Shown here one piece after another: positions 1 through 64,000 of a DNA stretch of 64,000 nt. The stretch covers positions 1,798,001 to 1,862,000 of the forward strand of contig NC_060023.1 of the NCBI RefSeq assembly GCF_021134715.1. Reading direction: 5' to 3'. The position numbers and the translations under genes were made by a program. The DNA is from Daphnia pulex. Taxonomy: Eukaryota > Arthropoda > Branchiopoda > Diplostraca > Daphniidae. The notes beneath the pieces are model-generated. The model saw nothing but the letters and a program-made list of their open reading frames with translations, was not told the origin of the DNA and did no database searches. Positions within the stretch are counted from its first letter, which is position 1; each line of letters starts with the position of its first letter.

Positions 1-1270
1 ACCCTTGAACATTTTTCTTTTTTTGGAAACGTTCGTGACTATAGGATTTGCCGTGAAAGCCCGATAAAAAAAAAAAAATTACGAGAAACCCCAAAAGAAA
101 CCATAAAGAGACCGAAAACAGTCGAGCTTCTCTGCCGCACTAGCTGGCAGGCGCCCTATCTAGCGCATTCTGGGAGAAATACTTAATATAGGACCTAAAG
201 GCGAATCCCACCCATGCAACGCGTTCCGTTGGACTTTCAAATGTTCTGTAATTCACTGAATGATCTCCTCCGTGAAGTGTAGGCCTATATGTTATAAGAT
301 AGCCCTTCCAAACAAATTATGAATTTTGATGAGCCTATACACCGTAGTACCGTAGCCCCGCCCCCTAACCGCGGAAAGGGCAAGGTACGAAAAGCATTTC
401 TTTTGCTTACCCTTCATAATAACTTCTTTGCTTTGCATATTTAAGGGAAGTAATACTTGCTGCATGTCTGTACATGTTCTTTTTAACTCGACTGTATGTC
501 TCGATTTCCCGATGAAATAGACACATAGTATAAAGACGTCTGCTGTTATCTTTATACCTGTAGCGCAAATATGAATCATTTTGACTTGTTGTTTTGCTAA
601 CAATAACTGCTTAACAGATGGTGAAAACTACTAATCGTAATAATATCAGCCTATAAAATACTTTTCTTTATTTCTCCGTCATGACAAATGATTATTTGAT
701 GGAAGCAATGACAAGCATTCCTTGTAAAATTTATTTGGAATAATGTTTCATCACCCGATATACGTAAAGACACGGCCGTCGTATTTGGGAAAGTCCATCA
801 GTCTTTATAAGTTGTCTGAATGCTATAAAATAAGATTGACTTCCAGGAATTTCATTTTCGGTTTTATCTTTTCAACAATGCGTTGCCGATACGTTGGAAA
901 GCTTGTGTAGTAACGACAGTTGAACAGGCCATGAACTATGTATAGATTATACCATGCTAGGAAACAAATTTAGCTCCTCCCAGCAGGCTGGATGAGGAGG
1001 ATGGACTTCAAGAGAGTTCAAGTTGAGATTCAACCGAACCAAGGTTATTATATTCCTTGTAGTGTTTTACCTTCGGTTGAGCGCGAAAGCAGCAACCAGC
1101 AAACGAAGGGGAAAGTTTCGACCGAAAGACGGAGGTTTCTGATCTGTGATTTAATCACAAAAGTGCATTGTAGTAATATAGCCGTCATTTAATAGGATAC
1201 GGATTTTCCTACTTTGTGGTGCTGCAACATTTTCTACGATTATTATTACATTTGGCGCTCGAAATTTAAA
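1..1270. other. No gene seen; upstream flank of the first glycosyltransferase
   Basis: Only short open frames without motifs are present. The sequence is AT-rich with a poly-A run near 66-78. No RNA gene or transposon end was recognised. The last part should contain the promoter and 5' UTR of the gene starting at 1271, but I see no convincing TATA box. Confidence 0.5.
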
Positions 1271-2970
1271 ATGTTTCTTCGCATTCGTCGTCGATCGAGC
1301 TTTTTGTCCCTGATAGTCAGTTTCATTTTTGTCTGTTGTCTCATTTCTCTTGTCAATCTATCACTGAGCCAATCGGGAATCAAATGGGATTTATTTCAAA
1401 CGTAAGCCAAAACGCTGTCCATTTTGTTTGTAGATTTATTGTTATACTTGAAATTCTAATACGCACCAAAATGATGTTATTTTAGATTTGAACAAACCAA
1501 CGACATTGAATTTACTGATGATTTCGACAACGTGACTGGTGCCGATAAATATATCGTCCCCAATATCATCCATTTCATCCGCTTCAAAACATTTGAATTA
1601 AACTTTATCGATTACGTCGTGCTGAAAGCGGCGATGCGCAACCACAAACCAGACAAGTTCTACATCCACACAAATGTACTAGAGGTTAAATATGAAGGAA
1701 AGTACTGGGACTTGGTGCGGAAGGACAGGGATTTGTGGTCTCGCATTGAAGTTTTGTATCTGGAAGCTCCAACGGAAATTTTCGGCCAAAAACTCAACGA
1801 AGGCTGGCGCTTTTACCACGGCGGAGACATCGGACGCATCCGCGTTTTGATGCAATACGGAGGCATCTACTTGGATAACGATTGCTTTGTCATCCGTTCA
1901 CTGGACAAGTACCGCAACTTTGAATGCGCCATCAATTGGGATGAAAATCAATTCATCGGTTCTCAAACCATTATTGCACACAAGAACGCCCGTTTTCTGG
2001 CCCTCTGGCTGGATTCTTACAGGCACTATCGTTCGGAGAAATGGTAATAATTTTTTTTTTTTCGTTAGTCGTATTGATATTATGGTGGCTCAATTTAACA
2101 GGTACTATAATGCTGGCGAGCGACCCACGGTTGAAATCCTTTATCGTCACCCGCAACTCGTTCACCGTGTCAAAGGCGATTTTGGAATCATCACAGACGT
2201 TTCTTTAAATCTCTATCGCAATACAAGCAAACCGTTTGAGTGGCGCAGTTTAGATTCCATACACTTGCTCGTAAATCATCGCTTCTATCGTAAGAATACT
2301 ATTTTGAATGAAATTATTATTATTAGACTAATTTTGTTATAAATTTTACGGATGAACTTTAGTCGATAAAAATTACAACAAGACACCCACTTTCAACGAG
2401 AGTAACATCCAGACCTACCAGTATCCATTTGGGGAAATGGCTCGCGAAGTTCTTGACATGAAACCCATCACCCTTTCTGAATCACCATCAGCCCACCAGC
2501 ACCCTCCACAGTTAGTAATTGATTTAACAGATTGGACTGAAGGCGAAAGTGATTCGTTTGCATTGAACGAAACTAAAATCGCCAACACCAGCACCATTGA
2601 ACCAACCACCAACGATCCTTATACCATGCACGTCAATGAGATGAATCAACAGTTGCTCGACTTTTTGATGAACCAACTACGACCTTACGGAATTGTGGAC
2701 CCTGACTCAATTACCAGTACTACAACCATTCCACCGAGCACAAGCACTTTTCTTCCAAATGCTGCCGAGGTGCTGATGAAGAACCTCATTAGCAACGGAA
2801 CGGATACAGATGAAATCATCAATGCACAGCAGATGCAATTATTCCGTGATTATGTAATGCAACAACTTATGCCTTTGGGAATTGTGGGCTCTAGCGAAAA
2901 ACCAATAACCAGTAGTACGACCGTGACACAAGTACCACTACAACAGCTAGTGTCACAAAATCCAATTTAA
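1271..2970 (+). CDS. DXD-motif glycosyltransferase (GT32-like, Gly_transf_sug type), type II membrane protein
   Basis: Four exons fit GT-AG rules and phase: 1271-1401, 1486-2043, 2102-2289 and 2363-2970, giving 494 aa. The N-terminus has a short basic stretch and then a hydrophobic anchor (residues about 12-33), as in Golgi type II enzymes. The catalytic region has YIVPNIIHFIRF, then GGDIGRIRVLMQYGGIYLDN with the D-N-D sugar-nucleotide/metal motif, and NAGE further on. This is the pattern of the DXD sugar-transferase superfamily; donor and acceptor are unknown. The gene at 19594-20797 is a paralogue and supports every join, including the YQYPFGEMAREVL block at the start of the last exon. Unlike that paralogue, this protein carries a long Ser/Thr/Pro-rich tail with an internal repeat (see findings). 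The chosen ATG is the one just before the anchor. Confidence 0.85.
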
Positions 2971-4534
2971 TGAACTTCAATTTGCCTCAGAATTTAGACG
3001 TGAAAACTCTGTTGTCGATATTCCACGCACTCGAAAAAAACAAAGAAAATTCAAATGTTATTTCCGCTTAAGATATATGTTATTACCGTACAAAATACAT
3101 TGCAATCAGAACGTCTTGACTTAACATCCAGATTTCATATGATATTGTTACCGGGCTTATTTACTTGATGAACTCGCAATAATACGTGCAGGGATTATAG
3201 CAATAACAAACCACTCAACAAAAAAAATTAATATTAGCATTTTCCTGAGATCAAAAAAGACCTTCAACTTCAGACAATACTTTAGACGGTCATCGTTCAA
3301 GAATCCAGGGGGGGGGGGGGGTCACCGCTGGGATAACAACACCGCATCGTGAATAAAATAAATAAACGAAAAAAAAGAAATAATAAATTTTCGATGTTTT
3401 CATCGTCGAAGATGTCTGCACATCTTGGCACTGCAATGCGCTCGACAACTTCGCTGTTGACTAGTATATAGAATCTATTATTATAGGGGACCCATCCTAA
3501 AGTTAATTACCACCCATAAGCGGTGGTAATTAACTGTTACAAACATGTGTATCAATTCATCAGCATCTAATTACAAGACCGTCGTTTGAAAAGCCCAAAG
3601 ACTTTTGATTCGACAGAAAAGATTTTAGTATTACGTATTTGAATCAATCGAGTTTGTATATGGCTTGATTGTGCTGGTAGAACCGTAAATGGGCTTGACT
3701 GATTGACAGACCGTAAATGGTCCGACAACTGCAACACAACTAATATCATGTCGAGACAAATATGTTGCTGATGCAATCGGATACAATATAGAAGTCAGTT
3801 AATAGTAACTGCGTTGTGTCTTTGTATAGAAATAACAAAACAATAGTTTTCACTCCCGCGTTCGTGAACAGTAGCGCGAACTAGACGCCCTTTTAAAATA
3901 TTCGTGAATATGACCTTTTTATTGAAGCAAAGAAAGTTTTATTGTTCGATATATACAGATAGCTACAATTCAGTGAGAAATTAATGTAAGGCAATTACTG
4001 CTAATGCATCAAATCACATAATCTTACATTCAGCATTTGATTTTAAAAAATCACGAAGTAGCCAATTTAAACAAGAATACCGATGGAACACCATACACCA
4101 ATACTGAAACATTTCGAGAACTATTAGTTTGCGTACAGGTTAGAGTCTAACCCAGCCACTGCCCGCAGCCAACTACGTGTTCGACTGTTGAACTCGCGAA
4201 GGATATTTGGTTCCGCCCTTGGAGGACTAGCCTGTGTTATACTTGTGTTACCCATTTACCCTTGAACAACTTGGCTTTAACACGTATAACAGAATTCATA
4301 GTCTTTCACACGCCAACATCTGAAGTTGGTTGGCACCTTTGCTGACGCCTTTGCAAAACGTAAAGAAATGTCGCTTTTTGCAAACAGTTAAATAACAGTA
4401 TCGATGAAAAAACGCTGGTGGCACCGAGACGAAGATTTTACTCTGTGGTGTGTCAATCAAAATTTTAGTATTAAATGAAAGTCCATATCTTTTTGAATGA
4501 CTCCGCCATTTGCGTATTAAACAAACATGCCAAA
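2971..4534. other. Intergenic; 3' flanks of two convergent genes
   Basis: This stretch separates the plus-strand gene ending at 2970 from the minus-strand gene ending at 4535. It contains AATAAA-type signals around 3353-3365, a poly-G run at about 3309-3320 and a perfect hairpin (3501-3535). Open frames here have no recognisable protein features. Confidence 0.5.
3501..3535. repeat. Perfect 14-bp hairpin
   Basis: AGTTAATTACCACC at 3501-3514 is the exact reverse complement of 3522-3535, with a 7-nt loop. It lies in the intergenic region downstream of the first gene. It could be a small foldback element or a structured 3' end; nothing decides between these. Confidence 0.7.
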
Positions 4535-5913
4535 TCAACAATAATTCCACTCGGATGTGGCGTTTACTGGGCGGCATTCGACCGGACACGGAGACGTAAG
4601 GGCCTCCGCTGGATCATCTCGCCCGCCGATGAAAAGGCCGTCCTTACTTCTTGGCGTCGGGTACGGCTTGGTGAATGGGAAATTTCCGCAGCAGTAACTG
4701 TCATGAGACACCTAATTGTCCCGCCCAAAGATAAATTTTAGATTTGACAAAAGTTCCATTTTTAAAATCCTTGGTTCCCCAGTGATAAAAATGTCTTACC
4801 ATGTTTGACTGCGCAAAAGGCCAAATGTAGTCCGTCAGCAGAGCTTGGTCGTAGCCGTAGTTGTGATTATGGGTCAATTTAAAAATCTCCTGAAACACAC
4901 CGGCAATGTGTGCACGATCCTGGCTCAGTTTGACTCCCCACATACCTAATAATACAAAATTGGTTGAAGTCTAAAATACTCCTCATTTGTACACCACAAC
5001 TATCGGCTAAATTTGACTATAGTAAATGCCTTTGAAACCAATTACCCGCTAGAACATGGACGCAGTGATACGGATGGTCTCTCATAATGTGGAAAATCTT
5101 GTCACTGGCCAACCACTCACGAACGGCATCTTCTTCACGGGATATGATTCGACTGTCCGTGTCTCTAGACATGACCGTGTCCACCATATCATCGAGCATA
5201 GTTAACTAAACAGATAAAATCTAAACATTAATTCAACAGCAAAGCCAGCAGCGGATATCAGAAACATGCTTTTTTAAACAATCTAAGCGGACGTAACAAA
5301 AAGATAAAACTGCTGAATAGTTTATTTATAGTAATAATAGAATGTTACCCAACGCCAGGTCGCCGCACTTGGATTCCTTTCCAAATTTCGATTTTCCAGC
5401 ACTTGGGTGACGTTGCAAATATCGACGTGACTTCCGATGTCCAAATGGCGGTTGAACGTTTCCCAACTTGCCTTGTCGTCGGATTGCAGATTGAGATAGA
5501 TCCTTACAGTCCACCCTGAAAAAATTAATTTATAATTTCTCACCTTTATTAGAATCAATCGAATGATGCTCATGTTGATTAATACCTGGATAAATCGAGG
5601 GGACCGACTTGAGAGTCTCTCCAAATGGAATGACGTATTTTTTAACGTGATCCTCCCGTGAGAAGTTGTCGTAAAGGGAATAGGTGACGATCTTTTGATT
5701 GGGACCTCTTCGGTCAGCGGCGTGACTGCAAGTTGATTTGAATTGACCTAGCAGAAGCTCCTCTTGTTGAAAGATAGGCGCGTGATTAACGAGAATTGTC
5801 ACAAGGATAACAAACGAGATGAGACCAATTGTCAGTTTACGCTCGAGTTTACGCAAATGACACCGGTGTTGCAAAATGGCCATGTCGCTGTCGCCAAGTG
5901 AACGTGTGATCAC
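4535..5913 (-). CDS. Type II membrane protein with RDTDS motif, putative glycosyltransferase (paralogue of 8362-9577)
   Basis: Five exons on the minus strand: 5913-5586, 5515-5349, 5205-5046, 4945-4800 and 4711-4535, giving 325 aa with consistent phases. The N-terminus has a hydrophobic anchor (LTIGLISFVILVTILV). Next come DRRGPNQ and a YSLYD motif, YPGWTVRIYLN, VMSRDTDSRI with an acidic D-T-D group, AVREWL, MRDHPYHC and MWGVK. The protein ends with HDSYCCGNFP and a Cys-rich tail ending in YC. The order resembles sugar-nucleotide transferases in which D-x-D binds the metal and nucleotide sugar, but I cannot name the family or substrate. Its neighbours are glycosyltransferases. The first ATG is used; a second Met 10 codons on is equally possible. 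Confidence 0.75.
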
Positions 5914-6362
5914 AAATTCGCCCTGCTACTAAACGACGAATTGTGATCCGTGTGAGCAACTTGTCTATTGTGAACGCGTCTAATCAGGTACGGCCGGACG
6001 AGCAGCAGAATGGTCCTCGAGATATTTAGTTATCAAATTCACACCATTTACAGCATAGGTGTGAAGAAAAAGTCCTCTGTTTCATGGGTGGTTTATTACC
6101 TAGCAATGCGATAAAGACATAATTCATCACGGTGTGCATCACGGCTGTGGTTATCAGTAGTAATGACCCCCCCCCCCCACCTGTGACCTGCGTCCGTTCA
6201 TATAAATATATAGAACCTTGATGTATACAGCCCAAAGTTTCACAATGTGTCATGTTCTACTAGAGATAGATAATTTCTCTTTTGAAAACGTTATTTATTG
6301 CCCAGATGACGCCACTGAAACATTTTTAAAATTCTGGGTTGAACAAATAAAATTTAAATATA

Positions 6363-7358
6363 TCACATTTTGAATTTGGAATTGAAATAGGCGATTTCGG
6401 CGCACGAGTATTTGTCCGGCGCGGCCGGCACGAATCCCTTGCTGTTCAAATTGCTCTTGTAATCGAACGGAATCATTCCGTGGCGGCTTTCCAACGAGCG
6501 CAAGAGGCCAATCCGCTGGCGGATGTCGTCGACGCTATCGTCGCCATCAAAGTGAACCTCCATGGCCAGCTGCTTCACTCTGCCCAGTATGCCCGAGTCG
6601 ATCATTTGCGGCAGGACAGTCCACTCGTCACCTTCGATGTCGATCTTGACGTAATCGATTTCCCGCTCTCCGTGAATCGATTTAAATCTATTGTAAAAAG
6701 ATTCCAAGGTGAGAACCTTCCAGGCGACTTCCGGCCGTTTCTTGTCCAGGTAAATGTAACCGTCTCGGTTCCACAGGCCCATCTGGTAAAAATGAATTCG
6801 AGCGCTGCGATTGTGATCGACTTCCTCCATGGATCTTTTTTTAAAATTTTTAAAAATTCCAAATCAATTCGAATCTGAATTGAATTAAAATCAACGAAAT
6901 TCATTATCATTATTTTACGGATCGAAAGAGTAGACGTTGCATCCGAGTTTAGCCATGTCGTCGTCAAACGACCATTCGTTGTCTATTCCGAACGAGTAGA
7001 CGAGACAATTGTTGATGGCCGGCCCGAGTCCCTGGTCTAGGCAGACGGACTTTTGCCCGTCTTTGTACCTGTCGCTATTGTTGATGACTACGCCGCCAAA
7101 CTCGTAGAAGACGCGACAGGCCGATCGGTTTGTCATCCGACTCGAATCCAAAAAGGCCAGCAACTGCGACGCGGATGACCAAGAGTCCAGCATCATTGCG
7201 TCATCATCCGCGCTGTTGCCCCGTTTTGGGCCGTTTTCAGAGCCGGAATTGGATAATTTCAACAGGGTCAAGCTCAAGGACAGAACGGCCAGACACAGGA
7301 GGAACCGGGCGATGGTTTTGACTGAATGCTGATGGATGTTGGCAACACGGAAAAACAT
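6363..7358 (-). CDS. METTL24: METTL24-like methyltransferase (FkbM-like family), secretory-pathway anchored
   Basis: Two exons, 7358-6919 and 6834-6363, join in frame to give 303 aa. The N-terminus has a signal-anchor (FLLCLAVLSLSLTLL). The body shows the METTL24 pattern: CRVFYEFGGVV, DGQKSVCLDQG, CLVYSFGIDNEWSFDD, GCNVYSFDP, and YVKIDIEGDEW, which corresponds to the motif of FkbM-type S-adenosylmethionine-dependent methyltransferases. The exon join falls inside FDP|SM, as the family sequence requires. A more upstream ATG (7418) exists but would put an unlikely 20-residue leader before the anchor. METTL24 proteins are poorly characterised; methylation of a glycan or secreted protein is inferred from the neighbours only. 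Confidence 0.85.
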
Positions 7359-8361
7359 TTTGCGTTGTACAAATAGTTTCGTTTGGAATTCAAATGCGGC
7401 AGAGACGGCGGGAAACACGGAACCAACTTTCTCGCTTCAAATCTTTTGTCAACTGACATATTTTTCGTCAACTCTGTTGTTGTTAGACTTGAGACTGATG
7501 AATTATTGGAGCCTGTCATCCGTCACAGCGTGTTGTTGCAACAACTCGGCTCGACTCCGCCGCCGCCGGGATGTATCTTCTTATTTATTTTTTTACGACA
7601 CCCAAAAACATCTCAAACTTTACATGAATAAATTAAAAATTCAGAGGCTCCTCATAAACAATTCTCCGGCGCTATAGGGTTCGAGTTGCGCGTGCGATGG
7701 CCATCTGAGAAAAAGAAGAAAGACTTTATGACGAGTTCGTGAGCGGCACAGTCCGTGACAAGCGGTCAGCATCTCTCTTTGAATGCTAAAAGCCACATGA
7801 ATATTATTATTTGAATCCGGCCAACTGCTGATCCTTTCGAGATTGTACGACTTCTTAAAAAATTACACAACAACAACAACAACTGGGTGTAATAAAAATG
7901 TTTCTTTTCTTTTTCTCTCCCAGACGAGTGGAATGACCCCGGAAAGTTTTACTAAGATGATGTACAAAGGGTTTCGTCTACCCCGTGTCAAGTTTAACGG
8001 CGAAAAAAATTTACGACAGGGTCGGGAGCTATAGCGGCTCATCCGTATAATAATAGGCCCTCTCGGCGGGATATGCGCACGCTAGCTCATTTGAATTCTT
8101 ACAATAGGGCGGCGACTGCAGGTATATATCCTTAGATCTTGAACCCTTTCGATGAAACGTTGAACTCACTCGACCAAACCCATTTTTGATGATATCCACC
8201 TACCCATATAAGAAAGCGCATAGTTTACAACACAAAAGTTCAGGGTTCGATTCACGCAACGGCCGGAATGCGTAATTATGGATTATGCAAATCCACTCTC
8301 CTCTAATTGATTAGCTTGTCTATTATTCAGTTTGGAAGAAGTATCAACATGAACAAACATA
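7359..8361. other. Intergenic; no gene seen
   Basis: This lies between two minus-strand genes: the upstream side of the METTL24-like gene and the 3' side of the next gene. No open frame has a recognisable domain. A GGTTCGATTC string near 8242 resembles a tRNA B-box, but no tRNA fold surrounds it. Confidence 0.5.
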
Positions 8362-9577
8362 TTAACATTCGTTCCAATCTGGGTGTCGTTGGGGTCGGCA
8401 TTTTTCCGGGCACATTCCGGGCGACGGAAGACTTTGGTTGGTGTAAACCGATCCGACAAACGAGGAAGAATCTTGTCGCCTGGTCGGAAAAGGTAATAGC
8501 GAAGAAGACGGGAATGTTTCACAGCAATAACTATCGTGAATCACCTGAGTTGAATAATAATCAAATGAGACACTATCAATTATATGGGACACAAATTGAT
8601 CGGCGTTGTCATGTTTAAATATACAAACCGAGTCTTTTACAGCTAAAGGCCAAAGGTAAAATTTCAGTAGCAATTGATCGACGCCGTGGAAGGATGGCAT
8701 TGGCCTTTTGAACATTTTCTCGACGACCCGGCCAATGTCACGACGCCTTTGATGGACTTTGGCCCCCCACAGTCCTATGTTCGTTTTTATTTAACCTTGA
8801 CTGTTTCAATGTTTAAACGAAAAAATTTTATGTTTAAAAAATTGAAATCCGAGGGTTCAACTACCTCCGAGAATTTCCGTGTTGCAATGCCACGGATGAT
8901 CTCGCATGGCGTGGAAAGTGGCGTCGCTGGCGGACAGCCATTGGCGAACGGCGTCGATTTCTCGACGGATCAACTCCGAGTCCGTGTCTCTCGACATGAA
9001 CCGATCCACCAGAGGATCCAGCAGCGGGAGAAAGCGCCAGGTCATGGGAAATACCGTCGGCCGGATGTTGCGCAACCGGAGGATAGGATCGACGTCGCAA
9101 AAGTCGATCTTGGCGGAATTGTTCAACATTTCTTTTAATTCTCTTCCGTCCTCCGTCGAAAAATTGTGATAAATCCTGACGATCCAATCTGAAATCATTG
9201 ATGAACGTCTTTGATTAATTAAAATAAGAAGTTGATTTAATTATAACCCCCAAATTACCTGGATAAATGCGGCTGATATTTGCGATCAAGGCTCTCAGCG
9301 GGCGGATGTATCTGTCCGAAACGGCCGGATCGGTCAAGTCGCCGTAAAGTGAAAATGAGACGACACTCTGATTGGGTCCCCTGCGATCCGCTTCGCAACT
9401 GCAAGTTGAAATCGACGATAAACATAAACTGTTGTTCAATTCACGAATAATAATAATTTCTCCATTTTTGAATGATTTCGTGAATTCCATCACGAACGCT
9501 GCGACAAGAAATAAATAAATAACGAGCTTGATGAAGTTAACTAGACGGTAAAAGCTGTACGTCTGTCTCATGGTCAT
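8362..9577 (-). CDS. Type II membrane protein with RDTDS motif, putative glycosyltransferase (paralogue of 4535-5913)
   Basis: Four exons, 9577-9259, 9188-8865, 8774-8641 and 8544-8362, give 319 aa. Features in order: N-terminal anchor (LVIYLFLVAAFVM), CEADRRGPNQSVVSFSLYGD, YPDWIVRIYHNF, FMSRDTDSELIRREIDAVRQWL, MRDHPWHC, LWGAKVHQ, HDSYCCETFP, PFPTRRQD, FVGSVY and a Cys-rich end (CPEKCRP, HPDWNEC). It lacks one intron that its paralogue has. The last intron (8545-8640) is 96 nt, a multiple of three, and has no stop, so retaining it would add 32 residues; comparison with the paralogue shows it is an intron. Role as a transferase is inferred from the D-T-D motif, topology and neighbourhood. Confidence 0.75.
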
Positions 9578-9822
9578 AAACTGTCAAGAATGAAATGAAT
9601 GATGGAACAACCCGAGTTGATTGATGTGCCACTCAAATTCTTCTATCATTTTTTAAAATTATTATACCTAGTCACGTAATCTATTTGAACGTAATTATTT
9701 ACCTGTCCAGAAGATGGCGTCTGTGATCGGTGTAGACTTTTGAACACAAATTCAGACCCGCCTATTTTCAAAAATGGGAGGGGCTCAATCATTCTGAAAG
9801 ATGAACGACCGCGGGAGCCGAC

Positions 9823-11073
9823 GTGAATGTCAATGATTTCGATCATCACTTCCAGATGACAAATATAGCCAGACAGAAGCGGACAATAGCAATGTCATTG
9901 CTAACGACTCGTCAACTCGTCGTCGTCAACCGCTTGGATTTGGTTTACAAAAACAAGCGGCGATTGGCTAACATTTTTCGTACATCCGTCCTGGCAGTTG
10001 GCATTTTCACTTTGGTAATTTATCAATCACTCCGCAAACTGGAAATTGCCGGAACTCGAAATTGTCAGTATAGGGACGTTAAATCAATTTTAATTTGGAA
10101 CGCTCCGGAACGAGCGGAAGTAGTGGCCTTTGTCAATTCCGCTCAGGACGGCCGGAATGTTTTTAATTCCTGTCCGATCACCGAGTGCCGGATCGATTTG
10201 GAAGCTTCCGGAAAACTCGACACTTACGACGCCATCGTCGTCAATTTCAACGATCAATTCCGGCTGGTCGACTTGCCGGAATTCCACCGGAAACCTCATC
10301 AGCGGATGGTCTTCTTCACTCAAGAGCCTCCGCCGGCTTTGAAAGGCTACGATTTCCGTCGGTATGCAAATTACTTTAACTGGACCATGACATACCGGAC
10401 GGATTCCGACATTCCTCTCACTTACGGCCGGCTTACCAAGCGAGAAAAAACATTAACAAACACAGAAACGACCAGCAATTCCGGCAACAAGACCAAACTA
10501 GTGGCCTGGATGGCCACTCAATGCTTGACGGATGGCCGGAGGGAGTCGTACGTCAAGGAATTAAAACGCCACATCGATATCGACGTGTACGGCCTTTGCG
10601 GAAGACTTTCATGCGCCCGGCATCCGGTGGATGTCTCCCATCCGCGCTGCTACGACAAACTGGAATCCACCTACAAGTTTTACCTGTCGTTGGAGAATTC
10701 CATCTGCCGGGACTACGTCACCGAAAAGTTTTTCAAAATCATCCAGCGTCGCATCGTGCCCGTCGTTTACGGCGGTGCGGATTACGAGCGGATCGCACCC
10801 GCCGGCTCGTACATCGACGCCCGTCGTTACCATCCGGCTCAACTGGCCGACTACCTGCGGCGGCTGGATGCCAATGAAACTTTGTACCAGGAATTCTTCC
10901 GCTGGAAGAAAGACTACGCCGTCGAAGCCGGAGTCACATCCATGGCCCATCGTGGGTTCTGCCATCTTTGCAGTCGATTACATCACGATCAAACGGTGAA
11001 AACTTGCGTCGATTTGACTAGCCACTGGCAACATCCCAGCGACGAGTGTCAATCACCTTTGGAGATGAACTAA
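9823..11073 (+). CDS. Alpha-1,3-fucosyltransferase (GT10), intronless
   Basis: One exon encodes 416 aa, the usual length of invertebrate alpha-1,3-fucosyltransferases. These enzymes move fucose from GDP-fucose to GlcNAc of N- or O-glycans in the Golgi. Visible features are a type II anchor (TSVLAVGIFTLVIYQSL), ILIWNAPER at the start of the stem-distal domain, RMVFFTQEPP, NYFNWTMTYRTDSDI, and the donor-binding block YKFYLSLENSICRDYVTEKF followed by RRIVPVVYGG. The C-terminus has CHLC and further Cys, as in the family. In-frame Met residues at 9823, 9856 and 9892 are all possible starts. The copies at 28054-29350 and 52983-54279 are divergent relatives with introns. Confidence 0.93.
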   Translation: MNVNDFDHHFQMTNIARQKRTIAMSLLTTRQLVVVNRLDLVYKNKRRLANIFRTSVLAVGIFTLVIYQSLRKLEIAGTRNCQYRDVKSILIWNAPERAEVVAFVNSAQDGRNVFNSCPITECRIDLEASGKLDTYDAIVVNFNDQFRLVDLPEFHRKPHQRMVFFTQEPPPALKGYDFRRYANYFNWTMTYRTDSDIPLTYGRLTKREKTLTNTETTSNSGNKTKLVAWMATQCLTDGRRESYVKELKRHIDIDVYGLCGRLSCARHPVDVSHPRCYDKLESTYKFYLSLENSICRDYVTEKFFKIIQRRIVPVVYGGADYERIAPAGSYIDARRYHPAQLADYLRRLDANETLYQEFFRWKKDYAVEAGVTSMAHRGFCHLCSRLHHDQTVKTCVDLTSHWQHPSDECQSPLEMN

Positions 11074-11327
11074 TATAATTAATTTTTAGTCTTTACTAAA
11101 CCCTGATTCAAACTTGTTCAACTGCCAAGAAAAAATAAAATTCCTTTTCAATTCTTTCAGTCATTTTATGACCAGCCATAAATAATTTGACTTGGGTATA
11201 ATAAAAATGAAACACGGAAATGTCATTTGAGACTCAATGGTACACCCATTAGCCGTTTATTTCTCCTTAAATACACAATAGAAATAGAAAAAAGAATAAG
11301 GATAAAAGATAACTAGTCAAGTTGTCA

Positions 11328-12038
11328 TTAACAATTGTTGAACGGCAGCGGCGAAGGGAAGCAGCCGTTGATGGTGATGGTGTTGGTGGTGGCAACGGTG
11401 GTGGAAGTCGAGGTGACCGGCTGGGTGACGGTCACTGTGGTCGAGTAGAGGACCGTAATGCCGAAAACCTGGGCCAGACCGACGCCAAAGAACGGATTGG
11501 CCACTCGGGCCTTGCAGATGCTTTCCATGTCGCGGATTTGAACTTCGGCCATGCCGGCCGTGTTCTCAATGGATGGCTGGACTTCAGCCGCTGCCTCAGC
11601 CTGGACATCCAGCGATCTCATCTCCGGAAGAGCGGTGACCATCAACCTATAGAATTTCCAGTGTTACATTGATGATAGAAATACAAATAAAATAAATGAA
11701 AATGATTTTGATTACTCGACGGGGGCCGATGGATTGATCTCATCTTCGTCTTCTTCTTCCGCTTCCAGGAAGATTGGTTCTTCCATGACGTTGCGGCGCC
11801 GGCGGCAGTTGGGAATGCCGACGACCGAGACGGCGCAGCTGGTCGTGATGCCCTTAGTGACGACCGTGGTGGAGCTGACGGTGACCGTCGACGTGATGGT
11901 CTTTGGCGTGACGAGGAAGCGCAGAACGTTGGGAATTTGGCGGTTGGCCGGTTCTTCAGACTGTCCACTGGAAACCAGTACGGAAGCGGAGGCCAATACG
12001 GCGCAAGACAGGAGAAGGACTAGAACGGACGACTGCAT
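11328..12038 (-). CDS. Small secreted Thr/Ser-rich protein with RRRR site (family member 1)
   Basis: Two exons, 12038-11716 and 11646-11328, give 213 aa. A signal peptide (SSVLVLLLSCAVLASAS) starts the protein. A Thr/Ser/Val-rich stretch ends in CAVSVVGIPNCRRRRN; RRRR looks like a furin-type processing site. An acidic stretch follows, then RVANPFFGVG, a second Thr/Ser/Val-rich stretch, and GCFPSPLPFNNC at the C-terminus. The same plan is seen at 13063-13860 and 14474-15327, with the linker intron at the same place and phase 2. I do not recognise the family. Processing into two chains, O-glycosylation and a structural or extracellular role are inference. Confidence 0.8.
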
Positions 12039-12100
12039 CTTGTGTGTTAGATTCTCGATTAGTTCTGAGCTGACAATTGACTTGTTAACACCTTGTGTCT

Positions 12101-12108
12101 TTATATAC
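12101..12108 (-). promoter_or_regulatory. TATA box
   Basis: On the minus strand GGGTATATAA lies about 65 bp upstream of the ATG at 12038. A TCAG initiator-like site lies about 30 bp downstream of it. This is standard core-promoter spacing and supports the chosen start. Confidence 0.6.
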
Positions 12109-12119
12109 CCACGGAAATG

Positions 12120-12960
12120 TGAAGAAATATCAGCGATATCGTTGCGCATACAAATGGACATCAAGTTGACCGTCAAAATTTAATTAATTTTAGACTTTTC
12201 ATCACGCGTCAACTATTGCGACATCACATAGGTTTATTCTCTTCCAACTGCTAGCTGTGTGGCCGTGAGATGCCCTTTCGTCAGACAAGTCACGTTCAAT
12301 TCGCCCGAATGATTCAAATATTAATTAATCAGGATATACCAAATGTCTTTGACCCCTGGATGTCCGTCTGAATGGAAATCAGCCAGCGTCATTAACTTGT
12401 GTGCAATTCAGAATGACCAAATACAAACCTTGACCGTTGGCTTTTTCGCTAACGTCATGCGACTATTCGGCTTCACGTCTGGATATTATGATCAGACATT
12501 GTTGACTAGCAAAGCCCCTGTGGTCAATTTGTAGTCTCTCTATAAATCAAGTGTTTTAATCAATAGATTTCTTAATCAAATGAGAGGCATCCCAGACTCT
12601 ACAACAAAAGTATAGCGCAATAAACATCTGATCGAGGAAACTAGCGAACCCGTACCTAAAAAAACAAAGCATAGACACAATGGGAAGTCGTCATTTGATT
12701 AACAGGCAATTCATAAAATGGTCATTTCAAATTTAAATATTATTTCCAAGCGACAAGATGACGAATTTTGACGGGATATATCGTAATACCCCGCTAGAAT
12801 TCAAGAATAATCTATATATTGAACTAGGGTTATAGACATTCTACAATCACCCAACGGTTCTTTAGAGTAATTTAACCGTAATCAAACCAATGGATGAAAT
12901 GATAACGATTCAAAATTTGAGTTGACCCCCCCAAAACATTTGTCTGATGCAGATGTGGCA
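12120..12960. other. Shared upstream region of two divergent secreted-protein genes
   Basis: The minus-strand gene (ATG 12038) and plus-strand gene (ATG 13063) point away from each other with no coding sequence between. The region is AT-rich. Any shared regulation is inference. Confidence 0.5.
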
Positions 12961-12971
12961 GAGCGTCTACG

Positions 12972-12980
12972 TATATAAAA
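12972..12980 (+). promoter_or_regulatory. TATA box
   Basis: TATATAAAA stands about 90 bp before the ATG at 13063. It puts the transcription start near 13003, which rules out the GTG-initiated reading frame that opens at 13000. Confidence 0.6.
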
Positions 12981-13062
12981 TAGATCAGCCATTTGTTATG
13001 TGCTCAAACGATCTCCGACTGTCCTTAGCTTAAGTGCTGATAAATCCAACAAAAGCAAAGAC

Positions 13063-13860
13063 ATGAAGTGCAATCAATTTAATCACCTGGCGGTTTACCT
13101 GTCAATGATTTCACTAATTCTCGTCATAGTCGATCCGATGGCGGCTCGAGTCGTCATCGACCCCGGAGTCGACGAAGCTGGCAACGGTCTCTACGGCGGA
13201 ATGGTCCAGGGCCGTCAGATCACAGCCCTGCTGACCGTCACGCGGACCGTTTCCTCTGCGACGACGTCGACTTTATCCACGACCAGCCTTTGCGTCAAGC
13301 TGAGCACCAGCGGAAGTCTGACGCCCACCCAGTGCCGCCGCCGCCGCAACTGGAACGGACGCCGAGAAGAAGAACCTTTGCTCTACGTCCTGTTCGACCA
13401 GAACGGCGAAGATGTTGAATTCGTCCAGCCCAGTCGAATCGATCCGTCCAAAGTCTTGAGGTAATTACAAACATTTTCATTTCTCTTTTAACAATTAATT
13501 TAATCAACTATAAAATAATATTTAATTTGGCTCTTATTAAATAGTGTGGAAACGACGGAATTGGCCAAATTCCGTGACGGGATACCAGCATCAACCGGGC
13601 CGGCCATCATCGAATCATCATTAGAAACCGAAGATTCTTCAACGGAGGACAACGGCGTCCGTGTCGCTCAGCCCATTTATTTCAGCGCGCTGGCGTCCAT
13701 CCTGTCCAATATCTTTCCAAGTGCTTTCCAGTCGACGACGACCAGCACGAAAACATCGACCGTTTACGCAGGAGGTACCACTGTCGTCACCGTCTACACT
13801 TCCACCAATTCGTTCACTCTTGTCGGCTCCTGCTATCCGGCTTTCCCTCCGCTTTGTTAG
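13063..13860 (+). CDS. Small secreted Thr/Ser-rich protein with RRRR site (family member 2)
   Basis: Two exons, 13063-13460 and 13545-13860, give 237 aa. The signal peptide is LAVYLSMISLILVIVDP. Then come ARVVIDPGV, a Thr/Ser-rich stretch, a Cys pair ending in TQCRRRRNWNGRREEEP, LLYVLFD and the phase-2 intron after DPSKVL. After it: NGVRVAQPIYFSAL, a second Thr/Ser/Val-rich stretch and LVGSCYPAFPPLC at the end. Start choice follows the TATA box and the signal peptide. Function is unknown; see the family finding. Confidence 0.8.
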
Positions 13861-14403
13861 AAATGATCCATTATTATATTCCCTATTGATATTGATATTT
13901 AATTGTCTCTGAATTTATAAGTTTAGTTTAGACTAATGATTTGTTAGCCCGTTCGCTTATTTTAGTTGGAAATCGTTCGTATTATCCACTTAAATTTAAG
14001 TCGAATTTAGTTGCTAGTTTTTCGTCATTATAACCAATACAAATCTGATTTAAAAAATGTACCGTTCTGGTGGAGTTTATTCAATTTAAAGTAATAATAA
14101 AAAATTCTTATAAGGGCGTGATTTGACAACCCTTCGTCAAAATAAGAAAAAGAGAAATTATGAAACATTTTTCTCGGGGGTTGTATATAAGTGGGCGTTG
14201 ACTTGGGTGTCGTTGACGTCGAGTCATAAAGTTCGTTGCACGATAGTAATATCCATCTGCTGACTAGAGGCTGTTAAGAGACGATATTTTAGTTTTATTA
14301 GACGTTAATACAATTCGCTGGAGGATTGTTGCGGTTATTTTTTGGTCATCCCATTTTTTTTCAGAGTTACGCCGGAAGGTTTTCCATCCGTATTCCGGGC
14401 TTG

Positions 14404-14410
14404 TATAAAT
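14404..14410 (+). promoter_or_regulatory. TATA box
   Basis: TATAAAT stands 64 bp before the ATG at 14474, with an ACAGT initiator-like site about 25 bp downstream. A second TATATAAG string near 14186 is too far upstream to be needed. Confidence 0.55.
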
Positions 14411-14473
14411 AGCAAAGAGTGACATGGATACAGTATCGTCGTCGTCGCCAAGCGCAAAACAGCAGAAATTATC

Positions 14474-15327
14474 ATGCTTCCATCCATCCGTCCATCGTTC
14501 GCCTTGATTGCTGTCGTCTTGCTGGCTTTGTTGGCCGTCGAGATTCCGGCCCGTGTGGTCGAAGATGTCGTCATCGATCCATCGATGGTCTCCGCCATCG
14601 CTGAGCCAATGGTCCGCCAGGCCAGGCAGCAATCGACAGCCACCGTCACCGTCCTCAAAACCGTATGGCGTTCATTTATTGTCATTTTAATTCGCAATTG
14701 AATTTGGAATTATTTGGTGTTTATAGACGACCCTCTCGTCCGTCACGACCACCGTCCTGACCACCAAGAAAATCTGCGGCATCATAGCTTCCGTCTCGGC
14801 TGGCACGGTCAACCCTGGTGGCATTGTCACATTTACCAACGCTCCGGCTGCAGCCTGCAGCCGCCGGAGGCGTCAGTATTGGGACCAGCCCGTCTTTGTA
14901 GCCCTCAAGAACGACGACGACACCAGCTTGCAGTACTTCCGATTGAATCCCACCCAAGTTTTGAAGTAATTATTCAAAATTGAGCGCGGGAAATTCAAAC
15001 TGACCAAAATTTTTTTTTCATAGTTTCGAGCCGACGTTGTTGCCACAATTCCGCAACACCCACAGCCCGAGCGTTCAACTGGTAAAGGAATCATCCTTCA
15101 TTCTTCCGTCGTTCGACAAGCCGTCGGATAACGTCCGCGTGGCCAGCCCACTATTCGGGATCAGCAGTCTCATCTCTTCCATCGTGTCTGGCATTTTGAC
15201 GACGACAACCACCACGACGTCGACCATCACCGCTTATACGTCCACTTCTGTATCCACGTCGTTCACAGGCACCGCCAGCTATTACGTCGTCGGAGCTTGT
15301 TATCCGGCTGGCCTCACCACTTGCTAA
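14474..15327 (+). CDS. Small secreted Thr/Ser-rich protein with RRRR site (family member 3)
   Basis: Three exons, 14474-14662, 14727-14965 and 15024-15327, give 243 aa. The signal peptide is FALIAVVLLALLAVEIPA. ARVVEDVVIDP is shared with member 2. A Thr/Val stretch is followed by a Cys and then ACSRRRRQYW. The phase-2 linker intron lies after NPTQVL, in the same place as in the two siblings; the first intron is extra. The second half has NVRVASPLFGISSL, a very Thr-rich stretch and YYVVGACYPAGLTTC at the end. Cysteines are limited to the ends of each Thr-rich block, which may mean one disulfide per block. Confidence 0.8.
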
Positions 15328-16816
15328 TAGATTTGACCGATAAGCCCGCGCTCTGGTGTCATTGACCGCGGTTCAAGAATTATATCCACGACTCTCACGA
15401 TTAAAATTATGCCATTTTGTGTCGACTATATATTTAAAAATAGAACAAGCCTATAGGCAATTGTTGTAGGTCCCATCAGTTTTTTTGTTTTAGATTATGC
15501 ATACGATCCTTCAATACAAGACCCCTATCGTAATTCAAACTGTCATTTTATTAACTAGAGTGTGTTGTCTTATTTTCTTTTGGTATCCCCTGAGGGGTTT
15601 TATTGTATTTTGTTTAATTTTGATACTGGTAGAGCTCATAGTATGACTTTTAAGAAGAGTTTGATACAAAAATAAACACGATCCATCAAGCGGATGTCGT
15701 GAACGGGAGGCCGAACCGCTTTTTTTTTTGTTAGGATCGGTTTGAGTATCGATTTCTAATATTTGTTTTTACATCGATTCATCAAAAGATAATGTCGTCT
15801 GCTATGTAACTTGTCAGCACTTGTCAGTTGTTGTCACCATTTCGTGTTATCACTTATTACATTTTACGAAATTTGACACGTTAAAATGAGATGAAGTTTT
15901 CGAACAGGTGCAAAACGAAAGGTTTTCGGAAGAGAAGAGTACGGTGACAATTTCAGCAACAGGTGAATTTTTGTTTTTATGCTATTATTTGTTTACTGCT
16001 AAAATGTTTGTACGTCCAACCGACCTAATATCTTATCCATTATCTTTTGAAAATCTCGGAATCTCCCCCCCCCCTTAAACTATTAACGTTAGTGAGAATT
16101 GAAAACCGAGGAAATTGTCTCTGACAAAACACCTGTTTCATCTGATTGGACACAGTTTGAACTTTGTGTATGAACAAGTCCATTAATCCCAGCGTATCTA
16201 AACATTGGGAGGGTTACCTGGGTTCTGTTATGTGGTGGATTGCTTGCAGCCATGGTTTGCAGTTAGATCATTATTTGGGTGGATCAAGTTCGGGAGTGTG
16301 ATATCACTTCAAAAGAGTTCGTTTTGCATTGATCCATTTTGGTAACAACACAATGTGTTTGACGTAATTTCAACAACAAATAATGCCATTTCTAAAAATG
16401 CAACAAAAAACGTGTTTGTTGTTGATTGAGTGTAATTGGCAGACTTTTTTAGGTCATCTAATCAGCCTTCAGCAATATTGACTTCTTTGGTGAAGAAGAA
16501 TGCTATCTAGCGATCAGAAACACAAAGGCAATTCGATTGATTGAATTTAGTTAACTGTAATCATTTTTTTTTATGATCTTATTAGCAATTAGCGAGGCCA
16601 TGAAATTTTCAACTGCATGCAAGTGGCTTCCGGCTAATGCTAAAAGCTAATTTTATTGCGTATTACGATACGATTGTTTTATTTACTTGGCAGCATAAGG
16701 ATATAGGCTGTCGAACCCTTAAATACCCAGGAGCGATGAACCTTGCTCACAAATGTGTGTAGCACAAACTGAAAAACAAAATTCTTTAGTATGAACAGAG
16801 CACTCATCTTTACCTA
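15328..16816. other. Intergenic; no gene seen
   Basis: No coding signal was found. It is AT-rich, with short homopolymer runs (poly-T near 15720, poly-C near 16066). A non-coding 5' exon of the gene starting at 16817 may lie here. Confidence 0.45.
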
Positions 16817-17974
16817 ATGAAGAAACCTGGCGGGTGCATGGCGTTTCCATCACGAATCCATCGGAGGCACATCATCGCCATCTTTTTCCTGTGGTCCTTA
16901 TTGGCAATTTTCTTCCATCATTACAATTCCGGCGGATCGAAGAGGGAAAAAATTCGCAAAGGGGACGGCATGTGTCCCCCAGTTTCCCCACTGTTAAGTA
17001 AATAATGGCCGTTATCTTTAAATTGACTCATAAATATTAAATTTCCATTTTCCAGACGGTTGGACGGACGTTTCCAATTACACCAGGAACGCTTTGAGTT
17101 ATTCCGGACGATCGCCGCTACAAGTTGGCGGGAGTTACCAGCCTGTCGAGTGCCGAACGAATCGCAAACTTGCCGTCGTTGTTCCTTACAGGAACCGGAA
17201 TTCCCAGTTGGATATTTTTCTTCATTACCTACATCCGTTTCTTCAGCGCCAGCAGCTCGACTACACCATCTTCGTCGTAGAACAAACTGGTACAACTTAT
17301 TCTATTTTATTTGAATAAATAGCAAATTTTGAATGTTGAAATTGGTGAATTAAAAATAGGAAAACTAACGAATCCCTTCAATCGGGGTATGCTGATGAAC
17401 ATTGGCTTCACCGAGGCTCTCCGTCTGCGATCGTTTGATTGTTTCGTCTTCCACGACGTGGATTTATTGCCGGAAGACGACCGCAATTCTTACACTTGTC
17501 CGGAAGTCGGAGAACCTCGTCACTTATCCGTCGCCATCAACACATTCGGTTACAGGTGCTAGCCGTCCATTATCTCTGCGGATTATTTTTTGAAAGATTC
17601 TTTCGTGTCTCAGACCTATCGGTCCGAATCATTTTGGCGGAGTTAGTTCACTCACTACGGTCGATTTCGTGGCGGTCAATGGATTTTCCAACAGGTTCTG
17701 GGGTTGGGGTGGCGAGGACGACGATCTTTACGACCGTCTTCGTTCGAAAAATCTGACGGTCCGTCGCCACCGTCCGTTGCGTCAGACGCGCTACACAATG
17801 CTTCCGCACGACACGGCGAAGCCCAATCCCGACCGGAAGAGAATTCTTCAAGAAAATCAATTTAACGTCTCTAGAGCGATGATGGCCGATGGTTTAATTA
17901 CTTTAAAGTACCGGATTCTCAATTTGCAATTCAAATCTCTTAGCACCCACATTTTCGTCGAAATTGAACGATAA
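16817..17974 (+). CDS. Beta-1,4-galactosyltransferase / GalNAc-transferase (GT7)
   Basis: Four exons, 16817-16997, 17056-17289, 17360-17555 and 17614-17974, give 323 aa. The enzyme adds Gal or GalNAc from the UDP-sugar to GlcNAc-ended glycans in the Golgi. In order: type II anchor (IIAIFFLWSLLAIFFHHY), LAVVVPYRNRNSQLDIFLHY, IFVVEQT, PFNRGMLMNIGF, CFVFHDVDLLPEDDRNSYTC with the D-V-D metal site, HFGGVSSLT, the hallmark FWGWGGEDDDLYDR, and a MLPHD-type tail. The 70- and 58-nt introns are placed where the family sequence is continuous. At 323 aa it is a little short in the stem. The Gal-versus-GalNAc preference cannot be read with confidence. Confidence 0.93.
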
Positions 17975-18329
17975 AATTCAATTAATTTAGAATTAAAATG
18001 TCAACACTACCTTTCTAGTTATGGCGACTCGCTGACCATTTTATCGTTCTAATTAAATCTATCAGCCTCTCGTGAATGGATTGCTTCCAAACGGAGGAAT
18101 GTATTAGCACAAACTCGCGATATCACGGCAATTAAACAGTTATTGATCATCTACCCTAAGGATATTGTTTAATTAAAATTTCTGAAATTTCAAAAGATTA
18201 AAAACCGCCACCAGCTCTTTTTTATTCAGATGAACACTCGTCTTGTTATCTCAGTTGTGTAACTATACTGCTCCCCAATCGTGAACGAGACTAGTTCAAA
18301 CTAAGGTCGTTCGTATTCCTTCAAAGTGA

Positions 18330-19385
18330 ATGGAGCTGTTCGCCATTCGTTCTTCCGGTTTCCGCACCCATTTCCGCCCGAAAAAGTTAATCAAAACGAT
18401 GGTGATGTTGTTTTTGTTGGGACTTTTGCTTCTGTTCGCTCTCAACATTTTGTACGACAATCGGTTCGCCATCCCGTGGATGAAGCGGCGATTCCAGATC
18501 GTCCAGTGGACGGAAGAGTCCGACCAGGAGCTCCTGGGACCAAACAATCGGAGGATTTACTTCCACGAAACAAGCGGAAGAAGCCGATTGACTCTGAGGC
18601 AAAGTTGCGCAGTGGAATCGGCGGCCAAAGAGAATCCCGACCGGCCCGTCCAGCTCATCATGCAGACGGACAAGTCGTCCATCAATAGGCGGGGAACTTG
18701 GCTGAATGTTTTGTCCAACTACCCCAACGTGGCCGTCATCCTGATCAAGGAAATGGATTACTTTCGAGACACTCCGCTGGAAGACTGGTACCGCAAAGGC
18801 CAATGGCGACAGAGCCCTCACAAGCTGGAACATTTTGCCGATTACATTCGGATGCTGAGCAGTCTGAAAGGCGGAGGTCTCTACATGGACCTGGATTTCG
18901 TCACCATCAAACAGCTGGACATTGACAACTTTTTGGCCGTCGAGGACGCGGCGGCCAATCACCTTTCCAACGGGATTTTCCACTTTGATCACGGGCACCG
19001 TCTCATCCGCGAGATCGTCGACCAGCTGGCAGCTCGCTACCAGCCGGAAGAATGGAACGCTCACGGTCCGGCTCTCATTTTCTCCATCATGTCGAGGATT
19101 TGCGGATTGAAGACTGGGCAGCCGCTCTCCAACCAATGTCAGGATGTGGCCTTGATGCCTTACAACTTTGTCTATCCGATCCACTGGCCGGATTGGCGAA
19201 TTTACTTCCAGAAAGCCAACCGCAACGTCATGCAGTGGATCAACGGAAGCTACGCGGTTCACGTCTGGAACAAAATGTCGCACTCGGAACCTCTTCTAAT
19301 CAATTCCGATCAAGTTTACGCCACCCTGACCTCCAGACATTGTCCGTTCACGGTCGCCCGAGCTGCGCAATTCGATTCCTCGTAA
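18330..19385 (+). CDS. Alpha-1,4-galactosyltransferase-like (A4GALT family, GT32), intronless
   Basis: One exon encodes 351 aa. An N-terminal anchor (MVMLFLLGLLLLFALNIL) is followed by IYFHETSG, a RQSCAVESAA block, KLEHFADYIRMLSSLKGGGLYMDLDFV with the D-L-D motif, and WNAHGPALIF, all in the order of lactosylceramide 4-alpha-galactosyltransferases. The C-terminal part has VYPIHW and YAVHVWNKMS. In vertebrates the family makes Gb3 or P1 antigens; in insects it makes alpha-1,4-GalNAc on arthro-series glycolipids. Which one applies here is not visible. The dense neighbourhood of Golgi transferases supports a role in glycan or glycolipid assembly. Confidence 0.9.
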   Translation: MELFAIRSSGFRTHFRPKKLIKTMVMLFLLGLLLLFALNILYDNRFAIPWMKRRFQIVQWTEESDQELLGPNNRRIYFHETSGRSRLTLRQSCAVESAAKENPDRPVQLIMQTDKSSINRRGTWLNVLSNYPNVAVILIKEMDYFRDTPLEDWYRKGQWRQSPHKLEHFADYIRMLSSLKGGGLYMDLDFVTIKQLDIDNFLAVEDAAANHLSNGIFHFDHGHRLIREIVDQLAARYQPEEWNAHGPALIFSIMSRICGLKTGQPLSNQCQDVALMPYNFVYPIHWPDWRIYFQKANRNVMQWINGSYAVHVWNKMSHSEPLLINSDQVYATLTSRHCPFTVARAAQFDSS

Positions 19386-19593
19386 TAATATCGTTTTGAA
19401 TTTTGCCGCTTCTTTTCGGTAATAATAATACAAAATGTTGAGAGAAAGAAAGAAACGATCCGTTATTTTTATGACTTACACACTAATGCAAAATGACTTG
19501 AGGGGCTAACGATAGATGAGATATACCCCAACACTGGTGAGGGTTCAGGTTTGAATTAGGTGGCAAAGCTTCGAGGAGAGCGGACGCGAAAAA

Positions 19594-20797
19594 ATGGTTC
19601 TGGTTTACTACTACCACGCCCAGCAACGGTGCCGTTCCGGCAAGTTGCCGCTGTCCATCCGATTGCGGAAGAAGCCGCTGTTTGCCACCATCTTGTTGAC
19701 GTTCGCCCTGTCGGCCGTTTTCCTGTTTAGCTCTTCCGACATTCATCCGCAATCCGTCGAAGATGTCGAAGATGTCGTCGAAATGGATTTCGACGGTTTC
19801 AACAACGAGACGGGCGCTAGCAGTTACATTGTGCCCAATATTATTCATTACGTCCGGTTTAATATGACAGAGTATTCCTTCGTCGACTATCTCTGCTTGC
19901 GGGCGGCTTTCCTCCGCCAGCGACCCGATTTCGTCTACATCCACACCGACGTTCCTCATCCGGGGAACGGAGGCTTCCGGGGGAAATACTGGGACATGAT
20001 CAAGTTGGACAAGAAACTCATGTCGAGTATCCGCTTCTTACGCATTGAATTGGCGTCGGAGATCTTTGGCCAGCCGCTGAGTCGAGACTGGCGGGTCTAT
20101 CACGGGTCGGACATCGCCCGCATCCGCACCATGATGAAATATGGCGGCATCTACCTGGATAATGACGTCCTGGTTCTCCAAAATCTCGACAAGTATCGCC
20201 GGTTTGAGATTTCCATGAACTGGGACGAGGGTGACACTCTCGGTAGTCAGGTAGATTGTAATTATTTTGTTATTATTAGATTTATTAATGCAAGGTGGTT
20301 TTAATTGGAGAGTGGTTATATCGTTTTGTCCAGGTTATTGTCGCCCATAAGAACGCTCGTTTTCTGAGCCGATGGCTGGACTCTTATCATGATTATCGGG
20401 CCGATATTTGGTATTACAACGCGGGTGATCTGCCGGTCAAGGCGATTCTGAATGTTCATCCGGAAATTCTCCATCGAGTCAAAGGTGAATTCGGAGCCGA
20501 TTCCAAAAAGTCGTTGAAACATTTCACCGAAGAAGGCTACGAGGGATGGCGGAAGAATGACGCCATTCACTTGTTAGTGAACCATCTTTATTCCGGTGAG
20601 TTATTACGCTGTGTTAATTACGTAACATACAAAAAGTTGTGACATAATTCGTTGTTAATTTCCTCCTTATAGTGAAACCACAAGATTTTAAGCCGTTAGT
20701 TTTCGATGAAGAAATGATTCAAACGTACAAATTCCCGTTCGGACAAATGGCCAGGGAGGTTTTGGCAGCTTTGAACGAAACGGAATTAACTCTTTGA
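19594..20797 (+). CDS. DXD-motif glycosyltransferase (GT32-like), paralogue of 1271-2970
   Basis: Three exons, 19594-20250, 20334-20595 and 20673-20797, give 347 aa. It has a type II anchor (ATILLTFALSAVFLFSS), YIVPNIIHYVRF, HGSDIARIRTMMKYGGIYLD with D-N-D, VIVAHKNARF, WYYNAGD and the C-terminal block FPFGQMAREVL. It ends shortly after this block and lacks the long tail of its paralogue. The intron before VIVAHKNARF is absent from the paralogue, whereas the intron after NHLYS is shared in position and phase. Donor and acceptor sugars are unknown. Confidence 0.87.
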
Positions 20798-20973
20798 AAT
20801 TATATTTACATTTTTAAAAATTCTGATGCGTATCCTATAATTTATTTACTGAAAAAAAAGGTAATAAATCAAAAGTTACTTCGACATTATTATTATCTCA
20901 ATTATTTCTTAATTTGCTGTGTGACCTTGTTTTTGTATCATGTGAAATGCACAGTGTTGTTGAAAATCACGTG

Positions 20974-21392
20974 TTGTTGAAAATCTACTTCGTTACCTGT
21001 ACACCGGAGAAGTGTTCGGAGAAAACAACCGGCCAATTGAACATGTCGAAAATCTGTTTGCGGCTGCCGACAAGTACGCCATCAAATCCCTGAAAGAAGA
21101 GTGTGAATTCCACCTGTCAAAGAATTTAACTGTTAATAACATAACGCGTTATCTTGTCTTGGCCCATCGTCATAACTCGCCAAAGCTCACCGAGTCGACG
21201 CTGGATTTTATGGCGGAAAATGCGGCCCAAACCGTCTGTTCACGTAAAAAGACATATTGGATGGAGATAATGCAAGGTGATCCAGAACTCGCTTTTCAAG
21301 TTATGGAGCGTCTAGCAGGCAATAAAGAAAGGCGGACAGACAAACCAAACTTGGTGGGTAAGAAAAGGACTCGTCAATCAATGGAGAATTAA
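20974..21392 (+). pseudogene. 5'-truncated BTB/POZ gene copy
   Basis: From about 20976 the frame reads VENLLRYLYTGEVFGENN and on through LFAAADKYAI, closely matching the BTB-BACK part of the gene at 22578-23630. The MATH-like half and the start of the BTB fold are missing, and no upstream ATG supplies them. Downstream sequence (about 21680-21790) also resembles sequence after the intact gene (about 24150-24240), so this looks like one unit of a tandem duplication. A short protein from Met codons inside the copy cannot be excluded. Confidence 0.75.
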
Positions 21393-22577
21393 AAGAAGTT
21401 CACACTTGTTCGAGTCGGAATAAACTCCGAAAATTCCATATTTTATTCCCTTGTGTAGCCTTCAAATTCAAAAATGTACTAATCAAGAAAAATAAAAACA
21501 TGGAAGTAATGTCGTTCTTTCCTTAGAAATTTATTTCTTGCGCAGATATATAATCCGTACAAAATTATTATTTCGTGTTGTTTAACATTGTGAACGGCTG
21601 AACCTGTAATTTATTGTTTTATTCCTTAGTACTCCAGAAGGCGGTAAGAATCTACATATTTTAGGTTTAGCAAAATATTTATCAAACAAAGTAATTCTTT
21701 AGGCATGTAACTTGAAAATGGCAGCCACGCTTTTCAGTTCTCACGAAAATTCGTCTGCAATTCTCATCTGGTTTCTTGTTGACAGTTTTCTTTTGGCTAT
21801 GATGTGCTTGGAGCCCTGAATAGTCGAGCATCAATAAAATAAAATACGTAGGTATAGATAGGTAGTGTTCAACTTCAAACTCACTAACAAAAATAAAGTA
21901 ATTAGTAAAATCGGACATTTTACAAGTGTGTAAGGGCATTTGTGAGTAATCATCTGTCTAGAATTAAACATTTTTTTGTCAGTATTGCAATGTCATTGTC
22001 GTCAAAATCATTGTTAAGTTTTCAATGTTATTTGGATATTATGCTCTGACTTGTCTCGTTAGTGCAGATCTTTAGTTTAGGTTAGTGTTGACCACTCATG
22101 ATCTTTTGTGATAATTTTACATGATAATTACCCAGTATGCAGCATTAATTGAGATGTATTATCTGTTTCTTTAAAAGAAATAATCATACACTAAGATGAA
22201 GAGTAGTACATAAGTAACACAGATTTAAATTTTTTTTAATAATTTCAATCAAAACAATTTAAATCATGTTGAGCTTCATTAAATACCTCATTTATTCTCT
22301 TTTCAGGCTAATCGTTGATCCTTCACATTAAAAACAAAAGTGTGTTTGAAAAGGAAGACATCGAGTTTATTGAACTGTTCACTATCAGCAATCCAGGTAG
22401 TGGCACTCACTTAGGTCTGTACAACTTAATCGTAACACAATTTTCATCTTTTTAACGATCTTTCATAAATATTCAGGTCTTATCTGGGCATCTCATGCTC
22501 CTGTCGGCCGCCGTGGCTATTACCTAAACCGTCGCATACAAGGACTCTGTAGTTAACCAAACTCTAGTTAATCAAAC

Positions 22578-23630
22578 ATGGCTAAGGCACGACAAATCAG
22601 AGAAGGATTATACTGTATAACATGGAATGTTATGGAAGAATATCGATCCGCTTTTTCAAGAAAGCCAGTGCTCGTTGAAAATCTGCCTAGGATATTTGAA
22701 TCTTGCCATCTCACTTACCAAGTAGTAGAAAGAGAAGACAAGTTAGTTCTTGAAATGCAACCCGTTTTTTCTGAAGTCATGTTGCCTAGCGATTTGGACG
22801 CGATACTTATCCTGGCCAGCCACAATGGTATCCAACAGCAGATGATCTTGAAGCAATCAAAGTGGGTAACCTGTTACAGTTACGACGGGGACTGGTATGA
22901 TGAAGATTATGGATGCAGTGAGCAAAGGATTGGTTTTGACATTATCGTAGATTTGAATCCTGATGGCGTCACCACATTAAAAAAAGGGACGAAATTTGTC
23001 CATGATAACTTGTTGAATCTGTGGGAAAACAAGACTCTGTCGGATGTCACTTTTACATGCCAAGGTAAAAACTTTGCGGCCCACACCAACATTTTGGCCT
23101 CTGGTAGTCCCGCACTGTACGCCATGTTTCAGAACGATTTCAAAGAAAAAAGGGAAAGAATTGTCGAAATCACAGACTTTGATCCACATATTGTTGAAAA
23201 TCTACTTCGTTACCTGTACACCGGAGAAATTTTCGAAGGAAACAACGGTCCAGCGAATATAGATGTCGAAAATCTGTTTGCGGCTGCCGACAAGTACGCC
23301 ATCGATTCCCTGAAAGAAGAGTGTGAAGTCCACCTGTCGAGGAATTTAACCGTAGATAATATGACGCGTTATCTTGTCCTGGCCCATCGTCATAACTCGT
23401 CAAAGCTCACCGAGTCGACGCTGGATTTTATGGCGGAAAATGCGACAACTGTTTTTTCACGCTCACGGAAGACAGATTGGATGGAGATAATGAAGAGTCA
23501 TCCAGAACTCGCCTTTCAAGCCATGCAGCGTCTAGTAGTGGGCGATCGAAAAAAGCGCGTAGTCAAATTAAAACCATTAAGAAAAAGACTTGTTAACAAG
23601 TGGCATGTTATCAGCAGTGAGTTTGACTGA
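22578..23630 (+). CDS. MATH-like/BTB-POZ protein, SPOP-like
   Basis: One exon encodes 350 aa. Residues about 1-140 form a divergent MATH-like region. The BTB fold starts at LSDVTFTCQGKNFAAHTNIL (about residue 153) and continues with LLRYLYTGEIF and LFAAADKYAI. A BACK-like tail has LVLAHRHNS and STLDFMAENA. Such proteins usually link substrates to Cullin-3 ubiquitin ligases; the BTB dimer binds Cullin-3 and the MATH part binds the substrate. Likely upstream acceptor sites (TTTTCAG near 22307 and ATTCAG near 22477) suggest a spliced 5' UTR. The family is amplified here: a truncated copy lies just upstream and a decayed one in the spacer at 37716-38588. Confidence 0.85.
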   Translation: MAKARQIREGLYCITWNVMEEYRSAFSRKPVLVENLPRIFESCHLTYQVVEREDKLVLEMQPVFSEVMLPSDLDAILILASHNGIQQQMILKQSKWVTCYSYDGDWYDEDYGCSEQRIGFDIIVDLNPDGVTTLKKGTKFVHDNLLNLWENKTLSDVTFTCQGKNFAAHTNILASGSPALYAMFQNDFKEKRERIVEITDFDPHIVENLLRYLYTGEIFEGNNGPANIDVENLFAAADKYAIDSLKEECEVHLSRNLTVDNMTRYLVLAHRHNSSKLTESTLDFMAENATTVFSRSRKTDWMEIMKSHPELAFQAMQRLVVGDRKKRVVKLKPLRKRLVNKWHVISSEFD

Positions 23631-24775
23631 ATTGGAGTGAATTTCTTACTGAAAATTATCTGTTGTATTTCCTAATTATCTTCAAATATATGCAATTTCC
23701 TGCAAGGCATTGAACCTGTTTAACCAACGTTGCTATTTAGCAAAATAATTAGTAACTCAAGCTCTTGATTTTCTACGTCATGTCAGCGACTCAGCGTTCT
23801 AGAAACTAATTCTCCAAAAAATATCGTCATGGCTGGATCGAGATTTCGTAGTATGCCCTTATTTGGCACTTACAAGCCGCTTTCTTATTTTTAGAACGTT
23901 AACCGACGTTACTAAATGATAATTAACTAGACAACTATTCGAACCAAGCAAAATATTAAACAAATTCGTTCGAAACTTTACAGAGCTGAGATTCGTGAAA
24001 GACTGAATGTCATTCGCGTTTTAGGAATTTGTGATGCACTTTTAGATGTATAAATATTCAACAATGGCATGGAAAATAAAAATAAAATTTTTACAAAAAA
24101 GCAAAAATTTGTTGTTGAATAAATAAGAATCTACACAGTTATTAATTATTAACTCCGTCGAGCTTGATAAATATTAAATTGGCAGCAACGCTTCCTGTGG
24201 TTATGACGAAAGTTCGTCTGCTCGTTCTGTCTCGTCGGCCTTGACAAATCGGCGTGTCACCAGGTGTCACTGTCACGTAACTGTCGTTATTACCATTATT
24301 ACCATTAGGCCAACCGCCAACGACGGCGAGGCTGCTATCTTACTAAAGTGTTGAATAAAAATTTTAGTCACTGAACTGTTTGATTGTAGTGAGTAATGAG
24401 GAATTGGAAACTAAATCCATTAACGAAAAAGTTACATCGTATTATCTGTGACTTGCCTGTGTAATCTACATGCCCCGCCCCCTCACACGTGGTTGAATCA
24501 AAGCAGTCAAGTCAGGAAGTGCTAAAAAAAAGTCCGTAGGATTCCCAGATCTCATTGGTGCACAAAACGAGGCAGTGATTGTTGCACCTACATTGAATAT
24601 TCACCCTCTCTTTGCTGAAAAAATAGTGCCACGAGAAGATTTTGATCTAGGTGTATTGTTATCAGGCCAAAACATTACCAGATCACACCGTTTATCTCAA
24701 ATATAACAGCAACAAATATTAACTTTCATGTACATTTCACTACCGAAAGTCATCTCTGCTTGTGAAAAATCCAAT
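23631..24775. other. Intergenic, up to the edge of the large inverted repeat
   Basis: No gene is assigned. An open stretch at about 24520-24705 reads GFPDLIGAQNEAVIVAPT and NIHPLFAEKIVP without a recognisable domain; it may be a relic exon. Part of the region resembles sequence at 21680-21790. Confidence 0.4.
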
Positions 24776-27396
24776 GCTGGTGAAGATCAAATACCTGAAA
24801 TAGTGAACTTCAGCTATACCTACCTATGTGAATACCAGCCATACCAGATGCCATATTTTCCCTGAAGGCTTGAAATAACAAGAACACAAAAACAAACCTC
24901 TTCTAGAGAAAAATGTTCGCTAGTGAGAGATCAAGAAGGCTGACAGGTAGCCCAGTTTTTTGCAGGTTTGACAGGTTGTCTATCAGGTTAACCTCCAGGT
25001 AAACGTTACTGTAGTATTCGTCATTCAATCTGCTAATACTGATTTTCAAAATTACAGTGTTATTCTTCCACCGGTCAGTGCCAATTGAAACAAAATGTCG
25101 CCAATCATAAATACGATCGCTGTGGTTCCAGATGTAATGTATGAGCCCCTTTTCTAATAATCGTCTTAAACTAATCTTTCATCATTTCACCATATAGCTA
25201 GGCTTTCCCTTTTACTACCGCCAATTATGTAACTGTGACATTTAACATTTGGCATTAGGGTGAAGAAATCTGTAACTAAGAAACAGCTAGCTGTTTTCAC
25301 CTGTACACTCGTGCTAAGTTTATTTATTTGGCCATTGAGATCTGACAAATGAATCCCATTTTGCATAGTACCAGCCGATAATCCTGGCAAAATATTTTCT
25401 ATTCAATTTAAATCTCCCTTCAGGACTGCCTCCCTCTCGGTCAAATCCTTTTGATCACCCTGTTCTCCTTGTAGGAAAGACGAGAGCGAGCCTACATAGA
25501 TCTCTTGACATAACGTGAAAAGAATATTGACCCTGACCCCTTCTTTTTTTCCTACCTAGATCTTATGTGCTTCGGTAGCTATCCGCATTCTGATCCCGGT
25601 ATCCTCTTCTATTTAATCAGTTCTGACGCCGTTGTTTACAATCGACTCCCAGATGATAAAAATGCTTACTTTGACTTGCTGACTGAACTTACTTTACCAC
25701 TTATATCGGTATGTATATTGTAAGTAGACACATACGTACGCTCTATCAAATAGTGTTACCACAGAAAAAATTTTAACAACGACAGAACGCAGCATTACCG
25801 GAGAGATTGTGTATTCTTGCGTCCCTCCCTTAAATCCCGTTTATTACTTACTCTGTTTTATATTGGACCTCGTTTTTTTAACGTATTCAAATGACGATCA
25901 CATATCTGTCGGTGCATTTGGTTCTTTCGGTTTTCTTCCACTTTTCGTGTAGGAGTAAGGGAGAATCTAAATCCTACGACGGTATTGGAGATAGTCGTTA
26001 CTTAGTTCATGTGCTAGGCTATGGCTATTCGAAGCCAGTATTTTGTTTGGTTAGTTGTTTGTTCGTCAAACATGTTCAGCCGGTGACTAGAAAAGACTTT
26101 ATTCTCAACAGCAGTCTGACTGGTTTCCTTCTTTTGTCGATTTCTTTTGAAGTCAAGTTAATTTGAATAATTTGTGACAGGCAGTTTATTACATGGAAAC
26201 CTTAAATTCTCCTGTTGATTAACAATTATGACTTGTCTCTTATTCAACGTTTCCTTGATTGTTGTTTCTGTCAATATTTCTTGTAACCCATTTTTCGTTT
26301 TTCATTTAGATAAACAGCATCCCGTTTGGAATGGAGAAACTTTGGATGTCGGTCGAGTTACGGATTTCTTTCCTCCCATAATTTTCAAAATGTCCTCGTG
26401 TACGCCCATGTGAATGTGGGTGTATTCACGAGGACACCCTTTACCCTATCCTGTCTGGTGTAATTTAATTCTTCAGCGGATGGATGGAGCAACTGTAGAT
26501 GCCTGGCTGCATTTCCCAGGTGCCAAGGTAGGACAAAATAATTTCTATTTTCTTCCTTTTTTGACTGTTTGGTGGCTGGCGTCGATTGTCAATCGTGACA
26601 AAGTACGTAGATTCCTGCACGATGATTTCCGTATGCGGTTGACTTGACTTGCGTTCTCTTGCCGTTTTTGTTTACTCATCTAACAGCTAGGGTTCGTTGC
26701 ATAACTCAGAGTTGTTCGTTTCTCTATCTGATTTCTTCGTTTTCACTGCGGCTGTGATGGCAAGTGTTTTTTTCATTTCGATCGCACTTGTTTGTTTTCA
26801 AGACACTTTAGCTGATTAAGGATGTGAGTGGGCACAATTTAACGTGTTGCATTTCCGGGAAAAGTTGGATGACTGCACTCCAGCCGTGGCCTTTTGGTTT
26901 CTGACTCTGTTGACGACTCTATTCGATGGAACGTATTTCATCTGAAAAAAGTGATGCCGTTTTATGTCTATTATTACTAAAGGTCAGGTCTGTTTCTCCC
27001 CTTGTCAAAATTAACAGCTCTTGCTCCCCTTTTCCATTTTTATCTGATAATATGACATGATACTACGACTACTTTTTATAATCGATAATCGATTATATCG
27101 ACCCCACGGGGGAAAACAGATTTTATCAATGAATTTAATTTTCAACGGAGTTAGGAACATAGGAAAGTATATAATAGAGATCTCTGGAGCTTAACGATGT
27201 TTGTAGCAAAAGGACACGAAAAGGTTCCATGTATATTCACATCGACGTCAATGTATTTGTCTCTATTTGTCTACAGCTTAAATTCCGTGTTAGATTTTCT
27301 TTGGCCCGCGTGTTGTGCAATAAGGTGACACCATCCAGGCTATTGTTTTCGTCTTGTTGTTAAGTCGTCTAAATTTTATTACTACGAGCTTTTTTC
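24776..27396. other. Outer part of left arm: exon-like open stretches, no gene assigned
   Basis: Several short open segments are flanked by plausible splice sites, for example 25561-25710 (frame including SDPGILFYLISSDAVVYN and ending before GTATGT). They are kept on the other arm, but so is everything else there, so conservation gives no support. An imperfect hairpin with a GTCCTCGTG/CACGAGGAC stem lies at 26392-26435. I cannot name a family. Confidence 0.35.
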
Positions 27397-27769
27397 TTAA
27401 TTAAATACCACGACGATTGCGTCGTAATGTTCGAGGGGACGCTCTATTGGATTATCGACCATTTCGCATCGAGTGTAAATGCAATTTTGATTGGCAAAAA
27501 CGTCTTTGCCTTAACCATAGATTCGCACTTCCGCTCCGATCCGCAGCATTCCACACTGAAATCGTTTTCGTTTCGTTTTTCTGACGGATTTTGTGCTGCT
27601 GATCACTTGTTTTGATTTCTATTGTTTCTGTTGTTTCTGTTGGTGTAGTGTTAAAGTGACGATAACTAAACACGAAATACCCTAAAACAAACGAGAAAGT
27701 TAGAATGTTGACGATTGAAAAATTGCCGTTCGAGAACGACAACATTCTTGATCGAATGAACGACATCAT
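27397..27769 (-). pseudogene. Truncated alpha-1,3-fucosyltransferase (left arm)
   Basis: Read on the minus strand from 27769, an N-terminal anchor (IVNILTFSFVLGYFVF) is followed by TISVWNAADRS, the start of a GT10 domain. After that a one-base shift and a TAA interrupt the match; in another frame CEMVDNPIERP and HYDAIVVVFN continue it. The donor-binding half is absent. The twin on the right arm carries the same defects, so the damage predates the duplication or was copied by conversion. Confidence 0.75.
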
Positions 27770-28053
27770 CTTCTAAGACTGAAGTAGACAACTCCGCGTG
27801 CATGGTTCTTTGCGTTCTTTTCTTTTAGTTTGAGCTACTGCCGGATAGTGAAACCACATCCGGTTTTTCCTTTACCTTGTTCAGAGAAAAGCGAGAGGCG
27901 TAAAACGCTTTAGGGTACTCTCTATAATGGAGGGCGTGCCAGTGAAGTCCTCACTTTTAGCAAAATGAAATCAACCTGAATTAAACTCTTGACAATTTGA
28001 TTAAATTATATTGAAGTTAACGTAAAGCAATGACAAGGATACAATTAAAACAT

Positions 28054-29350
28054 TTATGCGATTTGCGGAGAAATAATGCACATTTCTTTTTCCCACCAGT
28101 CGATTATGCTGGGATAGAATTTCATTGGCATCGTCGTGTTATGGAGAGCAGCACACAAATGGCACATTCCTTTATTGGTGTACTTTGGGCTGTCGCGCAC
28201 TTGGAAATGAGGCTTCCACCAAAAATATTGGTTGTACAGCGTGTCGTTGTTGTCGAGGAGGTTCAAATAATCGGCAAGTTTATTCATGTTTTCAAATTTG
28301 GCGGCGTTGATGAACGAATGCGTCGGCGCTATTAATTCGTGGTCTTCGTGAAGGCTGAAAACGATTGGTATTATCGGGTGGTGCATCATACCGAAGAATC
28401 TGACCGTAAAATAAAATAAGAACATTATTATTTGACTTTATGTACCAATCAGCATATTTTTTTATACTTTTCAGTGATGTAATCGCGGCACAGCGAATTT
28501 TCTAGGGACAAATAAAACTTGTATTTCTTGGCAACCATTTGTCGACAATCCTCGCTGGAGTCATTCAGACGAAGAATTTTGACCATCTCATTCCGACTGC
28601 TCGCAGAGTTACAGTTTGAAACAAACCAAGCAGCCATTTTCGTTTTCCCCTTGGCGTAGTTGACTGGTGTAGGTTTAGACAAATAGAATTTCATTTCGTC
28701 TTCACTGGGATGAAGAGCGACGTCTCCAGTTGGTACTATGTAACCGTAAGGACCCACGATATCCGAGTCCCAACGGTACGTCATGGTCCAGTTGAAGAAA
28801 TTCGCCATTCGAATCGTATCGGCGAACCACGCAGCCGATTCCAAGCTCCAGAGAACGTAGCGCTGATTTTGTGATCTACCTTCCGGCAGGTCATTAATTG
28901 TCCAGGTGCGAAGGTGAAACACAACGGCGTCGTATTCCATGACGTCACTGCGGTTATCCGAAGTTTCACACTGCCAAACTGGGCAGCCTGATTTCTTCAT
29001 GGCGTCGCGGCCGATCCCAATACCGTAATCCTTGCTCCCATAAACCTAAAGTAAAATGATATTGTTTTTAAAGGTAACGATGAAGAGTTAGGTTACTTGA
29101 TAATTCGTTAGATCACGCCATTCCAAAATAGTATCCGCTTGAATGGTGTGTCAATATCCGAAAGAGAATCGTTGAAATAACTCTCAAATATTTGATAGCG
29201 CTCGTTTACGACGTCATTGGCCGATTTCGGTGTTGTTTGATCCTCCTTCGCAATTTGCTGTGTTCCATCCAAATAGAACTGCAGTCCCATTTTTAACAGG
29301 AAACCCGTCACGATTAAACAAGCAATTTTCCGATGGCCAATCTGGAACAT
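28054..29350 (-). CDS. Alpha-1,3-fucosyltransferase (GT10), left-arm copy
   Basis: Three exons, 29350-29117, 29045-28468 and 28399-28054, give 385 aa. Features: anchor (ACLIVTGFLLKMGLQFYL), ILFWNGV, VYGSKDYGIGIG, NFFNWTMTYRWDSDI, and the donor-binding block YKFYLSLENSLCRDYITEKF split by the last intron, then HPIIPIVFSL. The C-terminus has CHLC. The first intron begins GTGATC, a weak donor; the position is fixed by phase and by continuity with the VYG start of exon 2. The enzyme would transfer fucose from GDP-fucose in the Golgi. It differs from its right-arm twin at two residues near the N-terminus. It is divergent from the intronless enzyme at 9823-11073. Confidence 0.9.
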
Positions 29351-30602
29351 TATCGCCGCCAATTTTGAATTTTCTATGTTTTTATCACGTTCACTCTATT
29401 CGTTGCGTTGTTAACTGCACAACTGGAAAAAATGCAAATTTTTTTATTTAAAAAAATTCAAATTCAAATAAATGTAGCAAGTCTGCTGTTACCCACTAAC
29501 TAGCAAGTTGTGTCTCTACTGTCACCATCAAGAAATCCCACTGCCGTCTGATAAAGGGCGGATCGTGGGGAATCGGTTTTCGTTGCGCCGCGTTTCGCTT
29601 ATCTAAAGAACTTGGCCACCACATTTATGATGGTGTGTATATTTCTCGGTATTTCTGATATTTATGATGCCACTACATCATATTGTCAAAAATACTTTAT
29701 TGTGTGTAGGACCACAGGGATTAGGGATCACATTGACTTTGATATTTCGCGGTTTCTGCCGACAATCGATTAGTGAATGCGTTTTTAAAGAGCGCGCGTA
29801 ATGATCTCGCAATGGCAACAGTTCGCTGTTTAGAATAGAATGCGTCATTCCCAAAGTCAATCGTCATGACCTATGAATAATCGAACAATAGGAAAATGGA
29901 AAGGAAGAAAATATAATGTGCTATATGGACTTTGGCCGACTTTGGCAATTCCATTATGACTTTTCAGTTGAATGAAATTGTACGAGAATAAGGAAGTATA
30001 CGTCAGCAGCGTTTCCTATTAGCTACCGCATTTATGTAAAGAAACGACAAGATTAAAATTCAATTTTATTTTCTAAAAAAGTAAGTTTTCTAGAGACAAA
30101 ATTGAATGTTATTAAATTTTTTCTTATTAATGCAATGCGAAATAAAGTAACTTTTTATGAAACCTTGAGAAAAAGATGGTACTTAAAATTGAAGAATTAA
30201 AGCATGAATTGTTAATTGCCCTTTCGGCTCCGTGAACAAAATCAGCTACCAGTATTTTTCTGAACCTAACCTAACCTTAATTTTGTCGGCCATAAACGGT
30301 TTTCCCGAAATGTTTTTCACAGAAAACATTGTTTGCCTTTTATTTTGAAATTTCCGTGTACGATTAATAAAAAAGACAATCTAAATGTTGCTAATGCTAA
30401 GTAATAAAAACACAATCAAATGGTGGTTTTAGTTTAAGATATTTTATTGAGACATATTAATTCAAATCAGCAGGCACACTCATTTTCACACACACATTCA
30501 TCCAATTCAGACTCCATTCATTCACACGAAGAGGAAGCGAAAGAAGAGAAGAAAATGGCGAGAAAAAAGGGGAAAAGGAAAAAAGAAAAGCAATCAGATG
30601 AG

Positions 30603-31685
30603 AGTCTATAGAGGGAGAAATCACTTGGGTGGAAACTGTTGTTGAATAGCAGGAAGGTCGGTTAAATGTGCAATTAGAAATTTTGGCAGGTGCACGTTGT
30701 TCTTATCGACATTCCCTTCGTGGATTTGTGGTAGTTTTTCATTCCTCGACGAGATTGGATATCAATTGAAAATAACCTACATTGGATAATGTGTGCATTA
30801 GTAATGATTCATTCAAACAGGTCCCAGTTTGAGCCGAGATGATGGTTACGTCAAAGGGGGAACGGGAACCTAAAAACTGAAGCCGTCCTGCCTAAAAAAT
30901 GAACTCAAACGTTGGTTATAAAATTCACACGTTCTAGAATAACCGACTATCAATCCTTCAATATTTTTCGGAAACAAAATGATTATTAGCAGAAACATGA
31001 TTATCAAAACATCGAGATTCACCAACTATCTCAGTCACAAAATCATTTCCGGTTTATGTTTTTCTTCTTGTGGGTAGTAACGCCATCGGTCCTCTTCGGT
31101 CCTCACCATCGGTCCTCACCATCGGTCCTCTTCGGTCCTCTTCGGTTCACGCCATCGATCCTCTTCGGTCCTCGCCATCGGGCCTCTTCTTTCCTCGCCA
31201 ACGGCCCTCTTCGGTCCTCACCATCGCTTCAGGGAAACATAAACCGGTCACAAAATCGTGCTTCAATAAGCTGGATGGAATAACGATGCTTAAAATAAAA
31301 ATGCTAAAGCTAAAATCACTCGTTTCCTAAAACATGAAAGAATTGATTAATCGATTAGACTATTGCGTGCGAATTCACCCAACGTGAGTCATTTTAAAGA
31401 CAGGGAGGTCCCCAGTAAATAGGTTCTTCCGTCCATCCTATGACGTCACCATCACTCGATCATCCCGGTACCTGTTTGATGTAATCATTATTAATGCACA
31501 CATTATCCAATGTAGGTTATTTTCAATTGATATCCAATCTCGTCGAGGAATGAAAAACTACCACAAATCCACGAAGGGAATGTCGATAAGAACAACGTGC
31601 ACCTGCCAAAATTTCTAATTGCACATTTAACCGACCTTCTTGCTATTAAGTAACAGTTTCCACCCATAATGATTTCCCCATAGAC
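30603..31685. repeat. Nested small palindrome (foldback) in left arm
   Basis: About 230 bp at 30603-30835 recur in reverse at about 31465-31685 with few differences; for example GGCAGGTGCACGTTGTTCTT at 30693 is matched by its complement near 31580. A weaker match continues inward to about 30960 and 31330. A GC-rich tandem repeat sits between the halves. It could be a non-autonomous foldback transposon or an inverted duplication of the 3' flank of the eIF4G-like gene. The same structure is in the other arm at about 50648-51730. Confidence 0.75.
31081..31230. repeat. Short tandem repeat (TCGGTCCTC unit), left arm
   Basis: Units built from CCATCGGTCCTC and TTCGGTCCTC repeat across about 150 bp at the centre of the nested palindrome. 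It is flanked by TTCCGGTTTATGTTT and its near reverse complement AAACATAAACCGG. Open frames through it (RSSPSVL-type repeats) are artefacts of the repeat. Confidence 0.8.
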
Positions 31686-31930
31686 GACCCGATTGTGAAA
31701 AAAGAAGAAAATGAAAGCGAAGAATTAGTGAAAACAAATGGAAGGTAAAAAGTTGCAAGAGAGAAAGAAGAAAGACACAGAAAAAGTAAATTTTTTTTTT
31801 TTTTTTGTTTTTTGTTTGTTTGTTTTTGGTTAATTTTGGGACTTTTTTTTTTTTTTTCTTTTTTTGTTTTTGTTTGTTTGTTTTGGGAGCTTTTGTGAGT
31901 TTTTTTTTTAATTAAAAAAAAAAAAAAAAT

Positions 31931-34900
31931 CTATCGAGATCCGGCTTGAAGGATTTCGTAGACTTTTCTGCATCTGTCCAAAGTCCCCCAAATGGTAACG
32001 AATTTTTTTTTGGCTGATCGATGATGGATTCGAACATTGTGTTCAAAGTTGAGCTGTCTCAGCAAATAACAGCTGGAATAACGATTCTTAGTAAGGTCTA
32101 GCTTTCTGCATTCTATCGTCACAGGTAGATTATCAATCACGTCGCTACAGGCGGCCCTGCGTCCCTCAGCATCTCCTTGGGTAATGTAAAGATCATCTTC
32201 AAAGAAACTTAACTGGACCCCATACTGCTCTTGCAATCTCTTAATGTTGGATCCAGCTCGTCCGATGACTCGTCCGCAGTCTGAATTCTGAATTCCAGTC
32301 ACGACAATCTCGTCATAGTTTACTTCTTGTTTCACGGATGACAAAATGACAAAATCGGTTGATGACGCAGTCAAAGAAGGCTTTTCCGTTGGCCGTTTAA
32401 CTTCTTTTTCAGCTATTACGAGGCCTGTTGGAGAATTTTTTGTCGAGTCTGTTTTACCTGTTTTAGTAATTTTAGTGACTTCGATTGGGGGTAAAATCGT
32501 CTTGGTGGTTTCTTTATTCTTTAGTTCGCTTGATGCAGCCGACGGCCCGATTTTTTTGTTTTTCTCTTCTGCAATCAGTTGCTGAGTTCTTGGCGCAAGA
32601 GTCTCGGACTTGACAATTGTTTCTATACCGTCGACACTCGTCACCGTGTACCCATTCATGGGTTTATTCTTATAGCGAATGTCGCTAGATGCGAATTGAA
32701 TGTTTGATTCGGCAGGGGCGGCTGAAACAGGGCGTTTGGTTCGGTCACGTTCCGGGATGAAAAATGGCCTGAAGGGCAGTTGCTTTGAAACGCCGTTCAT
32801 AAATTCCAGATCCAGTTCGAAGCCGCATGTTTCGTCACTGGTCATTTGCTGTTCGGTATTAGCCAGAGTTTGGCTCGGGAGTTTGTTTATTTCAGAACCA
32901 AAGTCTTTTGTCACCGTTTTGGTGAATTGGAGAGTAGACGTCACTGGCTCGTCAGCACTTTTTGATTTTCTAATTTCAACTGTGGTGGTATTTCTACTAC
33001 AGGGCTCATTTCGTGGTGTCCATTTGCGTTTTCGTAAGTCGCAAAGGTCTTGGACCATAAAACGGATGCGGTTGGGCAATTTATTTTCTTTTGTGAGCGA
33101 TTCCAGAGCCTGGAAGTAAGAATTCATAATTCCGATGTTTTTCGAAATCTCCAAGCCTTTTCCGATTGTTGTTAATAAGCGACACAAGGACTCTATCGCT
33201 TCCTCATCTGACGGTGTTTGAATAAGTCGACGGATACAGTTGTGCATAACATTTTCAGTTATATTTCCGACTTTGTAGAGTTCTCCAATGAACTTGATGT
33301 TGCCTAGAGTTATTCTTCGGTTCTTGTCTACGAGAGCAATTAGTTCAGTCTCAAGTAGTTTCTTCTTCTCTTTCGAGTCTGCCTTTTGTACTTCTTCTCT
33401 CTTCTTTTCAACGTCGACTAGAGAATCGCTATCCTTTTGGAACACTTTTTGGCAGCGAGAAAGTAATAATTTTCTGAATGATAAACTTTCAGTTGGATCG
33501 GTTGAAGATGCGACTTGTTTGGTGGCCAATGCCTGGCACATTTTAGCGTATGTGGCGGCATACATGGGTTCATCCAGAGCTTTTTCGAAAAACAGCTTGA
33601 TCACTCCAGATAACCTCTCTTCGTTATTAATCTCCAGAGCTAGAATCTTTGCCAAGAATCGCTCATGGCTGGCAGGCGTCATCTTGTTTAAAATACCGCG
33701 GACGGTGTTGAGAACAACATCTGTAGCTGATGTGACAGGGGCTGCAACGGGCGTCGCTCTTCTTGGCTGCCACACTTTCGATGTATCAACGACACGCTCT
33801 GATGGTTTCACATCGAACAGCTTTATCTGTCTTTTTGGTGGTGGTGGTAGTGTTTCAGTTATTATGGATGAGCTCATGCTCATTGTGACTTTACGGACAA
33901 TCTCAGAAGGAAGACTTTCGGGTTTTTTATTGCCAAAAGATTTTCTCTGCATCAGAAATGCACGATCGTAGATTTTCGGTAGGGAATAAGGCAAAACTGT
34001 TGTTATGTGACTTGTGTTTGTCTGAGTTCCCTGAGAGGTTGCGTTCGGCACAGTTGGTTTCTTCGATTGTAAATCCATAATCACGTTTTCCAAGTTGGAA
34101 ACTGTTTCCTTCTGATTTTCAAATGAAGAGCAAAGTGATTCAAGATCGGACTGGGCTTGTATCAATTTCAAAGCAAGATCTTCTTTCTCCTTCGTTAGAC
34201 GTAAACATTTTTCCTCCAGTTCAGAAATCTTGACGTGACTGTCACGTTCCATTTGAGCTTGTTGGTGACACAGAAGTTTGTTTTCGAGTTTCGATTGATT
34301 TAACTCAGCAACTAATTCATGGTGTGAACGGTTCAAATCATCAAGTTCTTTGTGGTGTTTGTGTTGCTTGAGGATTGAAGACTTCTTCAATAGGTTATTC
34401 TTCACACGCAAGCTGTCGCGAGCCAATGACGCTGATACGAGTTGTTTTTTGAGTATTTTCACGTCATCTTCTCGTTCTCTATCTCGTTGCACATGTTCCT
34501 CCAGTTCGGAAATCTTCAAGTGAAGTGTGCGTTCCGTTTGGGCGTTTTGGTGCCCCAAAATCTCATTGTGGTGTTGAGATTCATTCAACTTAGTAATTAA
34601 TTCATCGTTAGAATTTTTCAGGTCTTTTATTTCTTTTTCGTGTTTTTGTTGTTTCGAGACAGAAGATTTTCTCAAATGAGTGTTCTTAATTCGCAAATTT
34701 TCGCGAGCCAATGACGTAGTTACGAGTAGTTGTTTGAGACTGTTAACTACAACATCATCAGGTTCATTCGACTGTTGTCTGTCTACTTGCACTTTAAGGT
34801 GTTGTTCAAAGTGCAAATTTCCCGCGACAGAGGTAACAGTCGGATGTGTTTTGGATCCGGTCGGATCTCGTTCGAGAGACACACGGTGGTTGTGTGTGTC

Positions 34901-35209
34901 CGTCGACGATCCTGGTAGAGAGACCGGGAAGAGCAGGCGTGGATCTGCTGCGATGGTAAAATTCGGGGAAATGGGTCGCATCCATTTGAAACAACGGATG
35001 GCCCAATTTGGGAAAAGCCAGTCAGGGAAAATTCTATCGTCCGATCTGGGATGTGCCTCAAGGGACACTGGGGAACCGGGTTGTGAGTCCGGTTGCAGAC
35101 GTGGAGCTGCGGGGACGACAGAAGTCGGGGAAAAAATGGAATCCTCCAGGTGGAAGAAGAGGATCCATTTACGCAAGAAAAAAGCAAGGAAGTTGGTAGT
35201 AGGAATCAT
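31931..35209 (-). CDS. eIF4G-like protein: coiled coil, eIF4E-binding motif, MIF4G, KH (left-arm copy)
   Basis: A single exon encodes 1092 aa. A disordered Pro-rich N-terminus (1-150) precedes two tandem coiled-coil repeats of about 97 residues (152-248 and 249-346). The motif YDRAFLM at about residue 414 fits the eIF4E-binding consensus YxxxxL-phi, and NKKPESLP follows it as in eIF4G. The MIF4G domain (about 500-728) has RGILNKMTP, FRKLLLSRCQK, LGNIKFIGELYKVG and CRLLTTIGKGLE, all strongly eIF4G-like; in eIF4G this domain binds eIF4A and RNA. The C-terminus is a KH domain with GRVIGRAGSNIKRL, instead of the MA3 and W2 domains of normal eIF4G. A TTG frame opens 18 nt upstream; I chose the first ATG. 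Absence of introns suggests origin through retroposition. A role in translational control is inferred. Confidence 0.9.
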   Translation of the reverse strand: MIPTTNFLAFFLRKWILFFHLEDSIFSPTSVVPAAPRLQPDSQPGSPVSLEAHPRSDDRIFPDWLFPNWAIRCFKWMRPISPNFTIAADPRLLFPVSLPGSSTDTHNHRVSLERDPTGSKTHPTVTSVAGNLHFEQHLKVQVDRQQSNEPDDVVVNSLKQLLVTTSLARENLRIKNTHLRKSSVSKQQKHEKEIKDLKNSNDELITKLNESQHHNEILGHQNAQTERTLHLKISELEEHVQRDREREDDVKILKKQLVSASLARDSLRVKNNLLKKSSILKQHKHHKELDDLNRSHHELVAELNQSKLENKLLCHQQAQMERDSHVKISELEEKCLRLTKEKEDLALKLIQAQSDLESLCSSFENQKETVSNLENVIMDLQSKKPTVPNATSQGTQTNTSHITTVLPYSLPKIYDRAFLMQRKSFGNKKPESLPSEIVRKVTMSMSSSIITETLPPPPKRQIKLFDVKPSERVVDTSKVWQPRRATPVAAPVTSATDVVLNTVRGILNKMTPASHERFLAKILALEINNEERLSGVIKLFFEKALDEPMYAATYAKMCQALATKQVASSTDPTESLSFRKLLLSRCQKVFQKDSDSLVDVEKKREEVQKADSKEKKKLLETELIALVDKNRRITLGNIKFIGELYKVGNITENVMHNCIRRLIQTPSDEEAIESLCRLLTTIGKGLEISKNIGIMNSYFQALESLTKENKLPNRIRFMVQDLCDLRKRKWTPRNEPCSRNTTTVEIRKSKSADEPVTSTLQFTKTVTKDFGSEINKLPSQTLANTEQQMTSDETCGFELDLEFMNGVSKQLPFRPFFIPERDRTKRPVSAAPAESNIQFASSDIRYKNKPMNGYTVTSVDGIETIVKSETLAPRTQQLIAEEKNKKIGPSAASSELKNKETTKTILPPIEVTKITKTGKTDSTKNSPTGLVIAEKEVKRPTEKPSLTASSTDFVILSSVKQEVNYDEIVVTGIQNSDCGRVIGRAGSNIKRLQEQYGVQLSFFEDDLYITQGDAEGRRAACSDVIDNLPVTIECRKLDLTKNRYSSCYLLRQLNFEHNVRIHHRSAKKKFVTIWGTLDRCRKVYEILQAGSR

Positions 35210-35318
35210 TTTGTTTTGTGGGAACAAAAATGAAAGCTTGAATATCTTGGTCAGATTTTCGTGCCCTTATATCAACTCGGAGGACGTCAACACTATTGGC
35301 ACTCGTTCATTGGACTAG

Positions 35319-36078
35319 TTAACTTAAGTTTAAAAATACATTTTCAAGTTTACACGGAAGAAACTATGATGGTTTGGTTCATTTTATTTTTCCAAACATT
35401 ATACAGTCAATTTTTTTATTAATTAGCGTCAAATTAATTTCTGAAATTAAGAAAACTGTTGACGGAACACCGTTTGACAACCTTGAACGACCTTGAATGT
35501 GTTGTCGGCGAATTCGATAATCTGCGATAAGGCATAGTTAACTTTGGTTTAAAAATACCTTTTCAAGTTTACACGAAAGAAAAAAAGATTTCTACGTTTG
35601 TTTTATTTTTTCAAATATATTACAATCATCTTTTTCATTAATTATTATCAATTCCAATCTAATAAATGAGATAACTGTTGGACTCAACACCGCTTGACTA
35701 CCTTGAGTGTACGTTACGTCGGCGAATTCGGTAATCTAGAAGTGTAGCTCCGCCCATTTTTCAGAAATAGGCGATCGTGCACTAAGTCCCCCTAATTTAA
35801 AATTAAATTTGTTTTAATTCAGTTAGTTATGTTTTAAAACATTTATTTTTCCCTACCACATATTAGAGATTTATAAATAGTGCCGGGGGAGTGGAATACA
35901 TTATCGCTAGATGGCATTGTACAGTTTCAAGTTTATGAATTCTTTGTTTGTTTTATTTTTACGAGCATATAACATCCTTTTTTCTCGTTAATTATCATCA
36001 AATTAATAACAAAATTTGAGAAAACAGTTGTCTGAAGCTAGACCAGATTGAAAACGTCGACGAATTCGGTAATCTAAG
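35319..36078. repeat. Three degenerate 200-bp repeats upstream of the left eIF4G-like gene
   Basis: Copies start near 35319, 35536 and 35920. Each runs from a TTCAAGTTTA motif through TTTTATTTTT, an AATTA-rich part and AACxGTTG, to a shared ending GTCGGCGAATTCGGTAATCT or close to it. The first lies within 110 bp of the gene's ATG. They may be repeated promoter or enhancer units, or repeated copies of a transposon end. Confidence 0.75.
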
Positions 36079-37140
36079 GAACGTTGAAAAAGGGTTGAGC
36101 AGACGAAAACAAAGTTGTCTGCCAAGGCGGTGTTTTGGTGAATCTGTGCCGACTTGAACTCCGAACGTGTTACGATTTCACCTGACTTAAATCATAAATA
36201 GTTTTAGGAGAATATTATACCTGCTTGAGTTTGCCTGCCTCGTTTCCTCTGAGTAGCTAGTTTAGTCATGCTCGTATGTGTTTTACTGTTTTGGCATTGA
36301 ACAACTGCACCAATTGACATTGACTGAAATGCAGAAAAACTTGTAATGCCCATTCCGTTCTCTCACAAGTCACAAGAAGTAATTCCAATATAACTTCCAA
36401 AGAAAAACAAAATTTTTTTTAACTAAACAACATCATTTCATTTGCAGGACATAAATGAAGCGTTGACGTCACTTGGAGGTAATGTTTTGATTAAGTGTGC
36501 AAGTTTACCTTTATCTAACATTGAACTTAAGATTTTTCTCAAAATTTTGATGGTCTTTAAATTTTTTATGGTGTCTATCTGTGATTATACTGTCGCGTTT
36601 CGGGGCCGTTTAGCTGCATTTATTTGAAAATTGGGAGGGATATTTCCTGCCTGTCAGTTCCTTGTTTAAAGTTTCATAGTGTCAGTGATATGAGTCGGTT
36701 CATGTTTACTGATATAGTTTATGGTGTTTCAGATTCAACAGGGTCAGGTGATATGGTCTGTGTTATCTGTTATGTTGATTCTTTACTGATTGTTCTTGTT
36801 TATTTAGGTTATGGGAGTCGGTATGACGTTATTGGGGCACTAGGATCTAGGATGTTTGCTTGTGTATGAGGTACTCGTGGTTTGGGTTGTCCAATTTCTA
36901 GTTATTCTACTAGTTTTTTACTTCTTGTTAGATGGGCCTGTATCATTCCTTGTTGGACAAATTAATTGTGAGTGCCTTGGATATGACCAAATGCCAATGC
37001 TGACTGGTGATGATGGCTCTTTTTCGACTTTTTGGCTGACATTTTTCTTTTTGGTGTGAAATGCTTGGAGCGGATGGAGCCCTGGCTGTTCTGTGAATCA
37101 GCTCAACTGATGGTTTGATTCTACATAAAACAGAATAAGC
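36079..37140. other. Inner left arm, no gene assigned
   Basis: Open frames here are short and lack motifs. Splice-like signals occur (for example CAG before 36449 and GGTAATG near 36479), so small exons of an unknown transcript are possible. The same sequence is in the right arm at about 45093-46154. Confidence 0.4.
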
Positions 37141-37213
37141 ATTTCAAACTTAATTTCAAACTTAATTTCAAACTTAATTTCAAACTTAATTTCAAACTTA
37201 ATTTCAAACTTAA
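37141..37213. repeat. 12-bp tandem repeat at the inner edge of the left arm
   Basis: The unit AATTTCAAACTT occurs six times. The right arm has fewer than two units at the matching place (45070-45092), and the inverted-repeat match stops within the array at 37163. Antisense frames reading KFEIKFEI are translation of the repeat. Confidence 0.9.
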
Positions 37214-37715
37214 TAACGAAATCACGGTAATTGGTAAAATCTGACATGATAAGTGGCCTAGTGTAATATTTGTGAGTAATCGTTTGTCTAGAATAAAACA
37301 CATCGCGTCAGTATTGCAATGTACAAACTGTTATTAAGTTTTAATTTTTATTGAGACATGCTCTTCGACTTGTCTCCTCAGTAGATTTTTCAAATGCTTA
37401 GTCATCTTAATTACAAATTGTTGACATTTTCATTCTGTTTTCAGGCCCCCGCCGCAATTCCATGGTGGTAGCGAGAGATTGCTGAAATTCAACACTATTA
37501 ATACATGATGTAGTTAGATAAATTACAAGTGCGCATATCTAGATTAGATGTATGCTTACATCTATCTCTATGTTCAAGAGACAATTTCAAGTGTATAGTA
37601 TATACTGTACACTCTTCACTGATAACTGTTTAATTAATCTTTTAGATCATAGACGTCAACCTCATTGATGACACAAATTATAAACAAGGTGACTTAATTT
37701 TTGTTTCATTTACAG

Positions 37716-38588
37716 GTACTAAATTGGAATGACAAACTTTATGAGAAGTCTTGTCCTTTCAAGAAAAAGGACATCAGAACATTTGGATACCCAACCTTCA
37801 ACTTTTGGTTGCAGTTCAGGACTGAGACTAACAAGTCCAGCAAAATCATCGCTTAACAGCTGACCCTGACGGTGCCAAGCAAACACCATAAGCCGAAGAT
37901 AAAGACAACGTAAAAGTTCCCAAGGTAAAAAACATTATTGTAGTTCAAGTGTAAATAGTGTTTGCTTCAATTCCGCTTGAATATTACGATGAATTAATTT
38001 ATATCTAGTCTAAGGATGTCTGTCGTGGCAAACTGATTGCGTAGCAACTGGAGAAAGTGTTTGTCGAGCAAACGAACTGTGATGTCGAACTCTTGTTCGA
38101 AGACGAGGAGGTAATCGAAGGCCATATTTCCATCTTGGTTGCCAGAAGTCCCGTTTTCTCTGCCATGTTTTACCACAACCTTCAAAAATCCATGACGTGC
38201 AAAGTCTTCGTCCAAGACATCCGGCCACAGATTTTCAAAGAGATGCTACAGTACATTTACTCCGGCCAGACTATGGCTCCTTTGACGGACGCCATCGCTC
38301 AACCTCTGTTCGTACTTTCAGTCAAATACGATATCGAGGACCTTAAAGAAAAGTGTGTCCATTATCTACTGAAAAGCATCCGGACGAGTAATGCAGTTGA
38401 CTTGTTGGTCTGGGCAAATCTTCATTCGATGGATAAAATCCAAGAATCAACTCTTGACTTTGTGGCCATAAATTTCAAAATCATTTTTCAGTCGAATGAA
38501 TGGGAGAACTTGATGAAGAACTATCCGGACTCAAGAGCTTGGAATCCTGGTGGCTCGACGTTATGTAGCTGTTTAAGAGATACGCCAG
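37716..38588 (+). pseudogene. Decayed MATH/BTB gene in the palindrome spacer
   Basis: A MATH-like piece reads LNWNDKLYEKSCPFKK and ends at a TAA (37854). After an intron-like gap, a BTB region starts after an in-frame TAG (38041): CDVELLFEDE, SILVARSPVFSAMF, LQYIYSG and KYDIEDLKEKC are recognisable. Near 38545 the frame shifts, and ILVARRYVAV followed by a stop continues in another frame. Flanking sequence at 37222-37400 resembles the upstream flank of the intact BTB gene (21890-22090), so the gene was duplicated together with its 5' region. Confidence 0.7.
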
Positions 38589-39394
38589 CCAAAGAGTTCT
38601 GTATAACTTTAAATGGTCAGACATTTGTCGTTTATTTGTGCAATGTTAAATGTTTGAAGCTTCATCGATATTAAAGACGATTTCTTTTTTACTTAAATTA
38701 TGTGCGTTCCAGCGGTTCCAGCGTCACCACCAATATCCACAATTCCACATGAGTTCACGATCCTTGCAACAACAACACGTACAGCATGATACTGGACACT
38801 TAAGCAAGGTATTGGCCTTACTCTGAATCATTAGATTTCTAAGGTAATTAGAAATCCCATTCAACTTTTATTCTTCCACGGTTGACTGCTTCGTGCAGAT
38901 TTGCTTTTTCTCAGCACGGTCAGCTAGTGTGGCATCCGTGAATAGTGATTTTGACGAAATCTTTTTTTTTTTGGTTCTTATTGCCAATCGATAATACGCT
39001 GTAAGTGAATCACATTTTATTCTTGAGAAATTAACAGTATCTTTTGTACGAAGTGTGATGGTAACCAGTGACGTAGTTGTCCATTTAGTCCAGTATTAAC
39101 ATTTTTACAACTTTTGAGAACTTATTGACCCAGATTCAGAAAAGAGGTTTCTAACAAGGCTCAACTGTGTGCACATCATTAAATGAATATAGATTAATCA
39201 TGTGTTTGAAATTTAGCTAAGGTTGCAGAGAAATATTTAAAAAATAGCCGACTGCTGTCCTTCAAACGGTTCGAAATGGAAGATTTATTCATTCACCGAA
39301 GAAACGAGTCAAATGACTGAGATGTCAATTGGTTTAAAGTGAGTTTTAAGCCGTAACCATTTGGTATTCATTTTGATGTATTCATTTTGATATT

Positions 39395-39836
39395 GGCTGT
39401 TGTAGAATGTAGACCCATCCCCAGCGACGTCAACCTGCAGAAGGAAAGGCCAGTTTCCTTCACGCTCGAAGGTCACGGAGATCATTACGTAAAACGTTAG
39501 TTTTTTTTTAAAATTTGGTTATTTGTATGTTTTATCTATATTTTATGTGCTGTAGAGGTTGGGTGCATGTCCTTCCCGCTCGAAGGTCACGGAGATCATT
39601 ACGTGAAACTTGTCATGCAGTGGTGTAAGAGGTTGGGTGAGAACGAGACGTGTTACATCCATTTTGTTTTGTTTTTAATATTGGTTGTTGTAGACCCATC
39701 CCCAACTACGTCAACCTGCAGAAGGAAAGGCCAGTTTTCCTTCAATCGAAGGTCATGGAGATCATTACGTGTCATGCAATGGTGAAGAGGTTGGGTGAGA
39801 ACGACACGTGTTGCACCATTATCGAGCAGGTAAAAT
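39395..39836. repeat. Partly duplicated exon-like segments of unknown origin
   Basis: Segments starting CCCATCCCCA and GTCAACCTGCAGAAGGAAAG occur near 39413 and 39693. A segment with CGAAGGTCACGGAGATCATT occurs near 39464 and 39581, with a variant near 39748. The last copy is bounded by GTAG and GTAAAA, as an exon would be. I cannot assign a protein family. Confidence 0.55.
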
Positions 39837-39912
39837 AGCCGCAAGGCTTAGGGGTGAGGGTGAGAAAAATATCGTAGAAAACGAGAGAGAAAATGCCACA
39901 GAAGTGGCAGTC

Positions 39913-40150
39913 GAGTGAGGATCTCCGACACGGCAACAACTACTTTCTTCGTCGTAATATCAGTTCGCAATCATGGGTAAGTATTCAATTTTATATCGAG
40001 CCGTGAATCAATTCTATTTTGTTTTTAGTTGTATGTATATTACCAGTTATATTCGAAAACTAATTTACAAATCCTTGATTGTTTAGTTGATAATGGCGTT
40101 GGGTTGCTGTTGGGTGTTGTATCGTTTATGCCGAGCACGAGAGCGATAAG
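39913..40150 (+). pseudogene. Truncated copy 1 of a YYTT-repeat secreted protein gene (5' end only)
   Basis: A tiny first exon (ATGG) at 39973 precedes GTAAGT. After TTTAG at about 40086, the second exon would encode MVDNGVGLLLGVVSF, a signal peptide like that of copy 3, but the frame stops at TAG near 40149 with no YYTT repeats. Upstream GATCTCCGACACG sequence is shared with copy 2. Confidence 0.55.
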
Positions 40151-40167
40151 GCGATAGAAATCCATCG

Positions 40168-40500
40168 GGTGAGCATCTCCGACACGTCAACTGCATTCTT
40201 GGTGTTATTTCCAGTATTCAATCACGGGTAAATATTTTGTACTTTTACATGGAGTTTTGTAACAATTTCTACTTCCTTTCTATGTATTAATATGCCCGTA
40301 ATTATTGAATATTGTCAAGTAAACTATGCCGTGGTGCTGCGCTACACACTACAACTGATGCTGCTCCGAGCTACTACACCGAAGTATTATTCTTCCTCGA
40401 GCTACGCTACAAAAGCGCATGGGTGCTACACCAGCGAGTCTCCCGAGTACTACTCTGCTCCCAGCTACTAAACTGAGGTATCTGAGTATTAACCTCGTGT
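40168..40500 (+). pseudogene. Degenerate copy 2 of a YYTT-repeat gene
   Basis: The position that is ATGG before GTAAAT in copy 3 is ACGG here, so the start codon is lost. After the intron-like stretch, fragments such as CTACTACACCGAAG and GAGTACTACTCTGCTCC show the repeat, interrupted by stops and shifts. Confidence 0.6.
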
Positions 40501-40571
40501 TGAAGAATCTAGTCAAGTTATTTGACGCAAGTTGCTTAATGTGAAAATCTCTTACATTTAGTCAAAAGTAA

Positions 40572-41256
40572 CGGACTGAAGGTGCTAAAAGTTTTTGCTG
40601 AGGACGGTAGCAGGTCGAGTCCTCCCTAAATACTTGAGCGAATGGACAACCGAGAAGTTGAATGCGGAAAGTGTTAATGTGTTGCCCAAAGCTAATGTTG
40701 AGGGTGCAAGCTTGGAAGACAACAAGGTCCCATTGACCTTAAAACAATGGTCGAAAGGTAAACAGTTATTTCAATACATGTTTTGTTAGCGATGTTAATT
40801 AAAATCGAAAAATTATTTCATCAGGTTTAAACTGACCATGTTGCCGTTGCTGTCGGTTTGAACGCAAACACGGATTTGGCTGTCGCTTTTGGTTTGGAAA
40901 TTGATTCGAATTTTGGTAGTTGTCGAGTCAATGCCGAGTTTGAAGCAGATCAAACGTCTGGTTGGTAAGAATCCTTGAACATTTTCATTTCATATTAATT
41001 TTAATACAGTGTGTGATTAAAACTCAACCAACATTGACTGCTCTGATATTGCTAGATAGTATATGAAGTTTTTGTAAAGTAATTTTACACTTTTGGTGGT
41101 AAATTTAGATTCTAATTTTTGGTTTTGGACTTGATTTTTTATTAAGCCAAAGATGCTGCCTGCTTTTATGATATCAAATTGGATCGTCGTCGTGTGGAAC
41201 ATCATGACCACGCTGTTGTATCAGGGCGATTGGCTAGAGAGCATATGATTGGCAAT
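40572..41256 (+). pseudogene. AIFM1: 5'-truncated AIFM1 (apoptosis-inducing factor) pseudogene
   Basis: Three exon remnants (about 40572-40757, 40825-40964 and 41147-41256) match successive parts of mitochondrial AIF: RVLPKYLSEWTTEKL, then [15 protein letters not shown] with GLEIDSNFG, then [20 protein letters not shown] and [11 protein letters not shown] is an FAD-dependent oxidoreductase of the mitochondrial intermembrane space. Here the N-terminal FAD part and the C-terminus are missing. A small deletion lies in the GNMGRV region, and a one-base deletion at the start of the second remnant creates a TGA. Introns are retained, so it came from DNA duplication and not from an mRNA. Confidence 0.85.
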
Positions 41257-41338
41257 GCATGCATGCAACATGGGTGAAGGACTGCAGCGCAATATTTGTC
41301 ACTATCTGCATTCTTCGTCGTATTTTCAGTACGCTATC

Positions 41339-42450
41339 ATGGGTAAATATTCTATTACGTATAGTTTTGTATCAATTTATTTTTTTTTCTATTTGTTAAT
41401 ATGCCAGTTATTGAATATCAATGTTCTAATAATTTACCATCTAGTTAACTATGGCGTCTTGCTGCTGTATGTTGTATCGTTGATGGCTGGGTCAGCCATT
41501 GGTGTACCGATGTCTCCTGGGTATTGCAGATACCAAGCCGCAACGCCGCCGCCTTACTGCACAACAACAACACACGCAACAACCGGTTACCACACCACCA
41601 AGGCTGCAGAATATTATACCACAACTTATGATGCCCCGAGCTACTACATTGAAGCCCTGAAGTATAACTCTGCCCCGAGTTGCCTCAACAAAGAGGCTGA
41701 GTACTACACCGAGGTTTCCAAGTACTACACCATCAAGGCATCGGAGTACTACACCACCAGGGCACCGGAGTACTACACCACCAGGGCACCGGAGTACTAC
41801 ACCACCAGGGCACCGGAGTACTACACCACCAGGGCACCGGAGTACTACACCACCAGGGCACCGGAGTACTACACCACCAGGGCACCGGAGTACTACACCA
41901 CCACGTATGCTGTCCCAGCCTTTTATACCGAGGTTTCCAACTACTACTGTGCCTAGCTACTACATCGAAGCTCCAGCTTATTACACCACCAAAGTAGTAG
42001 AGTATTACACCGAAGCGCCCAAATACTATCTGCCCGAGCTGCGAAATACAACTGCGGCGGCCCAGTACTACGTAGCACCTACTTATTACACAGTGGATGG
42101 TCCTAAATACCACGTTGAACCGAAATACTGCTGTGAGTTTCCAGTTTACTACATCACAACCTACGCTGCCCCTAGCTACTAAACCGAAACCGCCAAGTAC
42201 TACACCGAAAAGGCCGAATATTACCCAAACCCAAGTATAACTCTGCTCCAGCCAACACCAAACAGAGGATCCGGTTTACTACACCACCAATGTCCCTGAG
42301 TATTACACTGCAATCTACGCTGGCCTTAGCTACTACACTGAAGCTCCAAAGTATTACTCTTTCCCGAGTTACTACACCATTAAAGCATTTGAATATTACA
42401 CCAAGACCTACGCTTCTTCAGTTTGCTTGAGGGAGGCTCCTAAATACTAG
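41339..42450 (+). pseudogene. YYTT-repeat secreted protein gene, copy 3, disrupted
   Basis: First exon ATGG (41339-41342) joins at 41445 to encode MVNYGVLLLYVVSLMAGSA, a signal peptide, then Tyr/Thr/Pro-rich repeats. The unit EYYTTRAP occurs six times in a row (24-bp tandem, about 41737-41900). A shift near 41940 ends this frame; PSYYIEAPAYYTTK continues in another frame, a TAA interrupts at 42180, and VYYTTNVPEYYT to EAPKY and a stop at 42450 follow in a third. AATAAA at 42539 marks the old 3' end. Such proteins are likely cuticular or adhesive, but this copy is broken unless a short product ending at 41956 is used. Confidence 0.75.
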
Positions 42451-42898
42451 ACGAAATTTCAGTTTGATTTAACTGTGTTCAGATTTTTCGGTCATATCAT
42501 ACTAGTCACTGATATTGTTGTTGTTCTTATATGAGAAAATAAATTTTGTATTGAGGGTAATCGTCTTGTAAGACTTCTCTGAACACCTCCAAGCCATTGC
42601 GATGGGTCCTAATTTCAAATGTGGTGGAAGTGACTTGCTCTAGTCGCTCTGCATTCGGAAATTTTCTGGTGCTTGGAAAAACTCCATTTTCAGGTTAAGT
42701 TACGAAAGACTGTTACAGGTTTACTCTAAATTTGTGAAGTTTTATTTCAACTCAAGTCACTTAACTATTACTTAAAGTAAATGTAAAACTTTAAAGTTGT
42801 AAGAGAAAACTTGATAAGAATTGCTTTACTGTCCCACCTCCACCCACAATTCCACCACATTTTACAGTCACATAAACATATACATACATACACTTAAG

Positions 42899-43215
42899 TT
42901 AACCCGTTGGCTGCCACGCCATACAACCCGTAGGTTGCTCTCTACTACTCTACGCGCCACGTCTGAAGGATCCGTGACCAAAGTGGGACTTGCCATTGCT
43001 GACAAGTCCGGGCTGACACGGTGACAGGAGAATCCATCACCGCATCGACAAGGGGGAAGTCCCTATAGTGCATTGCCTTAACAGGCGCCTTGCGGCAAGT
43101 TTTGGGCTGGTACGACTTTCCGATCCCGCGGCATGAAAACCACGAGACCGAACAGCGCACGCAGCCCGTGCAAAGGAGCTAGGGGAGAACAAAGGCGTGG
43201 CAGACAACGGGTTAA
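42899..43215. mobile_element. piggyBac-like MITE with TTAA target site
   Basis: The element starts TTAACCCGTTGGCTGCCACG and ends with GGCGTGGCAGACAACGGGTT followed by AA. The termini are inverted repeats with one mismatch, start in CCC and end in GGG, and are flanked by TTAA on both sides, which is the target duplication of piggyBac transposons. The 309-bp interior has no transposase, so it is non-autonomous. Confidence 0.85.
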
Positions 43216-43479
43216 CTTACACAAACACAAACATATTACCAACAACAAATGATGATCCACGCTGACGTTTTGGAGATACCGGCGATGTTTTGATGTCCAT
43301 CTTCTCGACGTCTCTTCTGCATTACCTGATTAAAGAGAAAAAAATTCTTATTTAGTGACATGCCAATAAAAGTTACATAATACAGATAGAAACAATAATC
43401 AGGTTTTTTAGCTCAAAGATTTAAATATGCAATTTTTTTAAGTTTAAATCAAGCTTGCAATATTGAGAACTGTAAACAG

Positions 43480-43868
43480 AACAAAGCTCACTTGCTAGTC
43501 TTTAAAAAAAAATCCGGAAGTATACCGGAAGTAACCACAGCGCCTCAACCATTGAGCTGTCGTCAAATTAAACCACATATTCGTGATCTCCATAAAATTT
43601 GGAGTCGATTAGGTGTGATTTAAACGAAATCCAAAATTTGGTCAAAATCGAGAATTTTCCTGAACTATAGTTCAGGAAAATTTTCGAAACCGGAAGTACG
43701 CGTACGTAAAAAACAGAACATGAACTTTACCACAAATTTTACGAGGATCACGAATATGTGGTTCTTTTGTGCGTCAGATCAATATTTACTACACTACTGA
43801 CTGAAATGAGTAAACCGGAAGTAGAAAAAAAAAATCAAATATCGAAAATCTAACAAGTGAGCTTTGTT
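43480..43868. mobile_element. Foldback/palindromic MITE
   Basis: Ends are AACAAAGCTCACTTG and its exact reverse complement. Inside, CCACATATTCGTGATC near 43571 pairs with GATCACGAATATGTGG near 43746. A perfect 30-bp palindrome (half-site AATTTTCCTGAACTA) is at 43653-43682. There is no coding capacity. CCGGAAGTA occurs several times. The superfamily is not clear. Confidence 0.8.
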
Positions 43869-45069
43869 GGGGGAATCGTTATCATTAGTTATCACTAAAT
43901 ATTTCAACAAAATAACTGCCAATAAATGTTTAAAAAGATGTGCAAAGTAACTGAAACTGACTGTTTTGACAGCTGCAAATTTTCAAAAAGCCATCTAGCG
44001 TTAGAAAAAAGAAACGTCCAAGTAAAACTTTGTTTGCGCGCAAGAAGGGCCTGATTTTGGAATTATTACACAGACACAGAGTTTAACGCAACTAGATTAT
44101 TAGTAGACTATCTACGAAAATAAGTCAATTGTCGGGTACCTGGGCATAATCCCGTGGTGAGTAACTGCAGGTGTGTAACAGCAAAGGGGTAGCGACCACT
44201 GAAGTGTTCCAACTCGTCGGTGAAGTAAGAGTAAGACAAGTTGTAGCAGCAAAAGCAGTGAAGCTAGATGAGCGTACGTCGGGAAGATAAGGATGGAGCA
44301 GAACGTTGCTGGATGTCCCTCTTCCTTCATGGACAAAGGTCAGCATTGGCTTAAGGATCTATTGCATGCTCTGTAAAAAAAATGTAATGCATTAATGAAT
44401 TGAAAATATAACAGATAATAAAGCATTTCAATCTTTACCTATACTAAGAAGCACAGCGACTGTTTCTGCGAAGTAGTTTTCATGATAAAAAACCGCAAAA
44501 ATGGAAATCACAGCAACCAACAGCCTTACTCCTTAGGTTGAGGTAAATTTCCTGATGCTGAAGAAATTGTCGTGAAGTATTGCAGTAGCGTGGTGATAGG
44601 TTATATTGACAATTACCTTTATCATATGGGTGAATGGTGCTGAATTTAGTAAGGCATTTGACGTGGTGTGGTTGGTGTGGTAGCAGTAATGGGGAAATAC
44701 CTTGTCTCCACACATTTGTATTCCACGATATGTGAGCTTCACACATGAGTTTTAGGCTTTTGACAACATGATGGGTCTATTGGAGGGAAAGTGACTGAGC
44801 GCTAAGTCAACTTTTTGGAATGATTGACAGTATGGACCTAAAATTTGACGAAATAAGTTAGTACAGTATAACAATTAGGAAATTAAGTCAAGATAAACCT
44901 ACATTTGATACGAAGTTCAATTTGGTATATGAAATAACAGGAATATAAGTATTAAAAAGCATCCAATTGTTTCGCCATTTTTGCCTCGTTTCATGACGTA
45001 ACAACAACAAAGGCGACACTGGCGACATCTAGTAATGAGTTTTGAAATTGGTTGCACAGTCGCAGCAAC
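43869..45069. other. Spacer, no gene seen
   Basis: No open frame carries a recognisable domain. Two weakly open antisense stretches (about 44112-44346 and 44480-44746) lack start context, motifs or partner exons. Sequence just before 45070 is unrelated to the left side of the spacer. Confidence 0.45.
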
Positions 45070-46154
45070 AAGTTTGAAATTAAGTTTGAAATGCTTATTC
45101 TGTTTTATGTAGAATCAAACCATCAGTTGAGCTGATTCACAGAACAGCCAGGGCTCCATCCGCTCCAAGCATTTCACACCAAAAAGAAAAATGTCAGCCA
45201 AAAAGTCGAAAAAGAGCCATCATCACCAGTCAGCATTGGCATTTGGTCATATCCAAGGCACTCACAATTAATTTGTCCAACAAGGAATGATACAGGCCCA
45301 TCTAACAAGAAGTAAAAAACTAGTAGAATAACTAGAAATTGGACAACCCAAACCACGAGTACCTCATACACAAGCAAACATCCTAGATCCTAGTGCCCCA
45401 ATAACGTCATACCGACTCCCATAACCTAAATAAACAAGAACAATCAGTAAAGAATCAACATAACAGATAACACAGACCATATCACCTGACCCTGTTGAAT
45501 CTGAAACACCATAAACTATATCAGTAAACATGAACCGACTCATATCACTGACACTATGAAACTTTAAACAAGGAACTGACAGGCAGGAAATATCCCTCCC
45601 AATTTTCAAATAAATGCAGCTAAACGGCCCCGAAACGCGACAGTATAATCACAGATAGACACCATAAAAAATTTAAAGACCATCAAAATTTTGAGAAAAA
45701 TCTTAAGTTCAATGTTAGATAAAGGTAAACTTGCACACTTAATCAAAACATTACCTCCAAGTGACGTCAACGCTTCATTTATGTCCTGCAAATGAAATGA
45801 TGTTGTTTAGTTAAAAAAAATTTTGTTTTTCTTTGGAAGTTATATTGGAATTACTTCTTGTGACTTGTGAGAGAACGGAATGGGCATTACAAGTTTTTCT
45901 GCATTTCAGTCAATGTCAATTGGTGCAGTTGTTCAATGCCAAAACAGTAAAACACATACGAGCATGACTAAACTAGCTACTCAGAGGAAACGAGGCAGGC
46001 AAACTCAAGCAGGTATAATATTCTCCTAAAACTATTTATGATTTAAGTCAGGTGAAATCGTAACACGTTCGGAGTTCAAGTCGGCACAGATTCACCAAAA
46101 CACCGCCTTGGCAGACAACTTTGTTTTCGTCTGCTCAACCCTTTTTCAACGTTC

Positions 46155-46914
46155 CTTAGATTACCGAATTCGTCGACGTTTTCAATCTGGTCTAGCTTCA
46201 GACAACTGTTTTCTCAAATTTTGTTATTAATTTGATGATAATTAACGAGAAAAAAGGATGTTATATGCTCGTAAAAATAAAACAAACAAAGAATTCATAA
46301 ACTTGAAACTGTACAATGCCATCTAGCGATAATGTATTCCACTCCCCCGGCACTATTTATAAATCTCTAATATGTGGTAGGGAAAAATAAATGTTTTAAA
46401 ACATAACTAACTGAATTAAAACAAATTTAATTTTAAATTAGGGGGACTTAGTGCACGATCGCCTATTTCTGAAAAATGGGCGGAGCTACACTTCTAGATT
46501 ACCGAATTCGCCGACGTAACGTACACTCAAGGTAGTCAAGCGGTGTTGAGTCCAACAGTTATCTCATTTATTAGATTGGAATTGATAATAATTAATGAAA
46601 AAGATGATTGTAATATATTTGAAAAAATAAAACAAACGTAGAAATCTTTTTTTCTTTCGTGTAAACTTGAAAAGGTATTTTTAAACCAAAGTTAACTATG
46701 CCTTATCGCAGATTATCGAATTCGCCGACAACACATTCAAGGTCGTTCAAGGTTGTCAAACGGTGTTCCGTCAACAGTTTTCTTAATTTCAGAAATTAAT
46801 TTGACGCTAATTAATAAAAAAATTGACTGTATAATGTTTGGAAAAATAAAATGAACCAAACCATCATAGTTTCTTCCGTGTAAACTTGAAAATGTATTTT
46901 TAAACTTAAGTTAA
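46155..46914. repeat. Three degenerate 200-bp repeats upstream of the right eIF4G-like gene
   Basis: This is the mirror image of the block at 35319-36078, with copies at about 46155-46313, 46488-46697 and 46703-46914. The shared AGATTACCGAATTCG-type end is seen near 46158 and 46497, and a variant near 46713. The block ends 110 bp before the gene's ATG. Confidence 0.75.
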
Positions 46915-47023
46915 CTAGTCCAATGAACGAGTGCCAATAGTGTTGACGTCCTCCGAGTTGATATAAGGGCACGAAAATCTGACCAAGATATTCAAGCTTT
47001 CATTTTTGTTCCCACAAAACAAA

Positions 47024-50000
47024 ATGATTCCTACTACCAACTTCCTTGCTTTTTTCTTGCGTAAATGGATCCTCTTCTTCCACCTGGAGGATTCCATTTT
47101 TTCCCCGACTTCTGTCGTCCCCGCAGCTCCACGTCTGCAACCGGACTCACAACCCGGTTCCCCAGTGTCCCTTGAGGCACATCCCAGATCGGACGATAGA
47201 ATTTTCCCTGACTGGCTTTTCCCAAATTGGGCCATCCGTTGTTTCAAATGGATGCGACCCATTTCCCCGAATTTTACCATCGCAGCAGATCCACGCCTGC
47301 TCTTCCCGGTCTCTCTACCAGGATCGTCGACGGACACACACAACCACCGTGTGTCTCTCGAACGAGATCCGACCGGATCCAAAACACATCCGACTGTTAC
47401 CTCTGTCGCGGGAAATTTGCACTTTGAACAACACCTTAAAGTGCAAGTAGACAGACAACAGTCGAATGAACCTGATGATGTTGTAGTTAACAGTCTCAAA
47501 CAACTACTCGTAACTACGTCATTGGCTCGCGAAAATTTGCGAATTAAGAACACTCATTTGAGAAAATCTTCTGTCTCGAAACAACAAAAACACGAAAAAG
47601 AAATAAAAGACCTGAAAAATTCTAACGATGAATTAATTACTAAGTTGAATGAATCTCAACACCACAATGAGATTTTGGGGCACCAAAACGCCCAAACGGA
47701 ACGCACACTTCACTTGAAGATTTCCGAACTGGAGGAACATGTGCAACGAGATAGAGAACGAGAAGATGACGTGAAAATACTCAAAAAACAACTCGTATCA
47801 GCGTCATTGGCTCGCGACAGCTTGCGTGTGAAGAATAACCTATTGAAGAAGTCTTCAATCCTCAAGCAACACAAACACCACAAAGAACTTGATGATTTGA
47901 ACCGTTCACACCATGAATTAGTTGCTGAGTTAAATCAATCGAAACTCGAAAACAAACTTCTGTGTCACCAACAAGCTCAAATGGAACGTGACAGTCACGT
48001 CAAGATTTCTGAACTGGAGGAAAAATGTTTACGTCTAACGAAGGAGAAAGAAGATCTTGCTTTGAAATTGATACAAGCCCAGTCCGATCTTGAATCACTT
48101 TGCTCTTCATTTGAAAATCAGAAGGAAACAGTTTCCAACTTGGAAAACGTGATTATGGATTTACAATCGAAGAAACCAACTGTGCCGAACGCAACCTCTC
48201 AGGGAACTCAGACAAACACAAGTCACATAACAACAGTTTTGCCTTATTCCCTACCGAAAATCTACGATCGTGCATTTCTGATGCAGAGAAAATCTTTTGG
48301 CAATAAAAAACCCGAAAGTCTTCCTTCTGAGATTGTCCGTAAAGTCACAATGAGCATGAGCTCATCCATAATAACTGAAACACTACCACCACCACCAAAA
48401 AGACAGATAAAGCTGTTCGATGTGAAACCATCAGAGCGTGTCGTTGATACATCGAAAGTGTGGCAGCCAAGAAGAGCGACGCCCGTTGCAGCCACTGTCA
48501 CATCAGCTACAGATGTTGTTCTCAACACCGTCCGCGGTATTTTAAACAAGATGACGCCTGCCAGCCATGAGCGATTCTTGGCAAAGATTCTAGCTCTGGA
48601 GATTAATAACGAAGAGAGGTTATCTGGAGTGATCAAGCTGTTTTTCGAAAAAGCTCTGGATGAACCCATGTATGCCGCCACATACGCTAAAATGTGCCAG
48701 GCATTGGCCACCAAACAAGTCGCATCTTCAACCGATCCAACTGAAAGTTTATCATTCAGAAAATTATTACTTTCTCGCTGCCAAAAAGTGTTCCAAAAGG
48801 ATAGCGATTCTCTAGTCGACGTTGAAAAGAAGAGAGAAGAAGTACAAAAGGCAGACTCGAAAGAGAAGAAGAAACTACTTGAGACTGAACTAATTGCTCT
48901 CGTAGACAAGAACCGAAGAATAACTCTAGGCAACATCAAGTTCATTGGAGAACTCTACAAAGTCGGAAATATAACTGAAAATGTTATGCACAGTTGCATT
49001 CAACGTCTTATTCAAACACCGTCAGATGAGGAAGCGATAGAGTCCCTGTGTCGCTTATTAACAACAATCGGAAAAGGCTTGGAGAGTCCGAAAAACAGCG
49101 CAATCCTGACGTCCTACTTCCAGGCATTGGATTCGATTATTAAACAAAACAAGATCTCAAACCGCATCCGTTTTATGGTCCAAGACCTTTGCGACTTACG
49201 AAAACGAAAATGGTCACCTCGAAATCAGCCCTGCAGTAATACCACCGAAGTCGAAAATAGAAAAACAAAAAGTGCTGACGAGCCAGCAGTTCCGTCCACC
49301 CAAATCACCAAATCACCGACAAAAGACTTTGGCTGTGAATCACAGTCTCAGCAACTCCAGGGCAAAACTCTGCTGACTACCGAAGTGACCTGTGACGACA
49401 CATGTGGTTTTGAGCTAGACATGCAAATGATTCAAACGTTTTCAAAGCAACTCGGACCTCTGTGCATTTCTAAGGAACAAAAAGTAATCACTAGTGACGA
49501 AACATGCGGCTTCGAACTGGATCTGGAATTTATGAACGGCGTTTCAAAGCAACTGCCCTTCAGGCCATTTTTCATCCCGGAACGTGATCGAACCAAACGC
49601 CCCGTTTCAGCCGCCCCTGCCGAATCAAACATTCAATTCGCATCTAGCGACATTCGCTATAAGAATAAACCCATGAATGGGTACACGGTGACGAGTGTCG
49701 ACGGTATAGAAACAATTGTCAAGTCCGAGACTCTTGCGCCAAGAACTCAGCAACTGATTGCAGAAGAGAAAAACCAAAAACTCGGGCCGTCGGCTGCATC
49801 AAGCGAACTAAAGAAGAAAGAAACCACCAAGACGATTTTACCCCCAATCGAAGTCACTAAAATTACTAAAACAGGTAAAACAGACTCGACAAAAAATTCT
49901 CCAACAGGCCTCGTAATAGCTGAAAAAGAAGTTAAACGGCCAACGGAAAAGCCTTCTTTGACTGCGTCATCAACCGATTTTGTCATTTTGTCATCCGTGA

Positions 50001-50401
50001 AACAAGAAGTAAACTATGACGAGATTGTCGTGACTGGAATTCAGAATTCAGACTGCGGACGAGTCATCGGACGAGCTGGATCCAACATTAAGAGATTGCA
50101 AGAGCAGTATGGGGTCCAGTTAAGTTTCTTTGAAGATGATCTTTACATTACCCAAGGAGATGCTGAGGGACGCAGGGCCGCCTGTAGCGACGTGATTGAT
50201 AATCTACCTGTGACGATAGAATGCAGAAAGCTAGACCTTACTAAGAATCGTTATTCCAGCTGTTATTTGCTGAGACAGCTCAACTTTGAACACAATGTTC
50301 GAATCCATCATCGATCAGCCCAAAAAAAATTCGTTACCATTTGGGGGACTTTGGACAGATGCAGAAAAGTCTACGAAATCCTTCAAGCCGGATCTCGATA
50401 G
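47024..50401 (+). CDS. eIF4G-like protein: coiled coil, eIF4E-binding motif, MIF4G, KH (right-arm copy)
   Basis: A single exon encodes 1125 aa, 33 more than the left copy. Layout: Pro-rich N-terminus, duplicated coiled coil (about 152-346), eIF4E-binding YDRAFLM (Tyr at 414), MIF4G (about 501-729; RGILNKMTP, LGNIKFIGELYKVG), and KH (about 996-1063, with the GRAG loop) plus a degenerate second KH-like unit. Between residues of about 686 and 824 (49079-49495) it differs strongly from the left copy and contains CDDTCGFELD in addition to SDETCGFELD, where the left copy has only one. Elsewhere only scattered residues differ. The open frame is intact over 3.4 kb in both copies, which argues for function. 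An A-rich 3' UTR starts immediately after the stop. Confidence 0.9.
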   Translation: MIPTTNFLAFFLRKWILFFHLEDSIFSPTSVVPAAPRLQPDSQPGSPVSLEAHPRSDDRIFPDWLFPNWAIRCFKWMRPISPNFTIAADPRLLFPVSLPGSSTDTHNHRVSLERDPTGSKTHPTVTSVAGNLHFEQHLKVQVDRQQSNEPDDVVVNSLKQLLVTTSLARENLRIKNTHLRKSSVSKQQKHEKEIKDLKNSNDELITKLNESQHHNEILGHQNAQTERTLHLKISELEEHVQRDREREDDVKILKKQLVSASLARDSLRVKNNLLKKSSILKQHKHHKELDDLNRSHHELVAELNQSKLENKLLCHQQAQMERDSHVKISELEEKCLRLTKEKEDLALKLIQAQSDLESLCSSFENQKETVSNLENVIMDLQSKKPTVPNATSQGTQTNTSHITTVLPYSLPKIYDRAFLMQRKSFGNKKPESLPSEIVRKVTMSMSSSIITETLPPPPKRQIKLFDVKPSERVVDTSKVWQPRRATPVAATVTSATDVVLNTVRGILNKMTPASHERFLAKILALEINNEERLSGVIKLFFEKALDEPMYAATYAKMCQALATKQVASSTDPTESLSFRKLLLSRCQKVFQKDSDSLVDVEKKREEVQKADSKEKKKLLETELIALVDKNRRITLGNIKFIGELYKVGNITENVMHSCIQRLIQTPSDEEAIESLCRLLTTIGKGLESPKNSAILTSYFQALDSIIKQNKISNRIRFMVQDLCDLRKRKWSPRNQPCSNTTEVENRKTKSADEPAVPSTQITKSPTKDFGCESQSQQLQGKTLLTTEVTCDDTCGFELDMQMIQTFSKQLGPLCISKEQKVITSDETCGFELDLEFMNGVSKQLPFRPFFIPERDRTKRPVSAAPAESNIQFASSDIRYKNKPMNGYTVTSVDGIETIVKSETLAPRTQQLIAEEKNQKLGPSAASSELKKKETTKTILPPIEVTKITKTGKTDSTKNSPTGLVIAEKEVKRPTEKPSLTASSTDFVILSSVKQEVNYDEIVVTGIQNSDCGRVIGRAGSNIKRLQEQYGVQLSFFEDDLYITQGDAEGRRAACSDVIDNLPVTIECRKLDLTKNRYSSCYLLRQLNFEHNVRIHHRSAQKKFVTIWGTLDRCRKVYEILQAGSR

Positions 50402-50647
50402 ATTTTTTTTTTTTTTTTAATTAAAAAAAAAACTCACAAAAGCTCCTAAAACAAACAAACAAAAACAAAAAAAGAAAAAAAAAAAAAAAGTCCCAAAATT
50501 AACCAAAAACAAACAAACAAAAAACAAAAAAAAAAAAAAAAATTTACTTTTTCTGTGTCTTTCTTCTTTCTCTCTTGCAACTTTTTACCTTCCATTTGTT
50601 TTCACTAATTCTTCGCTTTCATTTTCTTCTTTTTTCACAATCGGGTC

Positions 50648-51730
50648 GTCTATGGGGAAATCATTATGGGTGGAAACTGTTACTTAATAGCAAGAAGGTC
50701 GGTTAAATGTGCAATTAGAAATTTTGGCAGGTGCACGTTGTTCTTATCGACATTCCCTTCGTGGATTTGTGGTAGTTTTTCATTCCTCGACGAGATTGGA
50801 TATCAATTGAAAATAACCTACATTGGATAATGTGTGCATTAATAATGATTACATCAAACAGGTACCGGGATGATCGAGTGATGGTGACGTCATAGGATGG
50901 ACGGAAGAACCTATTTACTGGGGACCTCCCTGTCTTTAAAATGACTCACGTTGGGTGAATTCGCACGCAATAGTCTAATCGATTAATCAATTCTTTCATG
51001 TTTTAGGAAACGAGTGATTTTAGCTTTAGCATTTTTATTTTAAGCATCGTTATTCCATCCAGCTTATTGAAGCACGATTTTGTGACCGGTTTATGTTTCC
51101 CTGAAGCGATGGTGAGGACCGAAGAGGGCCGTTGGCGAGGAAAGAAGAGGCCCGATGGCGAGGACCGAAGAGGATCGATGGCGTGAACCGAAGAGGACCG
51201 AAGAGGACCGATGGTGAGGACCGATGGTGAGGACCGAAGAGGACCGATGGCGTTACTACCCACAAGAAGAAAAACATAAACCGGAAATGATTTTGTGACT
51301 GAGATAGTTGGTGAATCTCGATGTTTTGATAATCATGTTTCTGCTAATAATCATTTTGTTTCCGAAAAATATTGAAGGATTGATAGTCGGTTATTCTAGA
51401 ACGTGTGAATTTTATAACCAACGTTTGAGTTCATTTTTTAGGCAGGACGGCTTCAGTTTTTAGGTTCCCGTTCCCCCTTTGACGTAACCATCATCTCGGC
51501 TCAAACTGGGACCTGTTTGAATGAATCATTACTAATGCACACATTATCCAATGTAGGTTATTTTCAATTGATATCCAATCTCGTCGAGGAATGAAAAACT
51601 ACCACAAATCCACGAAGGGAATGTCGATAAGAACAACGTGCACCTGCCAAAATTTCTAATTGCACATTTAACCGACCTTCCTGCTATTCAACAACAGTTT
51701 CCACCCAAGTGATTTCTCCCTCTATAGACT
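50648..51730. repeat. Nested small palindrome (foldback) in right arm
   Basis: This is the mirror of 30603-31685. The halves lie at about 50648-50868 and 51498-51730, with a tandem GGACCGAAGAGGACCGATGG-type repeat at about 51103-51252 between them. The two halves differ at several places, and these differences are the same in both arms, so the foldback is older than the arm duplication or its last homogenisation. Confidence 0.75.
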
Positions 51731-52982
51731 CTCATCTGATTGCTTTTCTTTTTTCCTTTTCCCCTTTTTTCTCGCCATTTTCTTCTCTTCTTTCGCTTCC
51801 TCTTCGTGTGAATGAATGGAGTCTGAATTGGATGAATGTGTGTGTGAAAATGAGTGTGCCTGCTGATTTGAATTAATATGTCTCAATAAAATATCTTAAA
51901 CTAAAACCACCATTTGATTGTGTTTTTATTACTTAGCATTAGCAACATTTAGATTGTCTTTTTTATTAATCGTACACGGAAATTTCAAAATAAAAGGCAA
52001 ACAATGTTTTCTGTGAAAAACATTTCGGGAAAACCGTTTATGGCCGACAAAATTAAGGTTAGGTTAGGTTCAGAAAAATACTGGTAGCTGATTTTGTTCA
52101 CGGAGCCGAAAGGGCAATTAACAATTCATGCTTTAATTCTTCAATTTTAAGTACCATCTTTTTCTCAAGGTTTCATAAAAAGTTACTTTATTTCGCATTG
52201 CATTAATAAGAAAAAATTTAATAACATTCAATTTTGTCTCTAGAAAACTTACTTTTTTAGAAAATAAAATTGAATTTTAATCTTGTCGTTTCTTTACATA
52301 AATGCGGTAGCTAATAGGAAACGCTGCTGACGTATACTTCCTTATTCTCGTACAATTTCATTCAACTGAAAAGTCATAATGGAATTGCCAAAGTCGGCCA
52401 AAGTCCATATAGCACATTATATTTTCTTCCTTTCCATTTTCCTATTGTTCGATTATTCATAGGTCATGACGATTGACTTTGGGAATGACGCATTCTATTC
52501 TAAACAGCGAACTGTTGCCATTGCGAGATCATTACGCGCGCTCTTTAAAAACGCATTCACTAATCGATTGTCGGCAGAAACCGCGAAATATCAAAGTGAA
52601 TGTGATCCCTAATCCCTGTGGTCCTACACACAATAAAGTATTTTTGACAATATGATGTAGTGGCATCATAAATATCAGAAATACCGAGAAATATACACAC
52701 CATCATAAATGTGGTGGCCAAGTTCTTTAGATAAGCGAAACGCGGCGCAACGAAAACCGATTCCCCACGATCCGCCCTTTATCAGACGGCAGTGGGATTT
52801 CTTGATGGTGACAGTAGAGACACAACTTGCTAGTTAGTGGGTAACAGCAGACTTGCTACATTTATTTGAATTTGAATTTTTTTAAATAAAAAAATTTGCA
52901 TTTTTTCCAGTTGTGCAGTTAACAACGCAACGAATAGAGTGAACGTGATAAAAACATAGAAAATTCAAAATTGGCGGCGATA

Positions 52983-54279
52983 ATGTTCCAGATTGGCCAT
53001 CGGAAAATTGCTTGTTTAATCGTGACGGTTTTCCTGTTAAAAATGGGACTGCAGTTCTATTTGGATGGAACACAGCAAATTGCGGAGGAGGATCAAACAA
53101 CACCGAAATCGGCCAATGACGTCGTAAACGAGCGCTATCAAATATTTGAGAGTTATTTCAACGATTCTCTTTCGGATATTGACACACCATTCAAGCGGAT
53201 ACTATTTTGGAATGGCGTGATCTAACGAATTATCAAGTAACCTAACTCTTCATCGTTACCTTTAAAAACAATATCATTTTACTTTAGGTTTATGGGAGCA
53301 AGGATTACGGTATTGGGATCGGCCGCGACGCCATGAAGAAATCAGGCTGCCCAGTTTGGCAGTGTGAAACTTCGGATAACCGCAGTGACGTCATGGAATA
53401 CGACGCCGTTGTGTTTCACCTTCGCACCTGGACAATTAATGACCTGCCGGAAGGTAGATCACAAAATCAGCGCTACGTTCTCTGGAGCTTGGAATCGGCT
53501 GCGTGGTTCGCCGATACGATTCGAATGGCGAATTTCTTCAACTGGACCATGACGTACCGTTGGGACTCGGATATCGTGGGTCCTTACGGTTACATAGTAC
53601 CAACTGGAGACGTCGCTCTTCATCCCAGTGAAGACGAAATGAAATTCTATTTGTCTAAACCTACACCAGTCAACTACGCCAAGGGGAAAACGAAAATGGC
53701 TGCTTGGTTTGTTTCAAACTGTAACTCTGCGAGCAGTCGGAATGAGATGGTCAAAATTCTTCGTCTGAATGACTCCAGCGAGGATTGTCGACAAATGGTT
53801 GCCAAGAAATACAAGTTTTATTTGTCCCTAGAAAATTCGCTGTGCCGCGATTACATCACTGAAAAGTATAAAAAAATATGCTGATTGGTACATAAAGTCA
53901 AATAATAATGTTCTTATTTTATTTTACGGTCAGATTCTTCGGTATGATGCACCACCCGATAATACCAATCGTTTTCAGCCTTCACGAAGACCACGAATTA
54001 ATAGCGCCGACGCATTCGTTCATCAACGCCGCCAAATTTGAAAACATGAATAAACTTGCCGATTATTTGAACCTCCTCGACAACAACGACACGCTGTACA
54101 ACCAATATTTTTGGTGGAAGCCTCATTTCCAAGTGCGCGACAGCCCAAAGTACACCAATAAAGGAATGTGCCATTTGTGTGCTGCTCTCCATAACACGAC
54201 GATGCCAATGAAATTCTATCCCAGCATAATCGACTGGTGGGAAAAAGAAATGTGCATTATTTCTCCGCAAATCGCATAA
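52983..54279 (+). CDS. Alpha-1,3-fucosyltransferase (GT10), right-arm copy
   Basis: Three exons, 52983-53216, 53288-53865 and 53934-54279, give 385 aa. Motifs are as in the left-arm twin: anchor, ILFWNGV, NFFNWTMTYRWDSDI, YKFYLSLENSLCRDYITEKF across the last intron, and CHLC. It has Val and Glu where the twin has Gly and Lys in the N-terminal anchor and stem. Catalytic regions are identical, so both are expected to have the same specificity. The pair doubles the dose of this enzyme; opposite orientation within the palindrome should allow frequent gene conversion. Confidence 0.9.
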
Positions 54280-54563
54280 ATGTTTTAATTGTATCCTTGT
54301 CATTGCTTTACGTTAACTTCAATATAATTTAATCAAATTGTCAAGAGTTTAATTCAGGTTGATTTCATTTTGCTAAAAGTGAGGACTTCACTGGCACGCC
54401 CTCCATTATAGAGAGTACCCTAAAGCGTTTTACGCCTCTCGCTTTTCTCTGAACAAGGTAAAGGAAAAACCGGATGTGGTTTCACTATCCGGCAGTAGCT
54501 CAAACTAAAAGAAAAGAACGCAAAGAACCATGCACGCGGAGTTGTCTACTTCAGTCTTAGAAG

Positions 54564-54936
54564 ATGATGTCGTTCATTCGATCAAGAATGTTGTCGTTCT
54601 CGAACGGCAATTTTTCAATCGTCAACATTCTAACTTTCTCGTTTGTTTTAGGGTATTTCGTGTTTAGTTATCGTCACTTTAACACTACACCAACAGAAAC
54701 AACAGAAACAATAGAAATCAAAACAAGTGATCAGCAGCACAAAATCCGTCAGAAAAACGAAACGAAAACGATTTCAGTGTGGAATGCTGCGGATCGGAGC
54801 GGAAGTGCGAATCTATGGTTAAGGCAAAGACGTTTTTGCCAATCAAAATTGCATTTACACTCGATGCGAAATGGTCGATAATCCAATAGAGCGTCCCCTC
54901 GAACATTACGACGCAATCGTCGTGGTATTTAATTAA
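54564..54936 (+). pseudogene. Truncated alpha-1,3-fucosyltransferase (right arm)
   Basis: An anchor (ILTFSFVLGYFVF) and TISVWNAADRS open a GT10-like frame starting 285 bp after the intact gene. A one-base shift near 54800 and a TAA interrupt it, and the downstream donor-binding domain is missing. It was probably a tandem fucosyltransferase gene that died before the arms were formed, as the left arm has the same lesions. Confidence 0.75.
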
Positions 54937-57553
54937 GAAAAAAGCTCGTAGTAATAAAATTTAGACGACTTAACAACAAGACGAAAACAATAGCCTGGAT
55001 GGTGTCACCTTATTGCACAACACGCGGGCCAAAGAAAATCTAACACGGAATTTAAGCTGTAGACAAATAGAGACAAATACATTGACGTCGATGTGAATAT
55101 ACATGGAACCTTTTCGTGTCCTTTTGCTACAAACATCGTTAAGCTCCAGAGATCTCTATTATATACTTTCCTATGTTCCTAACTCCGTTGAAAATTAAAT
55201 TCATTGATAAAATCTGTTTTCCCCCGTGGGGTCGATATAATCGATTATCGATTATAAAAAGTAGTCGTAGTATCATGTCATATTATCAGATAAAAATGGA
55301 AAAGGGGAGCAAGAGCTGTTAATTTTGACAAGGGGAGAAACAGACCTGACCTTTAGTAATAATAGACATAAAACGGCATCACTTTTTTCAGATGAAATAC
55401 GTTCCATCGAATAGAGTCGTCAACAGAGTCAGAAACCAAAAGGCCACGGCTGGAGTGCAGTCATCCAACTTTTCCCGGAAATGCAACACGTTAAATTGTG
55501 CCCACTCACATCCTTAATCAGCTAAAGTGTCTTGAAAACAAACAAGTGCGATCGAAATGAAAAAAACACTTGCCATCACAGCCGCAGTGAAAACGAAGAA
55601 ATCAGATAGAGAAACGAACAACTCTGAGTTATGCAACGAACCCTAGCTGTTAGATGAGTAAACAAAAACGGCAAGAGAACGCAAGTCAAGTCAACCGCAT
55701 ACGGAAATCATCGTGCAGGAATCTACGTACTTTGTCACGATTGACAATCGACGCCAGCCACCAAACAGTCAAAAAAGGAAGAAAATAGAAATTATTTTGT
55801 CCTACCTTGGCACCTGGGAAATGCAGCCAGGCATCTACAGTTGCTCCATCCATCCGCTGAAGAATTAAATTACACCAGACAGGATAGGGTAAAGGGTGTC
55901 CTCGTGAATACACCCACATTCACATGGGCGTACACGAGGACATTTTGAAAATTATGGGAGGAAAGAAATCCGTAACTCGACCGACATCCAAAGTTTCTCC
56001 ATTCCAAACGGGATGCTGTTTATCTAAATGAAAAACGAAAAATGGGTTACAAGAAATATTGACAGAAACAACAATCAAGGAAACGTTGAATAAGAGACAA
56101 GTCATAATTGTTAATCAACAGGAGAATTTAAGGTTTCCATGTAATAAACTGCCTGTCACAAATTATTCAAATTAACTTGACTTCAAAAGAAATCGACAAA
56201 AGAAGGAAACCAGTCAGACTGCTGTTGAGAATAAAGTCTTTTCTAGTCACCGGCTGAACATGTTTGACGAACAAACAACTAACCAAACAAAATACTGGCT
56301 TCGAATAGCCATAGCCTAGCACATGAACTAAGTAACGACTATCTCCAATACCGTCGTAGGATTTAGATTCTCCCTTACTCCTACACGAAAAGTGGAAGAA
56401 AACCGAAAGAACCAAATGCACCGACAGATATGTGATCGTCATTTGAATACGTTAAAAAAACGAGGTCCAATATAAAACAGAGTAAGTAATAAACGGGATT
56501 TAAGGGAGGGACGCAAGAATACACAATCTCTCCGGTAATGCTGCGTTCTGTCGTTGTTAAAATTTTTTCTGTGGTAACACTATTTGATAGAGCGTACGTA
56601 TGTGTCTACTTACAATATACATACCGATATAAGTGGTAAAGTAAGTTCAGTCAGCAAGTCAAAGTAAGCATTTTTATCATCTGGGAGTCGATTGTAAACA
56701 ACGGCGTCAGAACTGATTAAATAGAAGAGGATACCGGGATCAGAATGCGGATAGCTACCGAAGCACATAAGATCTAGGTAGGAAAAAAAGAAGGGGTCAG
56801 GGTCAATATTCTTTTCACGTTATGTCAAGAGATCTATGTAGGCTCGCTCTCGTCTTTCCTACAAGGAGAACAGGGTGATCAAAAGGATTTGACCGAGAGG
56901 GAGGCAGTCCTGAAGGGAGATTTAAATTGAATAGAAAATATTTTGCCAGGATTATCGGCTGGTACTATGCAAAATGGGATTCATTTGTCAGATCTCAATG
57001 GCCAAATAAATAAACTTAGCACGAGTGTACAGGTGAAAACAGCTAGCTGTTTCTTAGTTACAGATTTCTTCACCCTAATGCCAAATGTTAAATGTCACAG
57101 TTACATAATTGGCGGTAGTAAAAGGGAAAGCCTAGCTATATGGTGAAATGATGAAAGATTAGTTTAAGACGATTATTAGAAAAGGGGCTCATACATTACA
57201 TCTGGAACCACAGCGATCGTATTTATGATTGGCGACATTTTGTTTCAATTGGCACTGACCGGTGGAAGAATCACACTGTAATTTTGAAAATCAGTATTAG
57301 CAGATTGATTGATAAATATTACAGTAACGTTTAACTGAAGGTTAACCTGATGGACAACCCGTCAAACCGGCAGGCAAAAACTGGGCTACCTGTCAGCCTT
57401 CTTCTCTCACTAGCGAAAATTTTTCTCTAGAAGAGATTTGTTTTTGTGTTCTTGTTATTTCAGGCCTTCAGGGAATAGCATCTGGTATGGCTGGTATTCA
57501 CATAGGTAGGTATAGCTGAAGTTTACTTTTTCAGGTATTTGATCTTCACCAGC
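54937..57553. other. Outer part of right arm, no gene assigned
   Basis: This is the mirror of 24776-27396. An open stretch at 56943-57060 (GLSAGTMQNGIHLSDLNG) follows another at about 56860-56930 (GEQGDQKDLTERE) with splice-like signals between; they might be remnants of a collagen-like gene, but this is weak. The hairpin of the left arm is repeated at about 55898-55941. Confidence 0.35.
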
Positions 57554-58435
57554 TCACCAGCTCACTAGTCACTACAATAAAATTCAATTATGGAAACTAT
57601 GCAAACAATATTCTGATAGCAGTCTGTGCTCAGACTCACCATATCTTTGCTAGTTTGCTGTGGAATGATGTCAACTAACTGATTAGTGACTGCACACTGC
57701 AGAGTGCAGACGAACTGCCGTGGGAAGAGAAGCGGTGTTGCCCTTTTCACCAACTCGACGGTAGAAAAAAATTCAAATTTTATTTATTTTTTTTTTTTAA
57801 ATAAAATTAATAATCTCAACTCTCAAGAGATTGAGTTTCGACTGGGTAATTCTGAAACTTGAAGGAAGGGAATAAGAGAATAGGGAAAGAATCACGGGTT
57901 GGTTGGGTCGGGTCTAATTTATATAATAACATGTGAGTATTAAGGAAGGAGCTCCTTCCGAAGGAGCTAGTTCGACAATCCTTTAAATGCTTAGTGTTGA
58001 ATAAGTATGATTAGAAAACAGATGTAAATTTTGTTTATTTTCTTTGTGGCGACGGTCTTGAACATGATCTATCATACGGATGTGGCCATTCGAAATGTAT
58101 TAGAAAATGTGAGATAACTGCTTCATTGACTTTATCGCACTAGTTTAATGTGATTCATATTCGCCGTCGATGAATCACTTCTTCCTGGATTGATTGCCGA
58201 TGTGTACAAAAAGGAATTCAATTCTGTAGTCATAAACAATAAAACATTAAAAAAAATGAATGCATCTTTCTCCTTTGAAGAAACTTTTATTTTATTTTTT
58301 CAATAATATTTTGAATGCTCTGAATTATGTACAGGCTGTAAAATATTTAGCCTTTTAATTTGTAACATTTGGCCTGTACATTTTGCAAGATAGAGGCGCG
58401 ATGAACAAAGACTACAGGAATCCGGACGTCAAGAT
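57554..58435. other. Intergenic, right flank of the palindrome
   Basis: No gene is seen. There is a poly-T run near 57787-57799 and an AGCTCCTTC/GAAGGAGCT inverted repeat near 57949-57968. Sequence just before 58435 is the 3' flank of the VMO1-like gene. Confidence 0.5.
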
Positions 58436-59150
58436 TCAAGCGCAGCACTCAAAACGAACATCGTTGAGAGCTGTGTTGTCAACCGTGACATCTTCGGGTT
58501 TCACCAGTGTTTGGATTCCGCAAATGCCGGTCAGACAGTCGTCGCTGTAGGTGCCAAAAGTTCCCTGTTGATTTCCGGCGCTGGCGAGTTCAATTCCGTC
58601 GGTGCATCGGAATCGAATGCTGTTGGCTGCCGTATTGTCCGCTGAGACTCCGTTGGGCTGCACGCGCAACTGGAATGCTGAAAGCGCCGCTCCGGCCGCG
58701 CAACTGCGACCGGGACCGTACTGGCCGGTGAATCCTTCAGTTGACGTTACGTTGGTGGCGTCCATATCGTCGCAAAACAGACGGATCGAGTTGAGAGAAG
58801 TCAAATCGGTTCCCTGGTTCAGATCGTTGCGGCTTTGGTAGCCGACAGCACGTGATCCAGCTGGGCAAAACTCCACTGTTCCCCATTCACCTTCCGTTTC
58901 TCCATTTGTCACCTTTATTTTAGAAATTTATTTGTGTCATATAGCAGAGAGGCTTGAACTACTTGACCCAGTCAATAGCATCTTATTGTATATACGAAAC
59001 AGTTGCACCCAATAGAATTACAATTATTAGCCATGGCAACGACGAATGAATTTAAAAAATAATTACCGAAATAGTGAGGCTGTCTACCAGGCCGAGAGCC
59101 AGAACGACCACCAACAGCGATGCACCAGCGGAAAACAGGCGGGATGTCAT
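58436..59150 (-). CDS. VMO1: Vitelline membrane outer layer protein 1-like
   Basis: Two exons, 59150-59067 and 58912-58436, give 186 aa, close to the normal VMO-I length. The signal peptide is LFSAGASLLVVVLALGLVDS. Three internal repeats, as in the three-sheet VMO-I fold, begin at GEWGTVEFCPAGSRAVGY, GQYGPGRSCAAGAAL and GTFGTYSDDCLTGICG; each is followed by a TSLNSIRL-, NTAANSIRF- or NTALNDVRF-type strand and a Cys. VMO-I is a secreted protein of egg coats in birds; in arthropods its role is not settled. The gene lies about 0.9 kb outside the palindrome and shows no sign of duplication in this window. Confidence 0.92.
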
Positions 59151-60443
59151 TTTAGCTTTATTTCTTCTCCTCAATTAAATGCCGCATCCGAAAGTCTATT
59201 TATATTATTTACTGTTGCATGGAAACCCGCCCTTTTCAACCAGAAGATTAAAATCACATGACTTCTTTATAAGCCAAATATTTTTCTCAAACAATTTACG
59301 ACTTGTATCTTTTATTCATCGTCCGGTTGGTCAAACGGTCCAAACAACATCACGTAGTTGTTTATCTCCCTTAGTATGTCTGTCAAATTATATTTGTTTT
59401 CCTGAAGATAGTTATCGCTACGCTGGTCTGGTTCTTTTTGTGTGTGTGTGTGTCTTATGGGTACGTTTAAGTTCAACCCCACACAGGATGTCGACATAAA
59501 GCCATAGATAAAGAACAAATGCAACCGTAATGACTGTTCAAACACACTACAACATGGTAACAGCTCTATACTAGCACTAAACACAATTAAGGGAAATTAC
59601 CGACAGATAAAATGATTAAGGACAAGTCGTTGTTGATAGTGTAAAAAAAAATACCTAAAATGTTAAAAATAGAAAAACCCAGCTAGTTATTTAGGCACAT
59701 CGCAATTTTCCATTGTGTTTTCGACTAGCATCTCGACGCCATCACGGATGCCAAGGAATGATTTTTGAAAAGATCCTATTTGTAAATCAGGAAATAATTT
59801 TAAAGCCTGATAAAAAATGAGTCAACATTATAGTTATAGAAGCGTGACGTACTCGGTACGTTAGGTACGTTTAACTTTCCTTTTGAATTTCCGACGTGAG
59901 TTGAACTTATCTTCGCCATCTGACGGCCAGATTTTCCTGTTGTTTTCTTAGATTTGTTTTTAGTTTTACTTGGCTTTATAAATACATTTTTAATCGACGT
60001 TTTTTTTAAATAATGGTTTAATTAAAAAACAAAAGCCCCAGTTGTCTATAAATTAAAATTTGTAACATGCAGCATCGTTGCAATTATCCGTCGACTTATT
60101 TGTTGATTTCGTCTGCTAAAATTGAATCAAAATTGAATCAAAATTTCCAGTTTTCCGTTCATTTCCTTTTTTTCAAGTTAAAAGCAGTTAAAACCTATTA
60201 GAACATTGCCTATAAAATTTATCAACGAATGAAAACAAGCCTTTCTTCTACAACTTGCTTTGCTCTTGATCAAGGAAACCTAACTTCTTTTTCATTTCAG
60301 TAGCGTTTCAAAATAAAGATTTACATTGGTTGCACACTGAATGCCATCTTACCTGATCAAAAAGGTATTCTATTGTTATGCTTGTTTAATAACTATCACA
60401 TTAATATTCTAAATTTTTCACTCACAGATTTGTAGTCTTGGAA
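59151..60443. other. Intergenic between divergent VMO1-like and TMEM186
   Basis: No gene is recognised. A GT microsatellite lies near 59440-59455. A splice-acceptor-like CTCACAG ends at 60427 and a GTATTC donor-like site at 60363, which suggests a 5' UTR intron of TMEM186. Confidence 0.5.
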
Positions 60444-61040
60444 ATGATGTTGGGAAACAGAATCACCTCCTTGGTGACACTATCACGGGAATTATCCAGA
60501 AGCAGAATATTTCTCAGACCAGTCACCTTCTCAACTAAAACTTATAGCACTCAATCACACCCAAAGACTTCTGATGAAGTTAACCTTTTTAAACCTGTGT
60601 ACAAGTTAACGTACATTGCCCATGCTAAAGTATTATGTAGGCTCAAGTTGTATCAAACTGCCATCATTGTTTGTCTGACAGGAGCAAGCATAGGCACACA
60701 AACTGATCTTGTTTTACCTTTAGTTCTCTGTACAGTTTCCCTCACAATGTTGGCTATTATGGGTGAATTTTTTAGAAAATTGATTGGCATTTTGTACGTG
60801 AATCCGGTCACTAGCGAAGTGAAAATTTCACATTTGAATTTTTGGGGAAATCGAAAAGACGTTATACGCCACATGAATGAAATAGTTCCTCCCTGTGACA
60901 TTGGAGAAAACATCTCGGACGCCTATGTCAAATTCTCTTACGTAAACAAATCACTTCCCACAATGTACTTGAGCGTTAAATATGGGCAAATTCTTGATAA
61001 ACAGTTGTTCAGTCGTGTTATCGGAGAGGAATTTAAATAA
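60444..61040 (+). CDS. TMEM186: TMEM186, mitochondrial inner-membrane protein
   Basis: One coding exon encodes 198 aa. After a mitochondrial-type basic leader (NRITSLVTLSRELSRSRIFL), it has the TMEM186 pattern: RLKLYQTAIIV, two hydrophobic segments, RKLIGILYVNP, VKISHLNFWGNRKD and a C-terminal LSVKYGQILDKQLF. Mammalian TMEM186 works in assembly of respiratory complex I (the MCIA complex). The ATG at 60444 was chosen over an in-frame TTG six bases upstream; a second Met follows directly. It converges with CNOT3. Confidence 0.92.
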   Translation: MMLGNRITSLVTLSRELSRSRIFLRPVTFSTKTYSTQSHPKTSDEVNLFKPVYKLTYIAHAKVLCRLKLYQTAIIVCLTGASIGTQTDLVLPLVLCTVSLTMLAIMGEFFRKLIGILYVNPVTSEVKISHLNFWGNRKDVIRHMNEIVPPCDIGENISDAYVKFSYVNKSLPTMYLSVKYGQILDKQLFSRVIGEEFK

Positions 61041-61860
61041 CGCTTATGCTATGAAAATAAACAATCATGTAGATATTGCTCGTTTCCGTCAAATCGTTAA
61101 ATTTCTTTTGATTCTGTCAAAATTCAAAAAATGAATTTCAACTTAAAATGTACATTGTACACAAAGAAATAGGCAATGTATTTTTTCCTTTTTATATCAA
61201 TTCACATTGCTGCTGCTGTTGTTGCGTCACGTGACTCGGAGGAGGGTGAGGCAGGCATGCCGGAATGAAATTCCGGCACAGCCACCCCCGGCAAAAAAAG
61301 GCCAAAGCCACGCCCGACGGAAGGATATTCAGGAAAAAAAAAATTTTAACAAACTTCACCACAGAAATAATTGAGTAAAGAAAAAAAAATCGAAATAAAA
61401 ACGGTTGTAAGTTGACAGTCCTTAGCTCTCGGATTTTTTCGCTGATGATTTTATCGTGAGTTTTGGGCCCAACAAAATATGTAGGGAGGAATTGAAAAGA
61501 AACTGGGCTATTACGGAGGGAGATGGAGTCGTCACCTGGTGGCAAAGTCGCAACAGTATCCGGATCACAATGCATCAAACCTCTTTGTTGCTTCCTTAAC
61601 TGTGTTTAGACTTTAGAGAGATGAGTCCGCCTTCATTTTTCATCGTTTTTTTTTTCAATGCAACTTTGTTTCGCTCCATTGTTCCACTGAGATATACATA
61701 CGGTTTAAACACACACACACACACCCAATCAGAACGTTAGCCATCGATGTTAATTTCTTTATCCCATTCTATCGCTCACAAGTCGCCGATTTTTCCTCTG
61801 GTTTTTCTTCATCCCTTCGTGCATTTAGCTTTGTCAATGAACGCGTGTCTGAAGGCTAGG
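61041..61860. other. 3' UTRs of convergent TMEM186 and CNOT3
   Basis: A short AT-rich region with AATAAA-like signals for TMEM186 (ATGAAAATAAAC near 61050) and a CA microsatellite (about 61709-61725). No separate gene is seen. Confidence 0.55.

Positions 61861-64000
<2,140 letters not shown>

Follow-up and report, generated by a model that had tools for sequence, protein, structure and literature searches.

A mixed cluster of putative glycan-enzyme genes on chromosome C7 of Daphnia, the recurrence of such clusters across the genome and their relation to the Pasteuria-resistance locus

We analysed a window of 64,000 nucleotides of Daphnia pulex, at C7:1.80 Mb. According to open reading frames (ORFs) and Pfam, seven sugar-transferase genes lie within about 20 kb of it (window positions 1271-20797). 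The cluster contains one GT10, one GT7, one A4GALT-like, two GT32-like and two RDTDS genes, as well as an FkbM-type methyltransferase. We took as Pfam calls the matches above the curated cut-off (the GT7 domains being scored on hand-joined exons), and the GT10, GT7, A4GALT-like, both GT32-like and methyltransferase genes had such matches. Every gene type named in the earlier note on this DNA is present, by Pfam or, in the case of RDTDS, by family homology. As the exon joins are only partly resolved, what we establish is that the frames are open over the domains and not that each gene is complete.

The GT32-like gene a (1271..2970, + strand; PF04488, E 3e-7) has several exons with partly resolved joins, a hydrophobic N-terminal stretch and the motif GGIYLDND, and is 78% identical to a paralogue at C7:0.57 Mb. 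Gene b of the same type (19594..20642, +; PF04488, E 2e-8; at least two exons) is 56% identical to gene a. The GT10 alpha-fucosyltransferase-like gene (9856..11073, +; PF00852, E 4e-58; PF17039, E 4e-23) is a single open exon of 405 amino acids counted from the first Met. The A4GALT-like alpha-1,4-glycosyltransferase gene (18330..19385, +; PF04572, E 3e-39; PF04488, E 2e-8) is also a single open exon, of 351 amino acids, with the motif YMDLDF. The GT7 beta-1,4-galactosyltransferase-like gene (16817..17974, +; PF13733, E 6e-46; PF02709, E 1e-22) has around four exons, all joins but one resolved, and the motifs DVD and WGWGGEDDD. The methyltransferase gene, previously described as METTL24-like (6363..7358, -; PF05050, E 7e-6), has at least two exons, and the exon used as query gave 39 matches genome-wide, itself counted. 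Regarding the RDTDS genes, gene 1 (4700..5883, -; ORFs and alignment) has around four exons, resolved except for the first join, and an exon match at 1803047 in the genome search with the RDTDS window exon. Gene 2 (8362..9577, -) was delimited by ORFs and exon joins, and its exon gave 29 matches genome-wide, itself counted.

Three small Ser/Thr-rich predicted secreted proteins, at 11.3-15.3 kb, were missing from the earlier list: 11328..12038 (-; ORFs, with a PF24949 match below the cut-off), 13063..13860 (+; ORFs, exon join) and 14474..15327 (+; ORFs, exon joins). A search for their relatives with a 133-aa query matched the query alone and not even its two look-alike neighbours, and therefore the lack of matches says little. 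The two additional fucosyltransferases reported in the palindrome were found as well, one GT10 copy in each arm. The left arm has a split-type GT10 (28057..29045, -; PF17039, E 5e-26; PF00852, E 7e-27) and the right arm its mirror copy (53288..54279, +; ORFs and inverted repeat), with GT10 matches at C7:1851681 and 1851920.

The RDTDS proteins matched no Pfam family and had no significant sequence match in PDB; for NCBIfam and PHROGs the query was the paralogue at C7:0.12 Mb, not the window's own proteins. Their relatives are abundant in viral contigs (287 of the 330 candidates), and the other members of this GT-A-like family came almost only from viral contigs in these searches. One of these viral relatives, L107, has a predicted GT-A glycosyltransferase fold, for which Foldseek gave matches at E about 1e-6 and TM about 0.5 to glycogenin and to the capsid glycosyltransferase of PBCV-1. 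These enzymes are similar to the viral relative in predicted fold but different in sequence, with 9-16% identity among the 50 matches listed. The Daphnia proteins are around 30-35% identical to their viral relatives, and from this homology a GT-A fold would be predicted for them too; the motif RDxDS is common to the Daphnia and viral alignment rows. Since the RDTDS proteins are homologous to a viral family with a GT-A-fold member, it is reasonable to count them as transferases, and we refer to them as putative glycosyltransferases. The viral set consisted of the best 80 of the 287, from which the structure alignment used 20, plus one bacterial row, and the tree 32, plus two bacterial rows. In the resulting tree of 39 rows the five Daphnia rows formed one long-stemmed group with support 100/100, and no other animal was present. 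A gene transfer between viruses and Daphnia is not shown by a tree of this composition, in which Daphnia is a single long-stemmed group. RDTDS would add a family of glycosyltransferase-like proteins that Pfam does not cover and that is common to an animal and many viral contigs.

The transferases had been described as unrelated to each other. For the A4GALT-like genes and the GT32-like ones this overstates the case, because PF04488 matches both. The corrected tally, as classified by sequence, is four transferase families and a methyltransferase.

Mixed transferase clustering recurs across the genome and the window is one of many such places. For six families we counted 85 pairs of different-family clusters at 20 kb or less, whereas the mean of the null was 6.9 and none of 2000 rotations reached 85. 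When A4GALT and GT32 were merged, 77 pairs remained against a rotation-null mean of 6.2 and a maximum of 19, and when this cluster and three broken pairs were also removed there were 64 against 5.0, with a maximum of 17 (2000 rotations in both cases). The excess was found at other distances too, with 66 pairs at 10 kb or less (3.9 expected) and 114 at 50 kb or less (15.6 expected). The exception was GT32, whose pairs with GT7, RDTDS or the methyltransferase, one each, were no commoner than chance. By a 30-kb rule there are 24 mixed clusters in the genome. Among the places searched, no 20-kb stretch but this one combines the six query families, and two others have five of the six. Nevertheless, the query families were chosen from this very cluster, so its top rank is biased, and the pair count in the rest of the genome is the fairer test against chance.

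In these counts GT10, A4GALT and GT7 were collected through Pfam, and RDTDS and the methyltransferase through one window exon each. The GT32 set was a hand-compiled list of 16 places, and the positions of all families were transcribed by hand. Three of the PF04488 rows that had no Gb3_synth partner were dropped (C10:659679, C8:3368386 and C10:12920494), and places of the same family 25 kb or less apart were merged before counting. The rotation null took no account of gene density. Chromosome length was taken as the last match plus 300 kb in the 85-pair test, and as seven true lengths, with the others guessed, in the 77-pair, 64-pair, 10-kb, 50-kb and trypsin tests. That Daphnia has an expanded set of glycosylation genes has already been published (PMC12102780). 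Regarding the co-clustering of these families genome-wide, we found no account in a literature search that had most subscription journals outside its range.

The earlier note proposed, as a hypothesis, a link of the cluster to the Pasteuria-resistance locus of Daphnia magna. According to PMC5340410, the PR/ABC locus has fucosyltransferases, an alpha-1,4-glycosyltransferase, a galactosyltransferase and a methyltransferase. Taken as the PR/ABC, F, G complex, it joins these types at one locus as the window does, so the proposed similarity in gene content stands. The literature on the F locus also places a WSC-domain protein, VEGF receptor 3 and the cladoceran-specific CS1/CS2 beside the transferases. 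However, sestrin and calcipressin, given in print as PR-locus genes, are on a different chromosome. Each has a single place in the genome, sestrin at C10:15,662,089-15,665,199 and calcipressin, 2 kb from it, at C10:15,667,146-15,667,595, and the window on C7 is not at that place. Therefore the window is not the PR-locus orthologue, a candidate that we rule out on these two markers, and the claim of identity falls, since an unrelated chromosome region is what the mapping gave. The place where the PR locus is expected, located through these two printed neighbours, is C10 at about 15.66-15.76 Mb. Another cluster of the same kind lies there, 42 kb from sestrin and calcipressin, with A4GALT from 15,709,188, GT10 from 15,715,389, RDTDS at 15,728,276 and the methyltransferase at 15,729,574. 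A search for the PC-esterase family gave no matches across the genome, nor in the controls.

That the grouping reflects nothing more than block duplication, in which parts of an ancestral cluster were copied, we consider rather unlikely. The between-cluster distances agree for the methyltransferase and GT7 (rho 0.86, p 0.007, 5 clusters) and for A4GALT and the methyltransferase (rho 0.53, p 0.005, 9 clusters), both uncorrected for ten tests. Nevertheless, the latter agreement came largely from two broken C2 pairs, without which rho was 0.32 and p 0.14; GT10 distances showed no agreement with those of any of the four families compared (rho from -0.10 to 0.12), and the remaining four of the ten uncorrected tests gave p from 0.08 to 0.63. 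Methyltransferase-A4GALT pairs lie in constant orientation, 639-697 bases apart, at four places (three of them with stops), and the RDTDS-methyltransferase pair matches in order, strands and spacing (1319 and 1298 bases) between the window and the C10 place, as block copying would leave them. Yet look-alike neighbour pairs are not each other's nearest sequence relatives, and the nearest relatives of the window genes are at seven separate outside places, with 49-81% identity, some over parts only. A recent copy of one whole cluster as the sole cause is rejected on this comparison. The comparison covered the fetched loci, namely 42 GT10, 24 A4GALT, 20 methyltransferase, 11 RDTDS, 7 GT7 and 6 GT32.

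That gene-rich, duplication-prone regions collect many young families, the glycosyltransferases being nothing special, is unlikely. The cluster does have a large palindrome beside it, together with GT10 copies in tandem, and trypsins, our control, were also found near clusters at 20 kb in mild excess (12 pairs against 4.8, with 12 reached in 15 of 2000 rotations), which means that part of the co-location may reflect regions of this kind. However, the excess is around 12-fold for the query families and only around 2.5-fold for trypsins. At 10 kb there were 5 trypsin pairs against 2.8 (reached in 323 of 2000 rotations) and at 50 kb 18 against 10.8 (108 of 2000). All these control counts are among the trypsin matches listed, which were only some of the 184 (150 of 544 candidates scored). 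We regard it as highly improbable that the window is the orthologue of another Pasteuria-resistance locus, E (chromosome 5) or D (chromosome 7). The E-locus region is reported with four sugar transferases (PMC8042741), and one D. magna chromosome 5 haplotype is reported with two private fucosyltransferases. This large structural polymorphism of chromosome 5 resembles the window in having several sugar transferases, but it is megabase-sized, unlike our cluster of about 20 kb. The D-locus table gives spindle-E, a calcyclic-binding-like protein, an SMG7-like protein, an MIT-domain protein and two ncRNAs, and its text has no word containing 'transferase'. Moreover, mixed clusters are so numerous here that shared content alone says little.

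We therefore prefer, with a probability of around 0.78, to read the locus as a mixed C7 cluster of Golgi-type glycan enzymes, more diverse than any other in a genome-wide set produced by gene duplication, shuffling and loss, and not the PR orthologue. Long-running processes of this kind would have left mixed clusters at many genomic places. Judging from its family, each gene is predicted to encode a membrane-anchored Golgi enzyme, and these enzymes would attach fucose, galactose, some other sugar or else a methyl group to glycans that epithelium and cuticle secrete or carry. Linkage would make combinations of outer sugars co-inherited, and the gain or loss of a single enzyme could alter the surface to which microbes attach. 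A role of this cluster in parasite resistance would be by analogy only. It would be a bolder and rather doubtful reading that Daphnia keeps around 20 dispersed glycan cassettes, whose linked families include the GT-A-like one, because glycan-attaching parasites favour co-inherited combinations of outer sugars. The PR locus would be one of these cassettes and the C7 cluster the most diverse.

Physical linkage between distinct enzymes that serve one process is also typical of supergenes and metabolic gene clusters. The Daphnia cluster resembles them in enzyme linkage, whereas a common product or co-expression would be hypothetical here. The Daphnia-Pasteuria system is among the foremost test cases for the coevolution of hosts and parasites, with glycosyltransferase genes as the established candidates for its mechanism. 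If mixed clusters recur across the genome of a species outside D. magna, candidate resistance loci may be readable from the genome, and each cluster would then be a prediction on haplotype variation and spore attachment. The question raised is why different transferase families stay linked, as block copying explains only part of it.

Some adjacent genes follow a cassette-like order, namely RDTDS-methyltransferase in the window and on C10, and A4GALT-GT32 in the window and at C7:0.57. The nearest-relative data back neither order, so shared cassettes are suggestive only. Finally, five GT10 loci lie just upstream of the window, at C7:1.7845-1.7934 Mb, at least one of them with stops.

From position 1271 to 20.6 kb the genes follow each other in the order GT32-like, RDTDS, FkbM-type methyltransferase, RDTDS, fucosyltransferase (GT10), three small Ser/Thr-rich predicted secreted proteins, beta-1,4-galactosyltransferase-like (GT7), A4GALT-like and GT32-like. 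Open frames cover the domains of these genes, with the exon joins resolved in part only. The acidic motifs, namely DVD and WGWGGEDDD in GT7, DLD in the A4GALT-like gene and DND in both GT32-like genes, are the usual ones for such enzymes. The five transferase types and the METTL24-like gene listed in the earlier note are all present, although two of the types are not fully unrelated: in the Pfam search PF04488 was common to the A4GALT-like and GT32-like genes, and therefore the transferases represent four sequence families. The Ser/Thr-rich proteins lying among them (11328-15327) look similar by eye and are possible glycan acceptors; one of them, searched against the whole genome, matched only itself.

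The window occupies C7:1,798,001-1,862,000. To see whether its grouping of genes exceeds chance, we searched the genome (133,188,837 bases, 13 contigs) with Pfam families and window exons. We found 135 matches for GT10, 34 for Gb3_synth, 30 for the GT7 N-terminal domain, 29 for the RDTDS exon, 49 for PF04488 and 39 for the methyltransferase exon. Merging matches within 2 kb gave 213 loci for the six families, and 123 of them fell into 24 mixed clusters under a 30-kb linkage rule (120 of 211 loci in 23 clusters if A4GALT and GT32 are counted as one family). In three of these 24, the cluster is just a methyltransferase-A4GALT pair, and one or both genes contain stops. After collapsing same-family copies, there were 85 different-family pairs within 20 kb, against a mean of 6.9 and a maximum of 17 in 2000 random rotations of each family along its chromosomes. 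Treating A4GALT and GT32 as a single family lowered the count to 77 (null 6.2, maximum 19), and leaving out the cluster of the window and the three pairs with stops as well lowered it to 64 (null 5.0, maximum 17); no rotation reached either value. Nine of the 15 family pairs were reached by none of the 2000 rotations and three more by 1, 5 and 21; GT32 formed one pair each with GT7, RDTDS and the methyltransferase, which 286 to 390 rotations matched. A trypsin control, among the matches listed, showed a smaller excess near the clusters (12 vs 4.8 at 20 kb). Only the window stretch holds all six query families within 20 kb, C7:11.42 and C7:0.115 Mb (C7 being the contig of the window) carrying five, and this top rank is biased because the families were picked from the window. 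We give the reading of the cluster as a whole a probability of about 0.78.

Regarding Pasteuria resistance, the Daphnia magna PR locus is reported to carry fucosyltransferases, alpha-1,4-glycosyltransferases, a galactosyltransferase and a methyltransferase, with sestrin and calcipressin among further shared genes (PMC5340410). Genome-wide, sestrin matched only at C10:15,662,089-15,665,199 and calcipressin only at C10:15,667,146-15,667,595. Therefore, the expected place of the PR locus is on contig C10, where a cluster of the same kind starts 41.6 kb beyond these markers and spans 49 kb, with two A4GALT, six GT10 loci, one RDTDS and three methyltransferases. The window lies on another chromosome and is therefore not the orthologue of the PR complex; the link hypothesised in the earlier note fails as an identity, and what stands is the likeness in kind. 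As for the other D. magna loci, F adjoins the ABC supergene and G lies inside that complex, the D-locus table names zero transferases, and the E-locus region is reported to carry sugar transferases (PMC8042741). The window may, with low probability, be linked to the E locus.

Among the loci compared (42 GT10, 24 A4GALT, 20 methyltransferase, 11 RDTDS, 7 GT7 and 6 GT32 genes), the nearest relatives of the window genes were C7:11.71 for A4GALT (49%), C10:0.65 for the methyltransferase (51% over a part), C7:11.77 for GT7 (68% over two exon pieces), C7:7.77 and C8:5.88 for the RDTDS genes (81% and 67%, over parts), C7:1.12 for GT10 (61%) and C7:0.57 for the first GT32 gene (78%); the second GT32 gene was closest to the first (56%). 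In ten tests with uncorrected p values, distances between clusters agreed for methyltransferase and GT7 (rho 0.86, p 0.007) and for A4GALT and methyltransferase (rho 0.53, p 0.005; without two broken pairs, rho 0.32, p 0.14), and GT10 distances agreed with none of four families. The best reading is that pieces were duplicated long ago, with turnover afterwards, rather than that an entire cluster was copied recently. Three methyltransferase-A4GALT pairs with stops lie at C2:9.101, C2:10.006 and C8:4.477 Mb; their order and spacing are as in the pair at C7:11.404 Mb, and they are dispersed, disrupted copies of a block of two genes.

The families may have been kept together by selection for linked combinations or by mere persistence in duplication-prone regions. 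Judging from their families, the window genes would be putative Golgi enzymes building outer sugars and, by analogy, may affect microbial attachment; that parasites exerted the selection keeping the families linked seems rather unlikely.

The RDTDS proteins of the window matched no Pfam family and nothing significant in PDB, by sequence or by profile. A Daphnia paralogue matched no NCBIfam model and had one weak match in PHROGs (E 0.005), where three viral or bacterial members had none. When five Daphnia proteins were aligned and the alignment used as query, relatives turned up in 287 of the 330 candidate stretches from viral contigs and in only 2 of 55 candidates from bacterial and archaeal genomes. 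With a viral member as query, 6 of 50,697 phage records matched, as three pairs; the phages are Synechococcus phage S-SRM01, Acinetobacter phage MD-2021a and an uncultured phage of 735 kb. The motifs W-R, RDxDS, RE, AV, W and FHxMRDHPxH recur in the aligned rows from Daphnia, viruses and bacteria alike. The predicted fold of the viral relative L107 (pLDDT 93.3, pTM 0.91) best matched glycogenin, the PBCV-1 capsid glycosyltransferase and other GT-A enzymes in PDB. Judging from this, the RDTDS proteins are predicted, with high probability, to be GT-A glycosyltransferases of a family without Pfam entry.

Five further GT10 loci lie upstream of the window (C7:1.7845-1.7934 Mb), with stops in at least one. 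A large palindrome (24961-57372) has arms of around 12 kb, which in three blocks are 99% complementary to each other, and a 7.9-kb spacing. The two additional fucosyltransferases noticed there earlier correspond to a split GT10 in the left arm, next to a 1111-aa open frame with MIF4G and KH domains, and to mirror frames in the right arm; the copies in the arms share 94% identity with the one at C7:1.7845 Mb. After the transferases, from 21 kb, there are BTB/POZ genes of SPOP type (20964-23630 and 38045-38671), two of which have a 182-base stretch in common (93%), and at 58439-58927 lies a Vitelline membrane outer layer protein I-like gene (PF03762, E 3e-51).
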